A stretch of DNA of 64,000 nt. Source: a virus. The stretch is from the IMG/VR virus record IMGVR_UViG_3300012039_000002, positions 62,001 through 126,000 of that record; one strand, written 5' to 3'. Position 1 is the first letter of the stretch. Each line of letters starts with the position of its first letter. Under the pieces are notes generated by a model, which was given only the letters and a program-made list of their open reading frames with translations, ran no database searches and was not told the origin of the DNA. Positions 1-64,000 of the stretch are shown here, piece by piece. The position numbers were made by a program, and so were the translations under genes.

Positions 1-230
1 TATTCTGACATGAACTTATATAGCCCAAAATGTGTGTTGAGTTCTTCGAAGGGATAGTCTATTTCGCATTCATCTTCTGCAAGGTTGATCGATATAACCT
101 TAGGCACAATGAAAAATTGGTACACGCCATTCTTCTTGAAACTGAGGTAGTCAACAGTTCCGTTGGCTGACGACCGTTCCATATTTTCTTTATGCGTTTG
201 TTCAAAAGTCTCTTTAGTCTTGATTTTCAT
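1..230 (-). CDS. Unknown protein, N-terminal part (runs off the window)
   Basis: This reading frame starts with ATG at 230 on the minus strand and runs to the window edge, giving 76 codons of an unfinished protein beginning MKIKTKETFEQTHKEN. A strong ribosome binding site (GGAGG) lies about 8 bases upstream of the start. A TATAAT box occurs further upstream, on the minus strand near 251-256, without a clear -35 partner. The product has no motif I recognise; the visible part is mixed charged and hydrophobic with one Cys. It lies downstream of, and in the same direction as, the GT17 gene and the terminase/portal block. Confidence 0.6.
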   Translation of the reverse strand, partial: MKIKTKETFEQTHKENMERSSANGTVDYLSFKKNGVYQFFIVPKVISINLAEDECEIDYPFEELNTHFGLYKFMSE

Positions 231-288
231 TGCAATCCTCCATGCGAGATAATTTATTATACTACAACTTACATGCCTGAGACGTTAG

Positions 289-948
289 CTACACAGTGAT
301 TTGGGAAATTATTTTCTTTTTAAGAGATTTGGCAAAAGTGTCATTCTCGAAACTGTCTATTTCTACAGTTGCGATATAGTTCATTCTACAAATCTTCTCC
401 GTAGTAAAGGCTCTTTCAAGAATGTTGATGTCTCTCTTGGCATTGTTAGCGCTCAATACAAAGTAGGTCTTACCGCCAGAGGGCTCATCCTTTGTCGGCT
501 TATCATTCTGGATAATAGGAACGATGCTGTTGAGAAGCTTCGTAGAATTGATTGTATAGAAAATGTAGGAGGGCTTGGCAGCACCGTCAACTCTTTTTCT
601 ATGTATTCTAATCGTATTGACGTTCTTTAGAAAGTCGGCTTCGAAGAGATTAGAAACGTCTATCTGCTTAGTCTTATCAACGCTAAAGATAGCCACTATA
701 GTCTCATTATCAACGACGTCAAAAGTGTCATCGAACTTCTCATTTTTGAGATCGAAAGTATAGAAGCGTTCTTTATCAATCTTATAGACAATAGCTTTTT
801 CAGTTATGTTGTCTAGCTTAGACAAGAAATCCGCGATTTGTAAGCTGATGAAATTGCCGCTAAACTTGTTTTTCAAAGGCTTCAATGGGAAAAATACAGC
901 TATAAGTTTAGTGGTAGAGGTTTTTTCGGTTGATTGCTCTGCGACCAT
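289..948 (-). CDS. Unknown 219-aa protein
   Basis: I do not recognise this protein. It is lysine-rich, has no membrane segment or signal peptide, and no visible catalytic motif. The start at 948 is supported by AAGGAG five to six bases upstream, inside the end of the preceding gene; the TAA of the GT17 gene (949-951) abuts this ATG, so the two are translationally coupled. It is the penultimate gene of the minus-strand block in this window. Whether it is a virion or an early protein cannot be told from the sequence. Confidence 0.65.
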   Translation of the reverse strand: MVAEQSTEKTSTTKLIAVFFPLKPLKNKFSGNFISLQIADFLSKLDNITEKAIVYKIDKERFYTFDLKNEKFDDTFDVVDNETIVAIFSVDKTKQIDVSNLFEADFLKNVNTIRIHRKRVDGAAKPSYIFYTINSTKLLNSIVPIIQNDKPTKDEPSGGKTYFVLSANNAKRDINILERAFTTEKICRMNYIATVEIDSFENDTFAKSLKKKIISQITV

Positions 949-1746
949 TTACTTCTCCTTATTGCGGATATATTTATTCCATGCTGAAAGGTTTTCTCTT
1001 ATAGTTCTAGGGTACAGCCAATCGATATCGATTATTTGAAATTTGGGCTGATCTGTTCGTCCTACGATATTGTCTAGCTTTTCGAATCTCGCTTCAATGC
1101 CGGCTCTAACTTCAGGCGTATCGTATTCTGTGTGACAGAAATTGTTGAACTTCTCTTTGACTTTTTCGACACCGCCAAGCCAACCGAAATGATTTCCGCA
1201 ATTAGAAAGATGATACGCATTAGCGTGGAAAGTTCCATCATTTCTATTAGGCCCAGTTCGCAAATAGCTCAAGCTGGGATTTTCACTATATATTCGTCCT
1301 GTTACTGCATACGGATGAGGGCATATGTAGCCCGGCTGCTGGACATTTATATAATAAAAGAACAGCCGCATATCTAGTCTTACTAATCCATGGCGCCGTG
1401 TTTCGGCTACTATTCTAGGGATATTCTCCCCGTTGATTATTTCGTCTATATCTGTTACTATAAGGACGTCATCATTTTCTATGTAGAATGGCCTTGCAGC
1501 AATATCACGTTGCCGTACTTCTTTATCCCATCGCCCCGGGCAATCAGCAAAGTCTTCTTCGTGCGCCACAATATACTTTACTTTGTTCCCGTATTTCCAA
1601 GCAGGGAAAGAGAGCGCTTTCGCTTTACCCGAATGAGTCACTTTAGACTCAACTACAACTATTCTGTCGACATACGGAGATTCTTCTTTTATCTTCAAAT
1701 CGAGAAGATCTATTTCGTCGTAAAACATTGTCATGCTATAAATCAT
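949..1746 (-). CDS. GT17-type glycosyltransferase
   Basis: This is a 265-aa protein of the glycosyltransferase family 17 type (beta-1,4-N-acetylglucosaminyltransferase fold, GT-A). Visible hallmarks are the N-terminal MTMFYDEIDLLDLKI segment, VVVESKVTHSGK (residues 30-41, with Glu33), and the metal/nucleotide-sugar binding DID (residues 99-101) inside VLIVTDIDEI. Family members transfer sugars from nucleotide donors. In phages they could act on virion proteins, DNA bases or the host surface; the sequence does not say which. It sits directly downstream of the portal gene, an odd place for an enzyme, and is coupled to the following unknown gene. The assignment to the family is good; the acceptor is unknown. 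Confidence 0.85.
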   Translation of the reverse strand: MIYSMTMFYDEIDLLDLKIKEESPYVDRIVVVESKVTHSGKAKALSFPAWKYGNKVKYIVAHEEDFADCPGRWDKEVRQRDIAARPFYIENDDVLIVTDIDEIINGENIPRIVAETRRHGLVRLDMRLFFYYINVQQPGYICPHPYAVTGRIYSENPSLSYLRTGPNRNDGTFHANAYHLSNCGNHFGWLGGVEKVKEKFNNFCHTEYDTPEVRAGIEARFEKLDNIVGRTDQPKFQIIDIDWLYPRTIRENLSAWNKYIRNKEK

Positions 1747-1768
1747 ATCATACCTCTTTTTGTTTTAC

Positions 1769-3457
1769 TTATGGAAGGACACTTCCTGTCGGAAGCATGG
1801 CACCAGCAGACGTAGTTCCGAAAGTGCTATAGTTTCCGCCGTAGTCGTCCAAATCAGATGATTCATCTCCCGCTTCTGAATCTCCGCCTTCCGCTTCTTC
1901 GTCGTCGTTTATGCCATTATCGTTTTCATCTTCTTCTTCACTGGGCTCTTCATCTCCGCCTCCGCCTTGCTCGGCTTGTGCTGCATCAGCTGCCATCTTG
2001 GCTTGAGCATAGACAGGGTTGAGGATAATATCGCCCTGAGGAAGTTCTTTATAGCCGTACTGGGCTCTAAGTTCATTAACTGTCTTGAGGTATTCGACTT
2101 CCTGTCTTTCAAGAGCAATCTTCTGAGATTCAATAAGGTCAGTGTAGCCGTAGAACGAAAATTCAAATTGATCATCTGTAAGCGGACCAACGACGTATTT
2201 ATTTATAGTGGCTTCAATGAATCTAAGCAACGGCACTAGGCCCTTGTCTTTCGAGAACTTAATTCTTTCAAGTGCTGAGCTATCATTAAGAGATCTTGAC
2301 TGGCCAGAGACGCCACCCTTATTAGGGAAGTTGATTTCAACAGGGTCGATCTGATAAACACCGCAAATGACGTTTACAAGATATTCTAACCATCTACCGA
2401 ATTCCATGTCCCTATTTGACTGGCCCAAGTTGATCCAATCAATTCCGCCTTCGGAAGCAATAATAGGAGTCTTCCAAGCATTGGCAACTCCGGTTATCTG
2501 GGCATGCCAAGCTCTACGGAAAGCGTCGAGCTCTTCTCTTGGTACATTGGCTCCCTTAACGTTAAGAATGCCTTTTGGAGTAGATCCTTGAGTGAACCAC
2601 CGCTTGTTATGCTCTTCACCATAGATCTGCGCAGAGATGTAGTTCAGAGCCATCTCTATTTCGGATATGCCATAACCATTGGCTTTTATGTCTGTTGTAG
2701 CATTACGAATAGCAAACGCCATTTCATCATAAGCGTAGGCCGTATAGAGATTGCCGTCAATGAATTGGACATAATAGATGCCCTTTTCAATCTTAGTCTT
2801 GGGATCGGCTAATCTTATGGTTCCCGCATCAACCGCGTAAATGGCCGAGGGCCTGCCGGTGTAAGGATCTTTTACAATTTCAAAACAAAGCTGGTCAAAC
2901 GTCAGCGTGTCTCTTACTATCTTTCTGAGAAACGTTTGGAAGTTGTCTCTTTGAGGATCTCTTAATCTTGTAGTGGGCGTGCCGCAGTCGCCAATGAAAT
3001 TAGTTAAGTCCATGACTTTCTTGATTTCATCTGGCGTGAGAGAAGGCACTTTCAGATTGGGATTAGCCTGCTTTTGTAGATATTGAAACTTCTTGTTCTT
3101 AGGATAGACAGTATAGCCTATTCTATCGTTTGGCATTATGTATGGCGTAGCAAACATAGCGCACTGATTAATTCGAGTGTTGATGATGGAGGCTATGACG
3201 CCGTTTCTGTATGAGACTTTTCTTAGTAACTGATAGCTTAGAGCCCATGAAGCGTTCTTGGTTTTGAACTGTAGATAATCAAGAACAAATAGAGGGTCGT
3301 AAAACTTAGTTACTGGTGCCGGGTCTCTTGCATCTTGCTTGTCTAGAATCTTCCCACCTGAGAGCGCTACTTTTGTGGCTTTCTCTAGGGCTTCATCGAT
3401 CCCGCCGTTTACCATAGCGAGTTCTAGACTAACATCTGTTTTCTTTCTTCGTCCCAT
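1769..3457 (-). CDS. Portal protein
   Basis: This 562-aa protein is the likely dodecameric portal through which DNA enters and leaves the capsid. It resembles the HK97/PBSX-like portal group: an N-terminal region with YDPLFVLDYLQF, a conserved middle with TFDQLCFEIVKDP and a segment about residues 280-400 covering QIYGEEHNKRWFTQG and VNVICGVYQIDP, which are typical of portal clip/wing segments. The C-terminal 80 residues are a very acidic low-complexity tail (Glu/Asp/Gly-rich). Its start lies five bases from the stop of the large terminase gene, in the classic terminase-portal order. The gene runs opposite to the other head genes, which begin at 6484 on the plus strand. Confidence 0.9.
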   Translation of the reverse strand: MGRRKKTDVSLELAMVNGGIDEALEKATKVALSGGKILDKQDARDPAPVTKFYDPLFVLDYLQFKTKNASWALSYQLLRKVSYRNGVIASIINTRINQCAMFATPYIMPNDRIGYTVYPKNKKFQYLQKQANPNLKVPSLTPDEIKKVMDLTNFIGDCGTPTTRLRDPQRDNFQTFLRKIVRDTLTFDQLCFEIVKDPYTGRPSAIYAVDAGTIRLADPKTKIEKGIYYVQFIDGNLYTAYAYDEMAFAIRNATTDIKANGYGISEIEMALNYISAQIYGEEHNKRWFTQGSTPKGILNVKGANVPREELDAFRRAWHAQITGVANAWKTPIIASEGGIDWINLGQSNRDMEFGRWLEYLVNVICGVYQIDPVEINFPNKGGVSGQSRSLNDSSALERIKFSKDKGLVPLLRFIEATINKYVVGPLTDDQFEFSFYGYTDLIESQKIALERQEVEYLKTVNELRAQYGYKELPQGDIILNPVYAQAKMAADAAQAEQGGGGDEEPSEEEDENDNGINDDEEAEGGDSEAGDESSDLDDYGGNYSTFGTTSAGAMLPTGSVLP

Positions 3458-3461
3458 TTAA

Positions 3462-5246
3462 TTACTTCTCCGTTGTTATGTATTTCATCCAATCAATAGT
3501 CTCGGGATCACCCACCGTGATATTGTGATCTAGTGGGTGCAAATAGTTGTCATCGTATAACAATTTTTGTCTATCGTAAACTGAGGGCTTTTGCTGCGTA
3601 TCCGAAACACCAATCCCAAAGGCATCTTTATTAACAAATGAAAAGGACGAACTGTTTCTCTCATTCATTAAGACGAAACCGCCTACAGCAGCTGCAATTA
3701 TACTGTCATCGTGTTTTCCTTCGGAAGCCTGTGGTTTCCCGTTGGGACCGTAAACAAATGACAGCGCTTGATCGAGCCATGTCTTACTGTAAATTACTAG
3801 CATATTGTTGCGAAGTGCTTCTGCGGCGGTGTCTAAGATAAGAGGCCGAGTAACACTGCTTGATACAAAACCTGGCTTACCATCTTTAGCAAAGTAAACA
3901 CTCGGATATTTGTCAAGAATCTTAATTTGATCTTGTAAATAACCGTTTGTGGCCCAATAATTAAGCAGGTGCCCGTGGTTGTTTCTTTCTATAACTAGTT
4001 TTGGGAAGTTGTATTGAGCGCACATATGATACAACAACTTGTAGAATTTTGGCATAGTTAGCTTGTCGGCTATTTCAGCACAAAACTCCACAAATATTGG
4101 ATCTTTATTTAGTCGTAAGATGTATGCAGTTGAGTTGTCTGATTGCGGGTTGCCTTCTGCAGGGTCGGCACATGCTACGTACGTCTCTCCTTGTTTGAAT
4201 TCTTTGTAGATAGTAATCTTGTCGTCCATTTGTTTCTTAGACCAACCTGGCTCTATGATGACGCCTTGGTTGTTCTTCTTATCCCAAGTCTTGCCTTGTT
4301 CGTTCCATAAAATTATCGACTTGATGATTTTGGCATCAAAGAACGGTCTACCAGATGAGATAAAGCAAGTAGCATCATCTTCTGGATATTCTTGGACAAA
4401 CTTGTCTTTCAGCGAGGCTTGCTTAGATCTTCTCCAAGCTATTTGCTCGTGAGAAAGATGATGAACGTTGATCATTAATTTTTCATCATCGGTAAGAGTC
4501 TCAATGATATATTGTTCTTCCGATTTTTCGAGCGGGTAAAAATACTCTGGATGATCGAACCATCTATAGAAGTGAGGATACGGAATCTGATTTAGTTTTC
4601 TATCTAGAGCGCTAGTATTCTTAGCGTTAGTATAGTCTGTATGGAAGTGGTTGTAGCCATTAGCCGTCGTTTCATAGATGATGATACCACTCTTAGGCAC
4701 TGTTTCAAGCAACGAAGGCATTAATTCTTCAGGACGCTCCCAGAAAGCATATTCAGAAGCGTGCAACAAGTTAATAGTTGTGCCTCGGCCAAAGCCAACT
4801 GATCCAGCTGTACCAATGAAAATTTTGCTGCCGATGTCTTCAAACACAATTTCTCTCTTTGAAGAATATCTCTTAGCGGGTCTAATTTCATCGGGAAGCT
4901 TTTCATACATCAGCTTGGTGATTTCAAAGATTCTAGCAGTAGATTCGGCATCGTGAGCAATAATTGCAGCTGTAGTGTTCGGAACTAAAATACATTCCGT
5001 CAAGAACAAGGCGCATATTAATGTGGTGAAACCTAACTGGCGGGGCTTGAGGATGATATGCCTGTCTACACCTTCGTTGTTTAACTCGACGTACTTAGAA
5101 TAGAACATCTTCTGAATAGGGTTGAATACGAAAGGGACGATATAGCGGTCTTTGTCCTTAATACTTATAAATGTTTCTATAAAGTATTGATGGTCGGAGA
5201 GCGCTTTCTGAACTATCTCGTCGGGATTCAATGCGGCTTCGTTCAT
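3462..5246 (-). CDS. terL: Terminase large subunit
   Basis: This 594-aa protein is the DNA-packaging motor: an ATPase plus headful or site-specific nuclease that docks on the portal. Visible ATPase motifs are Walker A-like KPRQLGFTT (residues 67-75), the Walker B/catalytic acid region LLHASEYAFW (Glu165), and the coupling motif ETTANG (192-197). The C-terminal RNase H-like nuclease domain shows ACADPAEG (Asp361), LVIERNNHG (around 435) and KHDDSI (around 520), supplying the expected acidic metal ligands. Length is normal for the family. The start overlaps the upstream nuclease gene by an ATGA tetranucleotide, so translation is coupled. Confidence 0.97.
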   Translation of the reverse strand: MNEAALNPDEIVQKALSDHQYFIETFISIKDKDRYIVPFVFNPIQKMFYSKYVELNNEGVDRHIILKPRQLGFTTLICALFLTECILVPNTTAAIIAHDAESTARIFEITKLMYEKLPDEIRPAKRYSSKREIVFEDIGSKIFIGTAGSVGFGRGTTINLLHASEYAFWERPEELMPSLLETVPKSGIIIYETTANGYNHFHTDYTNAKNTSALDRKLNQIPYPHFYRWFDHPEYFYPLEKSEEQYIIETLTDDEKLMINVHHLSHEQIAWRRSKQASLKDKFVQEYPEDDATCFISSGRPFFDAKIIKSIILWNEQGKTWDKKNNQGVIIEPGWSKKQMDDKITIYKEFKQGETYVACADPAEGNPQSDNSTAYILRLNKDPIFVEFCAEIADKLTMPKFYKLLYHMCAQYNFPKLVIERNNHGHLLNYWATNGYLQDQIKILDKYPSVYFAKDGKPGFVSSSVTRPLILDTAAEALRNNMLVIYSKTWLDQALSFVYGPNGKPQASEGKHDDSIIAAAVGGFVLMNERNSSSFSFVNKDAFGIGVSDTQQKPSVYDRQKLLYDDNYLHPLDHNITVGDPETIDWMKYITTEK

Positions 5247-5620
5247 ATCAACATCAGCTTTCTACTTAATTTTACGGGATCATTAATCTCATGCTCCCAA
5301 ATTATGATGACTCTCCATCCACACCGCTCAAAACGACTAATTCGTTGCATCGTTTTGTACAGCGGCTCGTTTTTGTGCCAATAATCACCGTACACTTCAA
5401 CAACAAGTTTCCGAGTTTTATTAATGAAATCCGGTCTAAGGTTATCGATCTTGAAGGATCCGTCTCCGGTAAAAACAAAGGCTGAACCAAGAACTTGTTG
5501 TAGTTTCCGTTCCAAGCCGTTGGGCCCTGCTCTTCTAGGCCGTCTTTTGATTTGGCTGAGTTGACGTCTGGCTCGAAGAATCTTTTCAATGTCATACTCG
5601 TACCTATAATCTTTAACCAC
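5243..5620 (-). CDS. Vsr/DUF559-like PD-(D/E)XK nuclease
   Basis: This is a 125-aa basic protein of the very-short-patch-repair/DUF559 endonuclease type. Key residues are RPDF (Asp64), LVVEVYGDYWH (Glu75 and His82) and the C-terminal strand WRVIIIWEHEI. Such small nucleases nick DNA at mismatches, joints or specific sites. The start is a GTG at 5620, supported by AGAGG about six bases upstream inside the end of the preceding gene. It lies between the probable small terminase and the large terminase, overlapping both (8 and 4 bases), so a role in packaging, such as nicking or joint resolution ahead of the motor, is a reasonable inference. A homing-type passenger is less likely given the tight overlaps. 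Confidence 0.75.
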   Translation of the reverse strand: MVKDYRYEYDIEKILRARRQLSQIKRRPRRAGPNGLERKLQQVLGSAFVFTGDGSFKIDNLRPDFINKTRKLVVEVYGDYWHKNEPLYKTMQRISRFERCGWRVIIIWEHEINDPVKLSRKLMLI

Positions 5621-6224
5621 TTAAGCCTCTTGAGGCCCTCTGGTTGATGATCATTTGCGACAAAGTTACGGTGCCTCCGCCTGCTACGACTCCCGCTGCA
5701 GCCTCACCCAACGCTTTACCGAAACTTGGAGATGAAACTTTCTGATCTTCAAGAAGTCTAGCTGCGTGCTCTAATACAAGCGCGGCTGCGTTTAGCCGAG
5801 TTTTGTCTTCATCAGCATGGACAGTCAGTTCTGCTAGAGCGTCCATTGCTGAATCCACTTGTTTGAGAACTTTTGAGAGGATGAGGGTTTTCTGATCTTC
5901 TGCTATGCGACGCTTGACATCAACGAACTCGTCTGATGTAACTATTTCTTTATATCTATTCTGAGAAATGTTCACAACTTTACATATAGTATCTTTTGTT
6001 TCACTGGAGAACTGGAGAGCGGCTACTTGCTCACAATGCGCGGCGAACTGATCATCTTCAAGTACTGCCACATCGCTTTGAGCGTCAAATTTGTCAACTA
6101 AAGCTAGCTCGGGTGTCTTTTCTACAACTTCTGTCTTCTGTTGCACTAACTGATTAAGAGTATCTAGTGTGCCTCTTATCTTGCGAATGCTATCATTCTG
6201 TTGCTTCCTAATATCATTGCCCAT
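5613..6224 (-). CDS. Probable terminase small subunit
   Basis: This is a 203-aa protein, first in the minus-strand packaging block. Residues about 80-115 (around ICKVVNISQNRYKEIV) look like the helix-turn-helix DNA-recognition segment of small terminases, followed by a mostly helical, acidic middle. The C-terminus is Gly/Ala-rich (GEAAAGVVAGGG). Small terminase subunits bind the packaging site and load DNA onto the large subunit. The assignment rests on position and the HTH-like segment, not on a clear family signature. A non-terminase helical protein is the alternative. Confidence 0.5.
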   Translation of the reverse strand: MGNDIRKQQNDSIRKIRGTLDTLNQLVQQKTEVVEKTPELALVDKFDAQSDVAVLEDDQFAAHCEQVAALQFSSETKDTICKVVNISQNRYKEIVTSDEFVDVKRRIAEDQKTLILSKVLKQVDSAMDALAELTVHADEDKTRLNAAALVLEHAARLLEDQKVSSPSFGKALGEAAAGVVAGGGTVTLSQMIINQRASRGLSG

Positions 6225-6483
6225 TTTAAACCTCTTTAGTCGTAACCATTCAATTGATTCAGCTATTGGTTTTGGTTACCATCATCTCTATGAAGTCTTG
6301 AAACCATTATACACATTCGTACGTCTTCGAGTTAGTAGCTCGGAAAAATAGTTTTAGAGCTCTGTACGATTGATCGACAAATGATAAATTAGCTTGCAAT
6401 CACGGATAAATCGAGGAATTTCTCTTAATATAGTACCTGTCTACGTGTTTTATTTGTTACATTTTACCGAAAGAAGGTGGACG
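6225..6483. promoter_or_regulatory. Divergent intergenic region between packaging and head genes
   Basis: These 259 bases separate the minus-strand terminase/portal block from the plus-strand head block and must hold promoters for both directions. The stretch is AT-rich. On the plus strand a TTAATATAGTA segment near 6425 could be part of a promoter for the protease gene. The GAAGGTGG ribosome binding site (around 6473-6480) belongs to the ATG at 6484. I see no convincing -35/-10 pair on either strand and no hairpin with a T-run. Confidence 0.4.
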
Positions 6484-7437
6484 ATGTCGGAAGAACTCAA
6501 TGACCTATTTTCTTTTTATATCGAAAACATCGAATTTAAAGAAGAACAGCTCGACAAAGCTTTCATTGATCAATACAAGCGCATCGACTTAGATAAGTCG
6601 ACTGGTCGAATTGTTGCAGGTTACGCATCAACACCCGATTTAGATTCTGACGGAGAGACTATTGTTCAGAAGGGCTTAGACATATCATATTATCAGAAGT
6701 CTGGCTGGCTGAATTATATGCATAACAACAATCCGTCCCATGTAATCGGTATTCCTATTGAGTCTTATATTGATAGCAAGGGTTTCTACACAAAAGCGAT
6801 GCTGCTTAATAACGATATGGCGAATGATGTTTGGAAACTCGAACAACAGCTCAAGTCTTTAGGCTATCCCCGTCACTTAGGTTTCTCGATAGAAGGCAAA
6901 GTAGTTGGCCGATCTGCCGTAAATAAATCAAAAATCATCAAGGCTAAAGTCACGAATGTTGCTATTACGCACATTCCCGTGAATACATTTGCGACGTTTG
7001 AAACAGTCTCGAAGTCTTTTGTTCCTCCGACTTACGACGAAGTGGTCGGCTATATAATGAAAGACCTCCCGTTAAAGAAAGACTTGGCGGCATTGAGTGC
7101 CTCACCCGGTCTCAATGCTGGTAGTAGTTTTGGAAGCGACAACTATACTGGTGGCGAAGTTTTGAGAACAGAGTCACTAGAAGGCGCAAATGCAAACGCT
7201 TACAAAGGGAAAGCAGTCACAGGGAACGATAGAACGTCCGAACAAGAACTTGATGAACGTCTCAACTCAGCCTACCGTAGTGCTCACAAATCCCATTCAG
7301 AATTAATAACTTTACTAAAGGCTGTCCACCCTGCAGCCTCTGAAAACTTGTTAGAAGAGATCACTAATCTCGTCTATAAGGCAAAGGGTATCGACAATTT
7401 TATCAAAATAATTAGCGAATCAGAGGTATTAAAGTAA
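6484..7437 (+). CDS. Prohead maturation protease
   Basis: This is a 317-aa protein of the HK97/T4 gp21-like prohead protease type (family S78/U9), which cleaves scaffold and capsid precursors inside the prohead. The protease domain covers about residues 35-190: GYASTPDLDSDGE, then the candidate catalytic His80 (NYMHNNN) and Ser135 (LGFSIEGKV), followed by KAKVTNVAITHIPVN. The C-terminal 120 residues are a separate tail that contains GSSFGSDNY...LRTESL (residues 213-232), almost the same peptide as the N-terminus of the capsid protein. I chose ATG at 6484 because GAAGGTGG precedes it; an in-frame TTG at 6394 would add 30 residues but has no such site. Confidence 0.85.
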   Translation: MSEELNDLFSFYIENIEFKEEQLDKAFIDQYKRIDLDKSTGRIVAGYASTPDLDSDGETIVQKGLDISYYQKSGWLNYMHNNNPSHVIGIPIESYIDSKGFYTKAMLLNNDMANDVWKLEQQLKSLGYPRHLGFSIEGKVVGRSAVNKSKIIKAKVTNVAITHIPVNTFATFETVSKSFVPPTYDEVVGYIMKDLPLKKDLAALSASPGLNAGSSFGSDNYTGGEVLRTESLEGANANAYKGKAVTGNDRTSEQELDERLNSAYRSAHKSHSELITLLKAVHPAASENLLEEITNLVYKAKGIDNFIKIISESEVLK

Positions 7438-7488
7438 AAACTCGTTGTTTTTTACTAATTTAATACTCGTTACACGGAGGAAAAGTGA

Positions 7489-8451
7489 ATGTCTCTTATT
7501 AAAGTGATGGAAGATCTTATCGCAAAAGCCCAGGGTTATGATACCAAGCACACGGGCTCTGGCGGTCCTGCTGAGGCGGTAGCACACTCAGTGCAGGGCG
7601 CTCCTTCGGGCGATGAAAGCAAGAAGGAAAAGAATGCGGCCAATTCTGGAACGCATATCAAGAGTGGCGGCACGCCTGGTTCAAGCAATCGACCTGAAGG
7701 CGGGGAAGATTTCAAGGACGGCGGAGCTGCTGAAGACGAAATTCAGACGCCTAAGGGTTCTGGTGGAAGGGCTCCTCAAGCTCGTCCCGGCACAATTAAG
7801 CACGAAGGTGGTCAGGGTGGTGCAACACTCTCTGCCAAGTCTGAAGGCGAAGCCGATCTCGAAAAGGGATTCCCTCCTGCTGAAAAGAAGGATGACGACA
7901 AGGGCTCCGACGAAAAGGGCGAATCAAAGGAAGATGAAAAGAAGGAACACGAAGGCGGAGATGACAAGGACGACAAGGATGAAAAGTCCGAGAAGTCAGT
8001 CGAGTCCGGTGAAGTTCTTCTTGATATCGATGAGTTCGCAACAGAAATTACAAAGTCAGTAACCGAAAAGGTTCTTGCTTTTATGGAAGAAAAGTTCGGC
8101 GAAACAGTTCAGAAATCAAAGGATTCAGAATACATCGAAGCAGGGTTGGCTAAGTCAATTGCCGCCACGCTTGATAGAGTTGAAGAACTCGAAAAGGCAG
8201 TTGTTAATGTAGCTAACGCTATGAATATTAGAAAGTCACTTCTCAAGTCATCTGACAACATCAAGGGAATTGACAACCCATCTCTTAACAAGACTTCTTT
8301 GACTAAGAGTGAGGTTTCTAGTAAGCTGCTCGACATGCAAATGTCCGGCCAGTTCGGTGTAGACACAAATATGGTTCTCAAATTTGACGGCACGGGCGAT
8401 TACTCAGTACTGCCCCCAGTAGTCAAAAGCAAACTTGGCATAGAAGAATAA
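7489..8451 (+). CDS. Scaffold/prohead-core-like protein
   Basis: This is a 320-aa protein between protease and capsid gene, the usual place of the scaffold. Residues 20-180 are low-complexity, rich in Gly, Lys, Asp and Glu with long charged runs. Residues 185-240 look coiled-coil (EFATEITKSVTEKVLAFMEE, then LDRVEELEKAVVNVA). The C-terminus is compact and may bind the capsid protein. The first residues MSLIKVMEDLIAKAQ match a motif repeated in the proteins at 13605 and 15346, and KSEGEADLEKG (DNA 7837-7869) recurs at 14658-14690. CGGAGG lies upstream of the start. Removal by the neighbouring protease is an inference. Confidence 0.7.
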   Translation: MSLIKVMEDLIAKAQGYDTKHTGSGGPAEAVAHSVQGAPSGDESKKEKNAANSGTHIKSGGTPGSSNRPEGGEDFKDGGAAEDEIQTPKGSGGRAPQARPGTIKHEGGQGGATLSAKSEGEADLEKGFPPAEKKDDDKGSDEKGESKEDEKKEHEGGDDKDDKDEKSEKSVESGEVLLDIDEFATEITKSVTEKVLAFMEEKFGETVQKSKDSEYIEAGLAKSIAATLDRVEELEKAVVNVANAMNIRKSLLKSSDNIKGIDNPSLNKTSLTKSEVSSKLLDMQMSGQFGVDTNMVLKFDGTGDYSVLPPVVKSKLGIEE

Positions 8452-8478
8452 TAGTTCACTCAGGAGGAACGCTAAACA

Positions 8479-9942
8479 ATGGATGAAGTACAGGGTTTTG
8501 GATTAGGATCCATGCAGGATGTCCAGGCCATTAACAAGGCCGTTGACTCGTTGTATAACGCGGGCACGGGAACCGGTTTGGCAGCTGGAGCTTCTTTTGG
8601 TTCCGACAATTATGGTAGCACTGGTGCGCAGTCCCTCAGAGTTGAATCTCTGGACTCGTCACTCAAGGTTATCACGTTCACTGATAAGCACATCAACTTC
8701 TGGAAAGACATTCCGAAGTCACCTGCTTATTCAACGGTTGAAGAATACAACCAGTTAACCTCTTACGGCTCGCAGACGGGCGGATTTGTTTCTGAAGGCG
8801 AATTGCCATATCAGACAAACTCCGACTACGCCAGACGAGCAGCTCTGGTCAAGTTCGTTGGAACGACCAGATCAGTAAGCCACCCATTAACCTTGGTCCG
8901 TACGATGGTTCCTGATGTTATTGCGCAGGAAAACTCAAATGGTATCATGTGGATGCTCCGCCAGATTGAAAATTCTCTCTTCTGGGGCAACGATGTGGGT
9001 CTTACGGGTGAATACGTGGAATGGGCGGGCCTTGATAAGCTTCTTGGCGTAGGTCCAAACACGACTTCCGGTACAGGCGCTGGTAACACCTTCGACCTCC
9101 GCGGAACAACTTTCTCCTCAACTCCTTTCACGACAATCGTCAATGACTTGGCACAGACAGTAGTTGATAACTTCGGTTTCCCAACTGACATTTATCTTCC
9201 ATTCCCTGTCCTTGCAAAGATCAACGAAGAGTTCGCTGGAACCGCTGCACAGAGAGTAATTCTCCCAACAGCCTCTGGTAATACTCAGGTCAACATTAAC
9301 ATTGACGGCCTTATGACTCAGGCTGGTCGAGTTAATCTCAAGCCAACCTTCTTCTTGCAGAAGACAAGAGTAGTTCCTGGTGCCGGTGACGGCGCTGCTA
9401 AGGTTCTTAAGTCTGGCGCTCTTGCGGTCGGAGGTACTTCTGTCACTATGTCAGCTGCAGGTACTCCTACAACTGGCTACTCAGTGGCTGCTGGTGACTA
9501 TGAAGGATCAGTCACTTTCAGAAACAAGTATGGTGAATCCGGCTCCGTCGCTCAGGGCGGTGGTACAATCACCACAAGCGGAACTAACACTCTTAGATTC
9601 GCTATCACAGCTCCTCCAACCGATGCAGAATTCGTAGACCTCTTCATCACTCAGGTCGACGACGCTGCTGGCGTGAAGTATTGGGTTCAGACAATGGCCC
9701 TTACTACAATAGCTGCAGGCCCAACTAACTACGATTACAATGGTATTCGTATGCCTAACACCTATACCTGCTTCATCGGCCAGATGACTCCTGACGTTCT
9801 TACCTTCCGTCAGTTGGCTCCGCTGGTAAAGATGGATCTAGCAACGATCGCTCCGGCTTACAAGTGGATGATCCTGCTCTACGGTGTTCCTGTTCTCTTC
9901 GCTCCTTTGAAGTGGACCAGAGTTATTAACGTAAAGTATTAA
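8479..9942 (+). CDS. Major capsid protein
   Basis: This is a 487-aa HK97-fold type major capsid protein, the building block of the icosahedral head. The N-terminal third has LRVESLDSSLKVITF, INFWKDIPK and a VEEYNQLTSYG stretch with GGFVSEGELP, typical of large myovirus capsid proteins. The C-terminus (FRQLAPLVKMDLAT ... YKWMILLYGVPVLFAPLKW) is the usual final axial domain. Residues about 300-425 look like an inserted Ig/Fn3-like domain (EGSVTFRNKYGESGS and following strands). AGGAGGA precedes the ATG. A strong hairpin terminator follows at 10001. Residues 37-58 share SFGSDNY...LRxESL with the protease tail. Confidence 0.93.
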   Translation: MDEVQGFGLGSMQDVQAINKAVDSLYNAGTGTGLAAGASFGSDNYGSTGAQSLRVESLDSSLKVITFTDKHINFWKDIPKSPAYSTVEEYNQLTSYGSQTGGFVSEGELPYQTNSDYARRAALVKFVGTTRSVSHPLTLVRTMVPDVIAQENSNGIMWMLRQIENSLFWGNDVGLTGEYVEWAGLDKLLGVGPNTTSGTGAGNTFDLRGTTFSSTPFTTIVNDLAQTVVDNFGFPTDIYLPFPVLAKINEEFAGTAAQRVILPTASGNTQVNINIDGLMTQAGRVNLKPTFFLQKTRVVPGAGDGAAKVLKSGALAVGGTSVTMSAAGTPTTGYSVAAGDYEGSVTFRNKYGESGSVAQGGGTITTSGTNTLRFAITAPPTDAEFVDLFITQVDDAAGVKYWVQTMALTTIAAGPTNYDYNGIRMPNTYTCFIGQMTPDVLTFRQLAPLVKMDLATIAPAYKWMILLYGVPVLFAPLKWTRVINVKY

Positions 9943-10000
9943 TCCTACTTTACATAACAAGAACTGACAGCATAGTTACAAACAGCAACTGAATCATTCG

Positions 10001-10038
10001 AGGGGTCTTAATGGCACTGCTGTTAAGACCCCTTTTTT
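10001..10038 (+). terminator. Intrinsic terminator after the capsid gene
   Basis: GGGGTCTTAA (10002-10011) pairs perfectly with TTAAGACCCC (10023-10032) around an 11-base loop and is followed by six T (10033-10038). It lies 58 bases after the capsid gene stop and before the first mini-GYS gene, so it probably limits or attenuates read-through from the highly expressed capsid gene. Confidence 0.85.
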
Positions 10039-10065
10039 CTAGACTCGTAAAAAGGAGTTTCATAA

Positions 10066-10299
10066 ATGACTCTATATCCACAACCAGGGGACACAGTCGG
10101 CGTAGGCTATGTTATGTCGTCCTTTGTTAGAGGACCCGTCGGCCTGCAAGGATATTCAGGAGACAATTCTGGCTATTCTGGCATGCAGACTTCGGGCACA
10201 TCAGGTTATGGCACCTCAGGTTACTCCGGATTTTCAGGTGCAACTGGTGCTTCTGGTTACTCTGGTGTTGACGGCTCTTCTGGCTACTCTGGCTTCTAA
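10066..10299 (+). CDS. Mini Gly-Tyr-Ser repeat protein 1
   Basis: This is a 77-aa protein. An N-terminal cap of about 27 residues (MTLYPQPGDTVGVGYV...) is followed by roughly 50 residues of GYSG-type repeat (GYSGDNSGYSGMQTSG and similar), ending in GYSGF. The repeat is the same kind as in the three giant fibre proteins at 37-51 kb. AAAGGAG lies upstream of the ATG. It sits between two hairpin terminators with a paralogue and directly behind the capsid gene, so it may be a head fibre or capsid decoration; that is inference from position. It has no membrane segment or signal peptide. Confidence 0.8.
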   Translation: MTLYPQPGDTVGVGYVMSSFVRGPVGLQGYSGDNSGYSGMQTSGTSGYGTSGYSGFSGATGASGYSGVDGSSGYSGF

Positions 10300-10327
10300 A
10301 CGTACGACTCAAATTTGGAGGATTTAA

Positions 10328-10564
10328 ATGGGACAATATCCAGCAGCGGGTGATTCGGTAGGGTACTCCTACACGTCCCCTCTTATAGGACCACGAGGCA
10401 CTTCGGGCTATAGTGGTACTCTTGGTACAAGCGGTTACTCTGGAGGCATAGGCACGTCCGGCTATTCTGGTTCTGGTAGATCTGGATATTCTGGCGTAAC
10501 TGGTGCAACCGGTACTTCCGGCTACTCCGGTACCGATGGTACTTCAGGTTACTCAGGCGTCTAA
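10328..10564 (+). CDS. Mini Gly-Tyr-Ser repeat protein 2
   Basis: This is a 78-aa paralogue of the preceding gene: the cap MGQYPAAGDSVGYSYTSPL aligns with MTLYPQPGDTVGVGYVMSS, followed by about 50 residues of GTSGYSG-type repeat. GGAGG precedes the ATG by several bases. A perfect hairpin follows 12 bases after the stop codon. The conserved cap (YPxxGDxVGxxY) is probably the part that binds a virion partner, with the repeat projecting outward. The two genes most likely arose by tandem duplication. Confidence 0.8.
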   Translation: MGQYPAAGDSVGYSYTSPLIGPRGTSGYSGTLGTSGYSGGIGTSGYSGSGRSGYSGVTGATGTSGYSGTDGTSGYSGV

Positions 10565-10572
10565 TAATGTGA

Positions 10573-10602
10573 AGGGGCCCTCTTACGAGGGCCCCTCGCT
10601 TT
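10573..10602 (+). terminator. GC-rich hairpin after the mini-GYS pair
   Basis: AGGGGCCCTC (10573-10582) and GAGGGCCCCT (10587-10596) form a perfect 10-bp stem with a TTAC loop, followed by the weak T-run CGCTTT. It is a probable intrinsic terminator. Together with the hairpin at 10001 it isolates the two mini-GYS genes as their own transcription unit or attenuated segment. Confidence 0.75.
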
Positions 10603-10651
10603 AACCTGCGGCATTCTACTTGTCGCAATTTATTGCAAGGAGACAAGCAAT

Positions 10652-11011
10652 ATGGGAAACTATTTTAGAGTCGGGAATACAGTTGTAACACTAGAAGAAA
10701 AGATGCGTCTCACACCGGCGGACGTTAAGCGATACGAAGCGGATGCTGTAATTGCGGAAGCAAAGCGCCTCGAGAATATTCGCAGATCGCAAGGAATTGC
10801 TGCTCCGAAAAGCGTTACTCTTGATGTGACTCCGGCTGCTGTCGCTGCTCGTAAGACAGCAATTGCAGCTGAAGAAGCTAAGCTTGTAGCTGAAACAAAA
10901 GAAGTCGAAGTTGAGCTAGGGGAACCGGGTGCTAGTTTCTTGGCGGAAGGCGAAGAGACTTCAGACGTGCAGTCAAGAAGGGGCAGAAAACCTAAACAAG
11001 CAACTGTATAA
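10652..11011 (+). CDS. Unknown 119-aa helical protein
   Basis: I do not recognise this protein. It starts MGNYFRVGNTVVTLEEK, then is Ala/Glu/Lys-rich and predicted helical through about residue 90, and ends with a basic tail (RRGRKPKQATV). AAGGAG precedes the ATG by about nine bases. It is the first gene after the second hairpin, in the head-completion segment, so a minor capsid or head-joining protein is possible. The RGRKPK tail resembles an AT-hook core and could touch packaged DNA, but that is speculation from a short motif. Confidence 0.65.
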   Translation: MGNYFRVGNTVVTLEEKMRLTPADVKRYEADAVIAEAKRLENIRRSQGIAAPKSVTLDVTPAAVAARKTAIAAEEAKLVAETKEVEVELGEPGASFLAEGEETSDVQSRRGRKPKQATV

Positions 11012-11013
11012 TT

Positions 11014-11038
11014 CAATTAAATAAACATAATGACATAG
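11014..11038 (+). promoter_or_regulatory. AT-rich candidate promoter
   Basis: This AT-rich stretch (AATTAAATAAACATAATGAC and the following bases) lies between two genes and ends in AATGACATAG, which recurs at 17770-17779 upstream of the sheath gene. The shared word and position make a phage promoter plausible, but no -35 element is evident. Confidence 0.25.
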
Positions 11039-11051
11039 TTAGGAGCTAGTG

Positions 11052-11438
11052 ATGGCTGATGTGACTGGGGCTCATACTACGTTTCATCCCGTAGTGTCTC
11101 AAAATACTGAATCGGTTCTAAGACATAGGGCTAGATTTCAAACTAGTTCAGGCAGCAAGATCAATTTGCCTCTCATTACTGGAACTAGATACATTATATA
11201 TTCAGCGTATACTGCTGGAAAGCAGCTTACAATTGGTATCTCTACTGACGGCACTAATTATGTCAGCGGCAAGACTTACTTCGATTTCTCTCAGGCAGCA
11301 GGCCCTGTTGACTTGACAAAATTCTTTTCTTCAACTCCCTTTACTCAATACACACCGCCAACAGCTACTGACGTTTATTTGCTCATCAAAACTGATGCTG
11401 GCGAATTCACTGTTTCTATCGTTGAGTACAAAGTGTAA
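11052..11438 (+). CDS. Unknown 128-aa beta-rich virion-type protein
   Basis: This protein is mostly short alternating hydrophobic segments with Gly/Thr turns (INLPLITGTRYIIYSAYTAG, TIGISTDGTNYV), suggesting a small all-beta domain such as a capsid decoration or stopper protein. I do not recognise the family. ATG at 11052 is preferred over GTG at 11049 because AGGAG (11041-11045) is then at a normal distance. Its stop codon overlaps the start of the following cytochrome-like gene (TAATG), so the two are coupled. Confidence 0.65.
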   Translation: MADVTGAHTTFHPVVSQNTESVLRHRARFQTSSGSKINLPLITGTRYIIYSAYTAGKQLTIGISTDGTNYVSGKTYFDFSQAAGPVDLTKFFSSTPFTQYTPPTATDVYLLIKTDAGEFTVSIVEYKV

Positions 11439-12025
11439 TGGCTACCAAGGAAGAACTAAAAGAGGCGGTTTCTGAATCCCTCTTAGAGGCTCTTAAAGTT
11501 GCAGAAGAAAAACAAAAAGAAAGCGACGTTGTAACAAATTCAGGCCTTAATTGGGTTCTTAATCTATTAAATAAATTGATGCCTATGGCTCTCTTAGCGC
11601 TTATGGGATGGATAGCACTCACGATAGTTGACAATCAGAAAGATTTATTGGCAATGCGTCTTCAAGTTAATGCGATGGATAATACAATGAAAACCTTCAT
11701 GGATAAAGACATGAGGAAGTCGGCTACAAGTGCGCTTCTTCATCACTCAACAACAGTCAATCCTTGCAGCGGCTGTCACACGCGAAATGGAGTAGTTGTT
11801 CACACACTAGCGTCTTTGCCAAACAAGTCTCTGATGCCCGGGGATCTGTTTGAAATTAAGTGCGGGTCCTGTCACACTCTTGATAGAGTTTTGGCGACAA
11901 AGGGAACGCATGAGAAGTGGAAATCTGTTGTTAATGAAATGAGACAGAAGAACGCTAAATGGATTTCGCCTAGAGAGGCAATAATAATAGTTGATTATAT
12001 TGATCAATTAGAGAAGCATAAATAA
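11438..12025 (+). CDS. Membrane-anchored diheme c-type cytochrome-like protein
   Basis: This 195-aa protein has two CxxCH heme-attachment motifs, CSGCH (residues 110-114) and CGSCH (142-146). The second is followed by a TLDR...W..VV.EM...I...EA..I..YI pattern, typical of small c-type cytochromes, in which the Met of NEMRQ could be the distal heme ligand. Residues about 39-65 form one membrane segment (LMPMALLALMGWIALTIV) after a charged helical N-terminus, so the heme domain would face the periplasm. Covalent heme addition would need host maturation enzymes. The gene is coupled on both sides to head/neck genes (TAATG overlaps). Its role is unknown: electron transfer, a membrane-anchored sensor, or a CxxCH fold used only structurally. 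Confidence 0.75.
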   Translation: MATKEELKEAVSESLLEALKVAEEKQKESDVVTNSGLNWVLNLLNKLMPMALLALMGWIALTIVDNQKDLLAMRLQVNAMDNTMKTFMDKDMRKSATSALLHHSTTVNPCSGCHTRNGVVVHTLASLPNKSLMPGDLFEIKCGSCHTLDRVLATKGTHEKWKSVVNEMRQKNAKWISPREAIIIVDYIDQLEKHK

Positions 12026-12774
12026 TGAAGATACAGAACCTGACTCCAGATTGGCTATTAGAAACATATCTTTATAGAATTCCCATTGAGTTCGATAATG
12101 ATAGACTTTCTAATTCAGCTATTCAGTTTTATATCGACTCTGCAATTAGCAGAGCTGAAATGTTACTCGATATCTCGATTAGAAAAAAGAGCATCGAAGC
12201 TGAAACGTATGACTATCGTTTGGAAGAATGGATGGCTGGTTTTGGATTTGTTGCGCTTAATACGCGTCCTGCTATTCGTGTGACTAAAATGTCATTGAAT
12301 GTTATCACTAGTGAAATAGAGATTCCAGCGGAATGGATTCAACTTAAGAAGAAATCAGCACAAGTCAATTTGATTCCTTATTACGGTATGCTGGCTTCGC
12401 AGAATATTGCAAATCAAATATTGATATTTATGCCGATGTTGTCTGCTACTAGTTATGTGCCACAGATTTTGCGAATTTCATATGAAGCTGGCTATAACGA
12501 TACTGATGACGTTCCGGATCTATTAGCTCAGCTCATTGGTATGAACGCATCAATCGGAGTAATGAATGTTCTTGGTGAAATTGCTCTTGGAGGCCAAGCT
12601 GCTTTGGCTGGTTACTCTATTGGAATTGATGGATTATCTCAATCTGTCTCTACGACGCTGTCAGCAGAAAATCATGCTTACTCGGCTAGAGTTAGAGGTT
12701 ATGAAAGAGAACAAGTTGAAATAGTTAAGGCTTTACGCCAGTACTACTACGGTCTACACCTAACGAGCTGCTAA
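12025..12774 (+). CDS. Probable head-tail connector (adaptor) protein
   Basis: This is a 249-aa protein. The N-terminal YLYRIPIEFDNDRLSNSAIQ followed by AISRAEMLLDISIRKK looks like the helical N-terminal part of gp6/gp15-type adaptor proteins that bind under the portal. A beta-rich middle and a C-terminal helix (AENHAYSARVRGYEREQVE) follow. Position between capsid and sheath genes supports a neck role. Start and stop overlap both neighbours (TAATG), a sign of co-translation. I see no enzyme motif. Confidence 0.6.
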   Translation: MKIQNLTPDWLLETYLYRIPIEFDNDRLSNSAIQFYIDSAISRAEMLLDISIRKKSIEAETYDYRLEEWMAGFGFVALNTRPAIRVTKMSLNVITSEIEIPAEWIQLKKKSAQVNLIPYYGMLASQNIANQILIFMPMLSATSYVPQILRISYEAGYNDTDDVPDLLAQLIGMNASIGVMNVLGEIALGGQAALAGYSIGIDGLSQSVSTTLSAENHAYSARVRGYEREQVEIVKALRQYYYGLHLTSC

Positions 12775-13580
12775 TGACGACACCAACATATCCATCTGCA
12801 GCACGAGGCGGAGCTAGAGTTCCCTTTACGCCGCTAAAAATTGACTATAATACAAAAGGCGCAATAGATCTTATCAAGAAGTACGGCAGTAGATTTGATT
12901 GGTATAGTGCTCTTGTATGCCCCTGCACGCTAAAAAGTCAGCAGGTAGAGCTAAAATTCAGACAGCTTTCTTGCGGTCTATGCAATGGAACTGGTTGGAC
13001 GTTTGTATTGAATAGCGAAATAAGAATCGTCCCTTCTTCGGCTAGAAGAGAAGAACAGACTCTTACATATAGAGTTGCTGGGCAAGGCTTGATGTCTAAC
13101 ATTTTTGTTAATTTAACATGTGAACCACAGTACAAGGTCAATATTAGAGACAGGGTAGTCTTTAAGGAGTCTGTAACTCATAGAAGTGAAGTCGTATTCA
13201 TGGATGTTGAGAAGACTTCGTATAAGCTCATTTCGCCTGCTATAGATCTTTTGCATGTAATAGATGAAACTGGGAAACACTACAATTCAACTAGCTATTA
13301 TACGGACGATCAAGGCGTCGTAATAGAAAGTCGAGACATAAGCGTTAATGCCGATGGAGAGATTTATTGGGTTGAAGGCAAGAGAAAGCCGCCTAATGGG
13401 ATGGCCTTCACTGTACTGTATAGCTTTTTCCCGGCTTACGACGTTATAACAGCCGCGCATGAAATTAGAGGGTTTGTGGCTGGCAAGCTTGCTGAAGAAG
13501 GCGGAGTGCAGGCTTGGGAAGACTTACCAAGATTTTTTACGGGAAAATTAGTAATTCCCGATGCGTATCTGTTTGGATAA
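12774..13580 (+). CDS. Neck-region protein with four-cysteine cluster
   Basis: This 268-aa protein carries Cys49, Cys51, Cys67 and Cys70 (CPC, then CGLCNGTGW), a spacing compatible with one zinc ion and reminiscent of a DnaJ-type CxxCxGxG half-site. The rest is mixed alpha/beta without a recognised catalytic motif; residues 195-235 (EIYWVEGKRKPPNGMAFTVL) are like domains of phage head-closure or tail-terminator proteins. It is coupled to the adaptor gene upstream. A structural zinc knuckle in a neck protein is the simplest reading; the exact function is not clear. Confidence 0.55.
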   Translation: MTTPTYPSAARGGARVPFTPLKIDYNTKGAIDLIKKYGSRFDWYSALVCPCTLKSQQVELKFRQLSCGLCNGTGWTFVLNSEIRIVPSSARREEQTLTYRVAGQGLMSNIFVNLTCEPQYKVNIRDRVVFKESVTHRSEVVFMDVEKTSYKLISPAIDLLHVIDETGKHYNSTSYYTDDQGVVIESRDISVNADGEIYWVEGKRKPPNGMAFTVLYSFFPAYDVITAAHEIRGFVAGKLAEEGGVQAWEDLPRFFTGKLVIPDAYLFG

Positions 13581-13604
13581 CGCTAATAGAAATAGGAGCT
13601 GAAC

Positions 13605-15344
13605 ATGGAGAATAGACGAGTAATGCCGGGACTATATAAGGGCTATCCTGAAAGTCTTAAGAAAAAGGACAGCGAGGAAAGGGATCACACAGATCCTATG
13701 CACAAGCCTGAAGCGGCAGAAAAGGCTAGAGAAAAGGCCGAGGCTGCTTCTGACGAAAAGAAGGAAAAGTCCTATTCTCAAGATGATGTTACCGTTGCTT
13801 ATCTCCTTAAGGGCAGATCAAACGCTCAGGAGCTGTTCGACTTAGCAAAGGCGCCCGTTATCGGTGGGTCAATTTATGCTGGCAGAACGATGCCAAAGGA
13901 TCTTTCGCCTTCTGAGGGCAAAGTTATCGCAGCTCAGACAGCAAAAAAGCCGGGCGGTCTTACTGGTGGGGCTTCAGAGGAATTGAAGTCTCGTGCAGCT
14001 AAAGAAAAGCAGACGATGATGGACACAGCACAGGCTAGACTTAGAGCTCAAACAGCTGCAGTCAAGTCAGAAGAACCATATTCATTGGATTTCTCAAAGT
14101 CTATTCTTGATAAGATGGGCTTAACAAAAGCTAAGAAAGAAACTAACGAATCAGGCGAGGAATTTCAAGATGGATCAGAAGACACTATTGGCGCAGAAGG
14201 ACATGCGGCCACTGCTAGACCTATTGCGCATGAGGGCGGCGGTCAAGGGCCAGACCACCCTGGTACAAAAACTAAAAGAGCATCTCAAGAAGATGGAGAT
14301 CTCCAAAAATCCGACAACCTAACTGACAATCTTCCAGAAGAATTTGAGGAAGGCATTGAAGACGCTGACACGATTCCTAATGAGGATGAAAAAGCGGCAG
14401 TTGAAGGTAAGAAGTCTTTTACTTACGACGAAATGAATGCTGCTATTCTTCTCAAGTCTTCTCCATTTGCTCAAGAGATCGTTGACTTGATTAAGGCTGC
14501 TAGAGATGAAGAAGCAGCTAGGGATTACAAATATAACGCTTGGCGGAAGAGATCGGATGTTCGTGCAGCCAAATGGAAGTCAGGAATAGACGCCACCAAG
14601 AGAGCTGTCCAGCACTTCAAGAACAAGGCTGATCTGGCTGAGGAAGACGAAGCTGGAAAGTCTGAAGGCGAAGGCGATCTTGAAAAGTCTCACACAAGTA
14701 GAGTTGGAAACGCTTCTCCAACAAAGGGCGCGGCCGGAAGACATTTCGCCCGTGAGGCACGTGAAGACCAGAAGAAGGAGGATGCAAAGTATCGCATTCC
14801 TCGACATGCCTCTGTTTTAGGTTCTGGGGGAGAAGTGACTAACGTTAGTGACAAGGTGATTCGTGTTCGTCCAGCTCAAGGTGGCACAGTAGGATCAGAA
14901 GCTAAGATTAAATCGGTCTGTGAATTGAACAACATTCTTGAGAAGGCGGTAGAAAAAAAGCCCAAATCAAGAGGCCCAGGTATAGATTACATATCTGAAA
15001 GCAAAATGAACAAGCCTAACGTTAAAGTAACAGGCGAAAAGATGCATGGTCGAGAGATTCCTGCTAATGCTGCTCATGAAAAAGAGCTTAAGGAAGCGTC
15101 TTTACATACTGAACTAGATTCACTTCTTGAGAAGGCTAGACGCCCATCGTGGGACCCTAAGCCCAAGCATGTCGATGAAGACAAAGAAGCGTTCCATGCC
15201 GACTCCTTATCGGGAGATGCGGGATCAAGAGAGCATGAATACAAGCGTAAGCAAGAGTTAGCGGACAAATGGCAGGCTAAAAAGAATTCTCCAGAATTCA
15301 GAACAGCCTCTAAGATAAAGGATGCCGACGAAGGCGACGATTAA
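13605..15344 (+). CDS. Large charged virion protein with internal repeats (internal-head or scaffold type)
   Basis: This 579-aa protein is rich in Lys, Glu, Asp and Ala, mostly helical or disordered, with no enzyme motif. It has an internal duplication: VTVAYLLKGRSNAQELFDLA (about 65-84) aligns with MNAAILLKSSPFAQEIVDLI (about 273-292). KSEGEGDLEKS (DNA 14658-14690) matches the scaffold-like protein. Two copies of a motif shared with two other proteins occur at 14913-14948 (SVCELNNILEKA) and 15099-15140 (SLHTELDSLLEKAR). AGGAG precedes the ATG. It could be an internal head protein, a prohead core part or an ejected protein. Confidence 0.6.
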   Translation: MENRRVMPGLYKGYPESLKKKDSEERDHTDPMHKPEAAEKAREKAEAASDEKKEKSYSQDDVTVAYLLKGRSNAQELFDLAKAPVIGGSIYAGRTMPKDLSPSEGKVIAAQTAKKPGGLTGGASEELKSRAAKEKQTMMDTAQARLRAQTAAVKSEEPYSLDFSKSILDKMGLTKAKKETNESGEEFQDGSEDTIGAEGHAATARPIAHEGGGQGPDHPGTKTKRASQEDGDLQKSDNLTDNLPEEFEEGIEDADTIPNEDEKAAVEGKKSFTYDEMNAAILLKSSPFAQEIVDLIKAARDEEAARDYKYNAWRKRSDVRAAKWKSGIDATKRAVQHFKNKADLAEEDEAGKSEGEGDLEKSHTSRVGNASPTKGAAGRHFAREAREDQKKEDAKYRIPRHASVLGSGGEVTNVSDKVIRVRPAQGGTVGSEAKIKSVCELNNILEKAVEKKPKSRGPGIDYISESKMNKPNVKVTGEKMHGREIPANAAHEKELKEASLHTELDSLLEKARRPSWDPKPKHVDEDKEAFHADSLSGDAGSREHEYKRKQELADKWQAKKNSPEFRTASKIKDADEGDD

Positions 15345-15345
15345 T

Positions 15346-17040
15346 ATGGATCGACAGGAAATTGACGAACTAGTGGCCAAATCTACTCCCGAGTGGGCTG
15401 CTAAGAAAGTTGGCAGTGCTATTGGTAAGTTTGCTAAAGAAAACGTTCATAGAGTCCCTAAGGAGCGGAAAAACTTAGAACAGCCGCCACATAAGCCAAA
15501 GGATCCCGTTATACGACGCATGGCTGAGAGAGCACAGAAGGTCGGAGAGCACATGAGGAGCCATTATAAAATGAAGCCCGGTGAATTTGAAAAATATCAG
15601 GGAATTGCTGACGCTGAAGCGCGTCGAACTTCTAAGTCCATTGACGAACAAACTTCAGAATATTTTGCTAAGTGTCATTCGCATGTTCTTGACGGGATGA
15701 CTGAAGACGAACTAAAGAATAAGAAGAAAGAAGCGCCCAAGGCTGACGGCCACGTCTTTGGTAGCGATCCGAATGACAAGCGTGGCTCTGATATGGAAAT
15801 GGTGAAAAAGAAAGAGCCTGATGCTTACAAGTCTCTTGATGAAAGAACAGCTGATCTTCACAAGGCTGTTACGGGCAATAAGAAAGTCAAAACTGGCGAT
15901 GTTGATCAGCACGACGATCATGTTCGTTCTACGGAGTCGTCAAAGATTGAGGGTGGCAAAAGAGTAGGCCCAGGCACCGATAGATTTACTCATACGTCTC
16001 ACGATCCAGAAAAGGGCGAAGTAAAGATTACAACGTCTAATTGGAATAAGAAAACTCAAAAGTATGAACATGGAGAAACTACTCATCCGACACACGTACG
16101 CATGGGCCGCGCAACCGAAGCTAATCAAGATTTGCCTAAGAAGTCCTTGATTGCTACAGTGGATGAATTGCTCGAAAAGTCAGGCGTACGTCAGGTTCAT
16201 AGAGTTAAGGATCAAGGCGCAGCTAGTAAAGTAAAGAAGATTGATCCTAAGACTCTTTCACACGACCGCCAGCAACAGCTTCTTAGCGGTTCAGCTGCTA
16301 AAGTAAAGGCTTATCGTGAAGAGGGCTACGTTCCAGATAAGGACGACACGCCTGAGGTTAGAGAGCAGGACAGAGATCCTTCGAACAAGTCTCTAACATC
16401 TACGCTTGATGATTTGCTCAAGTCGATGTACGATATAGTGCATCACAAGCGATTCAGCAAGATGGATCCTGATGCTGGGATAAACAAAAAGAAGGAAGAA
16501 GCTATGGAAAGAGGCCCTTCAGACAAGGGCGACTACAAGCCCGGCTCTAAGACTTTCAACAACCCGCAGGATTCTCAGGATCCTAAGATTCGTTATAAGT
16601 CTCTTGATGATAGAACATGCGATTTAGTGAAGTCGATCGACACGCAGCGGGCTAAAGAAATCAGGGACGCTGCTTTGACCGTTAGACTTTCACGAGAAGG
16701 AATATCGAGTGCTGCTTCTAAGATGGATGTTAAGCCAGAGGATGTTCATCGTGTCGAAACAAAACTTACAGGACTTCACGCTGCTAGAGAATCTTCCCTC
16801 AAGTCAGTTTGCGATATGTGGATTGGCGAAACGTCGATGATAAAAGGCCATACGATTCTTCCGGGCAATGCTGTGGGAGATTTAGCAAAAGACGAACGCA
16901 AGCCGGGTGGTAGAACTCCAACTCTTCAGCAAACGGACGAGAAACAGAGAGAAGTAGAAACAGGCAGTATTTATCGCAGACAAAAAGCCGAAAAGAGAGT
17001 TAATGCTCTGAAAGAGGAACAGGCTTTCGGTAGCAAATAG
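15346..17040 (+). CDS. Large basic virion protein sharing repeats with its neighbour
   Basis: This is a 564-aa Lys/Asp/His-rich, largely disordered-looking protein. It contains SLIATVDELLEKSG (16144-16185) and SLTSTLDDLLKSM (16390-16428), copies of the motif in the upstream protein and at the scaffold N-terminus. It also has two related boxes, YKSLDERTADLHKAV and YKSLDDRTCDLVKSI. I prefer ATG at 15346, right after the upstream stop; an in-frame ATG at 15322 would overlap the upstream gene and add eight residues. High charge, repeats and position between neck and sheath genes suggest a packaged internal protein cut by the prohead protease. This is inferred. Confidence 0.6.
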   Translation: MDRQEIDELVAKSTPEWAAKKVGSAIGKFAKENVHRVPKERKNLEQPPHKPKDPVIRRMAERAQKVGEHMRSHYKMKPGEFEKYQGIADAEARRTSKSIDEQTSEYFAKCHSHVLDGMTEDELKNKKKEAPKADGHVFGSDPNDKRGSDMEMVKKKEPDAYKSLDERTADLHKAVTGNKKVKTGDVDQHDDHVRSTESSKIEGGKRVGPGTDRFTHTSHDPEKGEVKITTSNWNKKTQKYEHGETTHPTHVRMGRATEANQDLPKKSLIATVDELLEKSGVRQVHRVKDQGAASKVKKIDPKTLSHDRQQQLLSGSAAKVKAYREEGYVPDKDDTPEVREQDRDPSNKSLTSTLDDLLKSMYDIVHHKRFSKMDPDAGINKKKEEAMERGPSDKGDYKPGSKTFNNPQDSQDPKIRYKSLDDRTCDLVKSIDTQRAKEIRDAALTVRLSREGISSAASKMDVKPEDVHRVETKLTGLHAARESSLKSVCDMWIGETSMIKGHTILPGNAVGDLAKDERKPGGRTPTLQQTDEKQREVETGSIYRRQKAEKRVNALKEEQAFGSK

Positions 17041-17092
17041 CGTATCAGCTTCGCCACAGCATCGTTCAGTACGATCTAAATGAGGGCAATGA

Positions 17093-17740
17093 ATGTTCCC
17101 GTTTAACGAATATAAGTTACTTAAGATCATAAGATCTGCCTTTGATGCTCTAAAAGAATCAGGCAGCTCTTTCGATAAGACTTTCCAGTATCTTTTCGAT
17201 GAGATGGATTTGAGTCTTGAGGAACGACAAGCCTTTAAAGACACGATAATCAACAATAAAATTGCATATCATACGACGTATGCTAATTTGCCGGTGAATA
17301 CGCCAATTATTACATGCGTTATGGATCAAGAAGTCAACATTGAAAGTGAAAAGCCTATTGGTTACGAAATGGGTGAAAACTCTGTAACTGATGCGGCGGG
17401 CAATGTGATCGCAACCGATGAATTGGGCTATATAGAGATGGGAGCCTATTCAGTAAACGTCATTGCTAAGCAGATATTACTTGTAAGGCTTTTGGGAGCT
17501 TTCGTAAAGTTTATTTTTGAGAAATACGCATCAGCCAACGACGATATAATTGACTTGGACGTCAACGTGGACAGGTTTTCTCCCGATGCTGACTATTTCC
17601 CAACTGATTCGTTCCACATACACATAACTCTTCGTTTTAGGTATGTTGAGACTTGGGATGAACTTACGTCTCCAATTGCCCAGATCTTCATGATGTCCTG
17701 TGGCACAGATTTCTGGCAAAATATCATGGGCGAAAATTGA
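17093..17740 (+). CDS. Probable tail-completion or neck protein
   Basis: This 215-aa protein starts MFPFNEYKLLKIIRSAFDAL after GAGGG (17082-17086). It sits immediately before the tail sheath, the place of tail terminator or sheath-completion proteins in myoviruses. Residues 95-200 are beta-rich (MGAYSVNVIAKQILLVRLL and later FHIHITLRFRYVETWDE), as expected for such ring proteins. I see no catalytic motif. Assignment is by position and general character only. Confidence 0.5.
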   Translation: MFPFNEYKLLKIIRSAFDALKESGSSFDKTFQYLFDEMDLSLEERQAFKDTIINNKIAYHTTYANLPVNTPIITCVMDQEVNIESEKPIGYEMGENSVTDAAGNVIATDELGYIEMGAYSVNVIAKQILLVRLLGAFVKFIFEKYASANDDIIDLDVNVDRFSPDADYFPTDSFHIHITLRFRYVETWDELTSPIAQIFMMSCGTDFWQNIMGEN

Positions 17741-17757
17741 AAAACGCCATAGATTTG

Positions 17758-17767
17758 TTAATTTATA
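17758..17767 (+). promoter_or_regulatory. TTAATTTATA box upstream of the sheath gene
   Basis: The 10-mer TTAATTTATA occurs here in the 73-base gap before the sheath gene. Identical copies lie in gaps at 36878-36887 and 60486-60495, each before a new gene set. It resembles an AT-rich phage late promoter core, 47 bases from the chosen start. Confidence 0.35.
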
Positions 17768-17813
17768 AAAATGACATAGGTTTTTCTCTACTCTATGTGA
17801 TAGGAGAATGTTA

Positions 17814-19694
17814 ATGGGCGTATATTTCAATGGTAGATACTACATCAAGCCTCAGGTGGCAACTTACGTAGATGATAGTGCGTTGACACCGATTGGACTT
17901 GTAGGCTCTAATGTAATAGGAATGATGGGTCCGGCTAAAGACGGTATCCCAAATCAGGCTTATCTCTTAACGTCCCTTAATGACGCCACTGACATTTTCG
18001 GTGAAGGACCTCTTGTCGACGGTGTTGCTATGGCGTTCAATGGCGGTGCTCAGTATATTTGGGCAACTCGTGTTGGTGGAACATACGATGGTGCTACTCG
18101 TCTATTCACGGGCGCTCCTTCGCAAGCATTCTTTGAAACAGCCGATGGTACAGGTATCCCATTCAAGCTCCTTTCGAACGCTTACGGCACACAGGCTAAT
18201 GGAATTTCAGTTACAACACACGCAACGGGATCTTCTGCTTCTGTTCGTGGTGTCACAGTCTCGGTTTCTGCCCAGGGAAACACAATTATGGGTGAAGGAA
18301 TCTTCTACGACACTCTTAAGATTGCTGCCGGTGCTGGTTCTCCTGCATCTACCTCTTTTACGGTTGCTTCAGGCATCTTGACTATTACTGATGGCACAAA
18401 TACTGGGCCAACCATTGCTTTAGCTGGTGTCGCTTCTACAACTGATTTGGTCGAAAGAATCAAGGCTGACATGCAGTTGGCTACTCCTGGTGCGATCGAC
18501 GATACAAAGTTCACATTTACTGTTCTCAAGGAAGTTCCAGGGACGCAACTTGATGACGGCGCTGTAAGCGTTGCTACAGGAAACACAGATACGCTACGTG
18601 CAGACGTCAAGGCTGTGTTCGATTGGATTAACGCCGGAGTTCAGCCATATGTGTACGCCGAAGATTCTGATGACATCTTTACAAGTACAGCTGTAAAAGA
18701 TCTAGACCTTTTACGAACAGCGAATACTCCAGGTACGATATTCACATTCAACATGGCAGATGGAACTCTAGCTACTATAGGATCGATTGACTCAACAACC
18801 TATACTGGTGTCCTTGCTGAAATCTACGAAGATCTTGATATCGATCTAGTAGTGCCAATTGTTGATGATTATCTTGGAGTCACAAACTCTGATGATGCCG
18901 CTGCAATCTTTTCTGCTACTCTAAGTCATTGCAAGGCAATGAGCACAATCAAGTCCGAAGAAAGAATCGGCCTTGTGGGTTATCAGTTTGAAGCAGGAGT
19001 TTTGCCAGCCGGCACGACTTCTATCTCTGACGGCGATGCTGACCTTCTTGTTACTGACTTGAAGGCCAATGCCGCTACATTCAATTCTCCATACATGGTT
19101 GTTTGCACTCCAAGACTAAAGGCTTTCGATACAAAGGGAATTCTTAAGCTCTTCAACGGTACGTATACTGCGGCTTATGTTGCAGGTCTTATTGCTTCAT
19201 TCCCAGTGGGTGAGCCAATTACTAACAAGGACATCACGGGCATTCAGGGGCTTTCAACTTACTTCAAGAACAGACAAATTCTCCAATTGATTGACAACGG
19301 AGTTTGCACAATAGAACGTGTAGGCGCAGCGCTTAAGGTTGTACAAGGCGTGACGTCTTGGATCTCGGACGACAACTTCAACAAGAAAGAAATCTCTGTC
19401 CGATTGGTGACCAACTACATCGCCAAGAATTGCAGAGAAAATTTGAAGCAATTTATCGGTAGAAAGAACTCTCTACAGATGCTTCAGATCATTAAGGGAT
19501 CATTGGTGCAGGTTCTTAGAGAACTTGAAAACAATGAGATCATCGTTGGTACGCCAACTTATCCCGCTTATAGAAATCTTTCTTTGTCAGCTGATGGTGA
19601 CGTTGTTCGTGTGTCTTTTGAATGTTCGCCAGTGCTTCCAATTAACTACATACTAATCACAATCCATGCGACCGTCTTCAAAGCAACGATCTAA
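17814..19694 (+). CDS. Tail sheath protein
   Basis: This 626-aa protein is the contractile sheath subunit. The C-terminal 220 residues carry the conserved sheath pattern: PVGEPITNKDITGI, FKNRQILQLIDNGVCTIER, ISVRLVTNYIAKNC and a final strand ending LPINYILITIHATVF. The N-terminus (YIKPQVATYVDDSALTP) is the usual linker strand. The central region (about 100-330) is a variable, externally exposed domain. ATG at 17814 fits the TAGGAG site (17801-17806); ATG at 17808 would be too close. The sheath defines the phage as myovirus-type. Confidence 0.95.
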   Translation: MGVYFNGRYYIKPQVATYVDDSALTPIGLVGSNVIGMMGPAKDGIPNQAYLLTSLNDATDIFGEGPLVDGVAMAFNGGAQYIWATRVGGTYDGATRLFTGAPSQAFFETADGTGIPFKLLSNAYGTQANGISVTTHATGSSASVRGVTVSVSAQGNTIMGEGIFYDTLKIAAGAGSPASTSFTVASGILTITDGTNTGPTIALAGVASTTDLVERIKADMQLATPGAIDDTKFTFTVLKEVPGTQLDDGAVSVATGNTDTLRADVKAVFDWINAGVQPYVYAEDSDDIFTSTAVKDLDLLRTANTPGTIFTFNMADGTLATIGSIDSTTYTGVLAEIYEDLDIDLVVPIVDDYLGVTNSDDAAAIFSATLSHCKAMSTIKSEERIGLVGYQFEAGVLPAGTTSISDGDADLLVTDLKANAATFNSPYMVVCTPRLKAFDTKGILKLFNGTYTAAYVAGLIASFPVGEPITNKDITGIQGLSTYFKNRQILQLIDNGVCTIERVGAALKVVQGVTSWISDDNFNKKEISVRLVTNYIAKNCRENLKQFIGRKNSLQMLQIIKGSLVQVLRELENNEIIVGTPTYPAYRNLSLSADGDVVRVSFECSPVLPINYILITIHATVFKATI

Positions 19695-19710
19695 CTAAGG
19701 AGTTATCATA

Positions 19711-20148
19711 ATGGCTAAAGTTTATTCAGGCAATACTATCATGGTGGTTATCAAGAACAAGCCTGTTGGCTTGCTCCAAGATATGACCGCCGATGAAGAT
19801 TTTGCTCCGGAAGCTGCCTCTGGAATCGGTGATCCTAGAGTAGTTGAATGGGTGCCTACAATGTATAGAGTTTCTCTGACTGTGGCATCGATGTCACTAA
19901 AGAAAGATTCTCTATTCAATGTCGGTGTCTTCCCAGAAGGCATAGACAAGTATTTGGCAACCGAACCTTTCACGGTCGTTGTCATCGACAAGGTCTCTAA
20001 GCAAACAATTCGTCAATATAACAACTGTATCTTTTCACGAGGAACAGTCTCAGTTAGAAAGCATACGATCGTATCTCACAACTGCACACTGCTCGCAACT
20101 GAAGCTGTGGCTGGAGATGCAGCTGGATTCACTGAAACTGTAGCATAA
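19711..20148 (+). CDS. Tail tube protein
   Basis: This is a 145-aa protein immediately after the sheath, the usual place and size of the inner tube subunit that stacks in hexameric rings. It begins MAKVYSGNTIMVVIKNKPVG and contains the beta-barrel type pattern MYRVSLTVASMSLKKDSLF and CIFSRGTVSVRKHTIVSHNC. AAGGAG precedes the ATG. The two Cys (near the third quarter) are unremarkable. The family assignment comes from size, order and strand pattern. Confidence 0.85.
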   Translation: MAKVYSGNTIMVVIKNKPVGLLQDMTADEDFAPEAASGIGDPRVVEWVPTMYRVSLTVASMSLKKDSLFNVGVFPEGIDKYLATEPFTVVVIDKVSKQTIRQYNNCIFSRGTVSVRKHTIVSHNCTLLATEAVAGDAAGFTETVA

Positions 20149-20166
20149 TAAATAAAGAGGTGTAAA

Positions 20167-20496
20167 ATGGCTCAGAAAATTTCGCAGTATTTTACGTACA
20201 AAATTGGTGAAAAAGAATACAAGATAAGATATAAAACGCCCAAAGTGGGAGAGCAGATAGCGATAGGTCAGGCATATGCAGCATTGAAGGCTGGATTCCC
20301 GACACTGGATGAAGTTGCTGATGTTTTGGCCTACGCTACTGCTACTCTTAGTGTTGTTATTATAGATCGCCCCGCCGACCTCATTTTCGAAGACATAGAT
20401 GCGTCTGACTGGAAAACTCTCCGTCAAATGCTGACTGATTATCAATCATTTGCCTTTTTTCGTGACAAGGCTCCAGCAGAATCTACTCCGTCGTGA
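20167..20496 (+). CDS. Tail assembly chaperone, short form
   Basis: This 109-aa protein lies between tube and tape-measure-type gene, where tailed phages encode overlapping assembly chaperones made by frameshifting. It is compact, with YKIRYKTPKVGEQIAIGQAY and a helical C-terminal part. Its last 47 bases overlap the next frame at a TTTTTTC run. Normal termination at TGA (20494-20496) gives the short form; a frameshift would give an extended form ending at 20881. AGAGG precedes the ATG. Confidence 0.8.
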   Translation: MAQKISQYFTYKIGEKEYKIRYKTPKVGEQIAIGQAYAALKAGFPTLDEVADVLAYATATLSVVIIDRPADLIFEDIDASDWKTLRQMLTDYQSFAFFRDKAPAESTPS

Positions 20497-20881
20497 GCTG
20501 ACGGCAGAATCACGCAAAGATCCTGATGTTGGTGATGACGTAGAAGATTTTGCAATTAAGAAACTTCGAAAACAAGCAAAAAGAGAAATACGCGAAACGC
20601 TGTCTCGATTAATATATCGAGCGAAGTATAACCTCCCTCCTAATGACCCTCGTTTTCTCGATCTTACGGACGAAGATATCGTCTACGATTTGGTTCTTCA
20701 GTCCGAGTTCCGTAAATGGTCCGACGATACGCAGGAAGAAGAAACTGAAGACAATAAGACTATCTACAGAAACACTGAGGAATTTGAAAGCATCGCTAAG
20801 AGGCTTGAAAGAGGTGAGGATATAGACTTAGAATCAATGATGACTCCTGACGAAAACTGGGAAAAGGTAGATGGCTCCTAA
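20450..20881 (+). CDS. Tail assembly chaperone, frameshift extension
   Basis: This open frame (up to 143 codons) has no ribosome binding site or ATG near its beginning and overlaps the chaperone frame upstream. It is charged and helical (IKKLRKQAKREIRETLSRLI, then a very acidic C-terminus), as is typical of the extension in gpG/gpGT-like pairs. Expression by a frameshift at 20455-20461 would make a fusion from 20167 to 20881. The frame relation is +1 (or -2), not the -1 common in lambda-like phages. The end overlaps the start of the next gene by 11 bases. Confidence 0.75.
   Translation: MPFFVTRLQQNLLRRELTAESRKDPDVGDDVEDFAIKKLRKQAKREIRETLSRLIYRAKYNLPPNDPRFLDLTDEDIVYDLVLQSEFRKWSDDTQEEETEDNKTIYRNTEEFESIAKRLERGEDIDLESMMTPDENWEKVDGS
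20455..20461 (+). other. Candidate programmed frameshift site
   Basis: TTTTTTC lies in the overlap between the two chaperone frames. The zero frame reads TTT TTT CGT. Slippage of the Phe tRNA by one base onto TTC (+1), or backwards by two bases on the U run (-2), both bring the ribosome into the extension frame. No stable downstream hairpin is obvious. Confidence 0.5.
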
Positions 20882-22598
20882 CGCTGACATTCAAGGATTA
20901 AGTAATCTTTTTAGGCAGTTCATGACGTCGCAAAGATCCGCGGGAACTACTGGAGGGATACATCCGTTTGGCCCTCCAGCTGGTGGCGACACTAAAGGCG
21001 ATCTTCCATCTGATTGGATGGATGAATTAAGAGACATTACAAAGGGTCACACTGACGGTTTCAAAAAAGTAACTGAAGATCACACCAAAGGCTTTAAGAG
21101 CGTCGCTGATGAATTTTGGTCTAGAGGCATTAAAGCTGAATCACTCACGGCTCTTCCACAAGCGCTCATCCGCGAAACTCTAAAATACTCATTCTTCCAA
21201 GGTTATCAGATTCAAGGTGGAACTGCTGGCGATTCTGCTAGAGGAAGCCTCGAAAGACTGAATTCTGCGGGCAACATAATGGCGATTGCTGCAGGCACGC
21301 TATTGACTGTTGCTACTGTGGCGTCTGGCGGTACATTGGGTGGCGCTGCTGCTTTGGGTGGCGCACTAACAGGCGGCATGATGGGAACTGGTATCGCTAC
21401 TAGAATTGCTGCTGCTAGTAGGACAGCAAAAGATGTCACTGTGGAAGCTGAAGTAATAAAACAATTTCAGCAGTCTAGAGAAAGCAAGGTCTTACAATAC
21501 GAACAGTCGTTGATGATGCATTTGATGGGTGCTAGAACAGGTTCATACGCGGCTAATCTTGGCGTCGGCGGTCCTGTTATGGACAAAGACATGATTAAGC
21601 GCACTCTATTGAGCGAACAAGAATTTACCGCAGCTTGGGTAGACGCAGCTCGTGCTGGTGGTGCCAAGGGCATGGACATGCTGTCGAAAGATATGAAAGG
21701 CAAAGGCACTATTGCAAGAATGTGGGAGCAGGGCTTGACGGGTCCCGATTTTGCTCAGACGATGGTGATGGCTGCTACTTCTGCTAGATATGGAATGGGT
21801 GCTGATCGCTTTGAGGGAATGACAAGAAGGACGGGATTGCAACCTTCAGAGTGGCTTGGCGCTGCCATGGGAGCTCAAACAAGGTATCATATGTTCGGTG
21901 CGAATGTAGGAGCCAATTTGGCGTATGGCGTTGGCGGCACTGAATTGGGTAGAATGAACATGGGTGCCGGTATGGGATTCTTAGCTCAAATGGGTCAGGG
22001 TTCTGCAGGCCAGCAAGACGAAGCTGTTTCTATGTTGCAATACCGAAACTTTTTAGAGGCTAATCCTGGGTCTTCTTACCTTGATTTCGTCGAGGCTAAG
22101 AGAAATGGAGAGGCTGATCCTAGATGGCGCAGAGCAATGGGTGCTATGGCAGGCTCTGGTGCGGGTGGCGGTTGGGCAGGTTTAGCGGCCGCTACTCAGA
22201 TGGGCATTGCACCTGGACAAGTGGGTAGGGCAGGGCAATTCTTGGCTCAAATGGAAAGAGGCGGAAACGCTGCTAGTGGTCAAACAGGCGTTCCACAGAA
22301 TCTGGCAGGAATGAGAGACACTGTAGGCGAATCATTATCGCAAGTGTACAACTTAAACGAAAAACAAATGCTACTTCTTTCTGATAATGTTAAAGTTCTT
22401 GATAGCGTAAACGAAAAAACCAATGAAGCAATCGATAAAATGAAGACGTATAATGACACTGTAATTTTGGGCACTGACAATATAAACAATCTAAACAAAA
22501 GCTTCTTCCAAATGATAGATAGCTGGGCTGAAAGAATGTACAAAGAATCGGGTAAAGGACCTGGCGGAGACACATTTACATCCGACATTAGTGGATAA
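20871..22598 (+). CDS. Probable tape measure protein
   Basis: This 575-aa protein follows the frameshifted chaperone, the normal place of the tape measure, which sets tail length and is ejected during infection. It is rich in Ala, Gly and Met. Residues about 136-177 form a strongly hydrophobic Gly/Ala stretch (MAIAAGTLLTVATVASGG and following) that could insert in membranes. The middle is Met/Gly-rich, and the C-terminal 80 residues look coiled-coil. At about 1.5 angstroms per residue it would match a tail of about 85 nm, short for the family. I see no transglycosylase or peptidase motif. Confidence 0.65.
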   Translation: MAPNADIQGLSNLFRQFMTSQRSAGTTGGIHPFGPPAGGDTKGDLPSDWMDELRDITKGHTDGFKKVTEDHTKGFKSVADEFWSRGIKAESLTALPQALIRETLKYSFFQGYQIQGGTAGDSARGSLERLNSAGNIMAIAAGTLLTVATVASGGTLGGAAALGGALTGGMMGTGIATRIAAASRTAKDVTVEAEVIKQFQQSRESKVLQYEQSLMMHLMGARTGSYAANLGVGGPVMDKDMIKRTLLSEQEFTAAWVDAARAGGAKGMDMLSKDMKGKGTIARMWEQGLTGPDFAQTMVMAATSARYGMGADRFEGMTRRTGLQPSEWLGAAMGAQTRYHMFGANVGANLAYGVGGTELGRMNMGAGMGFLAQMGQGSAGQQDEAVSMLQYRNFLEANPGSSYLDFVEAKRNGEADPRWRRAMGAMAGSGAGGGWAGLAAATQMGIAPGQVGRAGQFLAQMERGGNAASGQTGVPQNLAGMRDTVGESLSQVYNLNEKQMLLLSDNVKVLDSVNEKTNEAIDKMKTYNDTVILGTDNINNLNKSFFQMIDSWAERMYKESGKGPGGDTFTSDISG

Positions 22599-24859
22599 TG
22601 CAACAGATACTTAAATTCAAAATAGAGCTATTCGACGTAAGAATGAAAACATCCATCACGGTAGTCGATGACACTAATCTTGTAAGCAACATCCAGATAA
22701 ATAAGGGCATCACACTAGACAACACTGCTACGATAACATTTGCTAAAAGCAAAACATACAACCTACTTGATATGGAGAAGAGCTTAAAGCTCTATAACTA
22801 TGTTAAAATAGAGCTTGATTTGCAAACGTATGATCCGCAAGGTGGCAATAAGTTTTGGTTCTCTGGTTTCATACAAAGCATAAACAAGTCTGCCAATTTT
22901 GGCATGAGTCCGAACGCTACAGTTTCTATCACTGTAACCGACTATGCTAATTTGATGAAGACGACTTTTTATACTAAAAACCTTACGTTCCTTGAAATAT
23001 TGAATCAGGCTGTTCCGGAGTTTAGATTAGTAAATCTGTCAAAAGAATTAGGCGCTGATAGTGAAAAGTTGCTGACCGATTTCTACTCGCCCACTCAGCT
23101 CGGGTTCATTTTCTTTCTGTTTTTGTATTTCAAGTTTATGTACAGAATTTTGTATGAAACTGACGGAAGCACTAAAAAGACTGCCGCGCCTGATAGTAGA
23201 GAAATCTTTAAGAAATTCAAAGTGTACATGCCCTTTGGATTCGAAATAGCGGGAAACAAGTCTATGCTAAATGGACAGGAGCAGACGCTAACGTTATACA
23301 AACAACTTCAAGGCGTCGCTCTTGATTTGTTCAAGTATATTTATCCCGAGCCTATTTTTGAGTTCAATACTTTTGAGACGTATGACACTGTGATTTTAAT
23401 GATTAGGTTGACGCCGTTTATGAAGTTTGACAGGCCCTACAATTCGCCAACTGAAATTAGTGTCGGAGAACAAGATGTAGGAATGTTAGATACGTGGGCT
23501 ACTACCAGCGCTTCATCCCGAGGGGCATCTTTTTACGCAGATTCATATAACGTCATAGAGCGCTATGATTTTGGCTTCAATAGAATAAAGTCGTGCCGTG
23601 AGGCTCAGGGCGTTTCTCCCGCTACTCTATTAAGAGAGCATTTAGAAGAAACAAAAGCTAAAAAGCCAAAGAGAATTATCACGACGATTCAAAAAGCTAT
23701 TGGAAAATCTAAAAACATAAACGTTGACGACTTGATTGCTAACAATGATGAAGCGGACGAAATCACAGATCTGTTTTACAATGAGCAACCAATTGACACT
23801 AGATTTTTAGAATCTATGGCTATGACTAGATCGGCAAGTTCAGTTGTTAATGTGATCTGGACTGTCCCGACGACAGATACAGCTATACTTAAAATGTCTG
23901 GTAGAGAAATGGTCTACGCATTTCTAGAAGAAAAGCTCACTAAGCTAGGCGGAGAAGATAAATTCGGCAGCTATTTGCTACAGCAATTCAACGAAGGATT
24001 TAATCCCAACCCTGTCTTTTTGATGGACTACAAAAGCAAGCTTAGCGCTGGCGAGAACTTTGTATCAGGCGACATGAACTACTTTGGGTTTAGAGAATTT
24101 GAAATAAAATGGAATTATCTATCGCTTCTTTATAATTCTATGAGCTATATTCTCAACAATATAGATAAAAAGGTTTTAGCAGAGGCAAGAAAACTAAGCG
24201 CAAACACAACGCAGCAGAGAATTTTAGATAATGCTATGAGGAGATTGGCGGATCCTACTACTAGGTCGACTGAGGTTAAGGCCAATGGTAAAGTTGTTGA
24301 TCTTAGAAGAAAATGGGCAGAGAATACGGAGATAACAACAACAGGATCTGTAAGAACATATCAACAAACATCTAGAACGTCTAAAAAGCCCTCTAATGAT
24401 AAACAAAAGCAGATAAACGACGCTGTAAACCAGCAACTCTTTAAAGATGCGCTTGAAAGATACAGCGAAGAAGCGGGCTTGGGCAAGCTAAATAAAACAA
24501 ATATTCAAAACGCTAAGACAGTCGTTGCATTGCTTGATTACGCTAGAAAAGCAGACGATCAATTAATGACAGGATTTGTGAGCAAACTAAATGGTGTCGT
24601 TGCTGAAGCATATAGAGAAAACGAACACCTATACGATTGCACAATCTCGAAGCCGATTGATTTGTCCGTTCTTCCGGGAATGATTGTCAAGTCTTCAAGC
24701 GAAAGTTTTAAAGCATCTTCTCCATTCTTTAAAGGATATGTTACTGCTATATCCCATGCAATTAATTTTGGGACTGCTACTATGAAGACGTCTATTAACA
24801 TATCTAGAACAGCGTCCGATGATTCGGGCATTGTGGGCGCCCCTGTAGGTCCGGATTAA
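22598..24859 (+). CDS. Baseplate hub protein
   Basis: This is a 753-aa protein. Residues about 30-125 (VSNIQINKGITLDNTATITF, LKLYNYVKIELDL, KFWFSGFIQSINK, TVSITVTDYANLMK) match the beta-barrel domain pattern of gpD/gp27-type hub proteins that form the trimeric ring above the spike. The middle part (250-560) is unique and helical; the C-terminal part (about 650-750) returns to a hub-type fold ending at a strand pair (LPGMIVKSSSESFKA). It is coupled to the tape measure upstream and to the spike gene downstream by TAATG overlaps. Confidence 0.75.
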   Translation: MQQILKFKIELFDVRMKTSITVVDDTNLVSNIQINKGITLDNTATITFAKSKTYNLLDMEKSLKLYNYVKIELDLQTYDPQGGNKFWFSGFIQSINKSANFGMSPNATVSITVTDYANLMKTTFYTKNLTFLEILNQAVPEFRLVNLSKELGADSEKLLTDFYSPTQLGFIFFLFLYFKFMYRILYETDGSTKKTAAPDSREIFKKFKVYMPFGFEIAGNKSMLNGQEQTLTLYKQLQGVALDLFKYIYPEPIFEFNTFETYDTVILMIRLTPFMKFDRPYNSPTEISVGEQDVGMLDTWATTSASSRGASFYADSYNVIERYDFGFNRIKSCREAQGVSPATLLREHLEETKAKKPKRIITTIQKAIGKSKNINVDDLIANNDEADEITDLFYNEQPIDTRFLESMAMTRSASSVVNVIWTVPTTDTAILKMSGREMVYAFLEEKLTKLGGEDKFGSYLLQQFNEGFNPNPVFLMDYKSKLSAGENFVSGDMNYFGFREFEIKWNYLSLLYNSMSYILNNIDKKVLAEARKLSANTTQQRILDNAMRRLADPTTRSTEVKANGKVVDLRRKWAENTEITTTGSVRTYQQTSRTSKKPSNDKQKQINDAVNQQLFKDALERYSEEAGLGKLNKTNIQNAKTVVALLDYARKADDQLMTGFVSKLNGVVAEAYRENEHLYDCTISKPIDLSVLPGMIVKSSSESFKASSPFFKGYVTAISHAINFGTATMKTSINISRTASDDSGIVGAPVGPD

Positions 24860-25926
24860 TGAATAACTATCTATTAAACAAGAAGTCGACAGGTCCTAAC
24901 CGCGGCGCTGTATATTTCGCCAAAGTGCTGAGATTTTATCCTACGACTAATACGGCTGATGCTGTAGAAGCTGTAGATGGCGGCCGGACATTTCCTAACT
25001 GTCCTATATTGTGTTCTGTCCCTGCAGGTTTTGCTTACGGAACGAGATATTATCCAACGCATGACGATCAAAATACAGAAGCTGAATACGTAAATTCTCC
25101 GGGAGACATTTATTGCGTTGCGATGTACGTTGAGAATGATTATAATAGTTGCGTTATTATCGGCTTCATGTTCCCAACGCAAACAACATTGTCAATAGCG
25201 GAATACGGTTTGCATATATTTAGACACGAATCTGATGTTATATGGATGGTTCGTGGAGATGGAACAGTGCAGATCTACCATCCAAGCGGAAGCTTCATAA
25301 AGATTGGCGATGACGATACTAATGAGGTAGATGCCTCAAGAGCTGATGGTGGGCTTTATCCTTCCAGCACAGACGATTTATACCTCAGGCCACCAGATGA
25401 CTATAATAAGGCTAAAACTTCTAATTTATTCATTAATTGGTATAAGGGCCAGAAAGTCAAGCTTGATTCTGATGGCAATATCGTAGCCAGCACAGAGGAC
25501 GCTCAGGGAGCTGTAGTTTCTAGTCTGACAATGACCCCAGATGGCAAAGTCACCGTTTTCTCAACAGATCAGGTTAATGTGAATACGAAAGATATTAACG
25601 TTACAGCGTCAGGCAATGTTGTGGCCAATGTCATAGGCAATGCTGATATTACAGTCGAAGGTGACGTAACTGCTAATGTGACTGGCGACGCGACTGCTAA
25701 TGTGACGGGTGACGCTACGGTAACTGCCAATAAGTCCAATGTCAATGCTCTTACTTCAGTCAATGTTGTCGCTACAACTATTGCTAATATCACCGGAGGT
25801 ACAGGAGTCAATATTACTGCCGTCACAGGGCCTATTGTGATTTCCGCTCCAACGAACAAAGTGCTCGTGCAAGGAACGCATCCGTCAGGCTACACTGCAA
25901 CCAATTTTGGCGTGTACTACAACTAG
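24859..25926 (+). CDS. Baseplate central spike protein
   Basis: This 355-aa protein has an OB-fold-like N-terminal half (RGAVYFAKVLRFYPTTNTA and later NDYNSCVIIGFMFP), then YGLHIFRHESDVIWMVRGDG, which leads into a repetitive beta-helix. From about residue 215 to 335 a V-x-A-N-V/V-T-A-N-V type repeat forms the needle, as in gpV/gp5 C-terminal domains. This trimeric needle pierces the outer membrane. I find no lysozyme domain and no obvious HxH iron-binding tip motif. The gene directly follows the hub gene (overlap TAATG). Confidence 0.85.
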   Translation: MNNYLLNKKSTGPNRGAVYFAKVLRFYPTTNTADAVEAVDGGRTFPNCPILCSVPAGFAYGTRYYPTHDDQNTEAEYVNSPGDIYCVAMYVENDYNSCVIIGFMFPTQTTLSIAEYGLHIFRHESDVIWMVRGDGTVQIYHPSGSFIKIGDDDTNEVDASRADGGLYPSSTDDLYLRPPDDYNKAKTSNLFINWYKGQKVKLDSDGNIVASTEDAQGAVVSSLTMTPDGKVTVFSTDQVNVNTKDINVTASGNVVANVIGNADITVEGDVTANVTGDATANVTGDATVTANKSNVNALTSVNVVATTIANITGGTGVNITAVTGPIVISAPTNKVLVQGTHPSGYTATNFGVYYN

Positions 25927-25937
25927 AAAGAATTTAA

Positions 25938-28688
25938 ATGGCTATATTCAATCCAAATACTAGAAATCTCATAGTGCTTTCTGTGAAGCTGCGATCTGCT
26001 GCAGAGGAAATAGACTATTTGTTTCCTTTGAATCCCAACTCTCTTACTACGAATCAAGCAAGTAGGGTGAGCGCCACATTTACGTACGGGGCTAAAGTAT
26101 TCCAGAATCTTGGAGCTGGGTTGAAGACTATTTCGATTGAAGGTCATACTGGATATCGAATGGATTACGCTAAATATGGAACTCGAGGATTCACAAGTGA
26201 TCTAGCTTCTGGGGCAGAAGACTTAAGTGATAAGGCCAGCCCTCAGGCTGGTAAGAAGCACTGGCTAGATTTGTACGCATTGATTCAGTTGATAAAAGGC
26301 GAAAACAAGTTTATCCGAAAATTCGCGTCTATTTCTGACACTTTCTCCGTTGATAACATCGATAATATTGAGTCAGTAAAGCTAACAGTTCCCGATCAAG
26401 GCATTACGTATGATGTCTTACTTCAAAATGACAGTTTCTTAAGAAATAGGGAGCAACCACACCTCTACAAGTACAAGCTTGATTTCATCGTAGTGCAGGA
26501 ATTTATTGGCGCTCCACGTAAGCGTGAGGAAGTATCTATTGCTCGCCCTGATTTAGGCACGACTGTTAATTTCTGCAAGAAAATGGTAAACGATCTTAAG
26601 AGCATAAAGGATGGGATCAAAAAAGCTGTCTATGCTATTCCCTTTGCCAAAGAGGCTTTTGATCTAGTAGAAGATGGCTTCGTTTTAGCTGAGCAGTCGA
26701 CAACGTATGCAAACTTTTTCATTACACAAGCGAACTCTGCTATTTCAGATCTTCGTCGTCTCGAAAGAATGACTGACGCGGTCAATAAGGTTTCGGCTAA
26801 TGTTGGGCTAATTAAGGGCGTGGTTCTGCAGCTCAAGACTTTCTCTAGTCTCCAGGCGGCATTTTACGAACCATATGTTTCTTTAAAGCATCTTAAGTCA
26901 CAATTGAATTTGCTAAAAACAGCTATGCGTGGCGAGCAAGAGCAGCTAGCTTTTAACGTTAATCTTACAAGACTTGCTTCTATATCTGCGCCGGTTACTG
27001 TTGCTGCGAATAAAGCAACGGTGGCTCAGTTTCAGAAAGATATACGTCAATTAAGCAGAATCACATTCCCTCTTCCAGTAGATCGTGTTGAGGAAATAAC
27101 AACTGACGGTGTGACTAAAATAAACGTTTTCTTTAAGACAGCTCCGTCTTCTCTGGGCGTATCTGGCATGAAGATTTTTGTTGCTAATGATTTCGGAAGC
27201 GAAAACGATCTTGTCGAATCATTTAGCGATAGCAATTTAGTAATGTCGACGAACTATAATACTTCTGGCTTCTTGTACAATTTTGTAATCGAATACAACT
27301 ATACAACTTTTGAATCAATTGTTCAGCCAAGATACAAGAGCATTAAGAGAATATTGATTCAGAAGGGCGAAACGATTGAGACTATAGTAAAGAAATACGC
27401 CGCATCAGAAGCCAATTATTCTCAATCATATCTTTCAGAGGTGGCTTATCTTAATAGAATAGAATATCCATATGTAGTGACTTCAGACAACCCTAATTTT
27501 GAGGCCTATTTTGGTTCATATGGATACAAGATATTCACTACAAGAGGAGAGTTCCTTAGATACATAAACAACATTGACACTACGATATACAACAGCGTAG
27601 ATCTTCCTGTCTACGATGTGACGGACTCTCTTGCGTCAAACTATATTGATCTTGATGATCCAGCAAAATTCTTATTGCAACAGCAAGAGTTGATCGACCA
27701 GATAAGAATAGAGCCAAACACGAAATTTTTTGTACTGCTGTTTAAAGAAACATATTCTAATAGATGCTACGCGCTATTTGGAATCTTTAACTCGACAAAT
27801 GCGCTCCCGTATAAATTGTTCAACGCTGATTCCTATGTGATTTGCGCTCTAGAAAAGGGCAGATCTTACGATGTTGATAACAATGCTTTATTTGAGATAT
27901 TGAGCCCGTATACTGCGACGGGTGACTTAGTTGAATATTATGGGCAAACTGCGTATTTTGAAACACTTACCGATACGCTGTTCAATAATTTAGTTTCTGT
28001 AATAGATCAAATCTATATCGCGAATGTAGGTTCTTTCGTGCAAGTGGGTTCGTTCCCATTCACTCAAGACGACAAGACGTTCCTATCTGGTGATTTAGAC
28101 AATGCTAATTACGCTATTTTAACAAACTTTACAGCAGCTGGGGCGTTAGCTTACAGTGAATATTCAATCGCCGCTTTTAGCGTTTACAAGATATTGACAG
28201 ATGGACAAGAAATTCTTCTTCCTTCTTTGGAGAATACATTCTTGCCGTTTACAGAAGCTTTTTCTAGAGAAGACACATACAAGGTTGATCTTGATGTAAG
28301 ATTCCATTATCTTGATGATGTACATGTGTCTATTCTGCCTCGCCCTGATCTTGGCCCGGGCCCTAATGGATACGAGCAAGGCTATCTAGATTTCAGATTG
28401 ATTAGCGGATTAGACAACATAAAGCAAGCTATTATGAATAGATTAGAATGCCCTCAGGGTGGACTAATTTTACATCGTGATTACGGTTTGCCTGTTTTAC
28501 TTGGCAAGAAAAACACTCTTGAGCACCTCATACTGTTGAGGTACAATTTGTTCAATCAGCTCATGTCAGACTTGCGCGTAAGATCTGTAGACGATATGCA
28601 ACTAAAGAGCGTAGCGGATTATATAAACGCTCAGGCATCTATTACGCTTGTTAATAACGATGAAACAATTGTTAAGACTACTCTATAA
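25938..28688 (+). CDS. Large baseplate protein: LysM and gp25-like wedge domains
   Basis: This 916-aa protein seems to be a fusion. The N-terminal 190 residues are a beta-rich tail domain with a YRMDYAKYGTRG patch; the middle is helical. A LysM-like segment lies at about residues 472-520 (ILIQKGETIETIVKKYAASE), which may bind peptidoglycan or serve structurally. The C-terminal 110 residues resemble gp25/GpW-type wedge proteins (NIKQAIMNRLECPQGGLILH, then DYGLPVLLGK). In many phages these are separate genes. It lies just before baseplate J, as gp25 does in P2- and T4-like orders. Confidence is good for the C-terminal domain. Confidence 0.75.
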   Translation: MAIFNPNTRNLIVLSVKLRSAAEEIDYLFPLNPNSLTTNQASRVSATFTYGAKVFQNLGAGLKTISIEGHTGYRMDYAKYGTRGFTSDLASGAEDLSDKASPQAGKKHWLDLYALIQLIKGENKFIRKFASISDTFSVDNIDNIESVKLTVPDQGITYDVLLQNDSFLRNREQPHLYKYKLDFIVVQEFIGAPRKREEVSIARPDLGTTVNFCKKMVNDLKSIKDGIKKAVYAIPFAKEAFDLVEDGFVLAEQSTTYANFFITQANSAISDLRRLERMTDAVNKVSANVGLIKGVVLQLKTFSSLQAAFYEPYVSLKHLKSQLNLLKTAMRGEQEQLAFNVNLTRLASISAPVTVAANKATVAQFQKDIRQLSRITFPLPVDRVEEITTDGVTKINVFFKTAPSSLGVSGMKIFVANDFGSENDLVESFSDSNLVMSTNYNTSGFLYNFVIEYNYTTFESIVQPRYKSIKRILIQKGETIETIVKKYAASEANYSQSYLSEVAYLNRIEYPYVVTSDNPNFEAYFGSYGYKIFTTRGEFLRYINNIDTTIYNSVDLPVYDVTDSLASNYIDLDDPAKFLLQQQELIDQIRIEPNTKFFVLLFKETYSNRCYALFGIFNSTNALPYKLFNADSYVICALEKGRSYDVDNNALFEILSPYTATGDLVEYYGQTAYFETLTDTLFNNLVSVIDQIYIANVGSFVQVGSFPFTQDDKTFLSGDLDNANYAILTNFTAAGALAYSEYSIAAFSVYKILTDGQEILLPSLENTFLPFTEAFSREDTYKVDLDVRFHYLDDVHVSILPRPDLGPGPNGYEQGYLDFRLISGLDNIKQAIMNRLECPQGGLILHRDYGLPVLLGKKNTLEHLILLRYNLFNQLMSDLRVRSVDDMQLKSVADYINAQASITLVNNDETIVKTTL

Positions 28689-28697
28689 GAGGATGAA

Positions 28698-30569
28698 ATG
28701 ACTGTACAAATCAAGAACGCTGATACGATAAAGACTGACTTCATTAATTTTCTGCGGTCAGCTATAGAAGAGAATGGCGGTCCTAACGTCACTGACTATA
28801 ACATAGGCAGCGTTTTGAACGTCTTAGTGGAGGCGTTTTCAGATGTCCTCGAGAACTATTACTATGATCTCTTTCAAGTTACAAGAGATTCGTTGGAGAA
28901 TATTTACAACGGTTTCAACTTCTTTAAGCAGCCGGGCAAGAAAGCCTTAGTTGAGCTGGCGGTTTATATCGATGCGGATCCGGGCAATTTGGACGTTAAT
29001 GTGTTTTCAATTCCTAGAGGCACTAAAATATCGACGGACGACGGTACGGTTGTCTTTGAAATTATTGACGACTATATTCAACCCACTCAAGTGTCCGGTT
29101 CGGGAGAATTCACAGGCAAGACAGAGTACTTTGCGCATGCGACATGCACTGAGACTGGTACAAGTGGCAACGTAGCTGCCAATGCATTGACAAAATTTGA
29201 TTCTACTATCGTCAACATAAACGGGGTAGCTTATTGGATTAGACACTCCTCAGCTTCTGGTGGCGCCGATTCGGAATCAGAAGAAAATATGAAGCTGAGA
29301 TTTCAGAAATATCTTATATCTCTTAGGAGAGGCACAAAAGAGTCTCTTGAATATGCTTTGGCAACAAACGCGGCTTTCTCAGGACTTATGTATTCTATAA
29401 GCGGTTTTAGATTCCTGTATTTAGTAAAGCAGCCGTATCAGTCTGTTGGTACAAATAATTATCCTGACGATTTGACTCTTTCTAATAAATTCTATCCGTC
29501 GTACACCTTATTTACAAACGACGACTCGTTTAGTAGAGAGCCTTTTTATCTATATGTAGGCGCTGACGAAAAATTCTTTAATCTTCTGTTCTCGACGCAG
29601 ACAGTGCCAGACGACCCTAATCCAGATGCTAACCCTGTTCAAGCGGCAGCCGATGGTCCTGCTGGCTATAAGATAATTGGAATCAATGCTCCTGATTACG
29701 CTGTGGGCAATCCGGGCGGCTATACTCCTGTGAACGGAGGCATAGAATATTACGACGTCATAACACAGACTTGGGAGCAATTGGACGTGTTAAACGTCAC
29801 TTTGTCCGGCGTTGATTGGTACGAATTGATTCCTGAGCAATATTTGTCTTGGACGCTAGATACAACCAGATGGGGCAAGTATCAAATTAGAGATTATAAC
29901 GCATATTTCATAAGAATAAATATGCGAAAAGCCCATGCGGGTCAATTAAATCTAGACGTCTACAAGATTATGACGTATCCATTTCCTGGCTATATTGATG
30001 TCTATTGCTTAAAGAACTATAGGGATTCAGTTACTACAGCGGATAAGACGCTGATTACAGAATCTATTGACAACTATAAAGCTGCGGGCGTAATAACTAC
30101 CGTTTCGCCAGCCACAGTTGTTCAGATGCATCCAATGATTATTATACACACTAGTGATCTCACTAATTCGCTAATACCATCTGATATAGTAGACAACATT
30201 AGGGCAGATGTTATAGCGTTTTCTAACACAAAAAATATTAGTGCAGATTTTGTTAGAAATGAACTTTACGCATATTTGTATCAAAGGTATAATCAATACG
30301 GCAATCTCTACATATATTACAGATATGATCCCTCTATATACGAGGACATAACCAACGAAGTGTTTAAAGAGGGGTTTAAAGATCAAGTTTTAGACGCGTC
30401 TATAAATGAAAAGATTGACTTATTGCTGTCTGACATTTACGTCGTTCGCAATTTGAATGCTTTAGTCAACACATTTACTGACTACCAATACTATGATAGC
30501 GCTCCAAATTATAGTAATTACTATAAAGATCCTGGTGCATCTGCACTGGATACATTCACTGCTTACTAA
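28698..30569 (+). CDS. Baseplate J-like (wedge) protein
   Basis: This 623-aa protein has the baseplate J pattern: helices near residues 5-70 (DYNIGSVLNVLVEAFSDVLE, YYDLFQVTRDSLENIY), the FSIPRGTKISTDDG strand block, THATC-like TCTETGTSGNVAANALT, and the SEENMKLRFQKYLISLRRGT signature near residue 200. An insertion of about 170 residues (about 290-430) interrupts the C-terminal half. gpJ/gp6 proteins form the wedge ring that triggers sheath contraction. AGAGGATG precedes the start. Confidence 0.9.
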   Translation: MTVQIKNADTIKTDFINFLRSAIEENGGPNVTDYNIGSVLNVLVEAFSDVLENYYYDLFQVTRDSLENIYNGFNFFKQPGKKALVELAVYIDADPGNLDVNVFSIPRGTKISTDDGTVVFEIIDDYIQPTQVSGSGEFTGKTEYFAHATCTETGTSGNVAANALTKFDSTIVNINGVAYWIRHSSASGGADSESEENMKLRFQKYLISLRRGTKESLEYALATNAAFSGLMYSISGFRFLYLVKQPYQSVGTNNYPDDLTLSNKFYPSYTLFTNDDSFSREPFYLYVGADEKFFNLLFSTQTVPDDPNPDANPVQAAADGPAGYKIIGINAPDYAVGNPGGYTPVNGGIEYYDVITQTWEQLDVLNVTLSGVDWYELIPEQYLSWTLDTTRWGKYQIRDYNAYFIRINMRKAHAGQLNLDVYKIMTYPFPGYIDVYCLKNYRDSVTTADKTLITESIDNYKAAGVITTVSPATVVQMHPMIIIHTSDLTNSLIPSDIVDNIRADVIAFSNTKNISADFVRNELYAYLYQRYNQYGNLYIYYRYDPSIYEDITNEVFKEGFKDQVLDASINEKIDLLLSDIYVVRNLNALVNTFTDYQYYDSAPNYSNYYKDPGASALDTFTAY

Positions 30570-30581
30570 GAGAGGAATAAG

Positions 30582-32051
30582 ATGTCAACAACGGGCACTA
30601 AAGTATTTAGAGAAATAGCAGCGGCTAAACGGCCTTATTTATTTTTTGCCGATCAAGTGCGGGCAGTTGCTGGCGGTCAAGGATACATAAACAATTCTCT
30701 AGAAGGCACAGAGTGCGATGCTGATGATACGGGCACGGGACAGCTTGTTAAGAGTTTCGGCACTTTTTTCCCTAATTGGCATTTTTATGATTTTTCAGGC
30801 GGCGCCTCGACGGGAATCTCTGCGGTATCTATAGCAAATGGTGTTTGTACAGTAATTGCGACGGGAACAATAGCGGCGTACTCAGGCACTTTATCTGCGG
30901 GCGATATCATTTCTATAAATGGTGTCACATGGGATACGACGCATCCATTCATAAACGGCGCGTGGGTTATAAAGTCTCTGACGACAACGAGTGTTTTGAA
31001 CGATACGATTACGTTTGAAATAGATTTCTTTGACACTATTGCTAATTATACTGGCTTGTTAGGCGGTTCTTTCATAATCGCGGGACCCACGTTTGAAATT
31101 AGGGATAACAGAGCTACTAGTGATGCTAAAGGAATGAGTTGCACGTCACTATTATTCACGCCTATGGAATGCTATAGAGTAAGTACACTTAGCCCGACGT
31201 ATAAGAGAGTGCTCCCTTCAGACTTATACACAAGATTTAAGTTTCAAACAGGTTCGGCTGCAGTGCCGCAAGGCGGGATAAACTCTAATTTGTTCAGTTC
31301 AGAGCTCGCGGACACTTCTGGCAATCCTGTTAAGCCAATTTTGTGGGCATACTTTTTTGGATATAACAGCGAAGTTGTCCCTGGCAACATATTCGAGATT
31401 GTGTTTAATTCGTATGCGGTAGTATTGCGGCCTTCTGGTAGTGGTTCTAACTTAGAATTCGCAATTGTAAAGTTTAGCTGGGGCACAGATCCCGGTACTG
31501 CTACAAATCTTACGTCTTTGACGCCTCAATTTGCTAAATACACTGTCCCGAATACCGCTCAAGGGACAGATCTGGGCTACTTGATCTCAACCAATCCTTC
31601 AATTGGTACAGACAAAGTAACAGAGCTCGCGGTGTCAGACTCGTTTACTTATGACTCAGAGTTTCCCGCTAAGTTTAACTTGAAAATAACGATCAGAAAG
31701 CACCTGTTGTCAGATTCAGTACTTGATGGCACTTATCTGGTTAATTTAATGATTAGTGATAATTATGAAGCTTTTGGTCCCGGCAAGCATTACGATACAG
31801 TATTACATGCGTATATTACGAAACCAACGCCGTTGTACAGCGTGGTTACTGGCTCTTATCCACACGATGCTATGTTAATGCCAATGGTATATTTCAAGTT
31901 CGTCAATATAGATGCTAACTATGTTAACGCCGAATCGCCTTTCGCTAATCCGCCATATCCCGGATCAAGCAAGATTATTCAGGACAACTTGTTTTACAGA
32001 CAAATCAACTCTGCCGCGCTAAATACTGCAGGAAAATCATATCTTTATTAA
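30582..32051 (+). CDS. Unknown 489-aa baseplate-periphery protein
   Basis: I do not recognise the family. The protein is beta-rich, Gly/Thr/Ser-rich, with aromatic residues spread evenly, no signal peptide and no coiled coil. Two large beta regions are visible: about 75-190 (GVCTVIATGTIAAYSGTLSA, TITFEIDFFDTIANYTGLL) and 200-480 (LYTRFKFQTGSAAVPQGG, NLEFAIVKFSWGTDPGTATN). It follows baseplate J and precedes a fibre-adaptor-type gene, so a tail-spike-like or baseplate-attached protein is likely. AGAGG precedes the ATG. Confidence 0.6.
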   Translation: MSTTGTKVFREIAAAKRPYLFFADQVRAVAGGQGYINNSLEGTECDADDTGTGQLVKSFGTFFPNWHFYDFSGGASTGISAVSIANGVCTVIATGTIAAYSGTLSAGDIISINGVTWDTTHPFINGAWVIKSLTTTSVLNDTITFEIDFFDTIANYTGLLGGSFIIAGPTFEIRDNRATSDAKGMSCTSLLFTPMECYRVSTLSPTYKRVLPSDLYTRFKFQTGSAAVPQGGINSNLFSSELADTSGNPVKPILWAYFFGYNSEVVPGNIFEIVFNSYAVVLRPSGSGSNLEFAIVKFSWGTDPGTATNLTSLTPQFAKYTVPNTAQGTDLGYLISTNPSIGTDKVTELAVSDSFTYDSEFPAKFNLKITIRKHLLSDSVLDGTYLVNLMISDNYEAFGPGKHYDTVLHAYITKPTPLYSVVTGSYPHDAMLMPMVYFKFVNIDANYVNAESPFANPPYPGSSKIIQDNLFYRQINSAALNTAGKSYLY

Positions 32052-32062
32052 GAGGTTATAAT

Positions 32063-32779
32063 ATGTCACAGCTATTTAAAAACAACGCAAAATCCAGACT
32101 GGCTAGTTCTATTGCGGCTGATGGGTTGTCATTTACAGTGACTACAGGCGAGGGAGATTTGTTCCCTGTAATGACTGCAGATGATCACCTTCTTGTGACG
32201 TTTGAGAACTCTTCCGGCGGCAAAGAAATAGTTAGGGTCAGTGCCAGATCAGGTGACGATTTTACTATTGCAGGTGACCCAATAGCTGCTGAGCTGCCAA
32301 TAGCAGGCAGAGGCCGGGAAGGCACTGTTGCAAGAGGCTTTTCTGCCGAAGATTTAGTTGAGCTCAGATTAACTGCGGGCTTTATAGACGCTCTTAAAGA
32401 GGGCTCTATAGTGTTTGTTGTTGACGGTGGAGGGTCTGCTATCACGACTGGCTTGAAAGGTTGGATTGAGGCACCTTTTAGCGGGACCATAAAGAGTGCT
32501 AAATTATTTGCCGATGAGATATCGGGTTCAGTAAGCGTCGACATTTATAAGTCTACTTACGACAACTATCCGTTTTCCGCTCCGGCCGACGTAGCCGAAC
32601 TCATATCAACGGGCTTAGATATATCTTCCGGCTATAAAGCTAGATTTAACGACTTAACAGCTACCGGCGCTAATTGGGTGCAACGCAATTTTCTTAAAGG
32701 CGACATATTTATCTTTGATATCGCAGCTTGTTCTGGCTTTACAAAACTCACAGTGTCGTTGACGGTGGATAGATACTAA
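32063..32779 (+). CDS. Tail fibre adaptor with shared N- and C-terminal modules
   Basis: This 238-aa protein is built of two modules that recur in the window. The N-terminal 115 residues (FKNNAKSRLASSIAADG, EIVRVSARSGDDFTI, EGTVARGFSAEDLVELRL) match the N-terminus of the giant protein at 40749 in pattern. The C-terminal 120 residues (IVFVVDGGGSAITTGLKGWI, SVSVDIYKSTYDNYPF) match nearly the whole protein at 54239. The N-terminal module is common in phage fibres as a tail attachment domain. AGAGG lies upstream of the ATG. Confidence 0.7.
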   Translation: MSQLFKNNAKSRLASSIAADGLSFTVTTGEGDLFPVMTADDHLLVTFENSSGGKEIVRVSARSGDDFTIAGDPIAAELPIAGRGREGTVARGFSAEDLVELRLTAGFIDALKEGSIVFVVDGGGSAITTGLKGWIEAPFSGTIKSAKLFADEISGSVSVDIYKSTYDNYPFSAPADVAELISTGLDISSGYKARFNDLTATGANWVQRNFLKGDIFIFDIAACSGFTKLTVSLTVDRY

Positions 32780-32782
32780 GTC

Positions 32783-33106
32783 ATGTTTAATTTTCACGCA
32801 GTAAATACAGCCGAGGTAAATGCTACTTCTCAAGCGCCTGCGCCTCCTGTGTTGACTATAAATACTGCGGAAGACTCAAACTTGCTTTCATGGACGTCGC
32901 CATATTTTACTGATTTCTTTGCTATTTACTGGTCTAAGAAACCCTTTGCTAGTTCAGACGAGCGAGGAGTCAGGACTATTATAGAAAGCATTCCTTCTCC
33001 CGCTGACAACGCAGTTGAAGAAGTCTCATATACTCATGTAATACCTGCTTCATATAGTCTTTCAGTTCTTTATTACAGAGTAGACGCTTACAATAGGAAC
33101 AGTTAA
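32783..33106 (+). CDS. Small Fn3-like virion protein
   Basis: This 107-aa protein is close to a single fibronectin type III domain: PAPPVLTINTAEDSNLLSWT, then DFFAIYWSKKPF and LSVLYYRVDAYNRNS. Such domains are common on phage surfaces. It has no strong ribosome binding site and starts three bases after the previous stop, so it is probably translated by coupling. It overlaps the next start (TTAATG). The C-terminal Fn3-like part of the 54603 protein has a similar pattern. Confidence 0.6.
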   Translation: MFNFHAVNTAEVNATSQAPAPPVLTINTAEDSNLLSWTSPYFTDFFAIYWSKKPFASSDERGVRTIIESIPSPADNAVEEVSYTHVIPASYSLSVLYYRVDAYNRNS

Positions 33107-34956
33107 TGACTCTTTCAAATCAAGTCACAAACTATAACTTCAAGCTAGCTATCTATGAAGAGATTTATCAGAAGACTTTGGATGATCTTCTTCTTAGATT
33201 CACGCCTGAAATTAGACGTCAGTATGAAGAGTCAGAGCTCTGGAAATCATTCGTAGAATCTCTAGCATCTGAATTAGCTCAAGGCAGATTCGAAATAAAA
33301 GAGGCTCTAAAGCAACTAAATGTTCAAAAAGCTATAGATGTCTTTTTGAACTTGTGGGACAGCATTACAGGTATTTCTAGGGCTAATGTGTTTAATCCAG
33401 TTACGGGTGCGATGGAACTAGAAACAGATGAACAATATCGGCAGAGAATAGTAGACAATGTTTTCTGGGATAAAATTTCAAATCTAGCTTTGAAGAAGAC
33501 AATGCTTCTCAAGCTTGGCATCGACGCGGACGTATTGGACGCTGGAATGGACGCCACAAATTTCAAGACTATTCCTGAAAGATCTGTGTCTAAGCACTCT
33601 GCTAATCACGCACCAGTATTTTTGCCGGGCAAAACAGTAAACTTTTATAAGCTAGGCCCTAACGGTCAAGCGACAGTTGTTTCGGACGATGGTACTACGT
33701 TAACATTCACTGATTTTGTGTACGATCCCGGCGGTTTAAACATCCCGGGTACAGGGGCTGGGTATACGTGGGATGTGATGTACGTTGGAAATGATCCGGC
33801 TTTGGAAGACACATTTTGGGCTTCGCCAACAGCAGCTGCTATAGGTCCGCCGACTCCCCCAGCTGTAGAATTGATTACTAATGGGAATTTCTATTCCGGC
33901 GGTGCGGGCTGGTCTACTATAACTCCGGGTGCAGGCACGGTTACATTCGGAGCATACGACGATCCAGACTGGAGTCCGCCAACTATCTATAGTGCTATGG
34001 TTACCGGGGATGACGGTACGTTGAGACAAGCTATAGCTACAACGCCGGGAAATACATACACAATAATTTGGTCAACGTATTCAGTGAACGGCACTTTCTG
34101 GTTGAATGCTTCTTCGGGCGCAGCGTGGCCGCCCTCGCATGACCTTTTATACGTTGCCAGAACTACTCATGCTCCTCACTATCATGATAGTCCGTTTACT
34201 ACAGTCACTACGTCTCATCAATTTGTTGCTACATCAGCTACTACGTACATTGATTTTTATGTGGGATTAGTTGGAAATTATGGCTCTCTAGCGCATGTTT
34301 CGGTTATCGATTCTACGCTTATGGCCGGTATAGAATCAACTATAACTCATGGGCCAGTAGCTAATTTCGCGTACTTGTTTATTCCACCGCCCAATGAAGG
34401 AATGACACTTAAGTTTCTTAATTCTGGCGCTCAAGGAACTCTTGTAAGTGATATCGCTGGCGTTATAGAGTTTGAACTAATTGCGGGAATGCCGATAATA
34501 AATGATGTTGTCGCTCTCATATCGCCAACAGCTGGCACATGGTCTTATACTGTGCTTTCAGACGCACCGTCTCTAGTTACATCAGCTTCAGCGTTTATAC
34601 ACTCAAAGCTTTTATCTAATATATACAGCGTGAATCTTGGTGTTGGCACTCTTCAAGACGATAGGCTGAATGAGATTTATAATGCTATCTATCCGCTTGC
34701 AGCTATTGGGAATGTGCTTACAAAAATACTTCAAGATACGGCAGCTTCATTCAACGACTGGAATTTGGAATTTGGCAATATTACATACGGGCCGATTTTT
34801 ATGGGTACAGATCTTCCAGGAAGCAAAGACACTAATAGCAATTGGGCTGTTTTGGAAGAGCTGCAGGTTTCTAATCAATGGACTATGGGAGACGAAAAGC
34901 TATTCTCTGATAACGCTGGTCCAGATGACATCGTTACTTTAACAAGGACATCATAA
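33106..34956 (+). CDS. Tail protein I-like protein with inserted jelly-roll module
   Basis: This is a 616-aa protein. The N-terminal 155 residues are helical (YNFKLAIYEEIYQKTLDDLL, LWKSFVESLASELAQ) and resemble proteins that link wedge and fibres (gpI-type place after gpJ). Residues about 262-410 read like an inserted carbohydrate-binding jelly roll: LITNGNFYSGGAGWSTITPG, then VTGDDGTLRQAI and TSHQFVATSATTYIDFYVG. The remainder is beta-rich. The combination fits an adaptor carrying a sugar-binding domain on the baseplate; only the position and these patterns support it. Confidence 0.55.
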   Translation: MTLSNQVTNYNFKLAIYEEIYQKTLDDLLLRFTPEIRRQYEESELWKSFVESLASELAQGRFEIKEALKQLNVQKAIDVFLNLWDSITGISRANVFNPVTGAMELETDEQYRQRIVDNVFWDKISNLALKKTMLLKLGIDADVLDAGMDATNFKTIPERSVSKHSANHAPVFLPGKTVNFYKLGPNGQATVVSDDGTTLTFTDFVYDPGGLNIPGTGAGYTWDVMYVGNDPALEDTFWASPTAAAIGPPTPPAVELITNGNFYSGGAGWSTITPGAGTVTFGAYDDPDWSPPTIYSAMVTGDDGTLRQAIATTPGNTYTIIWSTYSVNGTFWLNASSGAAWPPSHDLLYVARTTHAPHYHDSPFTTVTTSHQFVATSATTYIDFYVGLVGNYGSLAHVSVIDSTLMAGIESTITHGPVANFAYLFIPPPNEGMTLKFLNSGAQGTLVSDIAGVIEFELIAGMPIINDVVALISPTAGTWSYTVLSDAPSLVTSASAFIHSKLLSNIYSVNLGVGTLQDDRLNEIYNAIYPLAAIGNVLTKILQDTAASFNDWNLEFGNITYGPIFMGTDLPGSKDTNSNWAVLEELQVSNQWTMGDEKLFSDNAGPDDIVTLTRTS

Positions 34957-34957
34957 T

Positions 34958-35479
34958 ATGAATGAGCTTCTAAAATATACACGCGTAAACGTTCGAATTA
35001 AAGACAAAGAGACTCAAGAGCTTCTCTTTGATGGGCACAACCTCTTTGTTGAAACAGGCAGAGCATTTATCGCCGAAACATTTAAGGGACAAATTTCTGG
35101 AGGAGTAATTCAGCCCGGAGCATTCGTCTGTGACCTTGGTGACGACGGCACAACTCCAGTTGCTACTGACATCGATTTGTACAACTATAATAGTGCAGAC
35201 GAATTAAGCGTGGGCGTTTCGCCGACATATCCAGCTGACTTGGCCGGCTCGCCGACTGGAATATGGTTTAGATTTGACTTCGTAAACAATACGGGAATAG
35301 ACCAGACAATAAGAGAGCTAGGCTTGTTTTATCGCCCTGATTCAGACGATTTTCCAAAAAGAGGCACTTCTCCGTCAACGATGAAAGGCACAATGCTTGC
35401 AAGACTGAAAACTACTTCCTCTTCATTGGTGGTGGGCAACTCAAGAACGATAACTATAGATTGGAAAATAATTTTCTAA
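34958..35479 (+). CDS. Unknown 173-aa tail/fibre-associated protein
   Basis: The protein starts MNELLKYTRVNVRIKDKETQ and is beta-rich: LLFDGHNLFVETGRAFIAET, IWFRFDFVNNTGIDQTIREL, LGLFYRP. The pattern is common in baseplate-proximal beta-sandwich proteins of environmental myoviruses. I cannot name a family. No cysteine cluster, membrane segment or enzyme motif is visible. The start is one base after the previous stop region and lacks a strong ribosome binding site, suggesting coupling. Confidence 0.6.
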   Translation: MNELLKYTRVNVRIKDKETQELLFDGHNLFVETGRAFIAETFKGQISGGVIQPGAFVCDLGDDGTTPVATDIDLYNYNSADELSVGVSPTYPADLAGSPTGIWFRFDFVNNTGIDQTIRELGLFYRPDSDDFPKRGTSPSTMKGTMLARLKTTSSSLVVGNSRTITIDWKIIF

Positions 35480-35491
35480 GAGGTTGATGAA

Positions 35492-36091
35492 ATGGCTTTA
35501 ACATTACCGTATCCTACGTACACACCTTTCATTGCTACGACTGTGCATACATACGCAGAGCATAACACTCCGCACGCAGGGTTGTTGAGCAACGACGTTG
35601 CCATTAAGTCGTATCTCGACAATACAGTAGATCCTGCTCTATCTTCGCTTCAAAGTCAGGTAGCAGCGATTCCTCAAGGGCGCATTGTATCTACTGCATT
35701 GACCGGTGTCGGCTCCGGAGGAACATATCCAAATATTGGTGGCTTAGCTAAAGATTATACGTACAACTATACAGGGTCATATGTTCCACTTTTCATTACT
35801 GCAAGATTTGCCATCTATGGCGGTAGCAGCGCTGTATGTAGAATTCAATATCGATGGCTTAATTCGGCAAGTGCTGCTATGTCTAGCTACGTTGATGTTG
35901 TCGGTTTAAATCCTATGGGAGCAGGCGATGGTGGTGCTGGTTTAAACGATACATGGCAGGCAACGATTCCATTTATCGTCGGATCAAAATTTATTCAAAT
36001 GCAAGACTTGCATTATTCAACCAGAACGCAATTTGCTGTTCAGACTATCACCGAGCATCAAATTCCTCGCTGGGGAGATTGGGGCTATTAA
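35492..36091 (+). CDS. Unknown 199-aa fibre-type protein
   Basis: The first 70 residues contain an extended then helical stalk (TVHTYAEHNTPHAGLLSNDV, LSSLQSQVAAIPQGR); the C-terminal 130 residues form a compact aromatic, Gly-rich head (FITARFAIYGGSSAVCRIQY, HQIPRWGDWGY). This stalk-head layout suits a short tail fibre or tail-tip knob. AGAGG precedes the ATG. The family is not recognised. Confidence 0.6.
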   Translation: MALTLPYPTYTPFIATTVHTYAEHNTPHAGLLSNDVAIKSYLDNTVDPALSSLQSQVAAIPQGRIVSTALTGVGSGGTYPNIGGLAKDYTYNYTGSYVPLFITARFAIYGGSSAVCRIQYRWLNSASAAMSSYVDVVGLNPMGAGDGGAGLNDTWQATIPFIVGSKFIQMQDLHYSTRTQFAVQTITEHQIPRWGDWGY

Positions 36092-36100
36092 GGAGAAAGT

Positions 36101-36508
36101 ATGGATATAAATGAACAAAAAGACGCTGTTGTTAAAAAGTCTAGCGAGCTCTGGACTAAGTTTGGTAAGTACGTCTACATTGGTGTCGGTGTTCTTGCTT
36201 TTATTATAGGTGCCGTCTATGTAGGCCAGTGGTACGCAGCAGGAAAAGCGGATGAACTTGCCAAGTCAATCCATCAGAAATGGACAAGCGACAACAGAGA
36301 AGTGTTCGAACAAATCACAAGAAATAAGTTGAAGATAGAAGAATTAGATCAAAATTTTCAGTCACAGTCAGAAACACTAAGAAGAATGCGTTCTGGCGGC
36401 GGGAAGGTGATAGATGTTGCAATTCAAAAAGGCGATACGGCTATTATTGCTGGTATGTTTGACAATCTCGTTGACAGGTATACTCCACCTGCCTCTTGGG
36501 ACAAATAA
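36101..36508 (+). CDS. Membrane protein with coiled coil (possible inner-membrane spanin-like)
   Basis: This 135-aa protein has one membrane segment at about residues 22-45 (VYIGVGVLAFIIGAVYVGQW) near its N-terminus, followed by a charged helical, coiled-coil-like region (FEQITRNKLKIEELDQNFQS). This is the layout of an i-spanin, which links inner to outer membrane at lysis. The next gene starts inside it in another frame (95-base overlap), as Rz and Rz1 genes often do. AAGGAG precedes the ATG. No holin or endolysin is recognisable beside it, so a structural or other membrane role remains possible. Confidence 0.6.
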   Translation: MDINEQKDAVVKKSSELWTKFGKYVYIGVGVLAFIIGAVYVGQWYAAGKADELAKSIHQKWTSDNREVFEQITRNKLKIEELDQNFQSQSETLRRMRSGGGKVIDVAIQKGDTAIIAGMFDNLVDRYTPPASWDK

Positions 36509-36860
36509 AGCTTACGCAGCAGAACTTAACGCAACAAGATATTTGCTGAAAGGTCAGCCAGCGCCCTTTGCTGGCTACCTAGTAGAGCCTAAGCGTTTGG
36601 AGAAATCTCTTATAGCGCTCCACGATCTCGAATCGACTAAAGAGCTTTTAGTATTGAAAACAACGTATTATGAGGAAAAGCTAAAAGCTGAGAGGTTTGC
36701 TGCCGAGATGGAATACAAAGCAGCCAAAGCGGAATCAGACGCTGTTGAGAAAGAATTAAAAGCCAAGATTGCTGATTTAGATGTATGGTATAAGAAGCCC
36801 TGGTTCGTTGGCGGTGCGGTTGCTGTAATCTTTATCGCTACTGGGGTACTTCTTCCCTAG
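36414..36860 (+). CDS. Exported protein with C-terminal membrane segment (possible spanin-pair partner)
   Basis: This 148-aa protein begins within the previous gene in another frame, with GGAAGGTG (36401-36408) five bases from the ATG. It has a signal peptide: KK, a hydrophobic core (IRLLLLVCLTISLTGIL) and a likely cleavage site KAYA|AE near residue 35. The middle is coiled-coil-like (Glu/Lys/Ala-rich) and the C-terminus is a membrane segment (VGGAVAVIFIATGVLLP). There is no good lipobox, so it is not a standard o-spanin. With the overlapping partner it may form a cell-envelope complex, at lysis or during entry. Confidence 0.6.
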   Translation: MLQFKKAIRLLLLVCLTISLTGILHLPLGTNKAYAAELNATRYLLKGQPAPFAGYLVEPKRLEKSLIALHDLESTKELLVLKTTYYEEKLKAERFAAEMEYKAAKAESDAVEKELKAKIADLDVWYKKPWFVGGAVAVIFIATGVLLP

Positions 36861-36877
36861 TAATCGATTGAATCTCT

Positions 36878-36887
36878 TTAATTTATA
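36878..36887 (+). promoter_or_regulatory. TTAATTTATA box before the fibre locus
   Basis: This is an exact copy of the 10-mer also found at 17758 and 60486, placed in the 56-base gap that opens the fibre locus, 30 bases before the next start codon. It is a probable phage promoter element by recurrence and position; there is no experimental or -35 support. Confidence 0.35.
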
Positions 36888-36916
36888 CATAGATAGAAGT
36901 GTTTTAGGAGAATTTA

Positions 36917-37249
36917 ATGGCTTCAACAAGATTAATATTTACTAGAGATAGAACCTTCACACTTCAATTTACTCTACATCGTTCTGTTAGCGTCGACGAC
37001 AAGCTCTATTGGGCGATGAAAAACGATCATGCGTTCGAATATTACGATATTGATCCAATGGAATGCACTCTTTACAATCAAGCGCAAGGTGTCTACCGAC
37101 TTACAATCACAAACGATTTGACGATTAATCTCGATATTGGCAAATATTACGGCGAGTTAATGCGTGTGACAGCTAGCGGCGCTTATCAAACGCTACAAAA
37201 GTTCGACATAGATCTTGTTGATGAGATCATAAGTTCTCGAGATATCTAA
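36917..37249 (+). CDS. Small fibre-locus beta protein (BppU-N-like)
   Basis: This 110-aa protein starts MASTRLIFTRDRTFTLQFTL and continues as alternating strands (LYNQAQGVYRLTITND, IDLVDEIISSRDI at the end). The pattern resembles the small N-terminal Ig-like module of phage upper baseplate proteins, which describe fibre attachment, but the match is only by eye. AGGAG precedes the ATG at a normal distance. It opens the fibre locus and is followed by the first giant GYS repeat gene. Confidence 0.5.
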   Translation: MASTRLIFTRDRTFTLQFTLHRSVSVDDKLYWAMKNDHAFEYYDIDPMECTLYNQAQGVYRLTITNDLTINLDIGKYYGELMRVTASGAYQTLQKFDIDLVDEIISSRDI

Positions 37250-37266
37250 TTTGGAGAAGCCTATAA

Positions 37267-39573
37267 ATGCGGCGAATATTCGATTTATTTAAAGACCTTC
37301 GAGATGTTCCATCTCCAGATGAGGGCAAGTTTTTAGTCTGGGATAATAATGAAACATTGAGAAACGCCTCTGGTACAGGCACTCCCGGTGAATCGGGTTA
37401 CTCTGGTTTTTCAGGCGCAAATCCCGGCCCTACAGGCTCTGCAGGCGCCTCTGGCTATTCTGGCGCCACAGGTTCTGGCTACAGTGGTTATTCAGGCCGA
37501 TCGGGCACTTCTGGTAAATCAGGCTTCTCTGGTTCCGGCACTTCTGGTTACTCTGGAATATCAGGCAGAGGTACAAGCGGGTATTCGGGTATAAGTGGTT
37601 CTGGTGTTTCTGGTTATTCTGGTCTTGCGGGATTATTTGCGGGCTCCGGCTATTCAGGTGAAACTGGCAGTTCAGGCTATAGTGGCTATTCAGGCTACTC
37701 CGGTTACAGTGGTTCTGGTGTAAGCGGCTATTCTGGCGATTCTGGCTATTCTGGCATAGGGACTTCTGGCTATTCTGGCATAGGGACTTCTGGCTATTCT
37801 GGCGATTCTGGCTATTCTGGCATAGGGACTTCTGGCTATTCTGGCGATTCTGGATATTCTGGTTCCGGTGTTTCCGGCTATTCGGGATTCAGTGGTTCAG
37901 GCACTTCGGGCTATTCCGGCGAACAAGGTAGCTCAGGCTACTCTGGAGATTCGGGCTATTCCGGCGAACAAGGTAGCTCAGGATATTCGGGTTCTGGAGT
38001 AAGTGGCTATTCGGGCGTCTCAGGTTATTCCGGCTACTCTGGCTCTGGCGTATCTGGCTACTCGGGTTTTTCTGGCTCTGGTGTATCTGGCTACTCGGGT
38101 TTTTCTGGTTCGGGTGTTTCCGGTTATTCTGGCTTCAGCGGTTATTCTGGCTTCAGCGGTTATTCTGGAATTGGTACTTCGGGTTATTCTGGAATATCAG
38201 GACATTCAGGCTCAGGTGTTTCAGGTTATAGCGGCTATTCTGGCGTAAGCGGTTACTCTGGGTTTTCTGGCCGCTCTGGTGTAAGCGGATATTCAGGTTA
38301 TTCAGGTAGGTCGGGCTATTCAGGCACTAATCCCGGTGTTCAGGGTGCTTCAGGTTATTCGGGTTATTCAGGCGGTTCTGGTATCGATGGTCTTCCTGGT
38401 GGAACATCTGGTTATTCTGGTTTTAGCGGATACTCAGGTGTTTCGGGTTATTCGGGTTCAGGTACTAGTGGTTATTCTGGCGAACAGGGCACTTCTGGTT
38501 ATTCTGGTTCGGACGCTTTAACGTCAGGCTATTCTGGTATTGATGGCACATCTGGTTATTCTGGCATCAATGGCGTTTCTGGCTATTCTGGCATCGATGG
38601 AGTGTCTGGCTATTCTGGTGTCGACGGTTCATCTGGTTATTCGGGTTTTGTGCCGGGTGGCTCAGGCTATTCTGGTATTTCCGGTTATTCAGGTGAATCT
38701 GGTGCTTCGGGCTACTCAGGTTTCGTTCCTGGCGGCTCAGGTTACTCTGGCATTTCTGGCTATTCAGGCATTGGAACTTCGGGTTATTCAGGTTCTGGCG
38801 TTTCTGGCTACTCTGGTTTTTCTGGATCCGGTGTATCAGGCTATTCAGGCTATTCAGGTAAGTCAGGTTACTCGGGTCATTCAGGTTTTGTGGGTGCGAC
38901 GGGAAATTCTGGCTATTCAGGCGCATCAGGTACTGATGCTCAATATTCTGGTTCATCTGGCTATTCTGGTTCATCTGGCTATTCTGGTTCCTCTGGAACG
39001 TCAGGTTATTCTGGTAAGTCGGGCTACTCAGGAAATTCTGGTTATTCTGGCTTTGGATATTCAGGCTATTCAGGAGCTACAGGCCTTCAAGGTTATTCAG
39101 GCGAAGCAACGTCAGGCTATTCTGGCGGCCAGGGTAATCAAGGTCTTTCTGGCTATTCTGGTTCTGGTGTGTCGGGTTACAGTGGTTCAGGTGTAAGCGG
39201 CTATTCGGGCTCAGGCGTTTCTGGCTATTCAGGCTTCTCAGGCTATTCAGGCTTGAGCACATCTGGTTACTCAGGTGAATCAGGCTATAGTGGCGCATCA
39301 GGCTACAGTGGTTATTCAGGAGTTTCAGGTTATTCTGGCACGCCGCCTGCAGGACTGGGCACTTATTCTGGATGGTCTGGCGCTGGTTCAACCTTTGTTC
39401 AGAACTCCGGTGTAGCAGTAGGGACGCCACTGGTATTTTTGACTCCAACAGATGCATCTGGAGCGACTTTATTTGGATACGTTTCTGGAATTGATGGAAC
39501 TTCAGGCTTTACAGCAGGCTACACTTCGCCAACAGGCGTTGTCACCTGGAACTACATAATCTTTACAAGCTAA
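37267..39573 (+). CDS. Giant Gly-Tyr-Ser repeat fibre protein 1
   Basis: This 768-aa protein has three parts. The N-terminal cap of about 38 residues (MRRIFDLFKDLRDVPSPDEG, KFLVWDNNETLR) is shared with the protein at 46285. Residues about 40-690 are an almost pure GYSG-type shaft (GYSGISGYSG, GSGVSGYSG, GIGTSGYSG). A C-terminal globular domain of about 75 residues follows (TFVQNSGVAVGTPLVFLTPT, VVTWNYIIFTS). The shaft would be a long fibre; it is called collagen-like because Gly recurs every third residue, but Pro is almost absent. The C-terminal domain is the likely receptor-binding or trimerisation part. Synonymous codons are varied along the shaft. Confidence 0.85.
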   Translation: MRRIFDLFKDLRDVPSPDEGKFLVWDNNETLRNASGTGTPGESGYSGFSGANPGPTGSAGASGYSGATGSGYSGYSGRSGTSGKSGFSGSGTSGYSGISGRGTSGYSGISGSGVSGYSGLAGLFAGSGYSGETGSSGYSGYSGYSGYSGSGVSGYSGDSGYSGIGTSGYSGIGTSGYSGDSGYSGIGTSGYSGDSGYSGSGVSGYSGFSGSGTSGYSGEQGSSGYSGDSGYSGEQGSSGYSGSGVSGYSGVSGYSGYSGSGVSGYSGFSGSGVSGYSGFSGSGVSGYSGFSGYSGFSGYSGIGTSGYSGISGHSGSGVSGYSGYSGVSGYSGFSGRSGVSGYSGYSGRSGYSGTNPGVQGASGYSGYSGGSGIDGLPGGTSGYSGFSGYSGVSGYSGSGTSGYSGEQGTSGYSGSDALTSGYSGIDGTSGYSGINGVSGYSGIDGVSGYSGVDGSSGYSGFVPGGSGYSGISGYSGESGASGYSGFVPGGSGYSGISGYSGIGTSGYSGSGVSGYSGFSGSGVSGYSGYSGKSGYSGHSGFVGATGNSGYSGASGTDAQYSGSSGYSGSSGYSGSSGTSGYSGKSGYSGNSGYSGFGYSGYSGATGLQGYSGEATSGYSGGQGNQGLSGYSGSGVSGYSGSGVSGYSGSGVSGYSGFSGYSGLSTSGYSGESGYSGASGYSGYSGVSGYSGTPPAGLGTYSGWSGAGSTFVQNSGVAVGTPLVFLTPTDASGATLFGYVSGIDGTSGFTAGYTSPTGVVTWNYIIFTS
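37768..37851 (+). repeat. Exact tandem duplication of 42 bases in the shaft
   Basis: The 42-base unit GGCTATTCTGGCATAGGGAC... (ending GGCTATTCTGGCGATTCT) occurs twice in a row at 37768-37809 and 37810-37851, with further partial units directly upstream from 37726. It encodes a GYSGIGTSGYSGDS unit. Because the unit is a multiple of three, gain or loss by slippage would change shaft length without breaking the frame. Confidence 0.9.
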
Positions 39574-39583
39574 CGGGAGATAA

Positions 39584-40396
39584 ATGATGGTTCTTTTTAT
39601 TAGATATACAAAAAGTTTGGGCGATTCAGCCATCTATACTCGCCTTAGAAATGCTACGGGTCAGTTCTGGGATTTCGTAGCAGCAGCTTGGGTGAATTCT
39701 CTCGTTGCGGATTGTAAAGTGTTTCTGCTTGAATCAGTTTTCCCAGATGATGATTCGCAGGACGCTCTTTACTCAGCTACAGCATCGATTCCCAATGGCG
39801 GCCCTTGGGTAGAAGAAACAGTCTTAGTGTCCTCAGGCAAAGTTATTGGATACGACAACACTGAGGGAGTAACCGATTCTGAAACTCTCAACTTAAAGCA
39901 ATCTTTATTGGCTTATGTTGGAGATGCTGATAACGTCTTCTCTATTGTGGCAGGTTCATTTACTGGTCTTATCAATTTCTACGCTTGTTCGCTTGCTGAT
40001 TTCTCCGCGAATATGGCTGATCCTGCTAACGCAACGCTTGTTTGCACATTGGGTCCTACTGGAGTGATGACTAATGTGGCTGACATAGCTACAAGTGGAG
40101 AAGTGCTATTCTTTAGACTCGAAACGTTCAATTGCCTTGCTGACTTGACTGTGAACATATACGCCGCAGCCATCTATGGAAACGTAAGAGTCTACGTCCC
40201 TCTTGGTGCACAGACGATTGCAACCGCTTACGTGTATTATCCTACGGCTGACGCTAGTCTTCTAGTCTACGAAGGCAGCAACCTTATTACGTTTAGTGAA
40301 AGCGCTTACGGAAAGTCTCTGGCTTTGATCCCAACGATTAATTGGGACATGATTTCACAGCCAGTAAATCTTACTACTACTCAGGTAATAGTGTAA
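39584..40396 (+). CDS. Fibre-locus protein paralogous to 59798
   Basis: This is a 270-aa protein. The N-terminal 95 residues (LFIRYTKSLGDSAIYTRLRN, GQFWDFVAAAWV, GGPWVEETV) align with the protein at 59798 (RTTKSLSTMYARLKNSSGEF, GGPWIEEAV). This module recurs in phage tail proteins as an attachment or chaperone-like domain. The C-terminal 170 residues are beta-rich (FYACSLADFSANMADPAN, NVRVYVPLGAQTIATAYVYY). Two ATGs in a row begin the gene; GGGAG lies upstream. The product probably links fibre 1 or fibre 2 to the baseplate. Confidence 0.65.
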   Translation: MMVLFIRYTKSLGDSAIYTRLRNATGQFWDFVAAAWVNSLVADCKVFLLESVFPDDDSQDALYSATASIPNGGPWVEETVLVSSGKVIGYDNTEGVTDSETLNLKQSLLAYVGDADNVFSIVAGSFTGLINFYACSLADFSANMADPANATLVCTLGPTGVMTNVADIATSGEVLFFRLETFNCLADLTVNIYAAAIYGNVRVYVPLGAQTIATAYVYYPTADASLLVYEGSNLITFSESAYGKSLALIPTINWDMISQPVNLTTTQVIV

Positions 40397-40408
40397 CGGA
40401 GATAAACA

Positions 40409-40747
40409 ATGGCGTTTGAATACGAAAAGCAGCCCTGGGAAGAGGAAATAGTTGGCGTTGATTTTTCTCGGCGTGTGCCTGCTACAACTTCTATCACTGC
40501 ATACACAGTTGCAGTTGAAGAAACCATTTCTCCGCCGGGCTTTCAGGCTGGCAGCTATTCTCCCCACTTGAGTTGCGGCACACCAGCGCTGTCTGGTCCT
40601 GGCGTTGATCCTGCTAGACATAAAATACTCTCTTCGCTGCTTACGGGCGGCGTCAACAACTTCCAATACCGTGTAACATTTAGAGTGACCTTGTTAGATG
40701 GTCAGAAAAAGGAAGAGGATGTTCTCGTAACGGTTAAGGAGACTTAA
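40409..40747 (+). CDS. Ig-like fibre-tail adaptor protein
   Basis: This 112-aa protein follows the pattern of small Ig-like fibre-tail adaptors: FEYEKQPWEEEIVGVDFSRR near the start, then a strand pair around ITAYTVAVEE, and GGVNNFQYRVTFRVTLLDGQ with a final VLVTVKET. Such proteins lie beside fibre genes and connect fibres to the baseplate. ACGGAG precedes the ATG. It is directly followed, without gap, by giant fibre gene 2, whose start is provided within this gene's end region. Confidence 0.65.
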   Translation: MAFEYEKQPWEEEIVGVDFSRRVPATTSITAYTVAVEETISPPGFQAGSYSPHLSCGTPALSGPGVDPARHKILSSLLTGGVNNFQYRVTFRVTLLDGQKKEEDVLVTVKET

Positions 40748-40748
40748 T

Positions 40749-43700
40749 TTGGCCATAGTTTTTCAAAACAAGAACTTTGCTAAGTCTCTCGTTGCGACCC
40801 TTCTTGGTTCTGGCGGTCTAAGCATATCTGTCACTGCTGGCACGGGAGTAAGGTTCCCTCAAACTGGCTTGTTTAAGCTAGTTATTTGGGGCGCTGCGTA
40901 TTCGAATCCTTCCGACGATCCCAACAGAGAAATAGTTCACGCTACATTATCAGCAGCGGATACTTTCACTATCGTTAGAGCTCAAGAAGACACAGTTGCA
41001 GGCACTTGGGTCGTTGGCTCTAAAGTCGCACACACAATTACTGCTGGAAAAATAAAAGAAATAGAAGATGAAATCTCTGTCGGCGGATCTGGATACTCAG
41101 GCTTTTCTGGCTATTCTGGTGTTGCTGGAGGCACTGGAGTTGCGGGCGTTTCTGGCTATTCTGGCTCAGGTGTAAGTGGCTACTCTGGCTCAGGCGTAAG
41201 TGGCTATTCTGGCTCAGGAATAAGCGGATATTCTGGCGAAGGTACTTCAGGTTATTCAGGCGCGGTCGGTGATATTGGTTTTTCTGGTTATTCTGGTTTT
41301 AGCGGTGCTCTTGGATTTCCAGGCGGCCCTGGCTTATCAGGTATGTCAGGCTATTCCGGCTTTGGAATAAGTGGCTACTCTGGCTCTGGAGTGTCTGGTT
41401 ACAGCGGAGATGCTGGCGTATCGGGCTATTCTGGCAGTGACGCTCAAACGTCAGGCTATTCTGGTGCAAGTGGCTATTCTGGCAGCGATGCTCAAACGTC
41501 GGGTTATTCTGGTGCAAGTGGCTATTCTGGACCAATGGGTCCTGGCGGCGGAGATTCTGGTTATTCTGGTTATTCAGGTAGCGATGCTCAAACGTCTGGT
41601 TATTCAGGTTTTTCTGGTTATTCTGGTGTCGGTTTTTCTGGCTCTGACGGTTCGTCAGGCTATTCAGGCTACTCTGGCGTCGGAACGTCTGGCTATTCTG
41701 GCGTAGGTTTTTCTGGAGCAGATGGTACGTCTGGTTACTCTGGCTCTGGAATTTCTGGTTATTCCGGCTCTGGTGTCTCCGGTTACTCTGGTTCTGGCGT
41801 CTCCGGCTACTCTGGCTCTGGAACTTCAGGCTATAGTGGAATAAGCGGCTACTCTGGCTCTGGTGTTTCTGGCTACAGTGGAGCATCCGGCTACTCTGGC
41901 TCAGGCGTCAGTGGCTACTCTGGCTCAGGCGTCAGTGGCTACTCTGGTTCTGGCGTATCAGGTTACTCTGGCTATTCAGGAATTTCAGGTTACTCCGGCT
42001 ACTCTGGTTATTCTGGAGTTTCAGGATATTCTGGCATTTCTGGCTATTCAGGTTATTCAGGATATAGCGGAACGACGGGTACAGGATTCGACTACTATCT
42101 AAGAGATATAGCGTCTGATGTTAGCGGATATGGTGAATTAACTAGATCGACACCGTCAGAAGCTCAAAATGACGACTCTGTTACTACAACAAGTGGTGCT
42201 CTGATCGAGGCATATGCAACTGAATCAGGCGATCCAAATGTCACGTCTATTTCTCCAGGAAAGTGGGCTTTCCACTTCTGGGGCTGGGTTAACAACAACG
42301 CGGGTTTACAGACATTTGTTTACGATGTTTATAAGAGAGACGCGTCGGGTGTCGAAACACTTCTCTTCACAAAGAGCAGTGCATCAATTGAATCTACCGC
42401 TTCTGGCACACCGACCGAACTTCAAGACGATTATTTTGATGGCAGTGGATTCACGATTGCTAATACAGATCGACTAGTTCTAAAAGTAAATGGCTTTACT
42501 GATACGGGCACTAGAACAATCCATCTACTCCATTCAGGCCCGACATTTGCGTCTCACTTTTCAACGCCACTCACAGTGGGTATCTCTGGCAGTTCAGGTT
42601 TTAGTGGTTATAGTGGAATTGGAACATCTGGTTACTCTGGAGTTTCAGGCTACAGTGGCATAAGCGGCTATTCTGGAATATCTGGCTATAGCGGTTATTC
42701 AGGCTCGGGTGTTAGTGGCTATTCTGGCTCTGGCGTAAGCGGCTATTCGGGCTCGGGTGTTTCTGGCTATTCCGGATATTCAGGTTCTGGAGTAAGCGGT
42801 TATTCTGGTTCCGGAGTTTCTGGTTATTCTGGAACATCTGGCTATAGTGGCTATTCTGGCTCTGGCGTTAGTGGCTATTCTGGTGTCGATGGCGTTTCTG
42901 GCTACTCTGGTTCTGGAACCTCTGGTTACTCTGGTTTAGCGCCAGAAACAATTACTTATCTGCCAACATGGGTTTCAGGTATTTCAGGCAGTTATTCAGG
43001 CGGAAATCTTGCTTCAATACAGACTGCTTATGACGCCGATGACTACATTGTCTGGGAAGTATCAGGCGTCCCTGGATTCGTAGTCAATGTCGATTACTCA
43101 GGTGTAGCGGCTTTCAATAAGGTCCAGCTTAGAACTGGCTATACGAACCCTAATCACACTGTCTTAGTAGAAGCATACAACAGTGGTGATACCACATGGG
43201 ATTCACTGGGTTCTTTCAGAGGATTTGCTGGTGGTTATGCAACATTCTCTTATGACGTCATTACAGATGTTCCATACATCCAAGCTGGAGGCTACGTACA
43301 GACGAGGTTTTACCATCAGTCGACGGGTAATCCTGCTGATGAGTTCTTGCTTGACTACATGACATTACAACAGGCTACCGCCGGCCCTCAGGGTCCTGAA
43401 GGTCAGTCGGGAGTATCCGGATATAGTGGAGTTTCAGGTTATTCTGGAACGTCGGGATACTCTGGTTATTCAGGCGATAGTGGTTATTCAGGACATAGTG
43501 GAAGCGGTATTTCTGGCTATTCTGGTTCTGGAACATCTGGTTATTCTGGTGTCTCAGGCTATTCTGGCTATTCTGGTTATTCGGGAATTTCAGGCTACAG
43601 TGGTGCTTCGGGCTACTCTGGTTATTCGGGAATTTCAGGTTACTCTGGATCTTCTGGTTATTCAGGCGTAAGTGGTGAAAATTATCCATGGCAAGGTGCT

Positions 43701-45266
43701 TGGGCTTCTGGAACTGCTTATGTGCCGAATGATACAGTCGGCTATCTAGGCGCCGGTTATATCTCAATTCAAAGCGGTTCGGGCCAAACCCCAGTTCCTA
43801 CGAGCACGGCATACTGGGATTTGCTTACTGCTTCAGGCTATTCAGGAATGTCGGGCTATTCTGGTTACTCTGGCTCTGGAGTTTCTGGTTATTCTGGAAT
43901 TGGCACTTCTGGCTATTCGGGCATTTCAGGCGCCTCTGGCTATTCTGGAATTTCTGGCTACTCCGGTTATTCAGGTTCTGGTGTAAGCGGCTATTCTGGC
44001 GTCGGAACATCTGGTTATTCAGGAGATTCTGGTTATTCAGGAATTACATATCCTTGGGAAGGCGCATGGGTTTCAGGCACGCTTTATCAAGTAAATGACA
44101 CTGTAAGTTATCTTGGTGCAGGTTTCATTTCTATTCAAAGCGGAGTAGGACAGACGCCTGATCCTGCAGGCACTGCTTATTGGGATCTTGTTTCTAGCTC
44201 AGGCTATTCAGGAATTTCAGGATATTCTGGCGTTTCTGGTTATTCAGGAGCTTCAGGTTATAGTGGTTACTCTGGCTCTGGCGTAAGTGGCTATTCTGGC
44301 TCAGGTGTAAGCGGCTATTCTGGCGTCGGAACATCTGGCTACTCTGGCTATTCTGGAGTATCTGGTTACTCTGGTTATTCAGGAATAAGTGGCTATAGTG
44401 GCTCAGGCGTATCGGGTTACTCTGGATATAGTGGCTATTCAGGTTCTGGTGTATCTGGCTATTCTGGCTCAGGTGTCTCTGGTTACAGCGGCTATTCAGG
44501 TTCTGGAATATCAGGTTACTCTGGTTCTGGAACATCTGGCTACTCTGGAGCCGGAACGTCTGGCTATTCTGGAGTAAGTGGCTATTCGGGTGTCTCTGGC
44601 TACTCTGGTTCAGGTGTAAGCGGTTACTCTGGTTCTGGTGTGTCGGGTTATAGTGGCTATTCTGGCGCAGGAACTTCAGGCTACTCTGGAGCTGGAACTT
44701 CCGGTTATTCTGGCTCTGGTGTTTCAGGTTACTCTGGCTATTCTGGCTCTGGCGTAAGCGGCTATTCTGGTGTTTCTGGTGCCGGAACGTCTGGCTATTC
44801 TGGTGGAACTGGTACCGATGGTACTTCTGGCTATTCTGGTGGAACTGGTACTGATGGTACGTCAGGTTACTCTGGATGGTCAGGCGCCGGAACGTCTGGC
44901 TACTCAGGATATTCTGGTCGTGCAGGTGTTAGAACTTACACATGGGTTATTGATACGCCTGTGGCAAGTAGTGCTCTTGCATCTGGAGTTCCTGGTCCGC
45001 GCCTTCGTGAAGCTCAGACCGCCACAAGAGTAGACGCATACACTCTAAACAACTCTGGATGGACGATCAACATTCAAGAGAGAAGTGCTATCGGTACTTC
45101 AGGTTCTAACCTCATTGCAAGCACTTACTTCCCAGCTGCTGGCGGTTCTGTGGCAAGCTTCTCAGATGCTGCTCTTGCTGCCGACAACTGGCTCTGGCTA
45201 CAGATAGTCGCTGTCTCTGGAACTCCAGGTCTTGGCGTTGTCACTCTAAGCACAACGGTACCATAA
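40749..45266 (+). CDS. Giant Gly-Tyr-Ser repeat fibre protein 2 with binding modules
   Basis: This is a 1505-aa protein. The start is TTG at 40749, supported by AAGGAG (40736-40741). The N-terminal 115 residues form the attachment module also seen at 32063 (FQNKNFAKSLVATLLG, EIVHATLSAADTFTI). The GYSG shaft is interrupted by globular modules: about 443-613 unknown beta domain, about 735-880 a repeated beta module (module A), and CBM5/12-like modules at about 978-1032 and 1100-1153 (YPWQGAWASGTAYVPNDTVG). A C-terminal globular domain (about 1392-1505) ends the protein. It is probably an outer tail fibre; no sialidase or depolymerase motif is evident. Confidence 0.85.
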   Translation: MAIVFQNKNFAKSLVATLLGSGGLSISVTAGTGVRFPQTGLFKLVIWGAAYSNPSDDPNREIVHATLSAADTFTIVRAQEDTVAGTWVVGSKVAHTITAGKIKEIEDEISVGGSGYSGFSGYSGVAGGTGVAGVSGYSGSGVSGYSGSGVSGYSGSGISGYSGEGTSGYSGAVGDIGFSGYSGFSGALGFPGGPGLSGMSGYSGFGISGYSGSGVSGYSGDAGVSGYSGSDAQTSGYSGASGYSGSDAQTSGYSGASGYSGPMGPGGGDSGYSGYSGSDAQTSGYSGFSGYSGVGFSGSDGSSGYSGYSGVGTSGYSGVGFSGADGTSGYSGSGISGYSGSGVSGYSGSGVSGYSGSGTSGYSGISGYSGSGVSGYSGASGYSGSGVSGYSGSGVSGYSGSGVSGYSGYSGISGYSGYSGYSGVSGYSGISGYSGYSGYSGTTGTGFDYYLRDIASDVSGYGELTRSTPSEAQNDDSVTTTSGALIEAYATESGDPNVTSISPGKWAFHFWGWVNNNAGLQTFVYDVYKRDASGVETLLFTKSSASIESTASGTPTELQDDYFDGSGFTIANTDRLVLKVNGFTDTGTRTIHLLHSGPTFASHFSTPLTVGISGSSGFSGYSGIGTSGYSGVSGYSGISGYSGISGYSGYSGSGVSGYSGSGVSGYSGSGVSGYSGYSGSGVSGYSGSGVSGYSGTSGYSGYSGSGVSGYSGVDGVSGYSGSGTSGYSGLAPETITYLPTWVSGISGSYSGGNLASIQTAYDADDYIVWEVSGVPGFVVNVDYSGVAAFNKVQLRTGYTNPNHTVLVEAYNSGDTTWDSLGSFRGFAGGYATFSYDVITDVPYIQAGGYVQTRFYHQSTGNPADEFLLDYMTLQQATAGPQGPEGQSGVSGYSGVSGYSGTSGYSGYSGDSGYSGHSGSGISGYSGSGTSGYSGVSGYSGYSGYSGISGYSGASGYSGYSGISGYSGSSGYSGVSGENYPWQGAWASGTAYVPNDTVGYLGAGYISIQSGSGQTPVPTSTAYWDLLTASGYSGMSGYSGYSGSGVSGYSGIGTSGYSGISGASGYSGISGYSGYSGSGVSGYSGVGTSGYSGDSGYSGITYPWEGAWVSGTLYQVNDTVSYLGAGFISIQSGVGQTPDPAGTAYWDLVSSSGYSGISGYSGVSGYSGASGYSGYSGSGVSGYSGSGVSGYSGVGTSGYSGYSGVSGYSGYSGISGYSGSGVSGYSGYSGYSGSGVSGYSGSGVSGYSGYSGSGISGYSGSGTSGYSGAGTSGYSGVSGYSGVSGYSGSGVSGYSGSGVSGYSGYSGAGTSGYSGAGTSGYSGSGVSGYSGYSGSGVSGYSGVSGAGTSGYSGGTGTDGTSGYSGGTGTDGTSGYSGWSGAGTSGYSGYSGRAGVRTYTWVIDTPVASSALASGVPGPRLREAQTATRVDAYTLNNSGWTINIQERSAIGTSGSNLIASTYFPAAGGSVASFSDAALAADNWLWLQIVAVSGTPGLGVVTLSTTVP

Positions 45267-45267
45267 G

Positions 45268-46008
45268 ATGGGAATAACGCTAGTAGGTGCAAACTTTTCA
45301 AGTGGTACATCGAGTGGCACATTTACAACATCACTGACGGCTCTTACTAGCGGCATTGACACAGCTGCTAGAGCTGGAGACTTAGTTCTTGCTATCACAG
45401 CAGCTTCGAACAACGCCACAAGCGGTGCTGGTGTTTCGGGAGTGGCAGGAGTTGAATATACAACTCTATTTACGGGTTACGCGAATGATAACTTAGACTG
45501 TTCTTGCTCTGTTCGGTACAAATATTTGACAGCAGAAGATGCTACTTGTTTGCATTTCAGTAACGGTTTGCTAACTAGAGGCATGGTCGGAATTGCCACT
45601 GTTTGGAGAGGTGTAGACCCAGCGACTCCAATAAGTAATAGCGGCGCAGCTGCCAGCACAAATACTGGACGTGGAAATCCGCCGTCTGGAACAACGTGGG
45701 ATAATCAGCGCCCGGGCGGAATGACTGTAATTATCGGAGCAGGAACTGCTTTTTCAGGAACAGCTTTTGGCGGCCATCTTGTATTTCCTGCTGGCTTCAC
45801 AGGTATTGCTAGAGCTCGTCATAGTGGCACAGTTGTTTCAGGCGGTGTGAACGCTGCTATCGGATATAGACCTTGGTCGGGATATGGAATAGAAGATCCT
45901 GCAGCATTTACTAGCGGTTCTGTTTCAACTGCGGATTCTGCTCTCGGAATAATTGTCAGTCTCAACCCCTCTGTAAACGGCTGCATAATGGTAGCTGGAG
46001 AGATTTAG
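45268..46008 (+). CDS. Unknown 246-aa fibre-locus protein
   Basis: This is a Gly/Ser/Thr/Ala-rich, beta-type protein that starts MGITLVGANFSSGTSSGTFT and contains CSCSVRYKYLTAEDATCLHF. It resembles small fibre-associated beta proteins found beside tail fibre genes in other myoviruses. It begins one base after the stop of fibre gene 2, without a ribosome binding site, so coupling is likely. No repeat, signal peptide or enzyme motif is visible. Its role is unknown; a receptor-binding tip of fibre 2 is one option. Confidence 0.6.
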   Translation: MGITLVGANFSSGTSSGTFTTSLTALTSGIDTAARAGDLVLAITAASNNATSGAGVSGVAGVEYTTLFTGYANDNLDCSCSVRYKYLTAEDATCLHFSNGLLTRGMVGIATVWRGVDPATPISNSGAAASTNTGRGNPPSGTTWDNQRPGGMTVIIGAGTAFSGTAFGGHLVFPAGFTGIARARHSGTVVSGGVNAAIGYRPWSGYGIEDPAAFTSGSVSTADSALGIIVSLNPSVNGCIMVAGEI

Positions 46009-46017
46009 GATAATGGA

Positions 46018-46284
46018 ATGTACGGAAACTATGAATATGGCTCTGTGCCCTATGGCGATTCATATGTAATAACCGTAACTATCGTCAGAGTAGGCGATAT
46101 TGATGTCATATTTACTTCAAACAGGCGATCGCTGCTCTTTATATCAGAAAACAAAGCCTCGTTGTTTTCTTCAATTGACCCTCACATGACTATTTTTAAA
46201 GTCTTGGCTAAAGACTTTCCATTCGTTTCTCCAAAGAAGCGGAACATATTCATCACTCAAGAAAAAATGGGACGATCACACTAA
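46018..46284 (+). CDS. Unknown 88-aa protein
   Basis: This small protein begins MYGNYEYGSVPYGDSY and has a hydrophobic strand-rich middle (VGDIDVIFTSNRRSLLFISE) and a basic end. It lies between the 246-aa protein and giant fibre 3 and ends directly before the next ATG. An AGGATAATGGA stretch precedes its start. I do not recognise it; it may be a small adaptor. Confidence 0.55.
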   Translation: MYGNYEYGSVPYGDSYVITVTIVRVGDIDVIFTSNRRSLLFISENKASLFSSIDPHMTIFKVLAKDFPFVSPKKRNIFITQEKMGRSH

Positions 46285-49200
46285 ATGCAGCGCATATATA
46301 AGAGATTCCGCGAATTATTAGACGCTTCTCAGCCAGACGCTGGGAAGTTTTTGCGTTGGAGCACTAGCGGAACAATAGAAAATGCTGTGGGCGTTTCTGG
46401 CTATAGCGGCGATTCGGGCTACAGTGGTACGTCAGGAAAATCGGGATATTCCGGCTCTAGTGTATCGGGTTATTCTGGTAAGTCGGGCTACAGTGGTCGA
46501 AGTGGCTATTCGGGAATTTCCGGCTCAGGTGTTTCTGGCTATTCAGGCACTTCTGGCTATTCTGGTGCTCATGGTGTAATCGGTTTGTCGGGCACATCAG
46601 GATACTCGGGAAGATCAGGATCAGGAGTGTCTGGCTATTCAGGTTCTGGTACTTCTGGCTATAGTGGCTATTCCGGAGTTACTGGATCACAAGGCGCCTC
46701 AGGCAAGTCAGGCTATTCTGGTGCCGATGGAGTTAACGGAGCTTCAGGTCACTCTGGCTACTCAGGCAAGTCGGGTTATAGCGGCGCAGACGGGTCTATC
46801 GGTTATTCAGGTGAATCAGGCTATTCTGGCTTTTCTGGCTCCGGTGTTTCTGGTTTTTCTGGCTCCGGTGTTTCAGGCTATTCAGGAATTGGTACATCAG
46901 GATATTCTGGCTTAGATGCTCAGATGTCCGGCTATTCGGGTTATAGTGGTCTCAGCGGGGTTGGACTTGTCGGCCCTCCAGGCACTTCTGGTTATTCTGG
47001 AATTGGCACTTCTGGTTATTCTGGAATTGGAACTTCTGGTTATTCTGGAGTCTCAGGCTTAGGTGTGTCGGGTTATTCTGGAGTCTCTGGCTCTGGTGTG
47101 TCAGGCTACTCCGGCGTTGCGCCGTCGACTACGACATATCTTCCATCTTCAGTTTCAACAAACGTTGGGTCGTATGTATCAGGAACTTTGACGTCTATAC
47201 AGATATTTGGTGACAATGATGTTTATGAGGTAGATGAAGTTTCTGGAGTTCCCGGATTTGATATTCGCATTGATTTTTCTGGAGTATCCGGCTTTAATAA
47301 AGCGCAAATGAATATTTGGTACACGGGTGTTGCCAATCACATACCTAAAGTGCAAATCTATAACAACAACACAACAAGCTGGGATAGCATAGGTTCTCTA
47401 AACGACGATACAGAACTTCAATCGCACGAATTTGCTGTAATAAATAGTGTTCCGTACATATCAGCCGGCGCAGTTTCGACTAGAATTTATCACGAAACAT
47501 CTGGCATAATAACGCACGACATTTTAGTAGATTATTTTGTACTTCAAAATGCTATTGGCGGCGCTCAAGGCATCCCCGGCTTTATTGGTCCTTCTGGCTA
47601 TAGCGGCTCTAGTACCTCGGGTTACAGTGGACTCTCAGGTTATTCAGGACTTTCTGGTACTTCCGGTTCTGGTACGTCAGGTTATAGCGGTTTTGTAGGA
47701 GTACCAGGAGGCCAAGGAATATCTGGCTATTCTGGCATAAGTGGTTATTCCGGCATAAGTGGGACTTCTGGTTATTCCGGTATTGGAACATCCGGTTATT
47801 CTGGAATAAGTGGTTATAGCGGTTCAGGCGTTTCAGGCTATAGCGGAATTTCAGGCTCAGGCGTAAGCGGTTATTCTGGTTCCGGAGCTTCGGGTTACAG
47901 CGGCTATTCTGGTTTTGGAGTGTCGGGTTACAGTGGTTCAGGTGTAAGTGGCTATTCTGGTTCTGGTATTTCCGGTTATTCGGGTGACATAGGAACTTCG
48001 GGCTACTCAGGATTAAACGCTGATTCAGGATCGCCCGGCGTATCCGGCTACTCTGGCTATTCTGGTATTGGCACGTCGGGCTATTCTGGTATCGGTACAT
48101 CCGGGTATTCAGGCGATAGCGGTATTTCTGGCTACTCTGGTTCTGGTGTAAGTGGATACTCTGGTTATAGCGGCGTTTCAGGAATTTCTGGCTACTCTGG
48201 TGTGTCTGGTTCTGGTGTGTCTGGTTATTCTGGTTACTCTGGTTCTGGTGTGTCCGGTTACTCTGGTGTCTCTGGCTTTTCTGGTTACTCTGGTTCTGGT
48301 TATTCTGGTTATTCTGGTTATTCTGGTTACTCTGGTTCTGGTGTATCTGGTTATTCTGGTTACTCTGGTTCTGGCGTGTCTGGTTATAGTGGCTATTCTG
48401 GCTCCGGTGTAAGTGGCTATTCTGGTTCTGGCGTATCAGGTTATAGTGGCTATTCTGGTTCTGGCGTATCGGGTTATTCAGGACAAGACGGTGCGACGGG
48501 AAATTCTGGCGACTCTGGCTACAGTGGCGCCTCGGGATACTCTGGCCAGGATGGTATCATCGGCTTTAATGGCGACTCTGGCTACAGTGGCCTCTCAGGA
48601 TACTCTGGCTACAGCGGCTACTCTGGCTCAGGTGTAAGTGGTTATAGTGGCTATTCTGGCTACAGTGGCGTTTCAGGATATTCTGGTTATAGTGGCATTT
48701 CGGGCTACAGCGGCTCTGGCATTTCGGGCTACAGTGGCTCTGGCGTAAGTGGCTACAGCGGGCTCTCACCAGAAAATGTCACTTACTATGCTAGTGGCTT
48801 TGATGTGCTGACAGGAACTCTCACATCTGGGACTACTCTTTCTCTATCTGGCTTCAATGACGGTGACTTTGCTCATGTAGACGAAGTTGGAGGTGCTCCG
48901 GGATTTGACATTCGTATTGGCTTCTCTGGTGTCGACACTTTCAACGAAGTAATACTAAATGCTTTTTATCTTGGTAGTGCTGGTCACATAGTAAAAGTTG
49001 ACTTCTTCAATAATGCAACCTCTGGCTGGGATTCGTTTGGAACACTGAATGATGACATAGCTTTTCAGGTCCACGAGTTCCCAATCCCAGATGATACTGA
49101 TTATATTGCTACAGGTGGAGTGGTTGCTTCAAGAATATATCATTATTCTAATGGTCAAACGTCGCATGATTTTGACTTAGACTATTTTGTCATCCGAGAT

Positions 49201-51360
49201 TCCATTGGCGGCTCTCAAGGAATAGAAGGCATATCTGGCTACTCTGGCTACTCTGGTTATTCGGGTTCGGGCGTCTCAGGCTATTCGGGTTCTGGTGTCT
49301 CAGGTTATTCTGGCTCAGGCGTAAGCGGCTATTCTGGTTCTGGAACATCAGGCTATTCTGGTGTCGGAACGTCTGGCTACTCGGGAGCTTCCGGCTATTC
49401 TGGCATCTCAGGTATTCAATATCCGTGGCAGGGCGCTTGGGTGTCGGGTACTGCTTATATACCGAACGATTGTATTGGTTATCTTGGTGCGTCATACATT
49501 TCGATTCAGAGTGGTTCGGGTCAAACCCCAGTCCCTACTGGAACAGCATATTGGGATCTACTGGCGTCGTCAGGTTACTCTGGCATTTCAGGTTACTCTG
49601 GCTCCGGTGTTTCGGGCTACTCAGGTTCAGGCACTTCTGGTTATTCTGGCTATAGCGGAAAATCTGGCTATAGCGGCTATTCAGGCTATTCAGGCTCTGG
49701 TGTTTCAGGTTACTCAGGTTCTGGAACATCAGGCTATTCAGGCTATAGTGGTTATTCAGGATATTCTGGACATTCTGGTTACTCTGGTGTCAGCGGTTAT
49801 TCAGGTGTCTCTGGCTATTCGGGTATTAGTGGTTCTGCGCCGTATATCGGAGTAAATACTCATACATCTTCAGATCTCATGGGTACATATCCTGCTGGTA
49901 TGTCTTTGATGACAGTGAACGTAGGACTCTCTACTGGTTGGCCTGAACCTGTAGGTTCTGCAAATTGTCAAGGAGAAGTAATTACTTATTATGACAATAC
50001 ATATGGTGCCGACGGCATAGGATTAGGTTATCAAGAATATCATGTTAGAGGAGGTCAACCAAATTCAAATACTTCAAGATATTATAGAAAACCAGATACA
50101 GCTGAAGCTGGTTCAGCATGGACAGCTTGGAGTGAAGGAATAGGCATTTCTGGATACAGTGGTTATAGCGGCTACTCTGGATATTCTGGCTACTCAGGAT
50201 TCAGTGGTTATTCTGGAAACTCAGGATACTCTGGCTACTCTGGCTCAGGTGTAAGTGGTTATAGTGGCTATTCTGGCTACTCTGGCTCTGGAACTTCTGG
50301 CTACAGTGGCTTTAGTGGAATTTCAGGTTACTCTGGCTTCTCTGGTATCAGTGGTTACTCTGGCTATTCCGGTTCTGGTGTTAGTGGCTATTCCGGATAT
50401 TCCGGTTCTGGTGTTAGTGGCTATTCCGGATCGCCTAACTCTAATGCAGACACAGTAGACGGACAGCATAATTACGATTTCTGGAGATATTGTGGTAATA
50501 GAACGACTGATGCTACACCGACTGACGTATCTAATTTGGTTGGGGGATTTACTTTTTATACACAATTTGTCTCAGACGTATCTGGTTATCCAGAAACAAC
50601 GTACGGCCCAGTGTGGGGTTTCGCCGATAATCTTAATGGTTCTGTATTTTACGGCTGGGAAATGTATAAGGGTTACAGCGCTAGTTTGTATCTTAGGACA
50701 CAGACTGGCTTAACTACATGGTCTAGTTGGTCTATACTTGGATCATCAGGAAACAGCGGTTATTCCGGTTTCTCTGGTATTAGTGGCTATTCAGGATCTG
50801 GCGTTTCTGGTTATTCAGGATTCAGCGGCTACTCAGGTGTTTCTGGCTACTCTGGCTCTGGTGTCTCTGGCTACTCCGGAACTGTAGCCGCGGGATCTAT
50901 TACAGGATCAGGAACAAGCGGGTATATCACTAAATGGGGGAGTGCTTCTGGTATAACTTCTTCTCTTCATCTTCGTGAAGACGCTGAAGGAGTGTTCATT
51001 GGTGGCAATCTTTCTAGCGGCGCTGCATACTTTCATATAGATTCTGACACAAAAGACGACGTACCGTTTAAGGTTACAGGAACTCAGGGAGAGCTGTTTT
51101 CAGTTACAGACAATCTAGATTCACTTCTTCAATCAGTCAACGACATCACAGGACTGCCAGTATTTGAAGTTTATGCTGATGACCGCGTAGTAGTACACGG
51201 GGCAACTGAGGTGGTGGCGAAGGACGCTCCGTCAACTCCGGCAGCTGATAATGCGAGACTTTACGTGACGGCTTCCGGCGCAACACCAAACAGGGAAATC
51301 GCTCTTAATGTAAAATTCGAAGATGGAACAGTAGTGATATTATCATCGGTATTGGTGTAA
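46285..51360 (+). CDS. Giant Gly-Tyr-Ser repeat fibre protein 3 with five binding-type modules
   Basis: This 1691-aa protein is the largest in the window. The N-terminal cap (MQRIYKRFRELLDASQPDAG) is paralogous to that of fibre 1. The GYSG shaft carries module A twice (about 283-430 and 829-978: VPGFDIRIDFSGV and APGFDIRIGFSGV), a CBM5/12-like module (about 1045-1098, YPWQGAWVSGTAYIPNDCIG), and two pyocin-knob-like modules (about 1186-1287, ending SAWTAWSEG; about 1383-1488, ending LTTWSSWSILG). The last 160 residues form a C-terminal domain (DSDTKDDVPFKVTGTQGE, NREIALNVKFEDGTVV). No ribosome binding site is evident; it may be coupled to the gene upstream. Confidence 0.85.
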   Translation: MQRIYKRFRELLDASQPDAGKFLRWSTSGTIENAVGVSGYSGDSGYSGTSGKSGYSGSSVSGYSGKSGYSGRSGYSGISGSGVSGYSGTSGYSGAHGVIGLSGTSGYSGRSGSGVSGYSGSGTSGYSGYSGVTGSQGASGKSGYSGADGVNGASGHSGYSGKSGYSGADGSIGYSGESGYSGFSGSGVSGFSGSGVSGYSGIGTSGYSGLDAQMSGYSGYSGLSGVGLVGPPGTSGYSGIGTSGYSGIGTSGYSGVSGLGVSGYSGVSGSGVSGYSGVAPSTTTYLPSSVSTNVGSYVSGTLTSIQIFGDNDVYEVDEVSGVPGFDIRIDFSGVSGFNKAQMNIWYTGVANHIPKVQIYNNNTTSWDSIGSLNDDTELQSHEFAVINSVPYISAGAVSTRIYHETSGIITHDILVDYFVLQNAIGGAQGIPGFIGPSGYSGSSTSGYSGLSGYSGLSGTSGSGTSGYSGFVGVPGGQGISGYSGISGYSGISGTSGYSGIGTSGYSGISGYSGSGVSGYSGISGSGVSGYSGSGASGYSGYSGFGVSGYSGSGVSGYSGSGISGYSGDIGTSGYSGLNADSGSPGVSGYSGYSGIGTSGYSGIGTSGYSGDSGISGYSGSGVSGYSGYSGVSGISGYSGVSGSGVSGYSGYSGSGVSGYSGVSGFSGYSGSGYSGYSGYSGYSGSGVSGYSGYSGSGVSGYSGYSGSGVSGYSGSGVSGYSGYSGSGVSGYSGQDGATGNSGDSGYSGASGYSGQDGIIGFNGDSGYSGLSGYSGYSGYSGSGVSGYSGYSGYSGVSGYSGYSGISGYSGSGISGYSGSGVSGYSGLSPENVTYYASGFDVLTGTLTSGTTLSLSGFNDGDFAHVDEVGGAPGFDIRIGFSGVDTFNEVILNAFYLGSAGHIVKVDFFNNATSGWDSFGTLNDDIAFQVHEFPIPDDTDYIATGGVVASRIYHYSNGQTSHDFDLDYFVIRDSIGGSQGIEGISGYSGYSGYSGSGVSGYSGSGVSGYSGSGVSGYSGSGTSGYSGVGTSGYSGASGYSGISGIQYPWQGAWVSGTAYIPNDCIGYLGASYISIQSGSGQTPVPTGTAYWDLLASSGYSGISGYSGSGVSGYSGSGTSGYSGYSGKSGYSGYSGYSGSGVSGYSGSGTSGYSGYSGYSGYSGHSGYSGVSGYSGVSGYSGISGSAPYIGVNTHTSSDLMGTYPAGMSLMTVNVGLSTGWPEPVGSANCQGEVITYYDNTYGADGIGLGYQEYHVRGGQPNSNTSRYYRKPDTAEAGSAWTAWSEGIGISGYSGYSGYSGYSGYSGFSGYSGNSGYSGYSGSGVSGYSGYSGYSGSGTSGYSGFSGISGYSGFSGISGYSGYSGSGVSGYSGYSGSGVSGYSGSPNSNADTVDGQHNYDFWRYCGNRTTDATPTDVSNLVGGFTFYTQFVSDVSGYPETTYGPVWGFADNLNGSVFYGWEMYKGYSASLYLRTQTGLTTWSSWSILGSSGNSGYSGFSGISGYSGSGVSGYSGFSGYSGVSGYSGSGVSGYSGTVAAGSITGSGTSGYITKWGSASGITSSLHLREDAEGVFIGGNLSSGAAYFHIDSDTKDDVPFKVTGTQGELFSVTDNLDSLLQSVNDITGLPVFEVYADDRVVVHGATEVVAKDAPSTPAADNARLYVTASGATPNREIALNVKFEDGTVVILSSVLV

Positions 51361-51361
51361 C

Positions 51362-52891
51362 ATGGGCACACGATCAGGGCAGAACATAGTCACTGACGGC
51401 TTGATTTTATGTCACGACGCTGGCAATTTCAAGAGCTTTAGAGGAGAACCGTCAACCAATCTTATTTCTGGAATCGCTTGCGGCTACCCAACAGCTTCAA
51501 ATACTTGGGGAACGTACGAGGTGTTTCAAAATCCGACAGACTTGTACAACGGAGGTTCGCCCTTTACTTTAACGATCGGAGGGGTGGCAGGAAATGAAGT
51601 TACAGTTACTGGCCATCCGTTTCTGACGTATGATGGCGTTCAGCCTCAGAGTACTGGAGGCGGTTTAACTTCAGGAGCGGTTTATTTTGTAAAAAAGACT
51701 GGAGCTAATACATTTACTCTTCATGTTTATGACGATACTGAAAATGGAAGCAAGGGTCTAGACGCTTATGGATATGCCGTTCACAACTCGGTCAACACAG
51801 ATACTAGAGTTTCGATAAACTCATCTGGCTTTCCTACGTCCTGGTGGGGCCCGCCTCACTTGCCGAACACCACGACAGTAAAGCAGATAATGAAGAGCGG
51901 TTTTAAGTATGAAGACAAGGTTCACGACTGCATGCGAATTCATTATTTTAGGGGCGATCGCAGTGAGGCGGGTGGAATGGCTTACGGGGGCGGCGTCGCG
52001 ATCCCGACTCTTGCCGCTAGTACAACGTACACTATTTCATTTTATTATAGAGGTGTAGACGAACAAGCTTCCGGAAAGTCCGTTCTGTTTCAGATTTACT
52101 GTTCAGATTCTACCAATGGCTACGCTAATCCAGGAAGTCCAGTAGTACAGTACTGGGATCCTGGCGATACTAATTGGAAACGATTTACTCATACATGGAC
52201 TCAGGCTGCCAACCAAGCAGGAGTTAGTTACTTTTACTGGATAGAAAATGTTGGCGGAGCAGGGACATTTGCCATTGACATCGCAGAGATACAGTTAGAA
52301 GTTATGGGTCACGTCACTGCGTATACATCGGGAACTCGTTCTGGTACTTTGGCTTCAGGTGGCGGAATGAAGGATCTTGCTAGCCTTCATCATCACGAGA
52401 TAGTTGGAAATCCAGTTTATAATTCTGATGTCGGCGGGAATTTAGTTTTAGATGGTTCTGACGACGGATGGACTCTGGAGTCTGCTCTTGCGGGATCTCC
52501 GTCTAGTGCTACGGTTGTTGCATTCTTCAAGTCTACTGATACTACTAATTTATGGGTTCAAGGAAATGACACAGGATTTTACGTCGGCGCTACAGATCCA
52601 AGTTCTAGCAACGTATTCTATCAGAATAATTGCGGCACTCCGACTTACTATATAGATACTGTGAGTAGAGCAAACCCTACAACTCCGGTAAATTATTTAG
52701 ACGGAAATTGGCACATGTGGGAGGCAAAGGGCGTCAATTTTTCAACTTGGACTAGGTTCCAGTGGTGGACTTATTACGCTGGTTATCAGCTTCTTGGTTC
52801 TGTTGCTCTTGTTATGGTTTACAATCGATCGCTTTCTGCATCTGAATCGGCGCAAAATTTTGCTGCTTTGAGAAATAGGTTTGGAATCTAA
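51362..52891 (+). CDS. LamG-like tail fibre/lectin-type protein 1
   Basis: This 509-aa protein begins with the motif NIVTDGLILCHDAGNFKSF, the usual start of concanavalin/LamG-like phage tip proteins. It has a beta jelly-roll middle (SGKSVLFQIYC region) and a C-terminal LamG part ending VALVMVYNRSLSASESAQNF. The protein at 52917 is a paralogue. These domains bind glycans or protein receptors. The gene begins right after fibre gene 3 and may be its separately encoded tip. Confidence 0.75.
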   Translation: MGTRSGQNIVTDGLILCHDAGNFKSFRGEPSTNLISGIACGYPTASNTWGTYEVFQNPTDLYNGGSPFTLTIGGVAGNEVTVTGHPFLTYDGVQPQSTGGGLTSGAVYFVKKTGANTFTLHVYDDTENGSKGLDAYGYAVHNSVNTDTRVSINSSGFPTSWWGPPHLPNTTTVKQIMKSGFKYEDKVHDCMRIHYFRGDRSEAGGMAYGGGVAIPTLAASTTYTISFYYRGVDEQASGKSVLFQIYCSDSTNGYANPGSPVVQYWDPGDTNWKRFTHTWTQAANQAGVSYFYWIENVGGAGTFAIDIAEIQLEVMGHVTAYTSGTRSGTLASGGGMKDLASLHHHEIVGNPVYNSDVGGNLVLDGSDDGWTLESALAGSPSSATVVAFFKSTDTTNLWVQGNDTGFYVGATDPSSSNVFYQNNCGTPTYYIDTVSRANPTTPVNYLDGNWHMWEAKGVNFSTWTRFQWWTYYAGYQLLGSVALVMVYNRSLSASESAQNFAALRNRFGI

Positions 52892-52916
52892 TGGGAACAA
52901 GACACAGGTTTAAATA

Positions 52917-54239
52917 ATGACACTAATTTATTCACCCAAAATTGTTACAGACGGACTGATAATGTGCTTAGATCCGGCCAACGTTAAGTCTTCTTGTGGT
53001 CGCAGATCTTTGATAGATTGGGCTAGTTGGGTGGCGGGTACTGGAGATGCAACTTCTGGTGGCGGTACAGATTATTATAACGTAGCTGAAACCGCAGGAG
53101 AGAGCACTCGGGCACTTGGAACAGATCCATGGGGCAGATCGAGCATGCTCTGGAATTGTACAACTCAAGGAACGAACAATGCTGACGGCGGCTTTACGAC
53201 TAGCTATGTGCCTATAGCTATAGGTCAGACATATAGATTTTCTGTTTGGTTTAAGAGAACATCAGCAACGACGACTGGAACTGCTTATTTTGGTTTATCT
53301 TCTGATGACTCTGGCAACGTTGTGGATTTAGACGACGATGCAAACGAAGGAAATCCGTATTGGCATTACGGCAATTTAGCTACTTTTACACAAAACACAT
53401 GGTATTTATTTGTAGGTCATGCATATCTGTCAGATCATTCTAGTAGCATAAAACGGCACCCTGAAAGTGGTGTGTATACTATTGCCGGTGGAAGACTTTC
53501 CAACTGTTCAGGCAATATTGCCGATTGTAAGTGGACAGCGGGAGCAACTCAGGCGCTTCTTAGAAGCTTTATGTATTATTGCACTGATGCTGCTGACGCT
53601 GGGTCTTTATTTAATCCGAGAATCGATGTGTGTGACGGCTCGGAGCCCTCTATAGCAGAGCTCTTAAATGATGCAGGCTCTTCTTTGTTTGACATTACAG
53701 GAAATGGAAATCATGGCATTCTTGTTAAGAACCCTATATACGCTCCGACAAATAGCGGAATAATAACGCTAAACGGAACCGACCAAATTATAAGCGTCTC
53801 TAAAAATATGGCAGCTCTCAACTACACTGTTTTTGGAGCAGTAAGATATTCTGGCGCTACAAGAGGAAGAATATTGAGCGCTTTAGCTAATAACTGGTTG
53901 CTTGGAAATCATAGCACAACTTCAGAGAACTATTATGCAGAAGGATGGATTACTGACGGTTCTGGTCACGGCGCAAACGATACAAACTGGCGAACATTAG
54001 CAGGCACTGGTGACATTCTTGGAGATAATTATTCGCTTTATGTGAATGGTGTTGAGCAATCCGTCTTAACACCCACAGGCGGCACAGCAGGGCCTAATGG
54101 TTTGGCAATAGGTTCTTATGCTGGAGTGAGCGAATTTAGTACTGCTGACGTTGGGATAGTTTTGATGTACGATAGAACGCTAACTGCCAACGAGGTGTTG
54201 CAGAATCACATCGCCGTGAAAGGGAGGTATGGATTGTAA
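52917..54239 (+). CDS. LamG-like tail fibre/lectin-type protein 2
   Basis: This is a 440-aa paralogue of the previous protein. It shares KIVTDGLIMCLDPANVKSS near the N-terminus and DVGIVLMYDRTLTANEVLQN at the C-terminus, with a different middle (TYRFSVWFKRTSATTTGTAY, a CBM-like jelly roll at about 100-200). Its stop overlaps the next ATG (TAATG). A tiny frame starting MGTR at 52891, resembling the first residues of the previous paralogue, precedes it. It is probably a receptor-binding protein. Confidence 0.75.
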   Translation: MTLIYSPKIVTDGLIMCLDPANVKSSCGRRSLIDWASWVAGTGDATSGGGTDYYNVAETAGESTRALGTDPWGRSSMLWNCTTQGTNNADGGFTTSYVPIAIGQTYRFSVWFKRTSATTTGTAYFGLSSDDSGNVVDLDDDANEGNPYWHYGNLATFTQNTWYLFVGHAYLSDHSSSIKRHPESGVYTIAGGRLSNCSGNIADCKWTAGATQALLRSFMYYCTDAADAGSLFNPRIDVCDGSEPSIAELLNDAGSSLFDITGNGNHGILVKNPIYAPTNSGIITLNGTDQIISVSKNMAALNYTVFGAVRYSGATRGRILSALANNWLLGNHSTTSENYYAEGWITDGSGHGANDTNWRTLAGTGDILGDNYSLYVNGVEQSVLTPTGGTAGPNGLAIGSYAGVSEFSTADVGIVLMYDRTLTANEVLQNHIAVKGRYGL

Positions 54240-54601
54240 TGACTACGTATAGATTATCTCCGAAAGGTTCATTTGCTTTTCTCATTGACGGTGGCGGTGC
54301 TACGATCACGACAGGTGTAAAGGGCGACATCGAAATACCTTTCGCTTGTACGATAATTGCTGCTAGAATGTTTGCGGACCAATCGGGCAGCATTACTGTG
54401 TCTATCTGGAAAGATACATACGCTAACTTCCCTCCAGTAGTGGGAGATTTGATAGATACATATGTCCTGACTACTACAACTAAATACGAAGAAACCGGCT
54501 TAGTTCTTTCTGTTGCTGCAGGCAGCATCATAAGATTCAATGTGGACTCTTGTACTACAATACAAAGATGCACAGTTTCGCTGACTGCGATGAAGGTGTA
54601 G
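54239..54601 (+). CDS. Single-module fibre protein (same module as 32063 C-terminus)
   Basis: This 120-aa protein consists of the module FAFLIDGGGATITTGVKGDI ... SITVSIWKDTYANFPP, which matches the C-terminal half of the 32063 protein in sequence (shared DGGG, ITTG, KGxIE, and SVxVxIxKxTYxNxP). It shows that this region exchanges domains with other fibre genes. It is coupled to the LamG gene (TAATG). The module is probably a beta-sandwich of the fibre tip or a fibre chaperone. Confidence 0.7.
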   Translation: MTTYRLSPKGSFAFLIDGGGATITTGVKGDIEIPFACTIIAARMFADQSGSITVSIWKDTYANFPPVVGDLIDTYVLTTTTKYEETGLVLSVAAGSIIRFNVDSCTTIQRCTVSLTAMKV

Positions 54602-54602
54602 C

Positions 54603-55385
54603 ATGCCAAGTTCCGTAATACGACCTACAACACACGTCGACTCAACTCCTGCATGTAACAGTCCTACGCAAGCGTATGATGGCGGAACTGGTGCTGCTCC
54701 TGATACGTCGACGTATGCTTATCACCTCTCGCCGGGCGCTGGCGGGTATGCAACTTCGATTTTTAAAGTAAAAAACTGTGGAAGTCTTCCTGGCGGTTGC
54801 ATCGCTGCTTATATGAAAGCCAGAGTTTGGCCTGTACCGGCTACTAACGCATGGGTTTATTACTATTGGTATACTGATGGTGGAACTACTCCATTTAATA
54901 CTGATGATCTTTATGTTTCGGATCCAGGTGGTCCCGTTGTTCTTTCGCATGCCATATCGACTAGTGTCACGATGTCGAATCTTGTTTGGGAAAGCAGGCC
55001 AAACGACCCTTCTGGTGCTGGTCTTCAAGGATATTCTTTTGTTTGGGACTGTTGGGTTGAAGCATGGACTGCAATAAGTGCACCCGGAAGTCCAAGTTGC
55101 ACACCGGGATTAAGAAAGAATTCTCTTGGTTGGTCAGCTGTCTCTGGTGCAGATGATTACGTTATTCGTTGGACGAGTGATGGCTCTACGCCAACTAAAT
55201 CTAGCGCTGCTATTACTCCGGGAAATGTTACTTCGTACGAACACACTAGTTTGAGTCACATACTCTATAAGTATAAAATATCTGCAAGGGACGCCGGTGA
55301 CGCCGCTGGTGGAGATTTGTCGACAGAAGTTTCTGGAACGCCTGCTCTCCCTGGTAGCGCTATTAGTTCTATCATAGGGTTTTAA
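54603..55385 (+). CDS. Fibre-tip protein with Fn3-like C-terminus
   Basis: This is a 260-aa protein. The N-terminal 160 residues form a beta-sandwich-like region (SIFKVKNCGSLPGG, FVWDCWVEAWTAIS); the C-terminal 95 residues look like an Fn3 domain (LGWSAVSGADDYVIRWTSDG). It ends the fibre locus; the next gene starts ten bases after its stop. No enzyme motif is evident. A virion surface role is inferred from position and fold type. Confidence 0.6.
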   Translation: MPSSVIRPTTHVDSTPACNSPTQAYDGGTGAAPDTSTYAYHLSPGAGGYATSIFKVKNCGSLPGGCIAAYMKARVWPVPATNAWVYYYWYTDGGTTPFNTDDLYVSDPGGPVVLSHAISTSVTMSNLVWESRPNDPSGAGLQGYSFVWDCWVEAWTAISAPGSPSCTPGLRKNSLGWSAVSGADDYVIRWTSDGSTPTKSSAAITPGNVTSYEHTSLSHILYKYKISARDAGDAAGGDLSTEVSGTPALPGSAISSIIGF

Positions 55386-55394
55386 GGAGAAAAC

Positions 55395-55742
55395 ATGTTT
55401 ATAGTAAAGTTTGGAAGATACGCTGTTGTTTTTTATATCGGATGGAACAATTGGTCTTTTGGCGTGAAATCAGGCTTTCAGGGTCGGTCCTTTGGGCCTA
55501 TTATTTTTATTCGGCCCAGATGCATTGATGATAGAGGAATGTTGGAACACGAACTGGTTCACTCACGTCAGTTCTGGAATCCGAGAAAGTGGTTCATTGG
55601 AAAGCTCGCTAGAGAGGTTGAAGCATACCGAGAGCAGCTAAAATGGCATCCAGATAGAGCAGACATTTTTGCGACAATATTGTCGACGAGATATGGATTA
55701 AATATTACAAAAGAAGAAGCTTTAAAATTGCTTACAGCATAG
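55395..55742 (+). CDS. Small HExxH zinc-peptidase-like protein
   Basis: This 115-aa protein has HELVH at residues 52-56 (within LEHELVHSRQFW) and a downstream Glu-rich stretch EVEAYREQLKW (about 75-85) that can provide the third zinc ligand, as in minimal zincin-type peptidases found in phages. The N-terminus is hydrophobic (YAVVFYIGWNNWSFGVK) but not a clear signal peptide. AAGGAG precedes the ATG. A role in processing of virion or envelope proteins is possible, but no substrate can be named; a non-catalytic zinc-binding protein is the alternative. Confidence 0.65.
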   Translation: MFIVKFGRYAVVFYIGWNNWSFGVKSGFQGRSFGPIIFIRPRCIDDRGMLEHELVHSRQFWNPRKWFIGKLAREVEAYREQLKWHPDRADIFATILSTRYGLNITKEEALKLLTA

Positions 55743-55783
55743 ATGATATAATAAAAGCATAAATAACGCAATAGGAGTCGCAT

Positions 55784-57001
55784 TTGAAAGTATTATTAAT
55801 TCATCCGCCGCACCCTAATTCTACTGATGACAGGCTTGATCCTCCAATGGGCCTTCTTTATATTGCATCTCATTTAGAGAAAAACTATGTAGACGTGGAT
55901 GTTTTAGATTTGTCGGGAAACAGCGATTGGGACGTTGCTATACCATTTGCTGACATTTATGGGATTACGTCTTATATCGCCACGCTGGGTATAACTGAAT
56001 CGATAGCAAAGCTGTGCAGATTAAAAAACGCAAAAGCTCAGGTAATTATCGGCGGAGCTCACGCATCTGTGCGTCCGCAAGACTTTCCGTATGCCGACAA
56101 GGTGGTTAGAGGCTATGGTGAAGCTCCCATGCTGGCTCTTTGTGGCAAACAAGCGACAGTGGACCTATTTGAGTTCCCTGCATTCAATAAAGTTAATTTA
56201 GGATCCTATTCAAGGCTAATAGACGGAAAGCCCTCGGTTCCCTTTTTAACATCTAGAGGCTGCCCATTCAAATGCAGCTTTTGTGGTCTGGCTTCTATGC
56301 ATAATATAAATGGTCGGTACCACATGATGAAGCCTGACGTGGCTGCAACGCAGCTATGCCGTATTAAGAATGAACTTGGCATTGATAGATTAAACTTCCA
56401 AGATGACATTTTTACGATGAATCGCCCTAGACTCTTTAAAATACTAGAGGCAGTAAAGGAGCTAGGATTTAGATTCTCTTGTATGGGTAGGGCAGGCTAC
56501 GACACTGAAGAGACTTACGAGAAACTAGCTGAGTCAGGATGTCAACAGATAGCATGGGGAATAGAAACAGGTTCGCAATACATGCTTGACCGTATGAGAA
56601 AAGAAATAAAAGTTCAAGACAACTATAACGTAATTAAATGGGCTAAGAAATATGGTATAGTATCTAGGGCTTTCTTTATGATAGGATTTCCCGGAGAGAC
56701 TAGAGAAACGATAGAGGAAACAAAACGTTTCATAGAAAAATCAGATCCTGACCAATACTTTGTTTCTAACTTTACGCCGTATCCTGGAACAGAAGTAGCT
56801 GAAAATCCAGAATGGTACGGAATTACTGGCATGTCTCATGATTATAGCAACTATTTTCAGGTTTCAAAAGACGGCCCTGGCGGATGTAACATAGATACAG
56901 AGTGGCTTTCTAGAGAGCAATTTAGAGAACTAGAACTAGAGTTTAGACAATGGATTAAGTCCCGAGGCATGAGAGGAGCTAAGCAAAAATATGAAGGTTA
57001 G
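55784..57001 (+). CDS. Radical SAM protein with B12-binding-like N-terminal domain
   Basis: This is a 405-aa protein. The TTG start at 55784 is supported by AGGAG (55773-55777). Residues 1-120 form a Rossmann-type domain of the cobalamin-binding radical SAM group (VLLIHPPHPNSTDDR start, AQVIIGGAHASVRP). It lacks an obvious DxHxxG motif, so cofactor binding by that fold is uncertain. Residues 160-167 hold the CxxxCxxC iron-sulfur site (CPFKCSFC), followed by IETGS (radical SAM strand) and FFMIGFPGETRETIEE. Family members methylate or rearrange substrates. It overlaps the next gene by 11 bases. The substrate is unknown; fibre or surface-glycan modification is an inference from the neighbours. 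Confidence 0.85.
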   Translation: MKVLLIHPPHPNSTDDRLDPPMGLLYIASHLEKNYVDVDVLDLSGNSDWDVAIPFADIYGITSYIATLGITESIAKLCRLKNAKAQVIIGGAHASVRPQDFPYADKVVRGYGEAPMLALCGKQATVDLFEFPAFNKVNLGSYSRLIDGKPSVPFLTSRGCPFKCSFCGLASMHNINGRYHMMKPDVAATQLCRIKNELGIDRLNFQDDIFTMNRPRLFKILEAVKELGFRFSCMGRAGYDTEETYEKLAESGCQQIAWGIETGSQYMLDRMRKEIKVQDNYNVIKWAKKYGIVSRAFFMIGFPGETRETIEETKRFIEKSDPDQYFVSNFTPYPGTEVAENPEWYGITGMSHDYSNYFQVSKDGPGGCNIDTEWLSREQFRELELEFRQWIKSRGMRGAKQKYEG

Positions 57002-59360
57002 TATAATAATTGCAACTTACAACCACTTGGAAGATTGTTTAAAGCCTTGCTGCGAGGCAATTAAGCAATACGTAAACTTAAACGAATGTGAAGTAATTAT
57101 TGCGGCTAATGGCTGTACAGATGGTACTCGTGAATACGTAGAAAGCTTGGGCGAATCCTTTAAGCTTGTTTGGTTTGAGAAGCCCGGTTTTGCCATTCCC
57201 GTTAATGCAGCGGCGCAAATAGCTCAGGGCGAGTACTTGTTGTTTCTAAACAACGATTGCTTCTTGCTTAAAGACAACGTCATCAATCTTATGTTGGCTG
57301 AGTTTGAGAAAGATTCTAAAGTCGGTGTTGTCGGCCCTGAATTTTGCTACAACGAATACGCTGATACAAATTATTTGAAGTTCTATTGCGCAATGATGCC
57401 CAAGACTCTCTTTGATGAGCTTGGACGATTCGACGTGCTCTTTGCTGATGGTACTTGTGAAGATGTTGATTTATGTATAAAGACAGAAAAGGCTGGCTAT
57501 AAGCTTGTTATGGTCACTTTGCCAATCTTTCACAAATTTGGAGTTACTGTAAGGGAGTTGAAAAACATAAGTCAGATTCTGACCAAAAATGCTCTCAGTC
57601 TTGGCAAAAGATATAATTCTAAATGGTATCAGAAATATTATAAGAAAATGTCGGAAAGACTTTGCGTATCTATTGTTATTGCGACGTATAATCACTTAGA
57701 GGACTGCTTAAAGCCTTGCATAGAATCAATACAGAAATACTGCAATCTTAATAACAAGGAAGTGATAGTCGTTGCTAACGGATGCACAGACGGAACTAGA
57801 GAATATGTTGAGAGTCTGGGAGCTCCGTTTAGACTTATTTGGTTTGACGAGGCAATCGGCGCTGCTAGGGCGTACAACGCAGGAATAAAAGAAGCTAAGT
57901 ACGAAAACATTCTGATTCTTAATAACGACGTCTTTTTCTTAGAACAAGAAAAAGACACTCTAATCAATATGCATCTAATACATTTCAACAATCCAAAGAT
58001 CGGTATTGTGGGTCCTATTAAGTCGGTTAGCGCTCCAATTAATCGAGAATTTATAATATTCTTTTGTGCAATGATTCGCAAAGAGGTCTTTGACAAGATT
58101 GGCTATCTTGATGAAATTTTCACAGTGGGTGCCGGCGAGGATACAGACTTCTGTTTGAGGGCTGAGGCTGCTGGTTATAAAATGGCAGTAGCAGGGGAGA
58201 TGACTGGTCACAATTCTGCTGAGGGTCAAATCACAGGCTCTGTCCCTATCTTTCATAAGGGCGAAGCGACTGTACATGATGAAAGTTTGGTCTCGGGCTG
58301 GAAGGAGATATTTCAGCGCAATGGTGAGATTCTTGCTGAAAGGTATCCCAAAGTTGAGGTTGTGGAGCGAAAAGAAATTCTCTGCGTTATTCCGACGAAA
58401 GGCAGATATTTTACAACTCTTCCTCTTGCAATTCAGTCTGTAATTTCGCAGACTGTAAAGCCCGACAGATTAATCGTGTACGATGATGGCGAACATAAAG
58501 ATTTGAGACAAAACTCTGTTTATCAGTATCTTTTTAGCACACTGGATTCTGCTGGTATAAAGTGGGAAGTTTCGTTCACAAGAGGCATAGGTCAGCATTT
58601 TGCGCATCAAGCTGCTAACACATCTGATTTTAAGTTCGTGTGGCGATTGGACGACGATACAGTTGCTCGCCCCGATGTTTTAGAGAAGCTGCTGTCTCAT
58701 ATGCAAGAAGGCATTGGCGCAGTTGCTGGTTCGGTGATTACGCCGGGACAGGAAGCTAAATCAGATTTTTATGCGACGCATCTTATTGATATAAATAGAA
58801 TGCCCAATTTGCAATGGGCTAGAGGTGCAGGCGTTTACGAAGTAGAACATCTCTATAGTTCGTTTCTGTATAGAACTAACATAGCTGATTATTGTTTGGA
58901 GCTTTCAAAGGTAGCTCATAGAGAAGAAACGATTTTTACTCATAGGCTGTTTCGTGCTGGCTATAAACTTTTAGTAGATAGATCAGCCGTAACTTATCAC
59001 TACCGCAATCCTGAAGGTGGTATTAGAACCGAAAAGGATCCCAAGCTTTGGGAACAGGACGAGGAAATATTTAGAACTGAATTGAGAAAATGGGGCTATA
59101 AGTTTATTGCTCTATCTCATGGCCTTGGCGATCATCTTATGTTTGTTAATATCGTCCCTGAACTTTTAAAGAGATGCAAGACGCTTGTTATGTTTTGCGT
59201 TTACGGCGACGTTTTTATGGGGCTGCCAAATGTTATTTGTTTGCCTTTGGGCGACGCAGCTGCTTTTGGTTGCAAAGAGACAAGCGTGTATGAATGGATG
59301 GTAAAGTACAATTGGAAAAGGAGCATGTTAGAGGCTTATGAAAAACTATATCTTAATTAG
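56991..59360 (+). CDS. Triple GT2-domain glycosyltransferase with truncated GT9 C-terminus
   Basis: This is a 789-aa protein with three GT-A domains in tandem. Domain 1 (about 1-215) and domain 2 (about 222-460) are near duplicates: SIIIATYNHLEDCLKPC and SIVIATYNHLEDCLKPC, both with NGCTDGTREYVESLG, and NND at the metal-binding position. Domain 3 (about 462-680) begins LCVIPTKGRYFTTLPLAIQS and has RLDDDT. The last part (about 690-789) has LSHGLGDHL, the start signature of GT9 heptosyltransferases, but stops after about 100 residues. The missing half is in the next frame. Such multi-domain enzymes build short glycans on a protein or on the host surface. Confidence 0.85.
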   Translation: MKVSIIIATYNHLEDCLKPCCEAIKQYVNLNECEVIIAANGCTDGTREYVESLGESFKLVWFEKPGFAIPVNAAAQIAQGEYLLFLNNDCFLLKDNVINLMLAEFEKDSKVGVVGPEFCYNEYADTNYLKFYCAMMPKTLFDELGRFDVLFADGTCEDVDLCIKTEKAGYKLVMVTLPIFHKFGVTVRELKNISQILTKNALSLGKRYNSKWYQKYYKKMSERLCVSIVIATYNHLEDCLKPCIESIQKYCNLNNKEVIVVANGCTDGTREYVESLGAPFRLIWFDEAIGAARAYNAGIKEAKYENILILNNDVFFLEQEKDTLINMHLIHFNNPKIGIVGPIKSVSAPINREFIIFFCAMIRKEVFDKIGYLDEIFTVGAGEDTDFCLRAEAAGYKMAVAGEMTGHNSAEGQITGSVPIFHKGEATVHDESLVSGWKEIFQRNGEILAERYPKVEVVERKEILCVIPTKGRYFTTLPLAIQSVISQTVKPDRLIVYDDGEHKDLRQNSVYQYLFSTLDSAGIKWEVSFTRGIGQHFAHQAANTSDFKFVWRLDDDTVARPDVLEKLLSHMQEGIGAVAGSVITPGQEAKSDFYATHLIDINRMPNLQWARGAGVYEVEHLYSSFLYRTNIADYCLELSKVAHREETIFTHRLFRAGYKLLVDRSAVTYHYRNPEGGIRTEKDPKLWEQDEEIFRTELRKWGYKFIALSHGLGDHLMFVNIVPELLKRCKTLVMFCVYGDVFMGLPNVICLPLGDAAAFGCKETSVYEWMVKYNWKRSMLEAYEKLYLN

Positions 59361-59796
59361 CCCATGGTCAAAAGAGCTTAGGGACAAGTCATATAATCCT
59401 AAAAACTATCCATTTTGGGAAGACGTAATTGAGGTGCTTAAAGAAGAGTACGATATTGTTCAAATCGGGGTAGTTGGGGAAAAGCAGCTTGTAGATGATT
59501 TTAGGACTAATCTTCCGCTAAGAATAGTGGGTGAGCTTCTTTTGGATCCCGCTTGTTACATTTGGATCTCAGTTGACAATTTTCTTCCGCATTTAGCACA
59601 CGTGGTGGGAAAAGAGCCGGGCATTGTTCTTTGGGGACCTTCGGACCCCAACATCTTCGGATACAAACAAAACAAGAATTTGCTTAAAGCTAGAAAATAC
59701 TTGCGGCCAGATCAATTTGGCATATGGGATGGGCAGAAATACAATCCAGATGCTTTTGTGCCTGCTAGTAAAGTCATAGAAGCAGTAAGGGGTTAG
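59338..59796 (+). CDS. GT9-like C-terminal domain, separate or frameshifted
   Basis: This 152-aa protein looks like the C-terminal half of a GT9 (ADP-heptose:LPS heptosyltransferase-like) enzyme: PSDPNIFGYKQ near residue 100, IWISVDNFLPHLAHVVG (donor-binding region with SVDN and HLAH) and GIVLWGPSDP. The N-terminal half is at the end of the previous gene. The ATG lies 23 bases before the previous stop codon, in a +1-shifted frame. Either the two halves pair as subunits, a frameshift event joins them, or the gene was split by mutation. Confidence 0.7.
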   Translation: MKNYILISPWSKELRDKSYNPKNYPFWEDVIEVLKEEYDIVQIGVVGEKQLVDDFRTNLPLRIVGELLLDPACYIWISVDNFLPHLAHVVGKEPGIVLWGPSDPNIFGYKQNKNLLKARKYLRPDQFGIWDGQKYNPDAFVPASKVIEAVRG

Positions 59797-59797
59797 A

Positions 59798-60259
59798 ATG
59801 CTATTTTTTGTTAGAACTACAAAGAGTCTGAGTACGATGTACGCTCGTCTCAAGAATTCGTCAGGCGAGTTTTGGGACTTTGTCTCTTTGGCCTGGGTCG
59901 CTTTATTCGCTCCAACGTGCAAAGTTCTTTTGCTTGAGTATGATGATGGTGATCCATATGAAAGTCTTTATATGGGTGAAGGCGATGTTCCTCCAGGAGG
60001 CCCTTGGATAGAAGAGGCTGTAGATAGTGCAACGGGTGAAGTAATAGCATTTGATAACAATGTCATGGGAGAGCTTACTTCTATACCAAGTACAAATTCT
60101 ACGATACAAGAAAAGATTGAATTCATTTATCAATACTTGGCTCTGAAGAGAACAGCAACTAGTAATTTGGAGACTTTACACAAAGACGACGGCTCGTCTT
60201 TAGGTACGGCGATTCTTTCGGACGATGGCACTACTTTTACTAAGAACAAGGTTGTTTAA
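59798..60259 (+). CDS. Unknown 153-aa virion-type protein, paralogue of 39584 N-terminus
   Basis: The first 90 residues match the N-terminal module of the 39584 protein: TKSLSTMYARLKNSSGEFWD, then LLEYDDGDPYESLY and GGPWIEEAVDSATGE. The C-terminal 60 residues (EKIEFIYQYLALKRTAT, SLGTAILSDDGTTFTKNK) are different, resembling the tails found in tail-fibre proteins. The stop overlaps the next ATG (TTTAATG). It is probably another fibre adaptor copied into the modification island. Confidence 0.65.
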   Translation: MLFFVRTTKSLSTMYARLKNSSGEFWDFVSLAWVALFAPTCKVLLLEYDDGDPYESLYMGEGDVPPGGPWIEEAVDSATGEVIAFDNNVMGELTSIPSTNSTIQEKIEFIYQYLALKRTATSNLETLHKDDGSSLGTAILSDDGTTFTKNKVV

Positions 60260-60489
60260 TGGACGCTAGACAGCGCAGAATGTGGGTTCTCCCTGCTCCC
60301 GATACTAATATCGAGAAACGAGATCGATATGAAATAGGCATATTCTATTCGTTCTTGAGGATGATAGGGACGATCACAAAGCCCATTAGAAGAATATTTG
60401 AGTCGCTTGAGAAGCCACCGCATGTTTTTATATCGAAAAAGGGTCCGAACACATTCATATCATTGCGAAAGACAAGCAAAGATGTTTAA
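60259..60489 (+). CDS. Unknown 76-aa basic protein
   Basis: This is a short Arg/Lys-rich protein (MDARQRRMWVLPAPDTNIEK start) with a central hydrophobic segment FYSFLRMIGTITKPIRRIF. No family is recognised. It is coupled to the gene upstream by TAATG. Its stop (TAA at 60487-60489) lies within the TTAATTTATA promoter-like word. Confidence 0.5.
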   Translation: MDARQRRMWVLPAPDTNIEKRDRYEIGIFYSFLRMIGTITKPIRRIFESLEKPPHVFISKKGPNTFISLRKTSKDV

Positions 60490-60495
60490 TTTATA
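60486..60495 (+). promoter_or_regulatory. TTAATTTATA box before the RNA ligase gene
   Basis: This is the third exact copy of the 10-mer seen at 17758 and 36878. It overlaps the end of the preceding gene and lies about 60 bases upstream of the RNA ligase start, consistent with an internal promoter. Confidence 0.35.
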
Positions 60496-60555
60496 ACTAA
60501 ATTGACGAGGTCTGCCGCGGGACTAAAATGCCCTACGCTGAAAGAAAGATAACGA

Positions 60556-62193
60556 TTGAAAACTAACTTGTTAAAGATGATCTTCGTAAAGAAGAAGAAT
60601 CTAGACTACTTTGATCTGCCTTGTGCAGACAAATTAGAAGACGTTAGAAGGGCAGTTGTCGATTTGCAGGCTATGGTTTTTTACCTGAATTCTGAACTGT
60701 CACAAGGCGTTGTGCTTTCAGAAGTTGTAAAGGTATCGAATAGAGAGTTTCTATCTAAATACTTAGGGTTAAAAGATAGCCATTTTGCGTCGGCTTCAGA
60801 GGACAAGATTAGCAATTACCTTAGAGTTACAGCTACTGACAGATATTTCGTGTTTAACTATTCTGATAACTTTTTCTTTAATTCTATAAACAAAGATCTC
60901 GAAGCAATGTATCGCCCTACTTGGACTGTTCAGTTGCGAATTTGTAGAGGGATTATTTTTGATCGTGAAAATGGAGAGCTTGTTTCTTTCCCACTAGAAA
61001 AGATATTCAACGTAGGCGAATATAGAGATGGAGAGATTTCACGATTTGCTAAGAAATTTGTTGATGTGCCGTCTCAGATGGCTGAAAAGCTTGATGGAAT
61101 ATTAATACAAGCGTTCTACGATAGGCAGAACGACGAAGTGCACTTTAGCACTCGATCGCAGATCGATTATGACGACAATGGCTATATAGATACGGCACGT
61201 CGGCTAGCGAAACGAACTGGGCGCATTTCAGCGCTAAAAGATTTGCTAAGGCATAACAAATCAGTGGCTTTTGAGCTTATTTCTCCCGATCACAGAGTTG
61301 TTATTGGATATGGCAAGAAATTTGGGCTGATACTTCATCATGTAAGAGATCTTAAAACATACAAGACTTTAGACTATATAGAGCTTCAGAAGGTGGCAAA
61401 GAGCTTGGGCTTTGCTTCTCCGACTACAGCTCATTTTAATAGCTTTGAGGAGCTCCTAGATTTTCAGAAGACGAACAAGCAGGCTGAAGGCTATATTGTT
61501 AAGTTTGAGGACGGATCCGCAGTTAAGGTTAAGACGAATTCTTATTTTGACAAGCTTAAGGGTTTGAGATCTCTATCATATGCTTCTATTGCTGAGTCCG
61601 TTCTTAATCGTGAAGATTGGAACATATTCAAATACGATAAGATTAAGTCTGAAGAGCTGTTTAGTGCTGCGAATCATTATCGCGCGAAAATAATTGACCA
61701 GTTCGGCGCGTTCGACAAATTCATCCAGCAATTCTGCGAAAAGCTGGTATGCTTTTCTGGATGGCAGGAATATGGCACTAGGGAAAAACTAGAGGCTATG
61801 ACTGAATTCAATTACGCTTACATAGAGGCTGTAAACCAGCGCTCCCTCGATCCTGACAAGGTCTCAAAAGAAGACTTTCGTATAGCAATCAACTATTGCA
61901 TCAAATATATGTTGCTACACGATGAGAACGTCATCGATGCTTACAACAAGAAAGTCATGGAAATCACTGTAAAGGCGCTTCGCACTTCAGCATGGATGGG
62001 CGCCAAATTGGAAGAGCTTAATAGATCATACACAGCTGCTTCACTTAGAAAAGATTTAGGCGGATCGGCCATGGGAGGCGGAAGCACTTCTATGGGCGGT
62101 CTTGGTTCTATAGTATCTGACATTGGGAAACCCATTGTCCCTATGAAGAAAGAAGAAAAGGACAAACGGAAGAAGGTGGAGGAATGGCACTAA
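60556..62193 (+). CDS. RNA ligase
   Basis: This 545-aa protein has the nucleotidyltransferase motifs of T4-type RNA ligases: motif I KLDG with the adenylated Lys178 (AEKLDG), motif IIIa FELIS (Glu240), motif IV EGYIVKF (Glu311) and motif V KVK (324-326). RNA ligases seal nicked tRNA or other RNA, often to counter host anticodon nucleases. The C-terminal part is helical, with a Gly-rich tail (GGSAMGGGSTSMGGLG). The start is uncertain: TTG at 60556 has no clear ribosome binding site; an in-frame ATG at 60577 would remove seven residues. No polynucleotide kinase gene lies beside it. Confidence 0.85.
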   Translation: MKTNLLKMIFVKKKNLDYFDLPCADKLEDVRRAVVDLQAMVFYLNSELSQGVVLSEVVKVSNREFLSKYLGLKDSHFASASEDKISNYLRVTATDRYFVFNYSDNFFFNSINKDLEAMYRPTWTVQLRICRGIIFDRENGELVSFPLEKIFNVGEYRDGEISRFAKKFVDVPSQMAEKLDGILIQAFYDRQNDEVHFSTRSQIDYDDNGYIDTARRLAKRTGRISALKDLLRHNKSVAFELISPDHRVVIGYGKKFGLILHHVRDLKTYKTLDYIELQKVAKSLGFASPTTAHFNSFEELLDFQKTNKQAEGYIVKFEDGSAVKVKTNSYFDKLKGLRSLSYASIAESVLNREDWNIFKYDKIKSEELFSAANHYRAKIIDQFGAFDKFIQQFCEKLVCFSGWQEYGTREKLEAMTEFNYAYIEAVNQRSLDPDKVSKEDFRIAINYCIKYMLLHDENVIDAYNKKVMEITVKALRTSAWMGAKLEELNRSYTAASLRKDLGGSAMGGGSTSMGGLGSIVSDIGKPIVPMKKEEKDKRKKVEEWH

Positions 62194-62549
62194 TCGATCA
62201 CTTGCAATGCGGAAGGGTCATCGTTTTCAACTCAATGCTTTTCAAGTTGCGATGGGCTTTCTGCATTAACTACTCGGCGGATGTTCAAATTATATATAGA
62301 GGCTTTTTCGGACTGAGAGCGATAGACAAGAAAACTTTCCTTGGGTTTGCAAGGATAGTTGATGTGTTTGACTATATCGATAGGCCGCTTACCGACGCTG
62401 AAAAGTTTAAACTTAAGACGGCTCATAAAACTGGCATCATGAAGACTTGCGACAATGTAGAGCAATACGTAGACAAGCTCTTCAAGAAAGCTGAAATAAA
62501 ACTATTCGTAAACCCTGAAGGATGGATTCATGAAGATATCACTAAATAA
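62184..62549 (+). CDS. Unknown 121-aa protein
   Basis: This small protein begins MALIDHLQCGRVIVFNSMLF and contains a Lys-rich second half (KLKTAHKTGIMKTCDNVEQY). I do not recognise it. It overlaps the RNA ligase gene by ten bases; GGTGGAGG just before its ATG provides a ribosome binding site. The end overlaps the next gene by 20 bases. Confidence 0.6.
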   Translation: MALIDHLQCGRVIVFNSMLFKLRWAFCINYSADVQIIYRGFFGLRAIDKKTFLGFARIVDVFDYIDRPLTDAEKFKLKTAHKTGIMKTCDNVEQYVDKLFKKAEIKLFVNPEGWIHEDITK

Positions 62550-63045
62550 CATCAAGTTCGTTAGAAAAGCCCAGATGGGAACAGCGTCTGCAAGTTCTCG
62601 GCTTGGTCTTGAGCGCCCCACTCACAAGTACATTAAGCGGGAGAACTTGGGCAATGGGGAATACAAGTATATCTACGAGGATGCCAAGGGGAAGTCTGCT
62701 CCCTCTTCTAAGGATACAGAAGCTATGGTTGCTGACTTCACGACTTCTCTCTCACGGGACAAGATGTTCAAGAAGTACGCTCAATACTTCGATGCAAAGG
62801 ACTACACAAATGTAGCTGGCGCTATCATGGCTCGTGGGAAAGATGCTACGCCACAGGCATTTCTCACGGAGATGCAATACGCCAACAAGCTGTTGGGCCA
62901 CAAGACAAGTCGTTTTCTACCTACAGGCGTTGCTGCAAAGGAATATAAGAAGCTCTTCTCACAGGCCGGCAATAGAGTGTCTGAATACAATGCTAAGATT
63001 TCTAAGATTGAGGCGGAACTAACTTCTCCAAGCCGAGGTGAATAA
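62530..63045 (+). CDS. Unknown 171-aa protein with YIY motif shared with the next gene
   Basis: This is a helical, Lys-rich protein. The N-terminal SLNNIKFVRKAQ and the motif HKYIKRENLGNGEYKYIYED precede a helical C-terminal domain (residues 60-165, FTTSLSRDKMFKKYAQYFDA). The basic KYI...YIY element recurs in the next protein. Its function is unknown; it may be a packaged or ejected protein, by analogy with the neighbouring peptidase. AAGGA lies before the ATG. Confidence 0.6.
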   Translation: MKISLNNIKFVRKAQMGTASASSRLGLERPTHKYIKRENLGNGEYKYIYEDAKGKSAPSSKDTEAMVADFTTSLSRDKMFKKYAQYFDAKDYTNVAGAIMARGKDATPQAFLTEMQYANKLLGHKTSRFLPTGVAAKEYKKLFSQAGNRVSEYNAKISKIEAELTSPSRGE

Positions 63046-63866
63046 TGGACGGTTCACTTGAAAGGAAAAGATCTGGCTCCAAGTTTCTACGGAAGAAGCT
63101 GACAGATGATGGGAAAGTTCGCTATATCTACAAAGAGTCCGAGCCTAGAGGGAAGAAAGCCGAAGAAGTCCCTCAAGACAAGAAACAACGCTTTATTCAG
63201 ACTATTGACTCTACTGATAGAGGATTCAAAAACCTCTTCAGCGAAGCGTGCGATGAAATAGATGACATCCACTATGTTTGCATAAACTCAGGGTGCTCTT
63301 CGGTCCAGATGACTAATGACGTTGAGACGTTCTTTGATGTGTTGGATGTGCTGCCAGAATATCAGGAGAAAGATGTTTTCCGCTCTGCGTCGGGATGTTT
63401 TAATGTCAACAAGGGCAAGATTGCCTTTTGCTTAGACAACTTCCCTCAGGATATGTCGGAAACGATTAAGCAAGTCGTGATGCTACATGAGACTATGCAT
63501 AGCTTTTTCTATGGAGCGCTCCGGTTAAAACACAAACAGCCTCTGACTGCTGACTCTTCAGATGACAAAATGGATAAGGATTACATTAAGAAAGCTGTCA
63601 AATTCGTTGACAGCTTTGGCAAAATAGATCAAAATATGCGCAAGACAGCTGAAGGTTCTGTTAAGGAAGTAAAGGGACAAGACAAAGAAACTCTATTGCT
63701 GAATCAGATTAGCGCAGCAATGATAAGTGAGTATGCGGCGATTAGCCCTGAAGAGCACTTCGCCGAAGCTGGTGCTTTCTATTTCATTCTACCCAATGTT
63801 CTAAAAACGAAAGAGGCAGAAGTCTACAAGGCTTTCAATGAATTTTTCGAGAAGTATGAGGACTAG
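63045..63866 (+). CDS. Zincin-type metallopeptidase-like protein
   Basis: This 273-aa protein has an HETMH zinc-binding motif at residues 148-152 (VVMLHETMHSFF) and a downstream Glu in EEHFAEAGAFYF (about 236-247) that may be the third ligand, giving an HExxH...E arrangement. The N-terminus (GSKFLRKKLTDDGKVRYIYK) shares the YIYK-type element with the previous gene, suggesting a common targeting or binding role. Such zincins may cleave host or virion proteins. The gene is complete, with a TAATG start overlap. The substrate is unknown. Confidence 0.75.
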   Translation: MDGSLERKRSGSKFLRKKLTDDGKVRYIYKESEPRGKKAEEVPQDKKQRFIQTIDSTDRGFKNLFSEACDEIDDIHYVCINSGCSSVQMTNDVETFFDVLDVLPEYQEKDVFRSASGCFNVNKGKIAFCLDNFPQDMSETIKQVVMLHETMHSFFYGALRLKHKQPLTADSSDDKMDKDYIKKAVKFVDSFGKIDQNMRKTAEGSVKEVKGQDKETLLLNQISAAMISEYAAISPEEHFAEAGAFYFILPNVLKTKEAEVYKAFNEFFEKYED

Positions 63867-63871
63867 TTTTT

Positions 63872-64000
63872 ATGAAGTATATAGTTACGGGCGGTAAAGA
63901 AAAAGACTTGCATTACACAATCATAATGGAAAACCAAGACGCAGAAAAGAAAGAAGCTCCGGCTGATCCTCCGCCTACTAAGTATAAAGAGGAGAAGAAG
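63872..64000 (+). CDS. Unknown protein, N-terminal part (runs off the window)
   Basis: An ATG five bases after the zincin stop opens a frame of 43 codons to the window edge, starting MKYIVTGGKEKDLHYTIIME and becoming Lys/Pro/Glu-rich. It is the unfinished 3' end of the window and cannot be assigned. The ribosome binding site is weak; coupling to the previous gene is possible. Confidence 0.45.
   Translation, partial: MKYIVTGGKEKDLHYTIIMENQDAEKKEAPADPPPTKYKEEKK

Follow-up and report, generated by a model that had tools for sequence, protein, structure and literature searches.

A predicted membrane-anchored diheme c-type-cytochrome-like protein encoded between the head and neck genes of an SPO1-like phage

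The window analyzed here, a stretch of 64,000 nucleotides, corresponds to positions 62001-126000 of a 163,355-base phage record in IMG/VR (IMGVR_UViG_3300012039_000002). The source is a large tailed phage, SPO1/Herelleviridae-like, and the closest isolates by major head protein were SPO1/Herelleviridae-type phages, at ∼40% identity. Downstream of the head gene lies an ORF of 195 aa that reads from ATG to TAA (Table 1). The stop codon of the upstream gene (TAA, 11436-11438) ends on the first base of this ORF, whose own last base is the first base of the downstream ATG (12025), in agreement with the start-stop coupling on both sides that an earlier note on this DNA had described. The gene following the phrog_772 match had similarity to phrog_1004, annotated as ‘virion structural protein’. 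Long GYSG/SGYSG collagen-like repeat proteins were found at window positions 10066-10564, 37267-39573, 40749-45266, and 46285-51360, and such proteins also adjoin the head genes in relatives. In the tail region (55784-59360) the letters alone suggest a gene for a radical-SAM-like protein and, after it, one for a two-domain glycosyltransferase-like protein.

Table 1. Features of the cytochrome-like gene and its surroundings, in window positions.
Feature	Position	Strand	Evidence or remark
Major head protein	8479-9942	+	phrog_752, E 6e-78
Upstream gene of the structural operon, one-base overlap with the cytochrome-like gene	11049-11438	+	
Membrane-anchored diheme c-type-cytochrome-like protein, 195 aa	11438-12025	+	ORF; relatives share the locus
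N-terminal peptide, residues 1-46, K.AVSESLLEAL module, probably cytoplasmic	11438-11575	+	shared with heme-less L011
Membrane segment, residues 47-65	11576-11632	+	hydropathy 1.91 over 19 residues
Predicted helical stalk, residues 66-101	11633-11740	+	single long helix in a low-confidence full-length model
His102-His103, candidate distal heme ligands	11741-11746	+	invariant in 7/7 CxxCH versions
CSGCH, putative heme site 1, residues 110-114	11765-11779	+	C110, C113, and H114 invariant in seven versions
Class-I-like cytochrome c domain, residues 129-195	11822-12022	+	profiles, PDB profile, plasmid tblastn, fold search
CGSCH, putative heme site 2, residues 142-146	11861-11875	+	kept in L004
Met168, candidate distal ligand of heme 2	11939-11941	+	aligns with M56 of SorB 2blf_B
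Downstream neck/tail-type gene, one-base overlap	12025-12774	+	phrog_772, E 5e-40

The single membrane segment proposed earlier was confirmed, although hydropathy gave slightly narrower limits than the residues 39-65 first suggested. The charges flanking the span favored an N-in orientation in three relatives (L007, L009, and L012) and were neutral for the window protein; the full-length structure model was of low confidence. Both CxxCH motifs were present where the earlier note had placed them, as was its W..VV.EM...YI pattern (W161, V164-V165, M168, and Y187-I188). The small cytochrome c domain that it had proposed was recovered around the second motif, whereas the first motif belongs to a separate HH...CxxCH element that follows the stalk. 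No match to holin or spanin families was obtained in Pfam or PHROGs.

Direct searches of IMG/VR returned two identical copies of the protein and one relative of 75% identity (L004) in which both CxxCH motifs were kept, and ∼20 further phages came from searches in which the adjacent neck gene or the major head protein served as the query. Seven distinct versions of a CxxCH protein occupied the same slot (the window protein, L004, L006, L007, L009, L012, and L032). Their common core consisted of the membrane span, the helical stalk, and HH-x(6-8)-CxxCH, and most versions ended shortly afterwards. Few alignment columns were invariant across the seven (M1, T3, Q67, K68, H102, H103, C110, C113, H114, and the aligned terminal K195), with HH and CxxCH making up nearly the whole invariant set. 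The earlier note had named loss of the Cys and His residues in close relatives as refuting its reading; they are retained. The motif was CxxCH in every version, and CxxC lacking the His was never present. Versions with a long N-terminus (L032 and L006) and those with a short one (L007 and L012) matched over span, stalk, and motif with 98.5% profile probability. In the K.AVSESLLEAL region L032 shares 63% identity with L011, a heme-less version, and this N-terminal peptide is, as judged from the alignments, a separate module; by the same alignments, the conserved core of the family is the short HH...CxxCH motif after the predicted helical stalk. Between the window gene and L004, pN was 0.152 gene-wide (pS 0.78, saturated) and fell to 0.054 for the span and 0.016 for the heme-1 segment (residues 100-128; pS 0.74), while the value for the second domain (0.214) was similar to that of the neighboring neck gene (0.193). 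The strongest constraint is on the HH...CxxCH core.

The extra C-terminal domain with a second CxxCH occurred only in the window protein and L004, two of the seven versions. It matched the NCBIfam profiles of SorB, the cytochrome c subunit of sulfite dehydrogenase (1.7e-4), and, as an isolated domain, of the alpha subunit of quinohemoprotein amine dehydrogenase (QHNDH; TIGR03908, PF09098), which gave the best isolated-domain E-value (5.7e-5). Both scores were far below the family cut-offs (21.6 bits against a cut-off of 93 for the SorB family, NF052246) and no profile attained its curated cut-off; by these scores, residues 129-195 form a domain related to SorB that is not a member of NF052246. 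With three residues of the CxxCH masked, the sole NCBIfam matches of the window protein were, weakly, QH_alpha (0.036) and SorB (0.16), and the masked L004 domain had none. Similarity confined to CxxCH is weakened as an explanation by this control on the window protein, though masked L004 loses its matches. A PADLOC match of residues 118-191 to DpdD (E 1.2e-4, library of 5,027 models) was taken as chance because a small domain aligns there inside a 676-position model.

In a PDB search with a profile built from the two sequences, nearly all matches were cytochromes. A tblastn search of 7.3 billion plasmid bases gave five matches, three of them annotated as cytochrome c, one as quinohemoprotein amine dehydrogenase alpha, and one unannotated. 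The 71-residue domain model, also built from two sequences (pLDDT 70), was all-helical (helices 10-18, 24-29, 34-47, and 54-70), with helices flanking the CxxCH and a long C-terminal helix. A fold search with it over 350,542 chains ranked SorB (2blf_B) first (probability 0.87, E 0.18) and QHNDH second (E 4.4), so that sequence profiles and fold search arrived independently at the same relationship; the viral structure library contained no meaningful match. The alignment of residues 137-189 spans most of the SorB domain, with CxxCH, W161, M168, and Y187 corresponding. In the chain letters as printed by the PDB search, M168 falls on M56, the sole Met of the SorB chain. The heme of SorB is His/Met ligated. 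By profiles and model together, residues 129-195 make up a monoheme cytochrome c of class-I-like type, closest to SorB and quinohemoprotein amine dehydrogenase. The earlier note had called for a structure prediction and a profile search against cytochrome c families, and its reading of the gene as encoding a diheme, c-type-cytochrome-like protein of the membrane, set within the head/neck cluster, is thus supported by profile, tblastn, and fold searches.

The relationship does not extend to whole proteins. SorB is soluble, carries a single heme, and is paired with SorA, unlike the phage domain, which is fused behind a span, a stalk, and a second putative heme site; no SorA-like partner was seen for the phage protein. 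QHNDH alpha is a 500-residue enzyme subunit of which the small heme-binding domain alone is common to the phage protein. The single N-terminal span with hemes outside would work like NapC/NirT/NrfH proteins (PF03264, TIGR03153), but those have at least four CxxCH motifs, and as many hemes, after one span, and the window protein has two motifs and no match to the family.

Residue shuffling of the phage’s predicted proteins gave an expectation of 0.38 CxxCH proteins against five observed, three of which have a membrane or signal segment ahead of the motif; shuffling and conservation together rule out a chance motif. One of the other heme-type genes (G000:21473-21811) encodes a 112-aa protein with one span and HIEAVTATDKNCNDCH. 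It overlaps by one base an SLT-domain gene, the only SLT gene found in the record, and the pair is adjacent, SLT gene first, in six distinct phages (L061:913-1811, that is G000:20913-21811, and L067, L071, L072, L076, and L077). Within this 112-aa family H64 and the CNDCHLG motif are kept and the C-terminus is very similar, while the span diverges. The protein had weak matches to NapC/NirT/NrfH (PF03264 and TIGR03153; 0.006 and 0.03). Compared with each other, the two TM-CxxCH families of the phage gave a weak profile match (11%) confined to the motif, and shared ancestry is not claimed. Together the SLT and TM-CxxCH genes make a candidate for a lysis pair that includes a heme motif.

The SLT lysozyme-like proteins beside the TM-CxxCH gene are exported or membrane-anchored, and the pair lies within a tRNA-rich region (L060 and L061, G000:11820-28996) with 33 tRNA genes, against 35 in the relative G002. 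In these SLT proteins (L061:913-1473, L067, L072, L076, and L077) a Cys stands in the middle of the hydrophobic N-terminus (IACT or similar), absent from L071, and another is conserved in the catalytic part, a layout that we take to resemble thiol-regulated signal-anchor endolysins. Elsewhere in the phage, five tandem small genes (L065:523-2885, G000:145523-147885) start with MK[IV]R[TL]DFVTNSSSS[AS]F. The product of a further heme-type gene (L064:15927-16313, G000:140927-141313), 128 aa long, has a Sec-type signal peptide as well as a CLICH motif and matched part of the GEGP diheme family (4e-18, below the cut-off); the gene adjoins a lipoprotein-like gene. The sequences of these additional, predicted exported CxxCH proteins suggest that the host matures c-type cytochromes.

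The slot itself was variable. Four relatives (L011, L028, L033, and L013) had membrane proteins without CxxCH in the same position, and in more distant phages (L014, L016, L017, L019, L020, L023, and L029) the slot was empty, with a gap of a few bases. Relatives with 60-78% identity in the flanking structural genes lacked the gene or had another in its place. In the neck-gene tree, on which some forks were weakly supported, heme and heme-less versions were mixed in one group, with the slot empty elsewhere. The profile match between the heme family and the heme-less L028, L013, and L033 (45%) was limited to the N-terminal part, and homology is not claimed. Because many relatives have nothing in this slot and others have heme-less membrane proteins there, the gene behaves, by this comparison, like an exchangeable accessory cassette; for the same reason its location among virion genes does not make the protein a part of the virion.

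No relative was found among 50,697 records of annotated phages, nor among GTDB contigs scanned with the neck-gene and 112-aa profiles, and the family so far appears phage-specific by these searches. Reports of phage cytochromes were few in the open literature searched. The earlier note knew of no precedent for a cytochrome in a structural operon. The literature searched, with most subscription papers and all preprints lying outside it, yielded no phage case of one and no virion operon with a family of membrane-anchored cytochromes; a phage-borne c-type cytochrome as such does have a precedent. The gene for SoxD, together with other sulfur-oxidation genes, has been reported on phage contigs and read as host energy support, with the phage SoxD copies lacking one or both heme motifs (PMC8190135). 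SoxD is a host-like enzyme subunit, unlike the phage-specific membrane family in a virion operon described here. The multiheme cytochromes encoded on Borg elements have been proposed to boost electron transfer in the host (PMC11208441), but these are large multiheme proteins of an archaeal element of unsettled nature, as opposed to the one- or two-heme proteins of a tailed phage.

The computations thus place at this locus a gene for a protein with a membrane segment, conserved HH and CxxCH residues, and a C-terminal domain akin to cytochrome c, under purifying selection and exchanged or lost among relatives. From its sequence the protein is highly likely to be a c-type heme protein, and very probably binds two covalent hemes. 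The most likely role is electron transfer supporting host respiration, a reading to which we give at most about an even chance. More broadly, these phages probably supply the host, late in infection, with a membrane component that carries electrons or is based on heme. The single-span protein would be produced alongside the late virion genes, with its C-terminal part on the periplasmic side, where the host cytochrome c maturation system would attach the two hemes at the CxxCH motifs. Heme 1 would sit at the tip of the membrane-proximal helical stalk, probably His/His ligated by H114 and either H102 or H103, and heme 2 in the SorB/QHNDH-like class I domain, probably His/Met ligated by H146 and M168. 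Together the two hemes would offer electrons a short route out of the membrane, from quinol or a respiratory complex, to a partner in the periplasm, and may thereby keep the host respiratory chain and proton-motive force going during virion production. The strong constraint at heme site 1, the cytochrome-like C-terminal domain, and the variable slot, which is as expected of an accessory gene, all point in this direction; no redox partner gene was identified. A few relatives have a heme-less, one-span protein in the slot, so electron transfer is perhaps not the basic job of the slot.

This last observation favors the main rival, an unlikely one in our judgment, in which the protein belongs to the membrane or lysis programme as a holin-, i-spanin-, or superinfection-type protein with one span and a stalk, its heme tuning the timing of membrane events by stabilizing the periplasmic part or by reporting redox state or respiratory collapse. 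The same-slot proteins of L028, L033, L013, and L011 would fit such a function, two of the heme-less proteins had a very weak holin profile match (phrog_9233, E 0.12-0.22), the N-terminal module is common to heme and heme-less forms, and the phage’s second TM-CxxCH protein adjoins the only SLT gene, in six phages. However, no holin or spanin family was matched significantly, the similarities that would tie these proteins together are the 45% and 11% matches given above, and the true cytochrome domain gained in two phages fits electron transfer better.

A heme-free role for the CxxCH and HH residues, in binding zinc or another metal or in a regulated disulfide, is quite improbable. The topology of the heme part is a prediction, and in most relatives the core is HH...CxxCH alone, with no recognizable cytochrome fold, which would suit such a function, but the His of CxxCH is present in all seven versions, the motif is followed by a cytochrome c domain in the window protein, and the phage’s Sec-signal protein is of the diheme-cytochrome type. 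A role as a head or neck component of the virion is very improbable: the gene does sit amid head and neck genes and overlaps each neighbor by one base, but its product spans the membrane by prediction, and the gene is missing or substituted in relatives with 60-78% identity in the structural genes around it. Under the electron-transfer reading, the accessory gene would ride the virion operon for late expression and not as a head part.

A broader proposal, which we regard as quite unlikely, is that a group of SPO1-like phages couples host respiratory state to late infection through its own set of small c-type heme proteins, anchored in the membrane and encoded in the virion operon and beside a lysozyme-like gene, which would sustain electron flow and time membrane collapse and lysis by heme redox state. 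Phage genes that aid host energy metabolism are mostly host-like enzymes, and the family described here is apparently phage-specific and membrane-anchored. Its heme-binding residues are kept while the remainder diverges, and one branch has gained what appears to be a true cytochrome domain. If heme proves to be attached, phages infecting heme-rich bacteria would be assembling respiratory or heme-sensing membrane components of their own, and one small gene could be used to probe the effects of phages on respiration and membrane potential in late infection.

Follow-up and report, generated by a model that had tools for sequence, protein, structure and literature searches.

What are the three giant repeat proteins encoded in this phage locus, and which gene travels with them? 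To address this, we analysed a window of 64,000 nucleotides, positions 62,001 to 126,000 of IMG/VR record IMGVR_UViG_3300012039_000002 (163,355 bp), in which a first-pass annotation had described repeat proteins of 768, 1505 and 1691 aa in one locus after the baseplate genes. An ORF check of the window recovered all three on the plus strand at the coordinates given there: fibre A (37267..39573, 768 aa), fibre B (40749..45266, 1505 aa, TTG start) and fibre C (46285..51360, 1691 aa). The gene order is also as described, with the tail sheath gene (17808-19694) and the baseplate genes (25938-30569) upstream of the fibres. A small gene between fibres A and B (40409..40747, plus strand) matches Pfam Gp77, a fibre-tail adaptor (E 6.5e-08).

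The repeat had been read as GYSG. Glycine does recur at every third residue, but the unit is G-X-S with one-residue interruptions, because serine fills most third (Y) places, at 167 of 226, 227 of 319 and 254 of 348 triplets in fibres A, B and C, while X varies. Tyrosine is the commonest residue at X, where Val, Ser, Thr, Ile, Phe and others also occur. Counted over the shafts A, B and C, Y is serine 165, 212 and 240 times and threonine 5, 4 and 2 times, and a hydroxyl amino acid thus recurs at Y throughout all three. Glycine accounts for about 34% of shaft residues, serine for 29-31%, tyrosine for 12-14% and proline for 0.9-1.3%. The scarcity of proline remarked on earlier is therefore real, while the emphasis on a Gly/Tyr/Ser composition needs correcting: comparison with relatives shows that the defining traits are serine at Y and the lack of proline, tyrosine being merely the commonest X.

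Of the residues of fibres A, B and C, 88, 64 and 62% lie in runs of GXY triplets. Within the shafts 75-82% of glycine-to-glycine steps are exactly three residues; shuffled shafts give 15%, and 23% at most. The longest unbroken runs, of 14, 17 and 22 triplets, exceed those of all 500 shuffles, which reached at most 12. Pfam Collagen (PF01391) matches the three proteins far above its cut-off (E 2e-42, 3e-27 and 3e-42), and PHROG tail-fibre families match with E down to 1e-55. Taken with the glycine periodicity and the place of the genes after those for the baseplate, these matches bear out the earlier collagen-like tail-fibre reading, and we hold with high confidence that the proteins are collagen-like tail fibres. 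Proline- or imino-rich triplets, a trait of animal-type collagen, are not found in the window shafts; given their proline content, we therefore class the fibres as collagen-like and not as animal-type collagen.

A stereotyped loss of one residue, GSG[V/I]S, interrupts the run at intervals of a few triplets; almost all short breaks are a single missing residue (GSG, GIG, GVG, GAG), and they amount to 11-16 per 100 triplets. Among relatives picked by their enzyme or by tail-tip protein J (both described below), Ser-type shafts have breaks, for the most part GSG[V/I]S, in 46/50 and 21/22 loci, with a frequency of 4.5-4.9 per 100 triplets; the GYSG-picked set was left out of these counts because its search pattern itself contains a break. 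Gly-Pro-Lys-Gly-Asp collagens have 0.5 breaks per 100 triplets. As a guess, the break could be a hinge or a register mark. The frequency of interruptions, the low proline and the many aromatic residues would also suit a shaft that is a disordered Gly/Tyr/Ser linker of the FUS type or a polyglycine-II bundle, and polyglycine-II helices do exist in gp38, the receptor-binding tip protein of a phage (PMC6851490). We nevertheless think it very unlikely that the shaft is anything of this kind, as glycine falls strictly at one residue in three, triplets continue unbroken for 14-22 units here and for 138 and 127 in the cultured phage P19250A, and the breaks are of one fixed, single-residue kind that goes beyond mere composition. 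The periodicity points instead to collagen-like shafts that would trimerise into a right-handed triple helix. As to the origin of the repeat, recent tandem amplification as its sole source was rejected in part: most triplets use scrambled synonymous codons, yet exact DNA repeats in the shaft genes are still more numerous than in synonymous shuffles. The collagen helix rises 0.286 nm per residue; computed with this value, the contour lengths would be about 196 (A), 255 (B) and 273 nm (C) if the shafts are extended.

The three fibres differ in how the shaft is furnished. Fibre A consists of an N-terminal cap (37267-37380), a G-X-S shaft without large inserts and a short C-terminal tip (about 39343-39570). 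Fibre C has an N-terminal cap, shaft segments with five inserted globular modules and a C-terminal domain, while fibre B combines shaft segments with four inserted globular modules and a C-terminal domain. Conserved caps had been claimed for the whole set; this is true of the N-termini of A and C, which are paralogous (47% identity), whereas the N-terminal domain of B (40749-41084) is of another kind, related to the ORF at 32063-32779. A beta-sandwich module is present in three copies with 46-47% identity, one in fibre B (42972..43388) and two in fibre C (47119..47562 and 48763..49206). Its predicted structure (mean pLDDT 75.8, with residues 18-33 weak) is a jelly roll that resembles the carbohydrate-binding modules CBM29 and CBM6, as well as a baseplate protein of phage phi812. 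Fibre B further contains a CBM5/12-like module (44064..44162, residues 1106-1138; Pfam match under the curated cut-off), a second copy of it near residue 1010-1060, and a globular module at 42081..42584 (residues about 445-612) with no family match. Modules related to the CBM5/12-like ones are also carried by other loci. By analogy, the inserted modules support an adhesive role, and the fibres may bind a receptor. Two further ORFs, at 39584-40396 among the fibres and at 59798-60259 after the glycosyltransferase genes described below, have in common a 90-residue N-terminal domain (48% identity), relatives of which recur past the enzyme in other loci.

The same three fibres differ in length in a related phage record (69%) recognised via its baseplate protein, where they span 1114, 918 and at least 1236 aa from stop to stop. 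An in-frame stretch of 1416 bp in fibre B (42816..44231, plus strand) is absent from the near-identical phage IMGVR_UViG_3300044769_000068 and is bounded by a 14-bp direct repeat, suggesting that shaft and module content probably changes through recombination. Assembly collapse is thought an unlikely cause of the difference, since the repeat shared at the junction is just 14 bp. A diversity-generating retroelement was ruled out, as the record contains no reverse transcriptase. In the near-identical phage locus L138 a short stretch where the sheath gene region ends also differs, being about 200 bp in the window (19589-19791) and about 1 kb in that locus.

A search for relatives with the same repeat had been proposed in the first-pass annotation. 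By pattern scan, at least 120 stretches in IMG/VR encode GYSGSGVSGYSG, and the fibre type is therefore widespread; G-X-S fibres are common in environmental phages of IMG/VR and hence not new as such. Still longer ORFs of the same type, of 3275 and 2714 aa, are present there. Searches of named phages by tblastn and blastn found no relatives of the shaft, which low-complexity filtering probably masks.

The most informative companion of the fibres lies beyond the three ORFs and is a dedicated glycosyltransferase. It is a plus-strand gene (56991..59360, 789 aa) whose product has three GT2 domains and resembles, in its C-terminal half, the N-terminal half of GT9; a short ORF (59338..59796, plus strand) follows that is like the C-terminal half of GT9 (heptosyltransferase), with weak family matches. 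The GT9-like assignments are sub-threshold (GT9 E 0.01 for the P19250A ORF, RfaC E 0.0019). The last GT2 domain and the GT9-like half (residues 479-789) are termed the core here; its GT2 part matches Pfam Glycos_transf_2 (E 3.4e-09) with an invariant W-R-x-D-D-D as its acidic metal-binding motif. The structure model of the core (pLDDT 92.6) has a GT-A fold. Its top fold matches are polypeptide GalNAc-transferases (Z 15.8 over 207 residues, 3.2 A), but chondroitin polymerase (Z 14.9) and SpsA (Z 14.3) follow closely enough that the fold leaves the acceptor undecided. At least 581 relatives of the core are present in IMG/VR, whereas 84,980 prokaryote genomes yielded 5, a G-X-S collagen ORF lying beside two of them. 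The core was not found in PHROGs at E 0.001, and a sequence profile run against solved structures returned methyltransferases only, via the fused domain of some relatives.

How tightly fibre and enzyme are coupled was assessed among the listed matches, in environments that were partly matched, several samples being found in both the Ser-type and the Gly-Pro-Thr lists. Enzyme domains occur in 70/120 listed GYSG loci (62/70 where 1 kb or more of DNA follows), in 0/120 GPKGD-collagen loci and in 0/120 AAA+ control loci. When neighbouring ORFs of the pattern-picked GYSG loci were clustered without a preset, the enzyme appeared in 69/120, the GT9-like ORF in 53/120 and a third family in 21/120. Thus a phage glycosyltransferase, in the window the GT2 and split GT9-like gene pair at 56991-59796, is the commonest neighbour of G-X-S fibres, which is the new observation here. 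Picking loci in reverse, by the enzyme alone, gave a collagen ORF in 57/80 loci, all with Ser or Thr at Y at 67% or more, compared with 0/120 AAA+ control loci.

Composition separates the loci further. The comparison covered 210 collagen-fibre loci followed by 1 kb or more of DNA. Of those with a Ser fraction at Y of at least 0.3, 72/84 contain the core, and of those below it 0/126; likewise it occurs in 71/86 with Pro in fewer than 10% of triplets, as opposed to 1/124 at 10% or more. No core was found in the 63 Gly-Pro-Thr collagen loci. Serine at Y and proline scarcity are confounded with each other throughout these data. The enzyme goes with serine and not with tyrosine, because relative L314 combines 1% Tyr at X with 95% Ser at Y. 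Twelve of the 84 Ser-type loci have no core enzyme nearby; as the contigs are fragments, absence near the fibre is not absence from the genome. One Ser-type locus of this kind, L017, has ORFs resembling other sugar genes.

The fibres might instead be unmodified, with the enzyme acting on phage DNA or, for superinfection exclusion, on the lipopolysaccharide or wall glycan of the host, and host-interaction genes merely clustering near fibres. This is the published view of glycosyltransferases in aquatic phages (PMC7029224, PMC10202952); moreover, the upstream GT2 domains weakly match PHROG O-antigen conversion enzymes, and some long enzyme loci (L287, L289, L340 and L354) are without a collagen ORF. 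L287 departs from the pairing in that it groups at least four large glycosyltransferase ORFs with no collagen ORF near. We judge this explanation unlikely, since it does not predict an enzyme in 72 Ser-type loci and in none of the Ser-poor ones, nor the split observed inside a single lineage. That lineage was picked on its tail-tip protein J with no regard to fibre type; of its loci with at least 5 kb downstream, 16 have collagen and enzyme, 7 collagen only, none the enzyme only and 11 neither (Fisher p 1.3e-4). All 16 enzyme-bearing loci have Ser-type shafts, with 74-90% Ser at Y, whereas four of the collagen-only loci extend 1.5 kb or more past the shaft and comprise three Gly-Pro-Thr shafts (two of them near copies) and one unconvincing collagen.

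The J lineage bears equally on whether G-X-S fibres and enzyme simply co-travel in related phages with no functional link. Relatedness is present, as many core enzymes of GYSG loci are interrelated, with a median pairwise identity of 68%. Co-travel would not account for Gly-Pro-Thr shafts, or the lack of any collagen, coinciding with absence of the enzyme within one lineage, nor for the pair being found in 49/83 DNA clusters when every other neighbour family is confined to 18% of GYSG loci or fewer. It is also at odds with the occurrence of the pair both in the sheath-bearing window phage (record above 160 kb) and in the much smaller P19250A, the enzymes of the two being about 40% identical, and we give it only a slim chance.

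Methylophilaceae phage P19250A (KX815270, 38.7 kb) is a cultured relative, reached through the enzyme search instead of the shaft search. Its host is Methylophilaceae IMCC19250. It encodes a 1201-aa G-X-S fibre (APC43908.1), annotated as tape measure, with the two long triplet runs given above and 80% Ser at Y. The fibre gene is followed by a methyltransferase, the GT2 core and the GT9-like ORF. The methyltransferase is a separate gene, unlike in many relatives (L076, L114 and L160), where a SAM methyltransferase domain is fused ahead of the GT2 core. Such fused or adjacent methyltransferases suggest an O-methylated glycan.

Overall, we favour as the likelier account that the three proteins form trimeric, collagen-like fibres for adhesion and that the phage's own enzyme O-glycosylates their serines, with sugar perhaps replacing proline as stabiliser. 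The N-terminal caps would anchor the fibres on the baseplate of a contractile-tailed phage, three chains would wind along the G-X-Ser triplets to form a thin rod, and carbohydrate-binding-like modules on it and at its tip would attach to the host surface. Serine hydroxyls at the outward-facing third place would be the acceptor for the GT2/GT9-like glycosyltransferase, which may be produced from the same late region as the fibres. The sugars could then stabilise a nearly proline-free collagen helix, comparable to galactosyl-threonine in vent-worm collagen, and could also keep the rod soluble and protease-resistant. On the strength of the gene association, glycosylation of shaft serine is somewhat probable; the substitution of sugar for proline is a more tentative idea, for which the odds fall a little short of even.

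Several known systems offer parts of this arrangement. EPclA and EPclB of E. coli O157:H7 prophages (PHROGs 6320, 5073 and 1806) likewise have a Gly-X-Y shaft between an N-terminal attachment and a C-terminal tip in the tail region, whereas the window shafts are proline-free and serine-constant, with GSG[V/I]S breaks every few triplets, and the fibres carry inserted lectin-like modules and have a glycosyltransferase partner. BclA is a bacterial, Gly-Pro-Thr-rich protein. The Bacillus spore filaments it forms resemble the window fibres in having a collagen-like region, a hydroxyl amino acid at Y and sugar genes nearby; the window instead has a phage fibre, with serine but without proline, and another enzyme family, and glycosylation is deduced here from genes, whereas O-glycosylation of BclA has been shown (cited in PMC11952670). 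Recombinant EPclA, by comparison, is unglycosylated and forms trimeric triple helices that are stable to 42 C, so that not every phage collagen needs sugar (PMC3368898). In Riftia cuticle collagen, galactosylated threonine is proposed to stabilise the triple helix (Mann 1996, cited in PMC10141479); this is an animal collagen with threonine, and only the principle, that a sugar on the Y-place hydroxyl aids stability, may be common to both. Mycobacteriophage virion proteins are glycosylated, presumably by phage glycosyltransferases, although the glycans, as cited, are on capsid and tail-tube C-termini and not on collagen shafts (Freeman 2023, cited in PMC12619734). Among the papers searched, none ties a glycosyltransferase to the collagen shaft of a phage or reports glycosylated tail fibres.

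More speculatively, there may be a widespread class of proline-free glyco-collagen fibres in which a dedicated line of GT2, GT9-like and often methyltransferase enzymes decorates Y-place serine over the full length of the rod and the sugar stabilises it in place of proline and hydroxyproline, with phages switching between Gly-Pro-Thr without the enzyme and Gly-X-Ser with it; we think this possible, but would not bet on it. If true, it would account for glycosyltransferases in many environmental phages that have until now been read as anti-restriction or host-envelope tools, reveal a route to collagen without proline or hydroxylation, and allow protein-material design from one fibre gene and a small enzyme set. 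P19250A would be a cultured phage in which to test it.

Directly upstream of the glycosyltransferase is a B12-binding radical SAM enzyme (55784..57001, plus strand), which might modify the glycan or the fibre. The same order, radical SAM then glycosyltransferase, is kept in loci L148, L150 and L152-L154, and L152 and L153 have further radical SAM-like ORFs nearby. Elsewhere in the window, a GT17-like glycosyltransferase (949-1746, minus strand) adjoins the portal and terminase genes, and downstream of the fibre and enzyme genes are a T4 RNA-ligase-1-like gene (60556-62193) and a gene weakly matching M90 peptidase (63045-63866).

Follow-up and report, generated by a model that had tools for sequence, protein, structure and literature searches.

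Bacterial collagen-like proteins such as BclA carry O-glycans, BclA itself being a cellular protein of the usual Pro/Thr triplet type. Mimivirus encodes collagen-like proteins together with its own glycosyltransferases for them, the modified residue being hydroxylysine. TibC and Aah are O-heptosyltransferases of bacterial autotransporters, and TibC-type enzymes modify Ser residues of surface proteins. In BclA-type spore collagen the glycan is thought to aid hydration of the helix (PMC8968730), and PMC3368898, citing Bann 2000, presents glycosylated threonine as a known stabiliser of collagen. The phage-borne collagens of E. coli examined in earlier work are Pro-rich, contain no aromatic residues and, as recombinant proteins, were found to be unglycosylated (PMC3368898). 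Mycobacteriophage glycosyltransferases are reported to modify the C-termini of the phage's own capsid and tail-tube proteins (Freeman et al. 2023, cited by PMC12619734), and comparable phage glycosyltransferases have been interpreted as modifiers of LPS or DNA (PMC7029224, PMC8024684, PMC10202952). Within the open-licence literature we found no paper joining the terms phage, collagen-like, Gly-X-Y and glycosyltransferase, and among the papers listed with the string SGYSG none dealt with phages.

Results

Gene content of the window

The stretch of DNA analysed here (henceforth referred to as the window) comprises 64,000 nucleotides, positions 62001-126000 of a virus record that is 163,355 bases long, and all coordinates below are window positions. 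It carries terminase, tail and baseplate genes as well as three long collagen-like fibre genes, which are followed by five ORFs, probably structural, and then by an island of enzyme genes. The initial annotation had placed this island directly after the fibre genes; in fact the last collagen-like ORF ends at 51360 and the five ORFs intervene. The same annotation had read the island as a radical SAM enzyme with a B12-domain-like part, three GT2 domains and a split GT9, and each of these was recovered in place by Pfam matches and by a profile match to the LPS heptosyltransferase WaaC. The features are as follows.

949..1746, minus strand: GT17 glycosyltransferase (PF04724, 3.4e-12)
37267..39573, plus strand: collagen-like fibre with Ser in 88% of its Y positions; SGxSG motifs, overlapping ones counted, number 141 (PF01391, 2.2e-42; PHROG tail-fibre families)
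40749..45266, plus strand: collagen-like fibre; 198 SGxSG motifs, globular domains inserted (PF01391, 2.5e-27)
46285..51360, plus strand: collagen-like fibre closest to the cassette; 225 SGxSG motifs (NCBIfam collagen-like adhesin models on the repeat region, below cut-offs)
51362-55742: five ORFs between the last collagen-like ORF and the radical SAM gene; two LamG-like, the others probably structural
55784..57001, plus strand: radical SAM enzyme with B12-binding domain, 405 aa, accessory (PF04055, 1.2e-24; PF02310, 3.9e-12; CX3CX2C)
56991-59360, plus strand: GT2-GT2-GT2-GT9(N-half) fusion, 789 aa (Glycos_transf_2 three times, E=1e-51 overall; GLGDH motif in the GT9 N-half)
56991..57635, plus strand: GT2a domain, spanning roughly residues 1-215 of the 789-aa fusion (PF00535)
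57645..58355, plus strand: GT2b domain, about residues 219-455 of the 789-aa protein (PF00535)
58356..59360, plus strand: core, GT2c fused to the GT9 N-half (GLGDH; alignment A2)
59338..59796, plus strand: core, GT9 C-half, the donor-binding half (alignment A1; family profile against WaaC, 2.9e-5)
60556..62193, plus strand: RNA-ligase-fold protein, downstream neighbour (phrog_562 'RNA ligase and tail fiber attachment catalyst', 2.4e-39; PF09511, 3.6e-22)

The window fibres have Gly at every third residue and match PF01391 (2.2e-42 and 2.5e-27); their Gly-X-Y runs are interrupted, the longest comprising 14-21 triplets. Both TCN and AGY codons are used for Ser at the repeat positions, which points to selection for Ser and not to recent DNA duplication alone. 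With Pro nearly absent, it appears doubtful that the unmodified fibre would form a triple helix. Within the island, the radical SAM gene overlaps the glycosyltransferase gene by 11 nt and the two GT9 halves overlap by 23 nt, which suggests a single operon. The GT9 C-half protein on its own returned zero Pfam matches. A search of the virus record for a nucleotide-sugar epimerase found none, and so the phage probably uses sugar donors of the host. For the RNA-ligase-fold protein downstream we claim no role in glycosylation.

A conserved GT2-GT9 core

Relatives were gathered from IMG/VR with each protein and with two alignments: A1, built on the GT9 C-half (henceforth referred to as GT9C; 17 rows), and A2, built on GT2c with the GT9 N-half (henceforth referred to as GT2c-GT9N; 14 rows, with 35 invariant columns that include DDD, EE and GxGD). 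Unless stated otherwise, L001-L003 and repeat loci of one contig were left out of the counts. GT9 enzymes consist of two Rossmann halves, the N-terminal one with a G-x-G-D motif and the C-terminal one with the K and V-D-x-x-x-x-H motifs of the donor site. Accordingly, G256, G258 and D259 (GLGD) are invariant in A2, and K22 and D80/H85, which align with the matching segment of WaaC, are invariant in A1. The fused homologue in L040 matched Pfam Glyco_transf_9 (PF01075) at 3.5e-4, under the cut-off, and the match of GT9C to TibC was marginal (E=0.95). Relatives of the core were present in at least 549 IMG/VR stretches by the A2 scan, the two alignment scans giving at least 549 and at least 585, compared to 7 of 84,980 bacterial and archaeal genomes; among 50,697 records of cultured phages, which include mycobacteriophages, that of phage P19250A was the single one with a relative. 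The core is thus almost restricted to viruses. A match on a Rhizobium plasmid was set aside as a generic GT2. The core matched no PHROG family and reached no NCBIfam cut-off; by sequence, GT2c-GT9N and GT9C are a putative enzyme pair that is undescribed.

Among 138 distinct loci, GT9 was split in 124 and fused into one gene in three (L019, L040 and L119). Since the split is conserved in these loci, with three holding one fused gene, it is a genuine gene fission. The halves overlap by 4 nt (ATGA-type) in 82 of the 124 split loci and by 23 nt in 10; the 23-nt overlap of the window is identical in three more IMG/VR contigs, which are possibly the same virus. A frameshift or assembly error is ruled out as the origin of the split, because 124 loci share it and the overlap is of the ATGA type in most of them. 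Programmed frameshifting is not favoured either: the two halves have separate starts and, in some loci, are parted by another gene (one for a methyltransferase in L153 and one for a GIY-YIG homing endonuclease in L038).

We also predicted the structure of the L040 protein, a natural fusion of the core (pLDDT 90). In a fold search with this model the matches listed fell on its GT2 domain; among them the polypeptide GalNAc-transferases were nearest (Z 19.7), and other GT2 enzymes, including polysaccharide synthases, tied with them or trailed by 1-2 Z units. GalNAc-transferases act on Ser/Thr, and the predicted fold likeness of GT2c is only consistent with glycosylation of Ser.

Variable members of the cassette

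The constant unit consists solely of GT2c-GT9N followed by GT9C, and the other enzymes vary. Among 151 distinct loci, 85 had a SAM methyltransferase, 82 had extra GT2 domains (2-4 copies in close relatives), 7 had the radical SAM enzyme and 4, by this search, had GT17. Since they are variable or missing among relatives, the radical SAM enzyme and the first two GT2 domains of the window are accessories. The commonest order was collagen, GT2 and/or methyltransferase, GT2c-GT9N, GT9C, and a minimal arrangement of collagen and core alone was found in L052, L068, L107, L197, L204 and L221. The cultured phage P19250A (38.7 kb) has a near-minimal set, in which the gene for a 1,201-aa collagen-like protein (Gly at every third residue; PF01391, 5.6e-124) is followed by a methyltransferase, GT2c-GT9N and GT9C. 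In L033, L036, L037, L040 and L120 a GT17 lies beside the core cassette or is fused within it, and the GT17 of the window may for this reason belong to the same glycosylation system.

The radical SAM enzyme combines CX3CX2C with an N-terminal B12-binding fold, both above Pfam cut-offs, as in cobalamin-binding members of the superfamily. Its NCBIfam matches (PhpK/HpnJ/BchE) were all far under the cut-offs, none of several B12 subfamilies being reached, and its predicted structure had a pLDDT of 58. The closest solved structure was AprD4 (3e-16, core only), which acts in the deoxygenation of aminoglycoside sugars. The gene is kept in close relatives only, and gene-order comparison found no radical SAM gene at the corresponding position of L009 and L043. 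Its likeliest role, put forward with low confidence, would be to modify a sugar of the glycan.

Linkage of the core to Ser-type collagen-like fibres

A collagen-like gene lay within 8 kb of the core in 143 of 208 loci, a count that keeps overlapping loci of one contig, and in 143 of these 143 it was on the same strand. When the cores were grouped at 50% identity, 11 of the 12 clusters had a nearby collagen-like gene. Truncation of the contig accounts for many of the loci without one. Of six such loci with long flanks, three (L036, L037 and L040) encode Ser-type collagens in other parts of their records, and no collagen was found in the core records L066, L140 and L153.

In a reverse sample, phages were picked by a DNA pattern encoding GYSGYSGYSG, regardless of their enzymes. 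A true SGxSG protein was encoded at 64 loci, of which 42 had the core, 28 of them on the DNA around the fibre gene and 14 elsewhere in the record. By the strict count of distinct Ser-type collagen records, from which the partial match in G022 was left out and in which L202 shares a record with the core-negative L190, the core was present in 40 of 62. In marked contrast, it was present at 0 of 82 GPX-type collagen loci in a second sample picked by a GPX-GPX pattern, one generic GT2 match in G130 being disregarded (Fisher test, P = 5e-20). Control records, in which the GYSGYSGYSG pattern was matched by chance outside any collagen, gave 0 of 51: in the single core-positive control record Ser-type collagens flank the core on both sides, and the count was taken as zero for this reason. 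The remaining 22 of the 62 Ser-type records were without the core; in many of them the contig breaks off within the collagen region, yet some contigs of considerable length (168.8 kb, for example) also encode Ser-type collagen and no core, indicating that other solutions exist.

The filter used in determining the composition of core-adjacent collagens let collagens lacking Ser pass as well. Ser occupied more than 50% of Y positions in 118 of 119. Over 12,885 triplets beside the core, Y was Ser in 88% and Pro was near zero, and the X position held Tyr (33%), Ile (18%) and Phe (14%), and also Thr, Ala and Val; in the Pro-type sample, X was Pro in 50% and Y was Ser in 6.5%. Both Ser and Tyr had been suggested in the initial annotation as possible O-glycan acceptors. 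Ser, which is near-constant (88-92%), remains a good candidate, whereas Tyr is not favoured, the X position being variable.

Discussion

The enzyme set tracks the identity of a residue in the fibre shaft, and most simply would act on that residue. We therefore consider it highly probable that the island is the local form of a widespread phage cassette which glycosylates the phage's own collagen-like fibres, with the Ser at Y of Gly-X-Ser triplets as the candidate acceptor. That the phage may decorate its own fibres had been raised before, and the idea gains comparative support from same-strand linkage across very diverse phages and from the preference for Ser-type collagen. GT2c-GT9N and GT9C would put a sugar on the Y-position Ser and then attach another to it. 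Extending or decorating the glycan would fall to the variable enzymes (GT17, further GT2s and here the radical SAM enzyme), and the methyltransferases may methylate its sugars, so that varied accessory enzymes would give each phage its own sugar coat. Since the collagens are nearly Pro-free, the glycan may stand in for the hydroxyproline of animal collagen, stabilising and stiffening the triple helix. Ser as the acceptor, the order of transfer, the donor sugars and this stabilising role are what we infer for the system. A broader proposition, which we advance tentatively and hold at somewhat below even chances, is that these phages have a large, unrecognised class of fibre, a Pro-free collagen whose folding or stiffening requires prior O-glycosylation of its Y-position Ser by the GT2/split-GT9 pair, in which the glycan replaces hydroxyproline and a variable, methylated outer glycan forms a diversified coat.

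Phage glycosyltransferases near tail fibres are commonly read as modifiers of the host surface (PMC7029224, PMC8024684, PMC10202952), and the island might likewise alter host LPS or another glycan against superinfection, its linkage to fibres then arising because both have to do with recognising the host. The classical members of GT9 are the LPS heptosyltransferases, and partial HldE and HldD, genes for ADP-heptose, sit beside the core in L140, although in no other locus. Nevertheless, this reading does not predict that the core should depend on the triplet type of the fibre. In addition, the glycosyltransferases are without a membrane segment by hydropathy, their genes sit within the structural gene block, and no GtrA flippase was found in the virus record, a possibly incomplete one in which the search controls were positive. 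Modification of the host surface, the alternative offered in the initial annotation, thus becomes unlikely.

We consider it very improbable that the enzymes act on the virion at some other point, namely the capsid or a globular fibre tip, and not on the Gly-X-Ser shaft. Mycobacteriophages do glycosylate capsid and tail tube, according to PMC12619734, and the three core records in which no collagen was found would fit, but the preference for Ser-type over Pro-type collagen would be left unexplained. We regard as extremely improbable that the glycosyltransferases, with the radical SAM enzyme, glycosylate modified bases of the phage genome: GT2c is weakly like a TET-associated glycosyltransferase (E 0.006) and matches phrog_842, a beta-glucosyl-HMC-alpha-glucosyltransferase (4e-5), yet both matches represent generic GT-A similarity, and the core is linked to one class of fibre gene and has a GT9 as its partner.

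Glycosylation of the phage's own fibres would turn genes routinely annotated as host-LPS or DNA modifiers when adjacent to tail fibres into a testable pairing of enzyme and substrate, which would account for hundreds of such genes and assign a role to an enzyme family that has no PHROG. The system could provide a compact route to glycosylated recombinant collagen, and also a case in nature on which to test whether the place of hydroxyproline in a triple helix can be taken by sugars. The near-minimal set in the cultured phage P19250A makes the question open to experiment.

As in BclA of Bacillus spores, the proposed product is a prokaryotic collagen-like filament bearing sugars, but here the filament is a viral fibre, nearly Pro-free and built of Gly-(Tyr/Ile/Phe)-Ser, and its putative modifying enzymes form a GT2-GT9 pair that is undescribed. 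The likeness to mycobacteriophages lies in phage-encoded glycosyltransferases that act on the phage's own virion proteins, proposed here for fibres. GT9C shows homology to that half of WaaC which binds the donor and is marginally similar to TibC; unlike in WaaC, TibC and Aah, the GT9 here is divided between two genes, and the one for the N-half also encodes a GT2. The locus also differs from the Gtr serotype-conversion systems, in which a GtrA flippase accompanies a membrane-anchored GtrB, and from Mimivirus, since Lys is rare in the present fibres and Ser is the candidate acceptor. Compared to the phage-borne collagens of E. coli, the fibres are of the opposite type, with almost no Pro, aromatic residues at X and Ser at Y, and it is on account of this opposite composition that we propose sugars as their stabiliser.

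Gene content around the glycosyltransferase pair and the Ser-type fibres

The 1,201-aa protein of the cultured phage P19250A (locus L004, KX815270.1 21390-24995), labelled ‘tail length tape-measure protein’ in the database, is instead a collagen-like fibre (PF01391, 5.6e-124; ~90 SGxSG motifs). Three other loci that carry the core, i.e. the GT2c-GT9N and GT9C genes, contain additional genes:

L140:1760-3957, genes for a CTP_transf_like protein, a partial HldE kinase, a cupin-like protein and HldD, immediately upstream of the core cassette
L038:7396-7977, probable homing-endonuclease gene (GIY-YIG/NUMOD3)
L030:2988-3698, probable homing-endonuclease gene, assigned by its similar start

The L140 set, with its partial HldE and HldD, probably represents phage-borne ADP-heptose synthesis, and each of the probable homing-endonuclease genes separates the two GT9 halves.

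Ser-type collagens also occur in records without the core, where the following genes adjoin or lie close to them:

L222:387-1546, minus strand, two 2OG-Fe(II) oxygenases, adjoining a 2,307-aa collagen
L266:3027-4409, radical SAM gene
L271:7110-8711, minus strand, GT8-GT9 fusion

It is possible that the L222 oxygenases hydroxylate the collagen in place of its glycosylation, and enzymes other than the core may serve the same kind of fibre in L266 and L271.

Other genes of the phage record

Elsewhere in the record from which the window is taken (stretches L308, L309, L312 and L313) we found:

L309:4250-6778 and L312:16699-17118, genes of NAMPT-like, CTP_transf_like-NUDIX and NADAR type, lying outside the window
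L312:19523 to L313:1885, ~6 small ORFs in a row
L309:37-726, L309:13807-14481, L313:4126-4779 and L308:8596-9501, genes for two FkbM methyltransferases, one CmcI-like methyltransferase and a weak second radical SAM

The first of these is an NAD salvage set, possibly a counter-defence against NAD depletion. The small ORFs have the motif K-[VIL]-R-x-D-F-V-T-N-S-S-S-S-S-[FA] in common at their N-termini, and none of the four tested matched Pfam. Within the window, immediately after the fibre and glycosylation genes, an RNA-ligase-fold protein is encoded (60556-62193) that is a relative of the PHROG for the T4 tail-fibre attachment catalyst.
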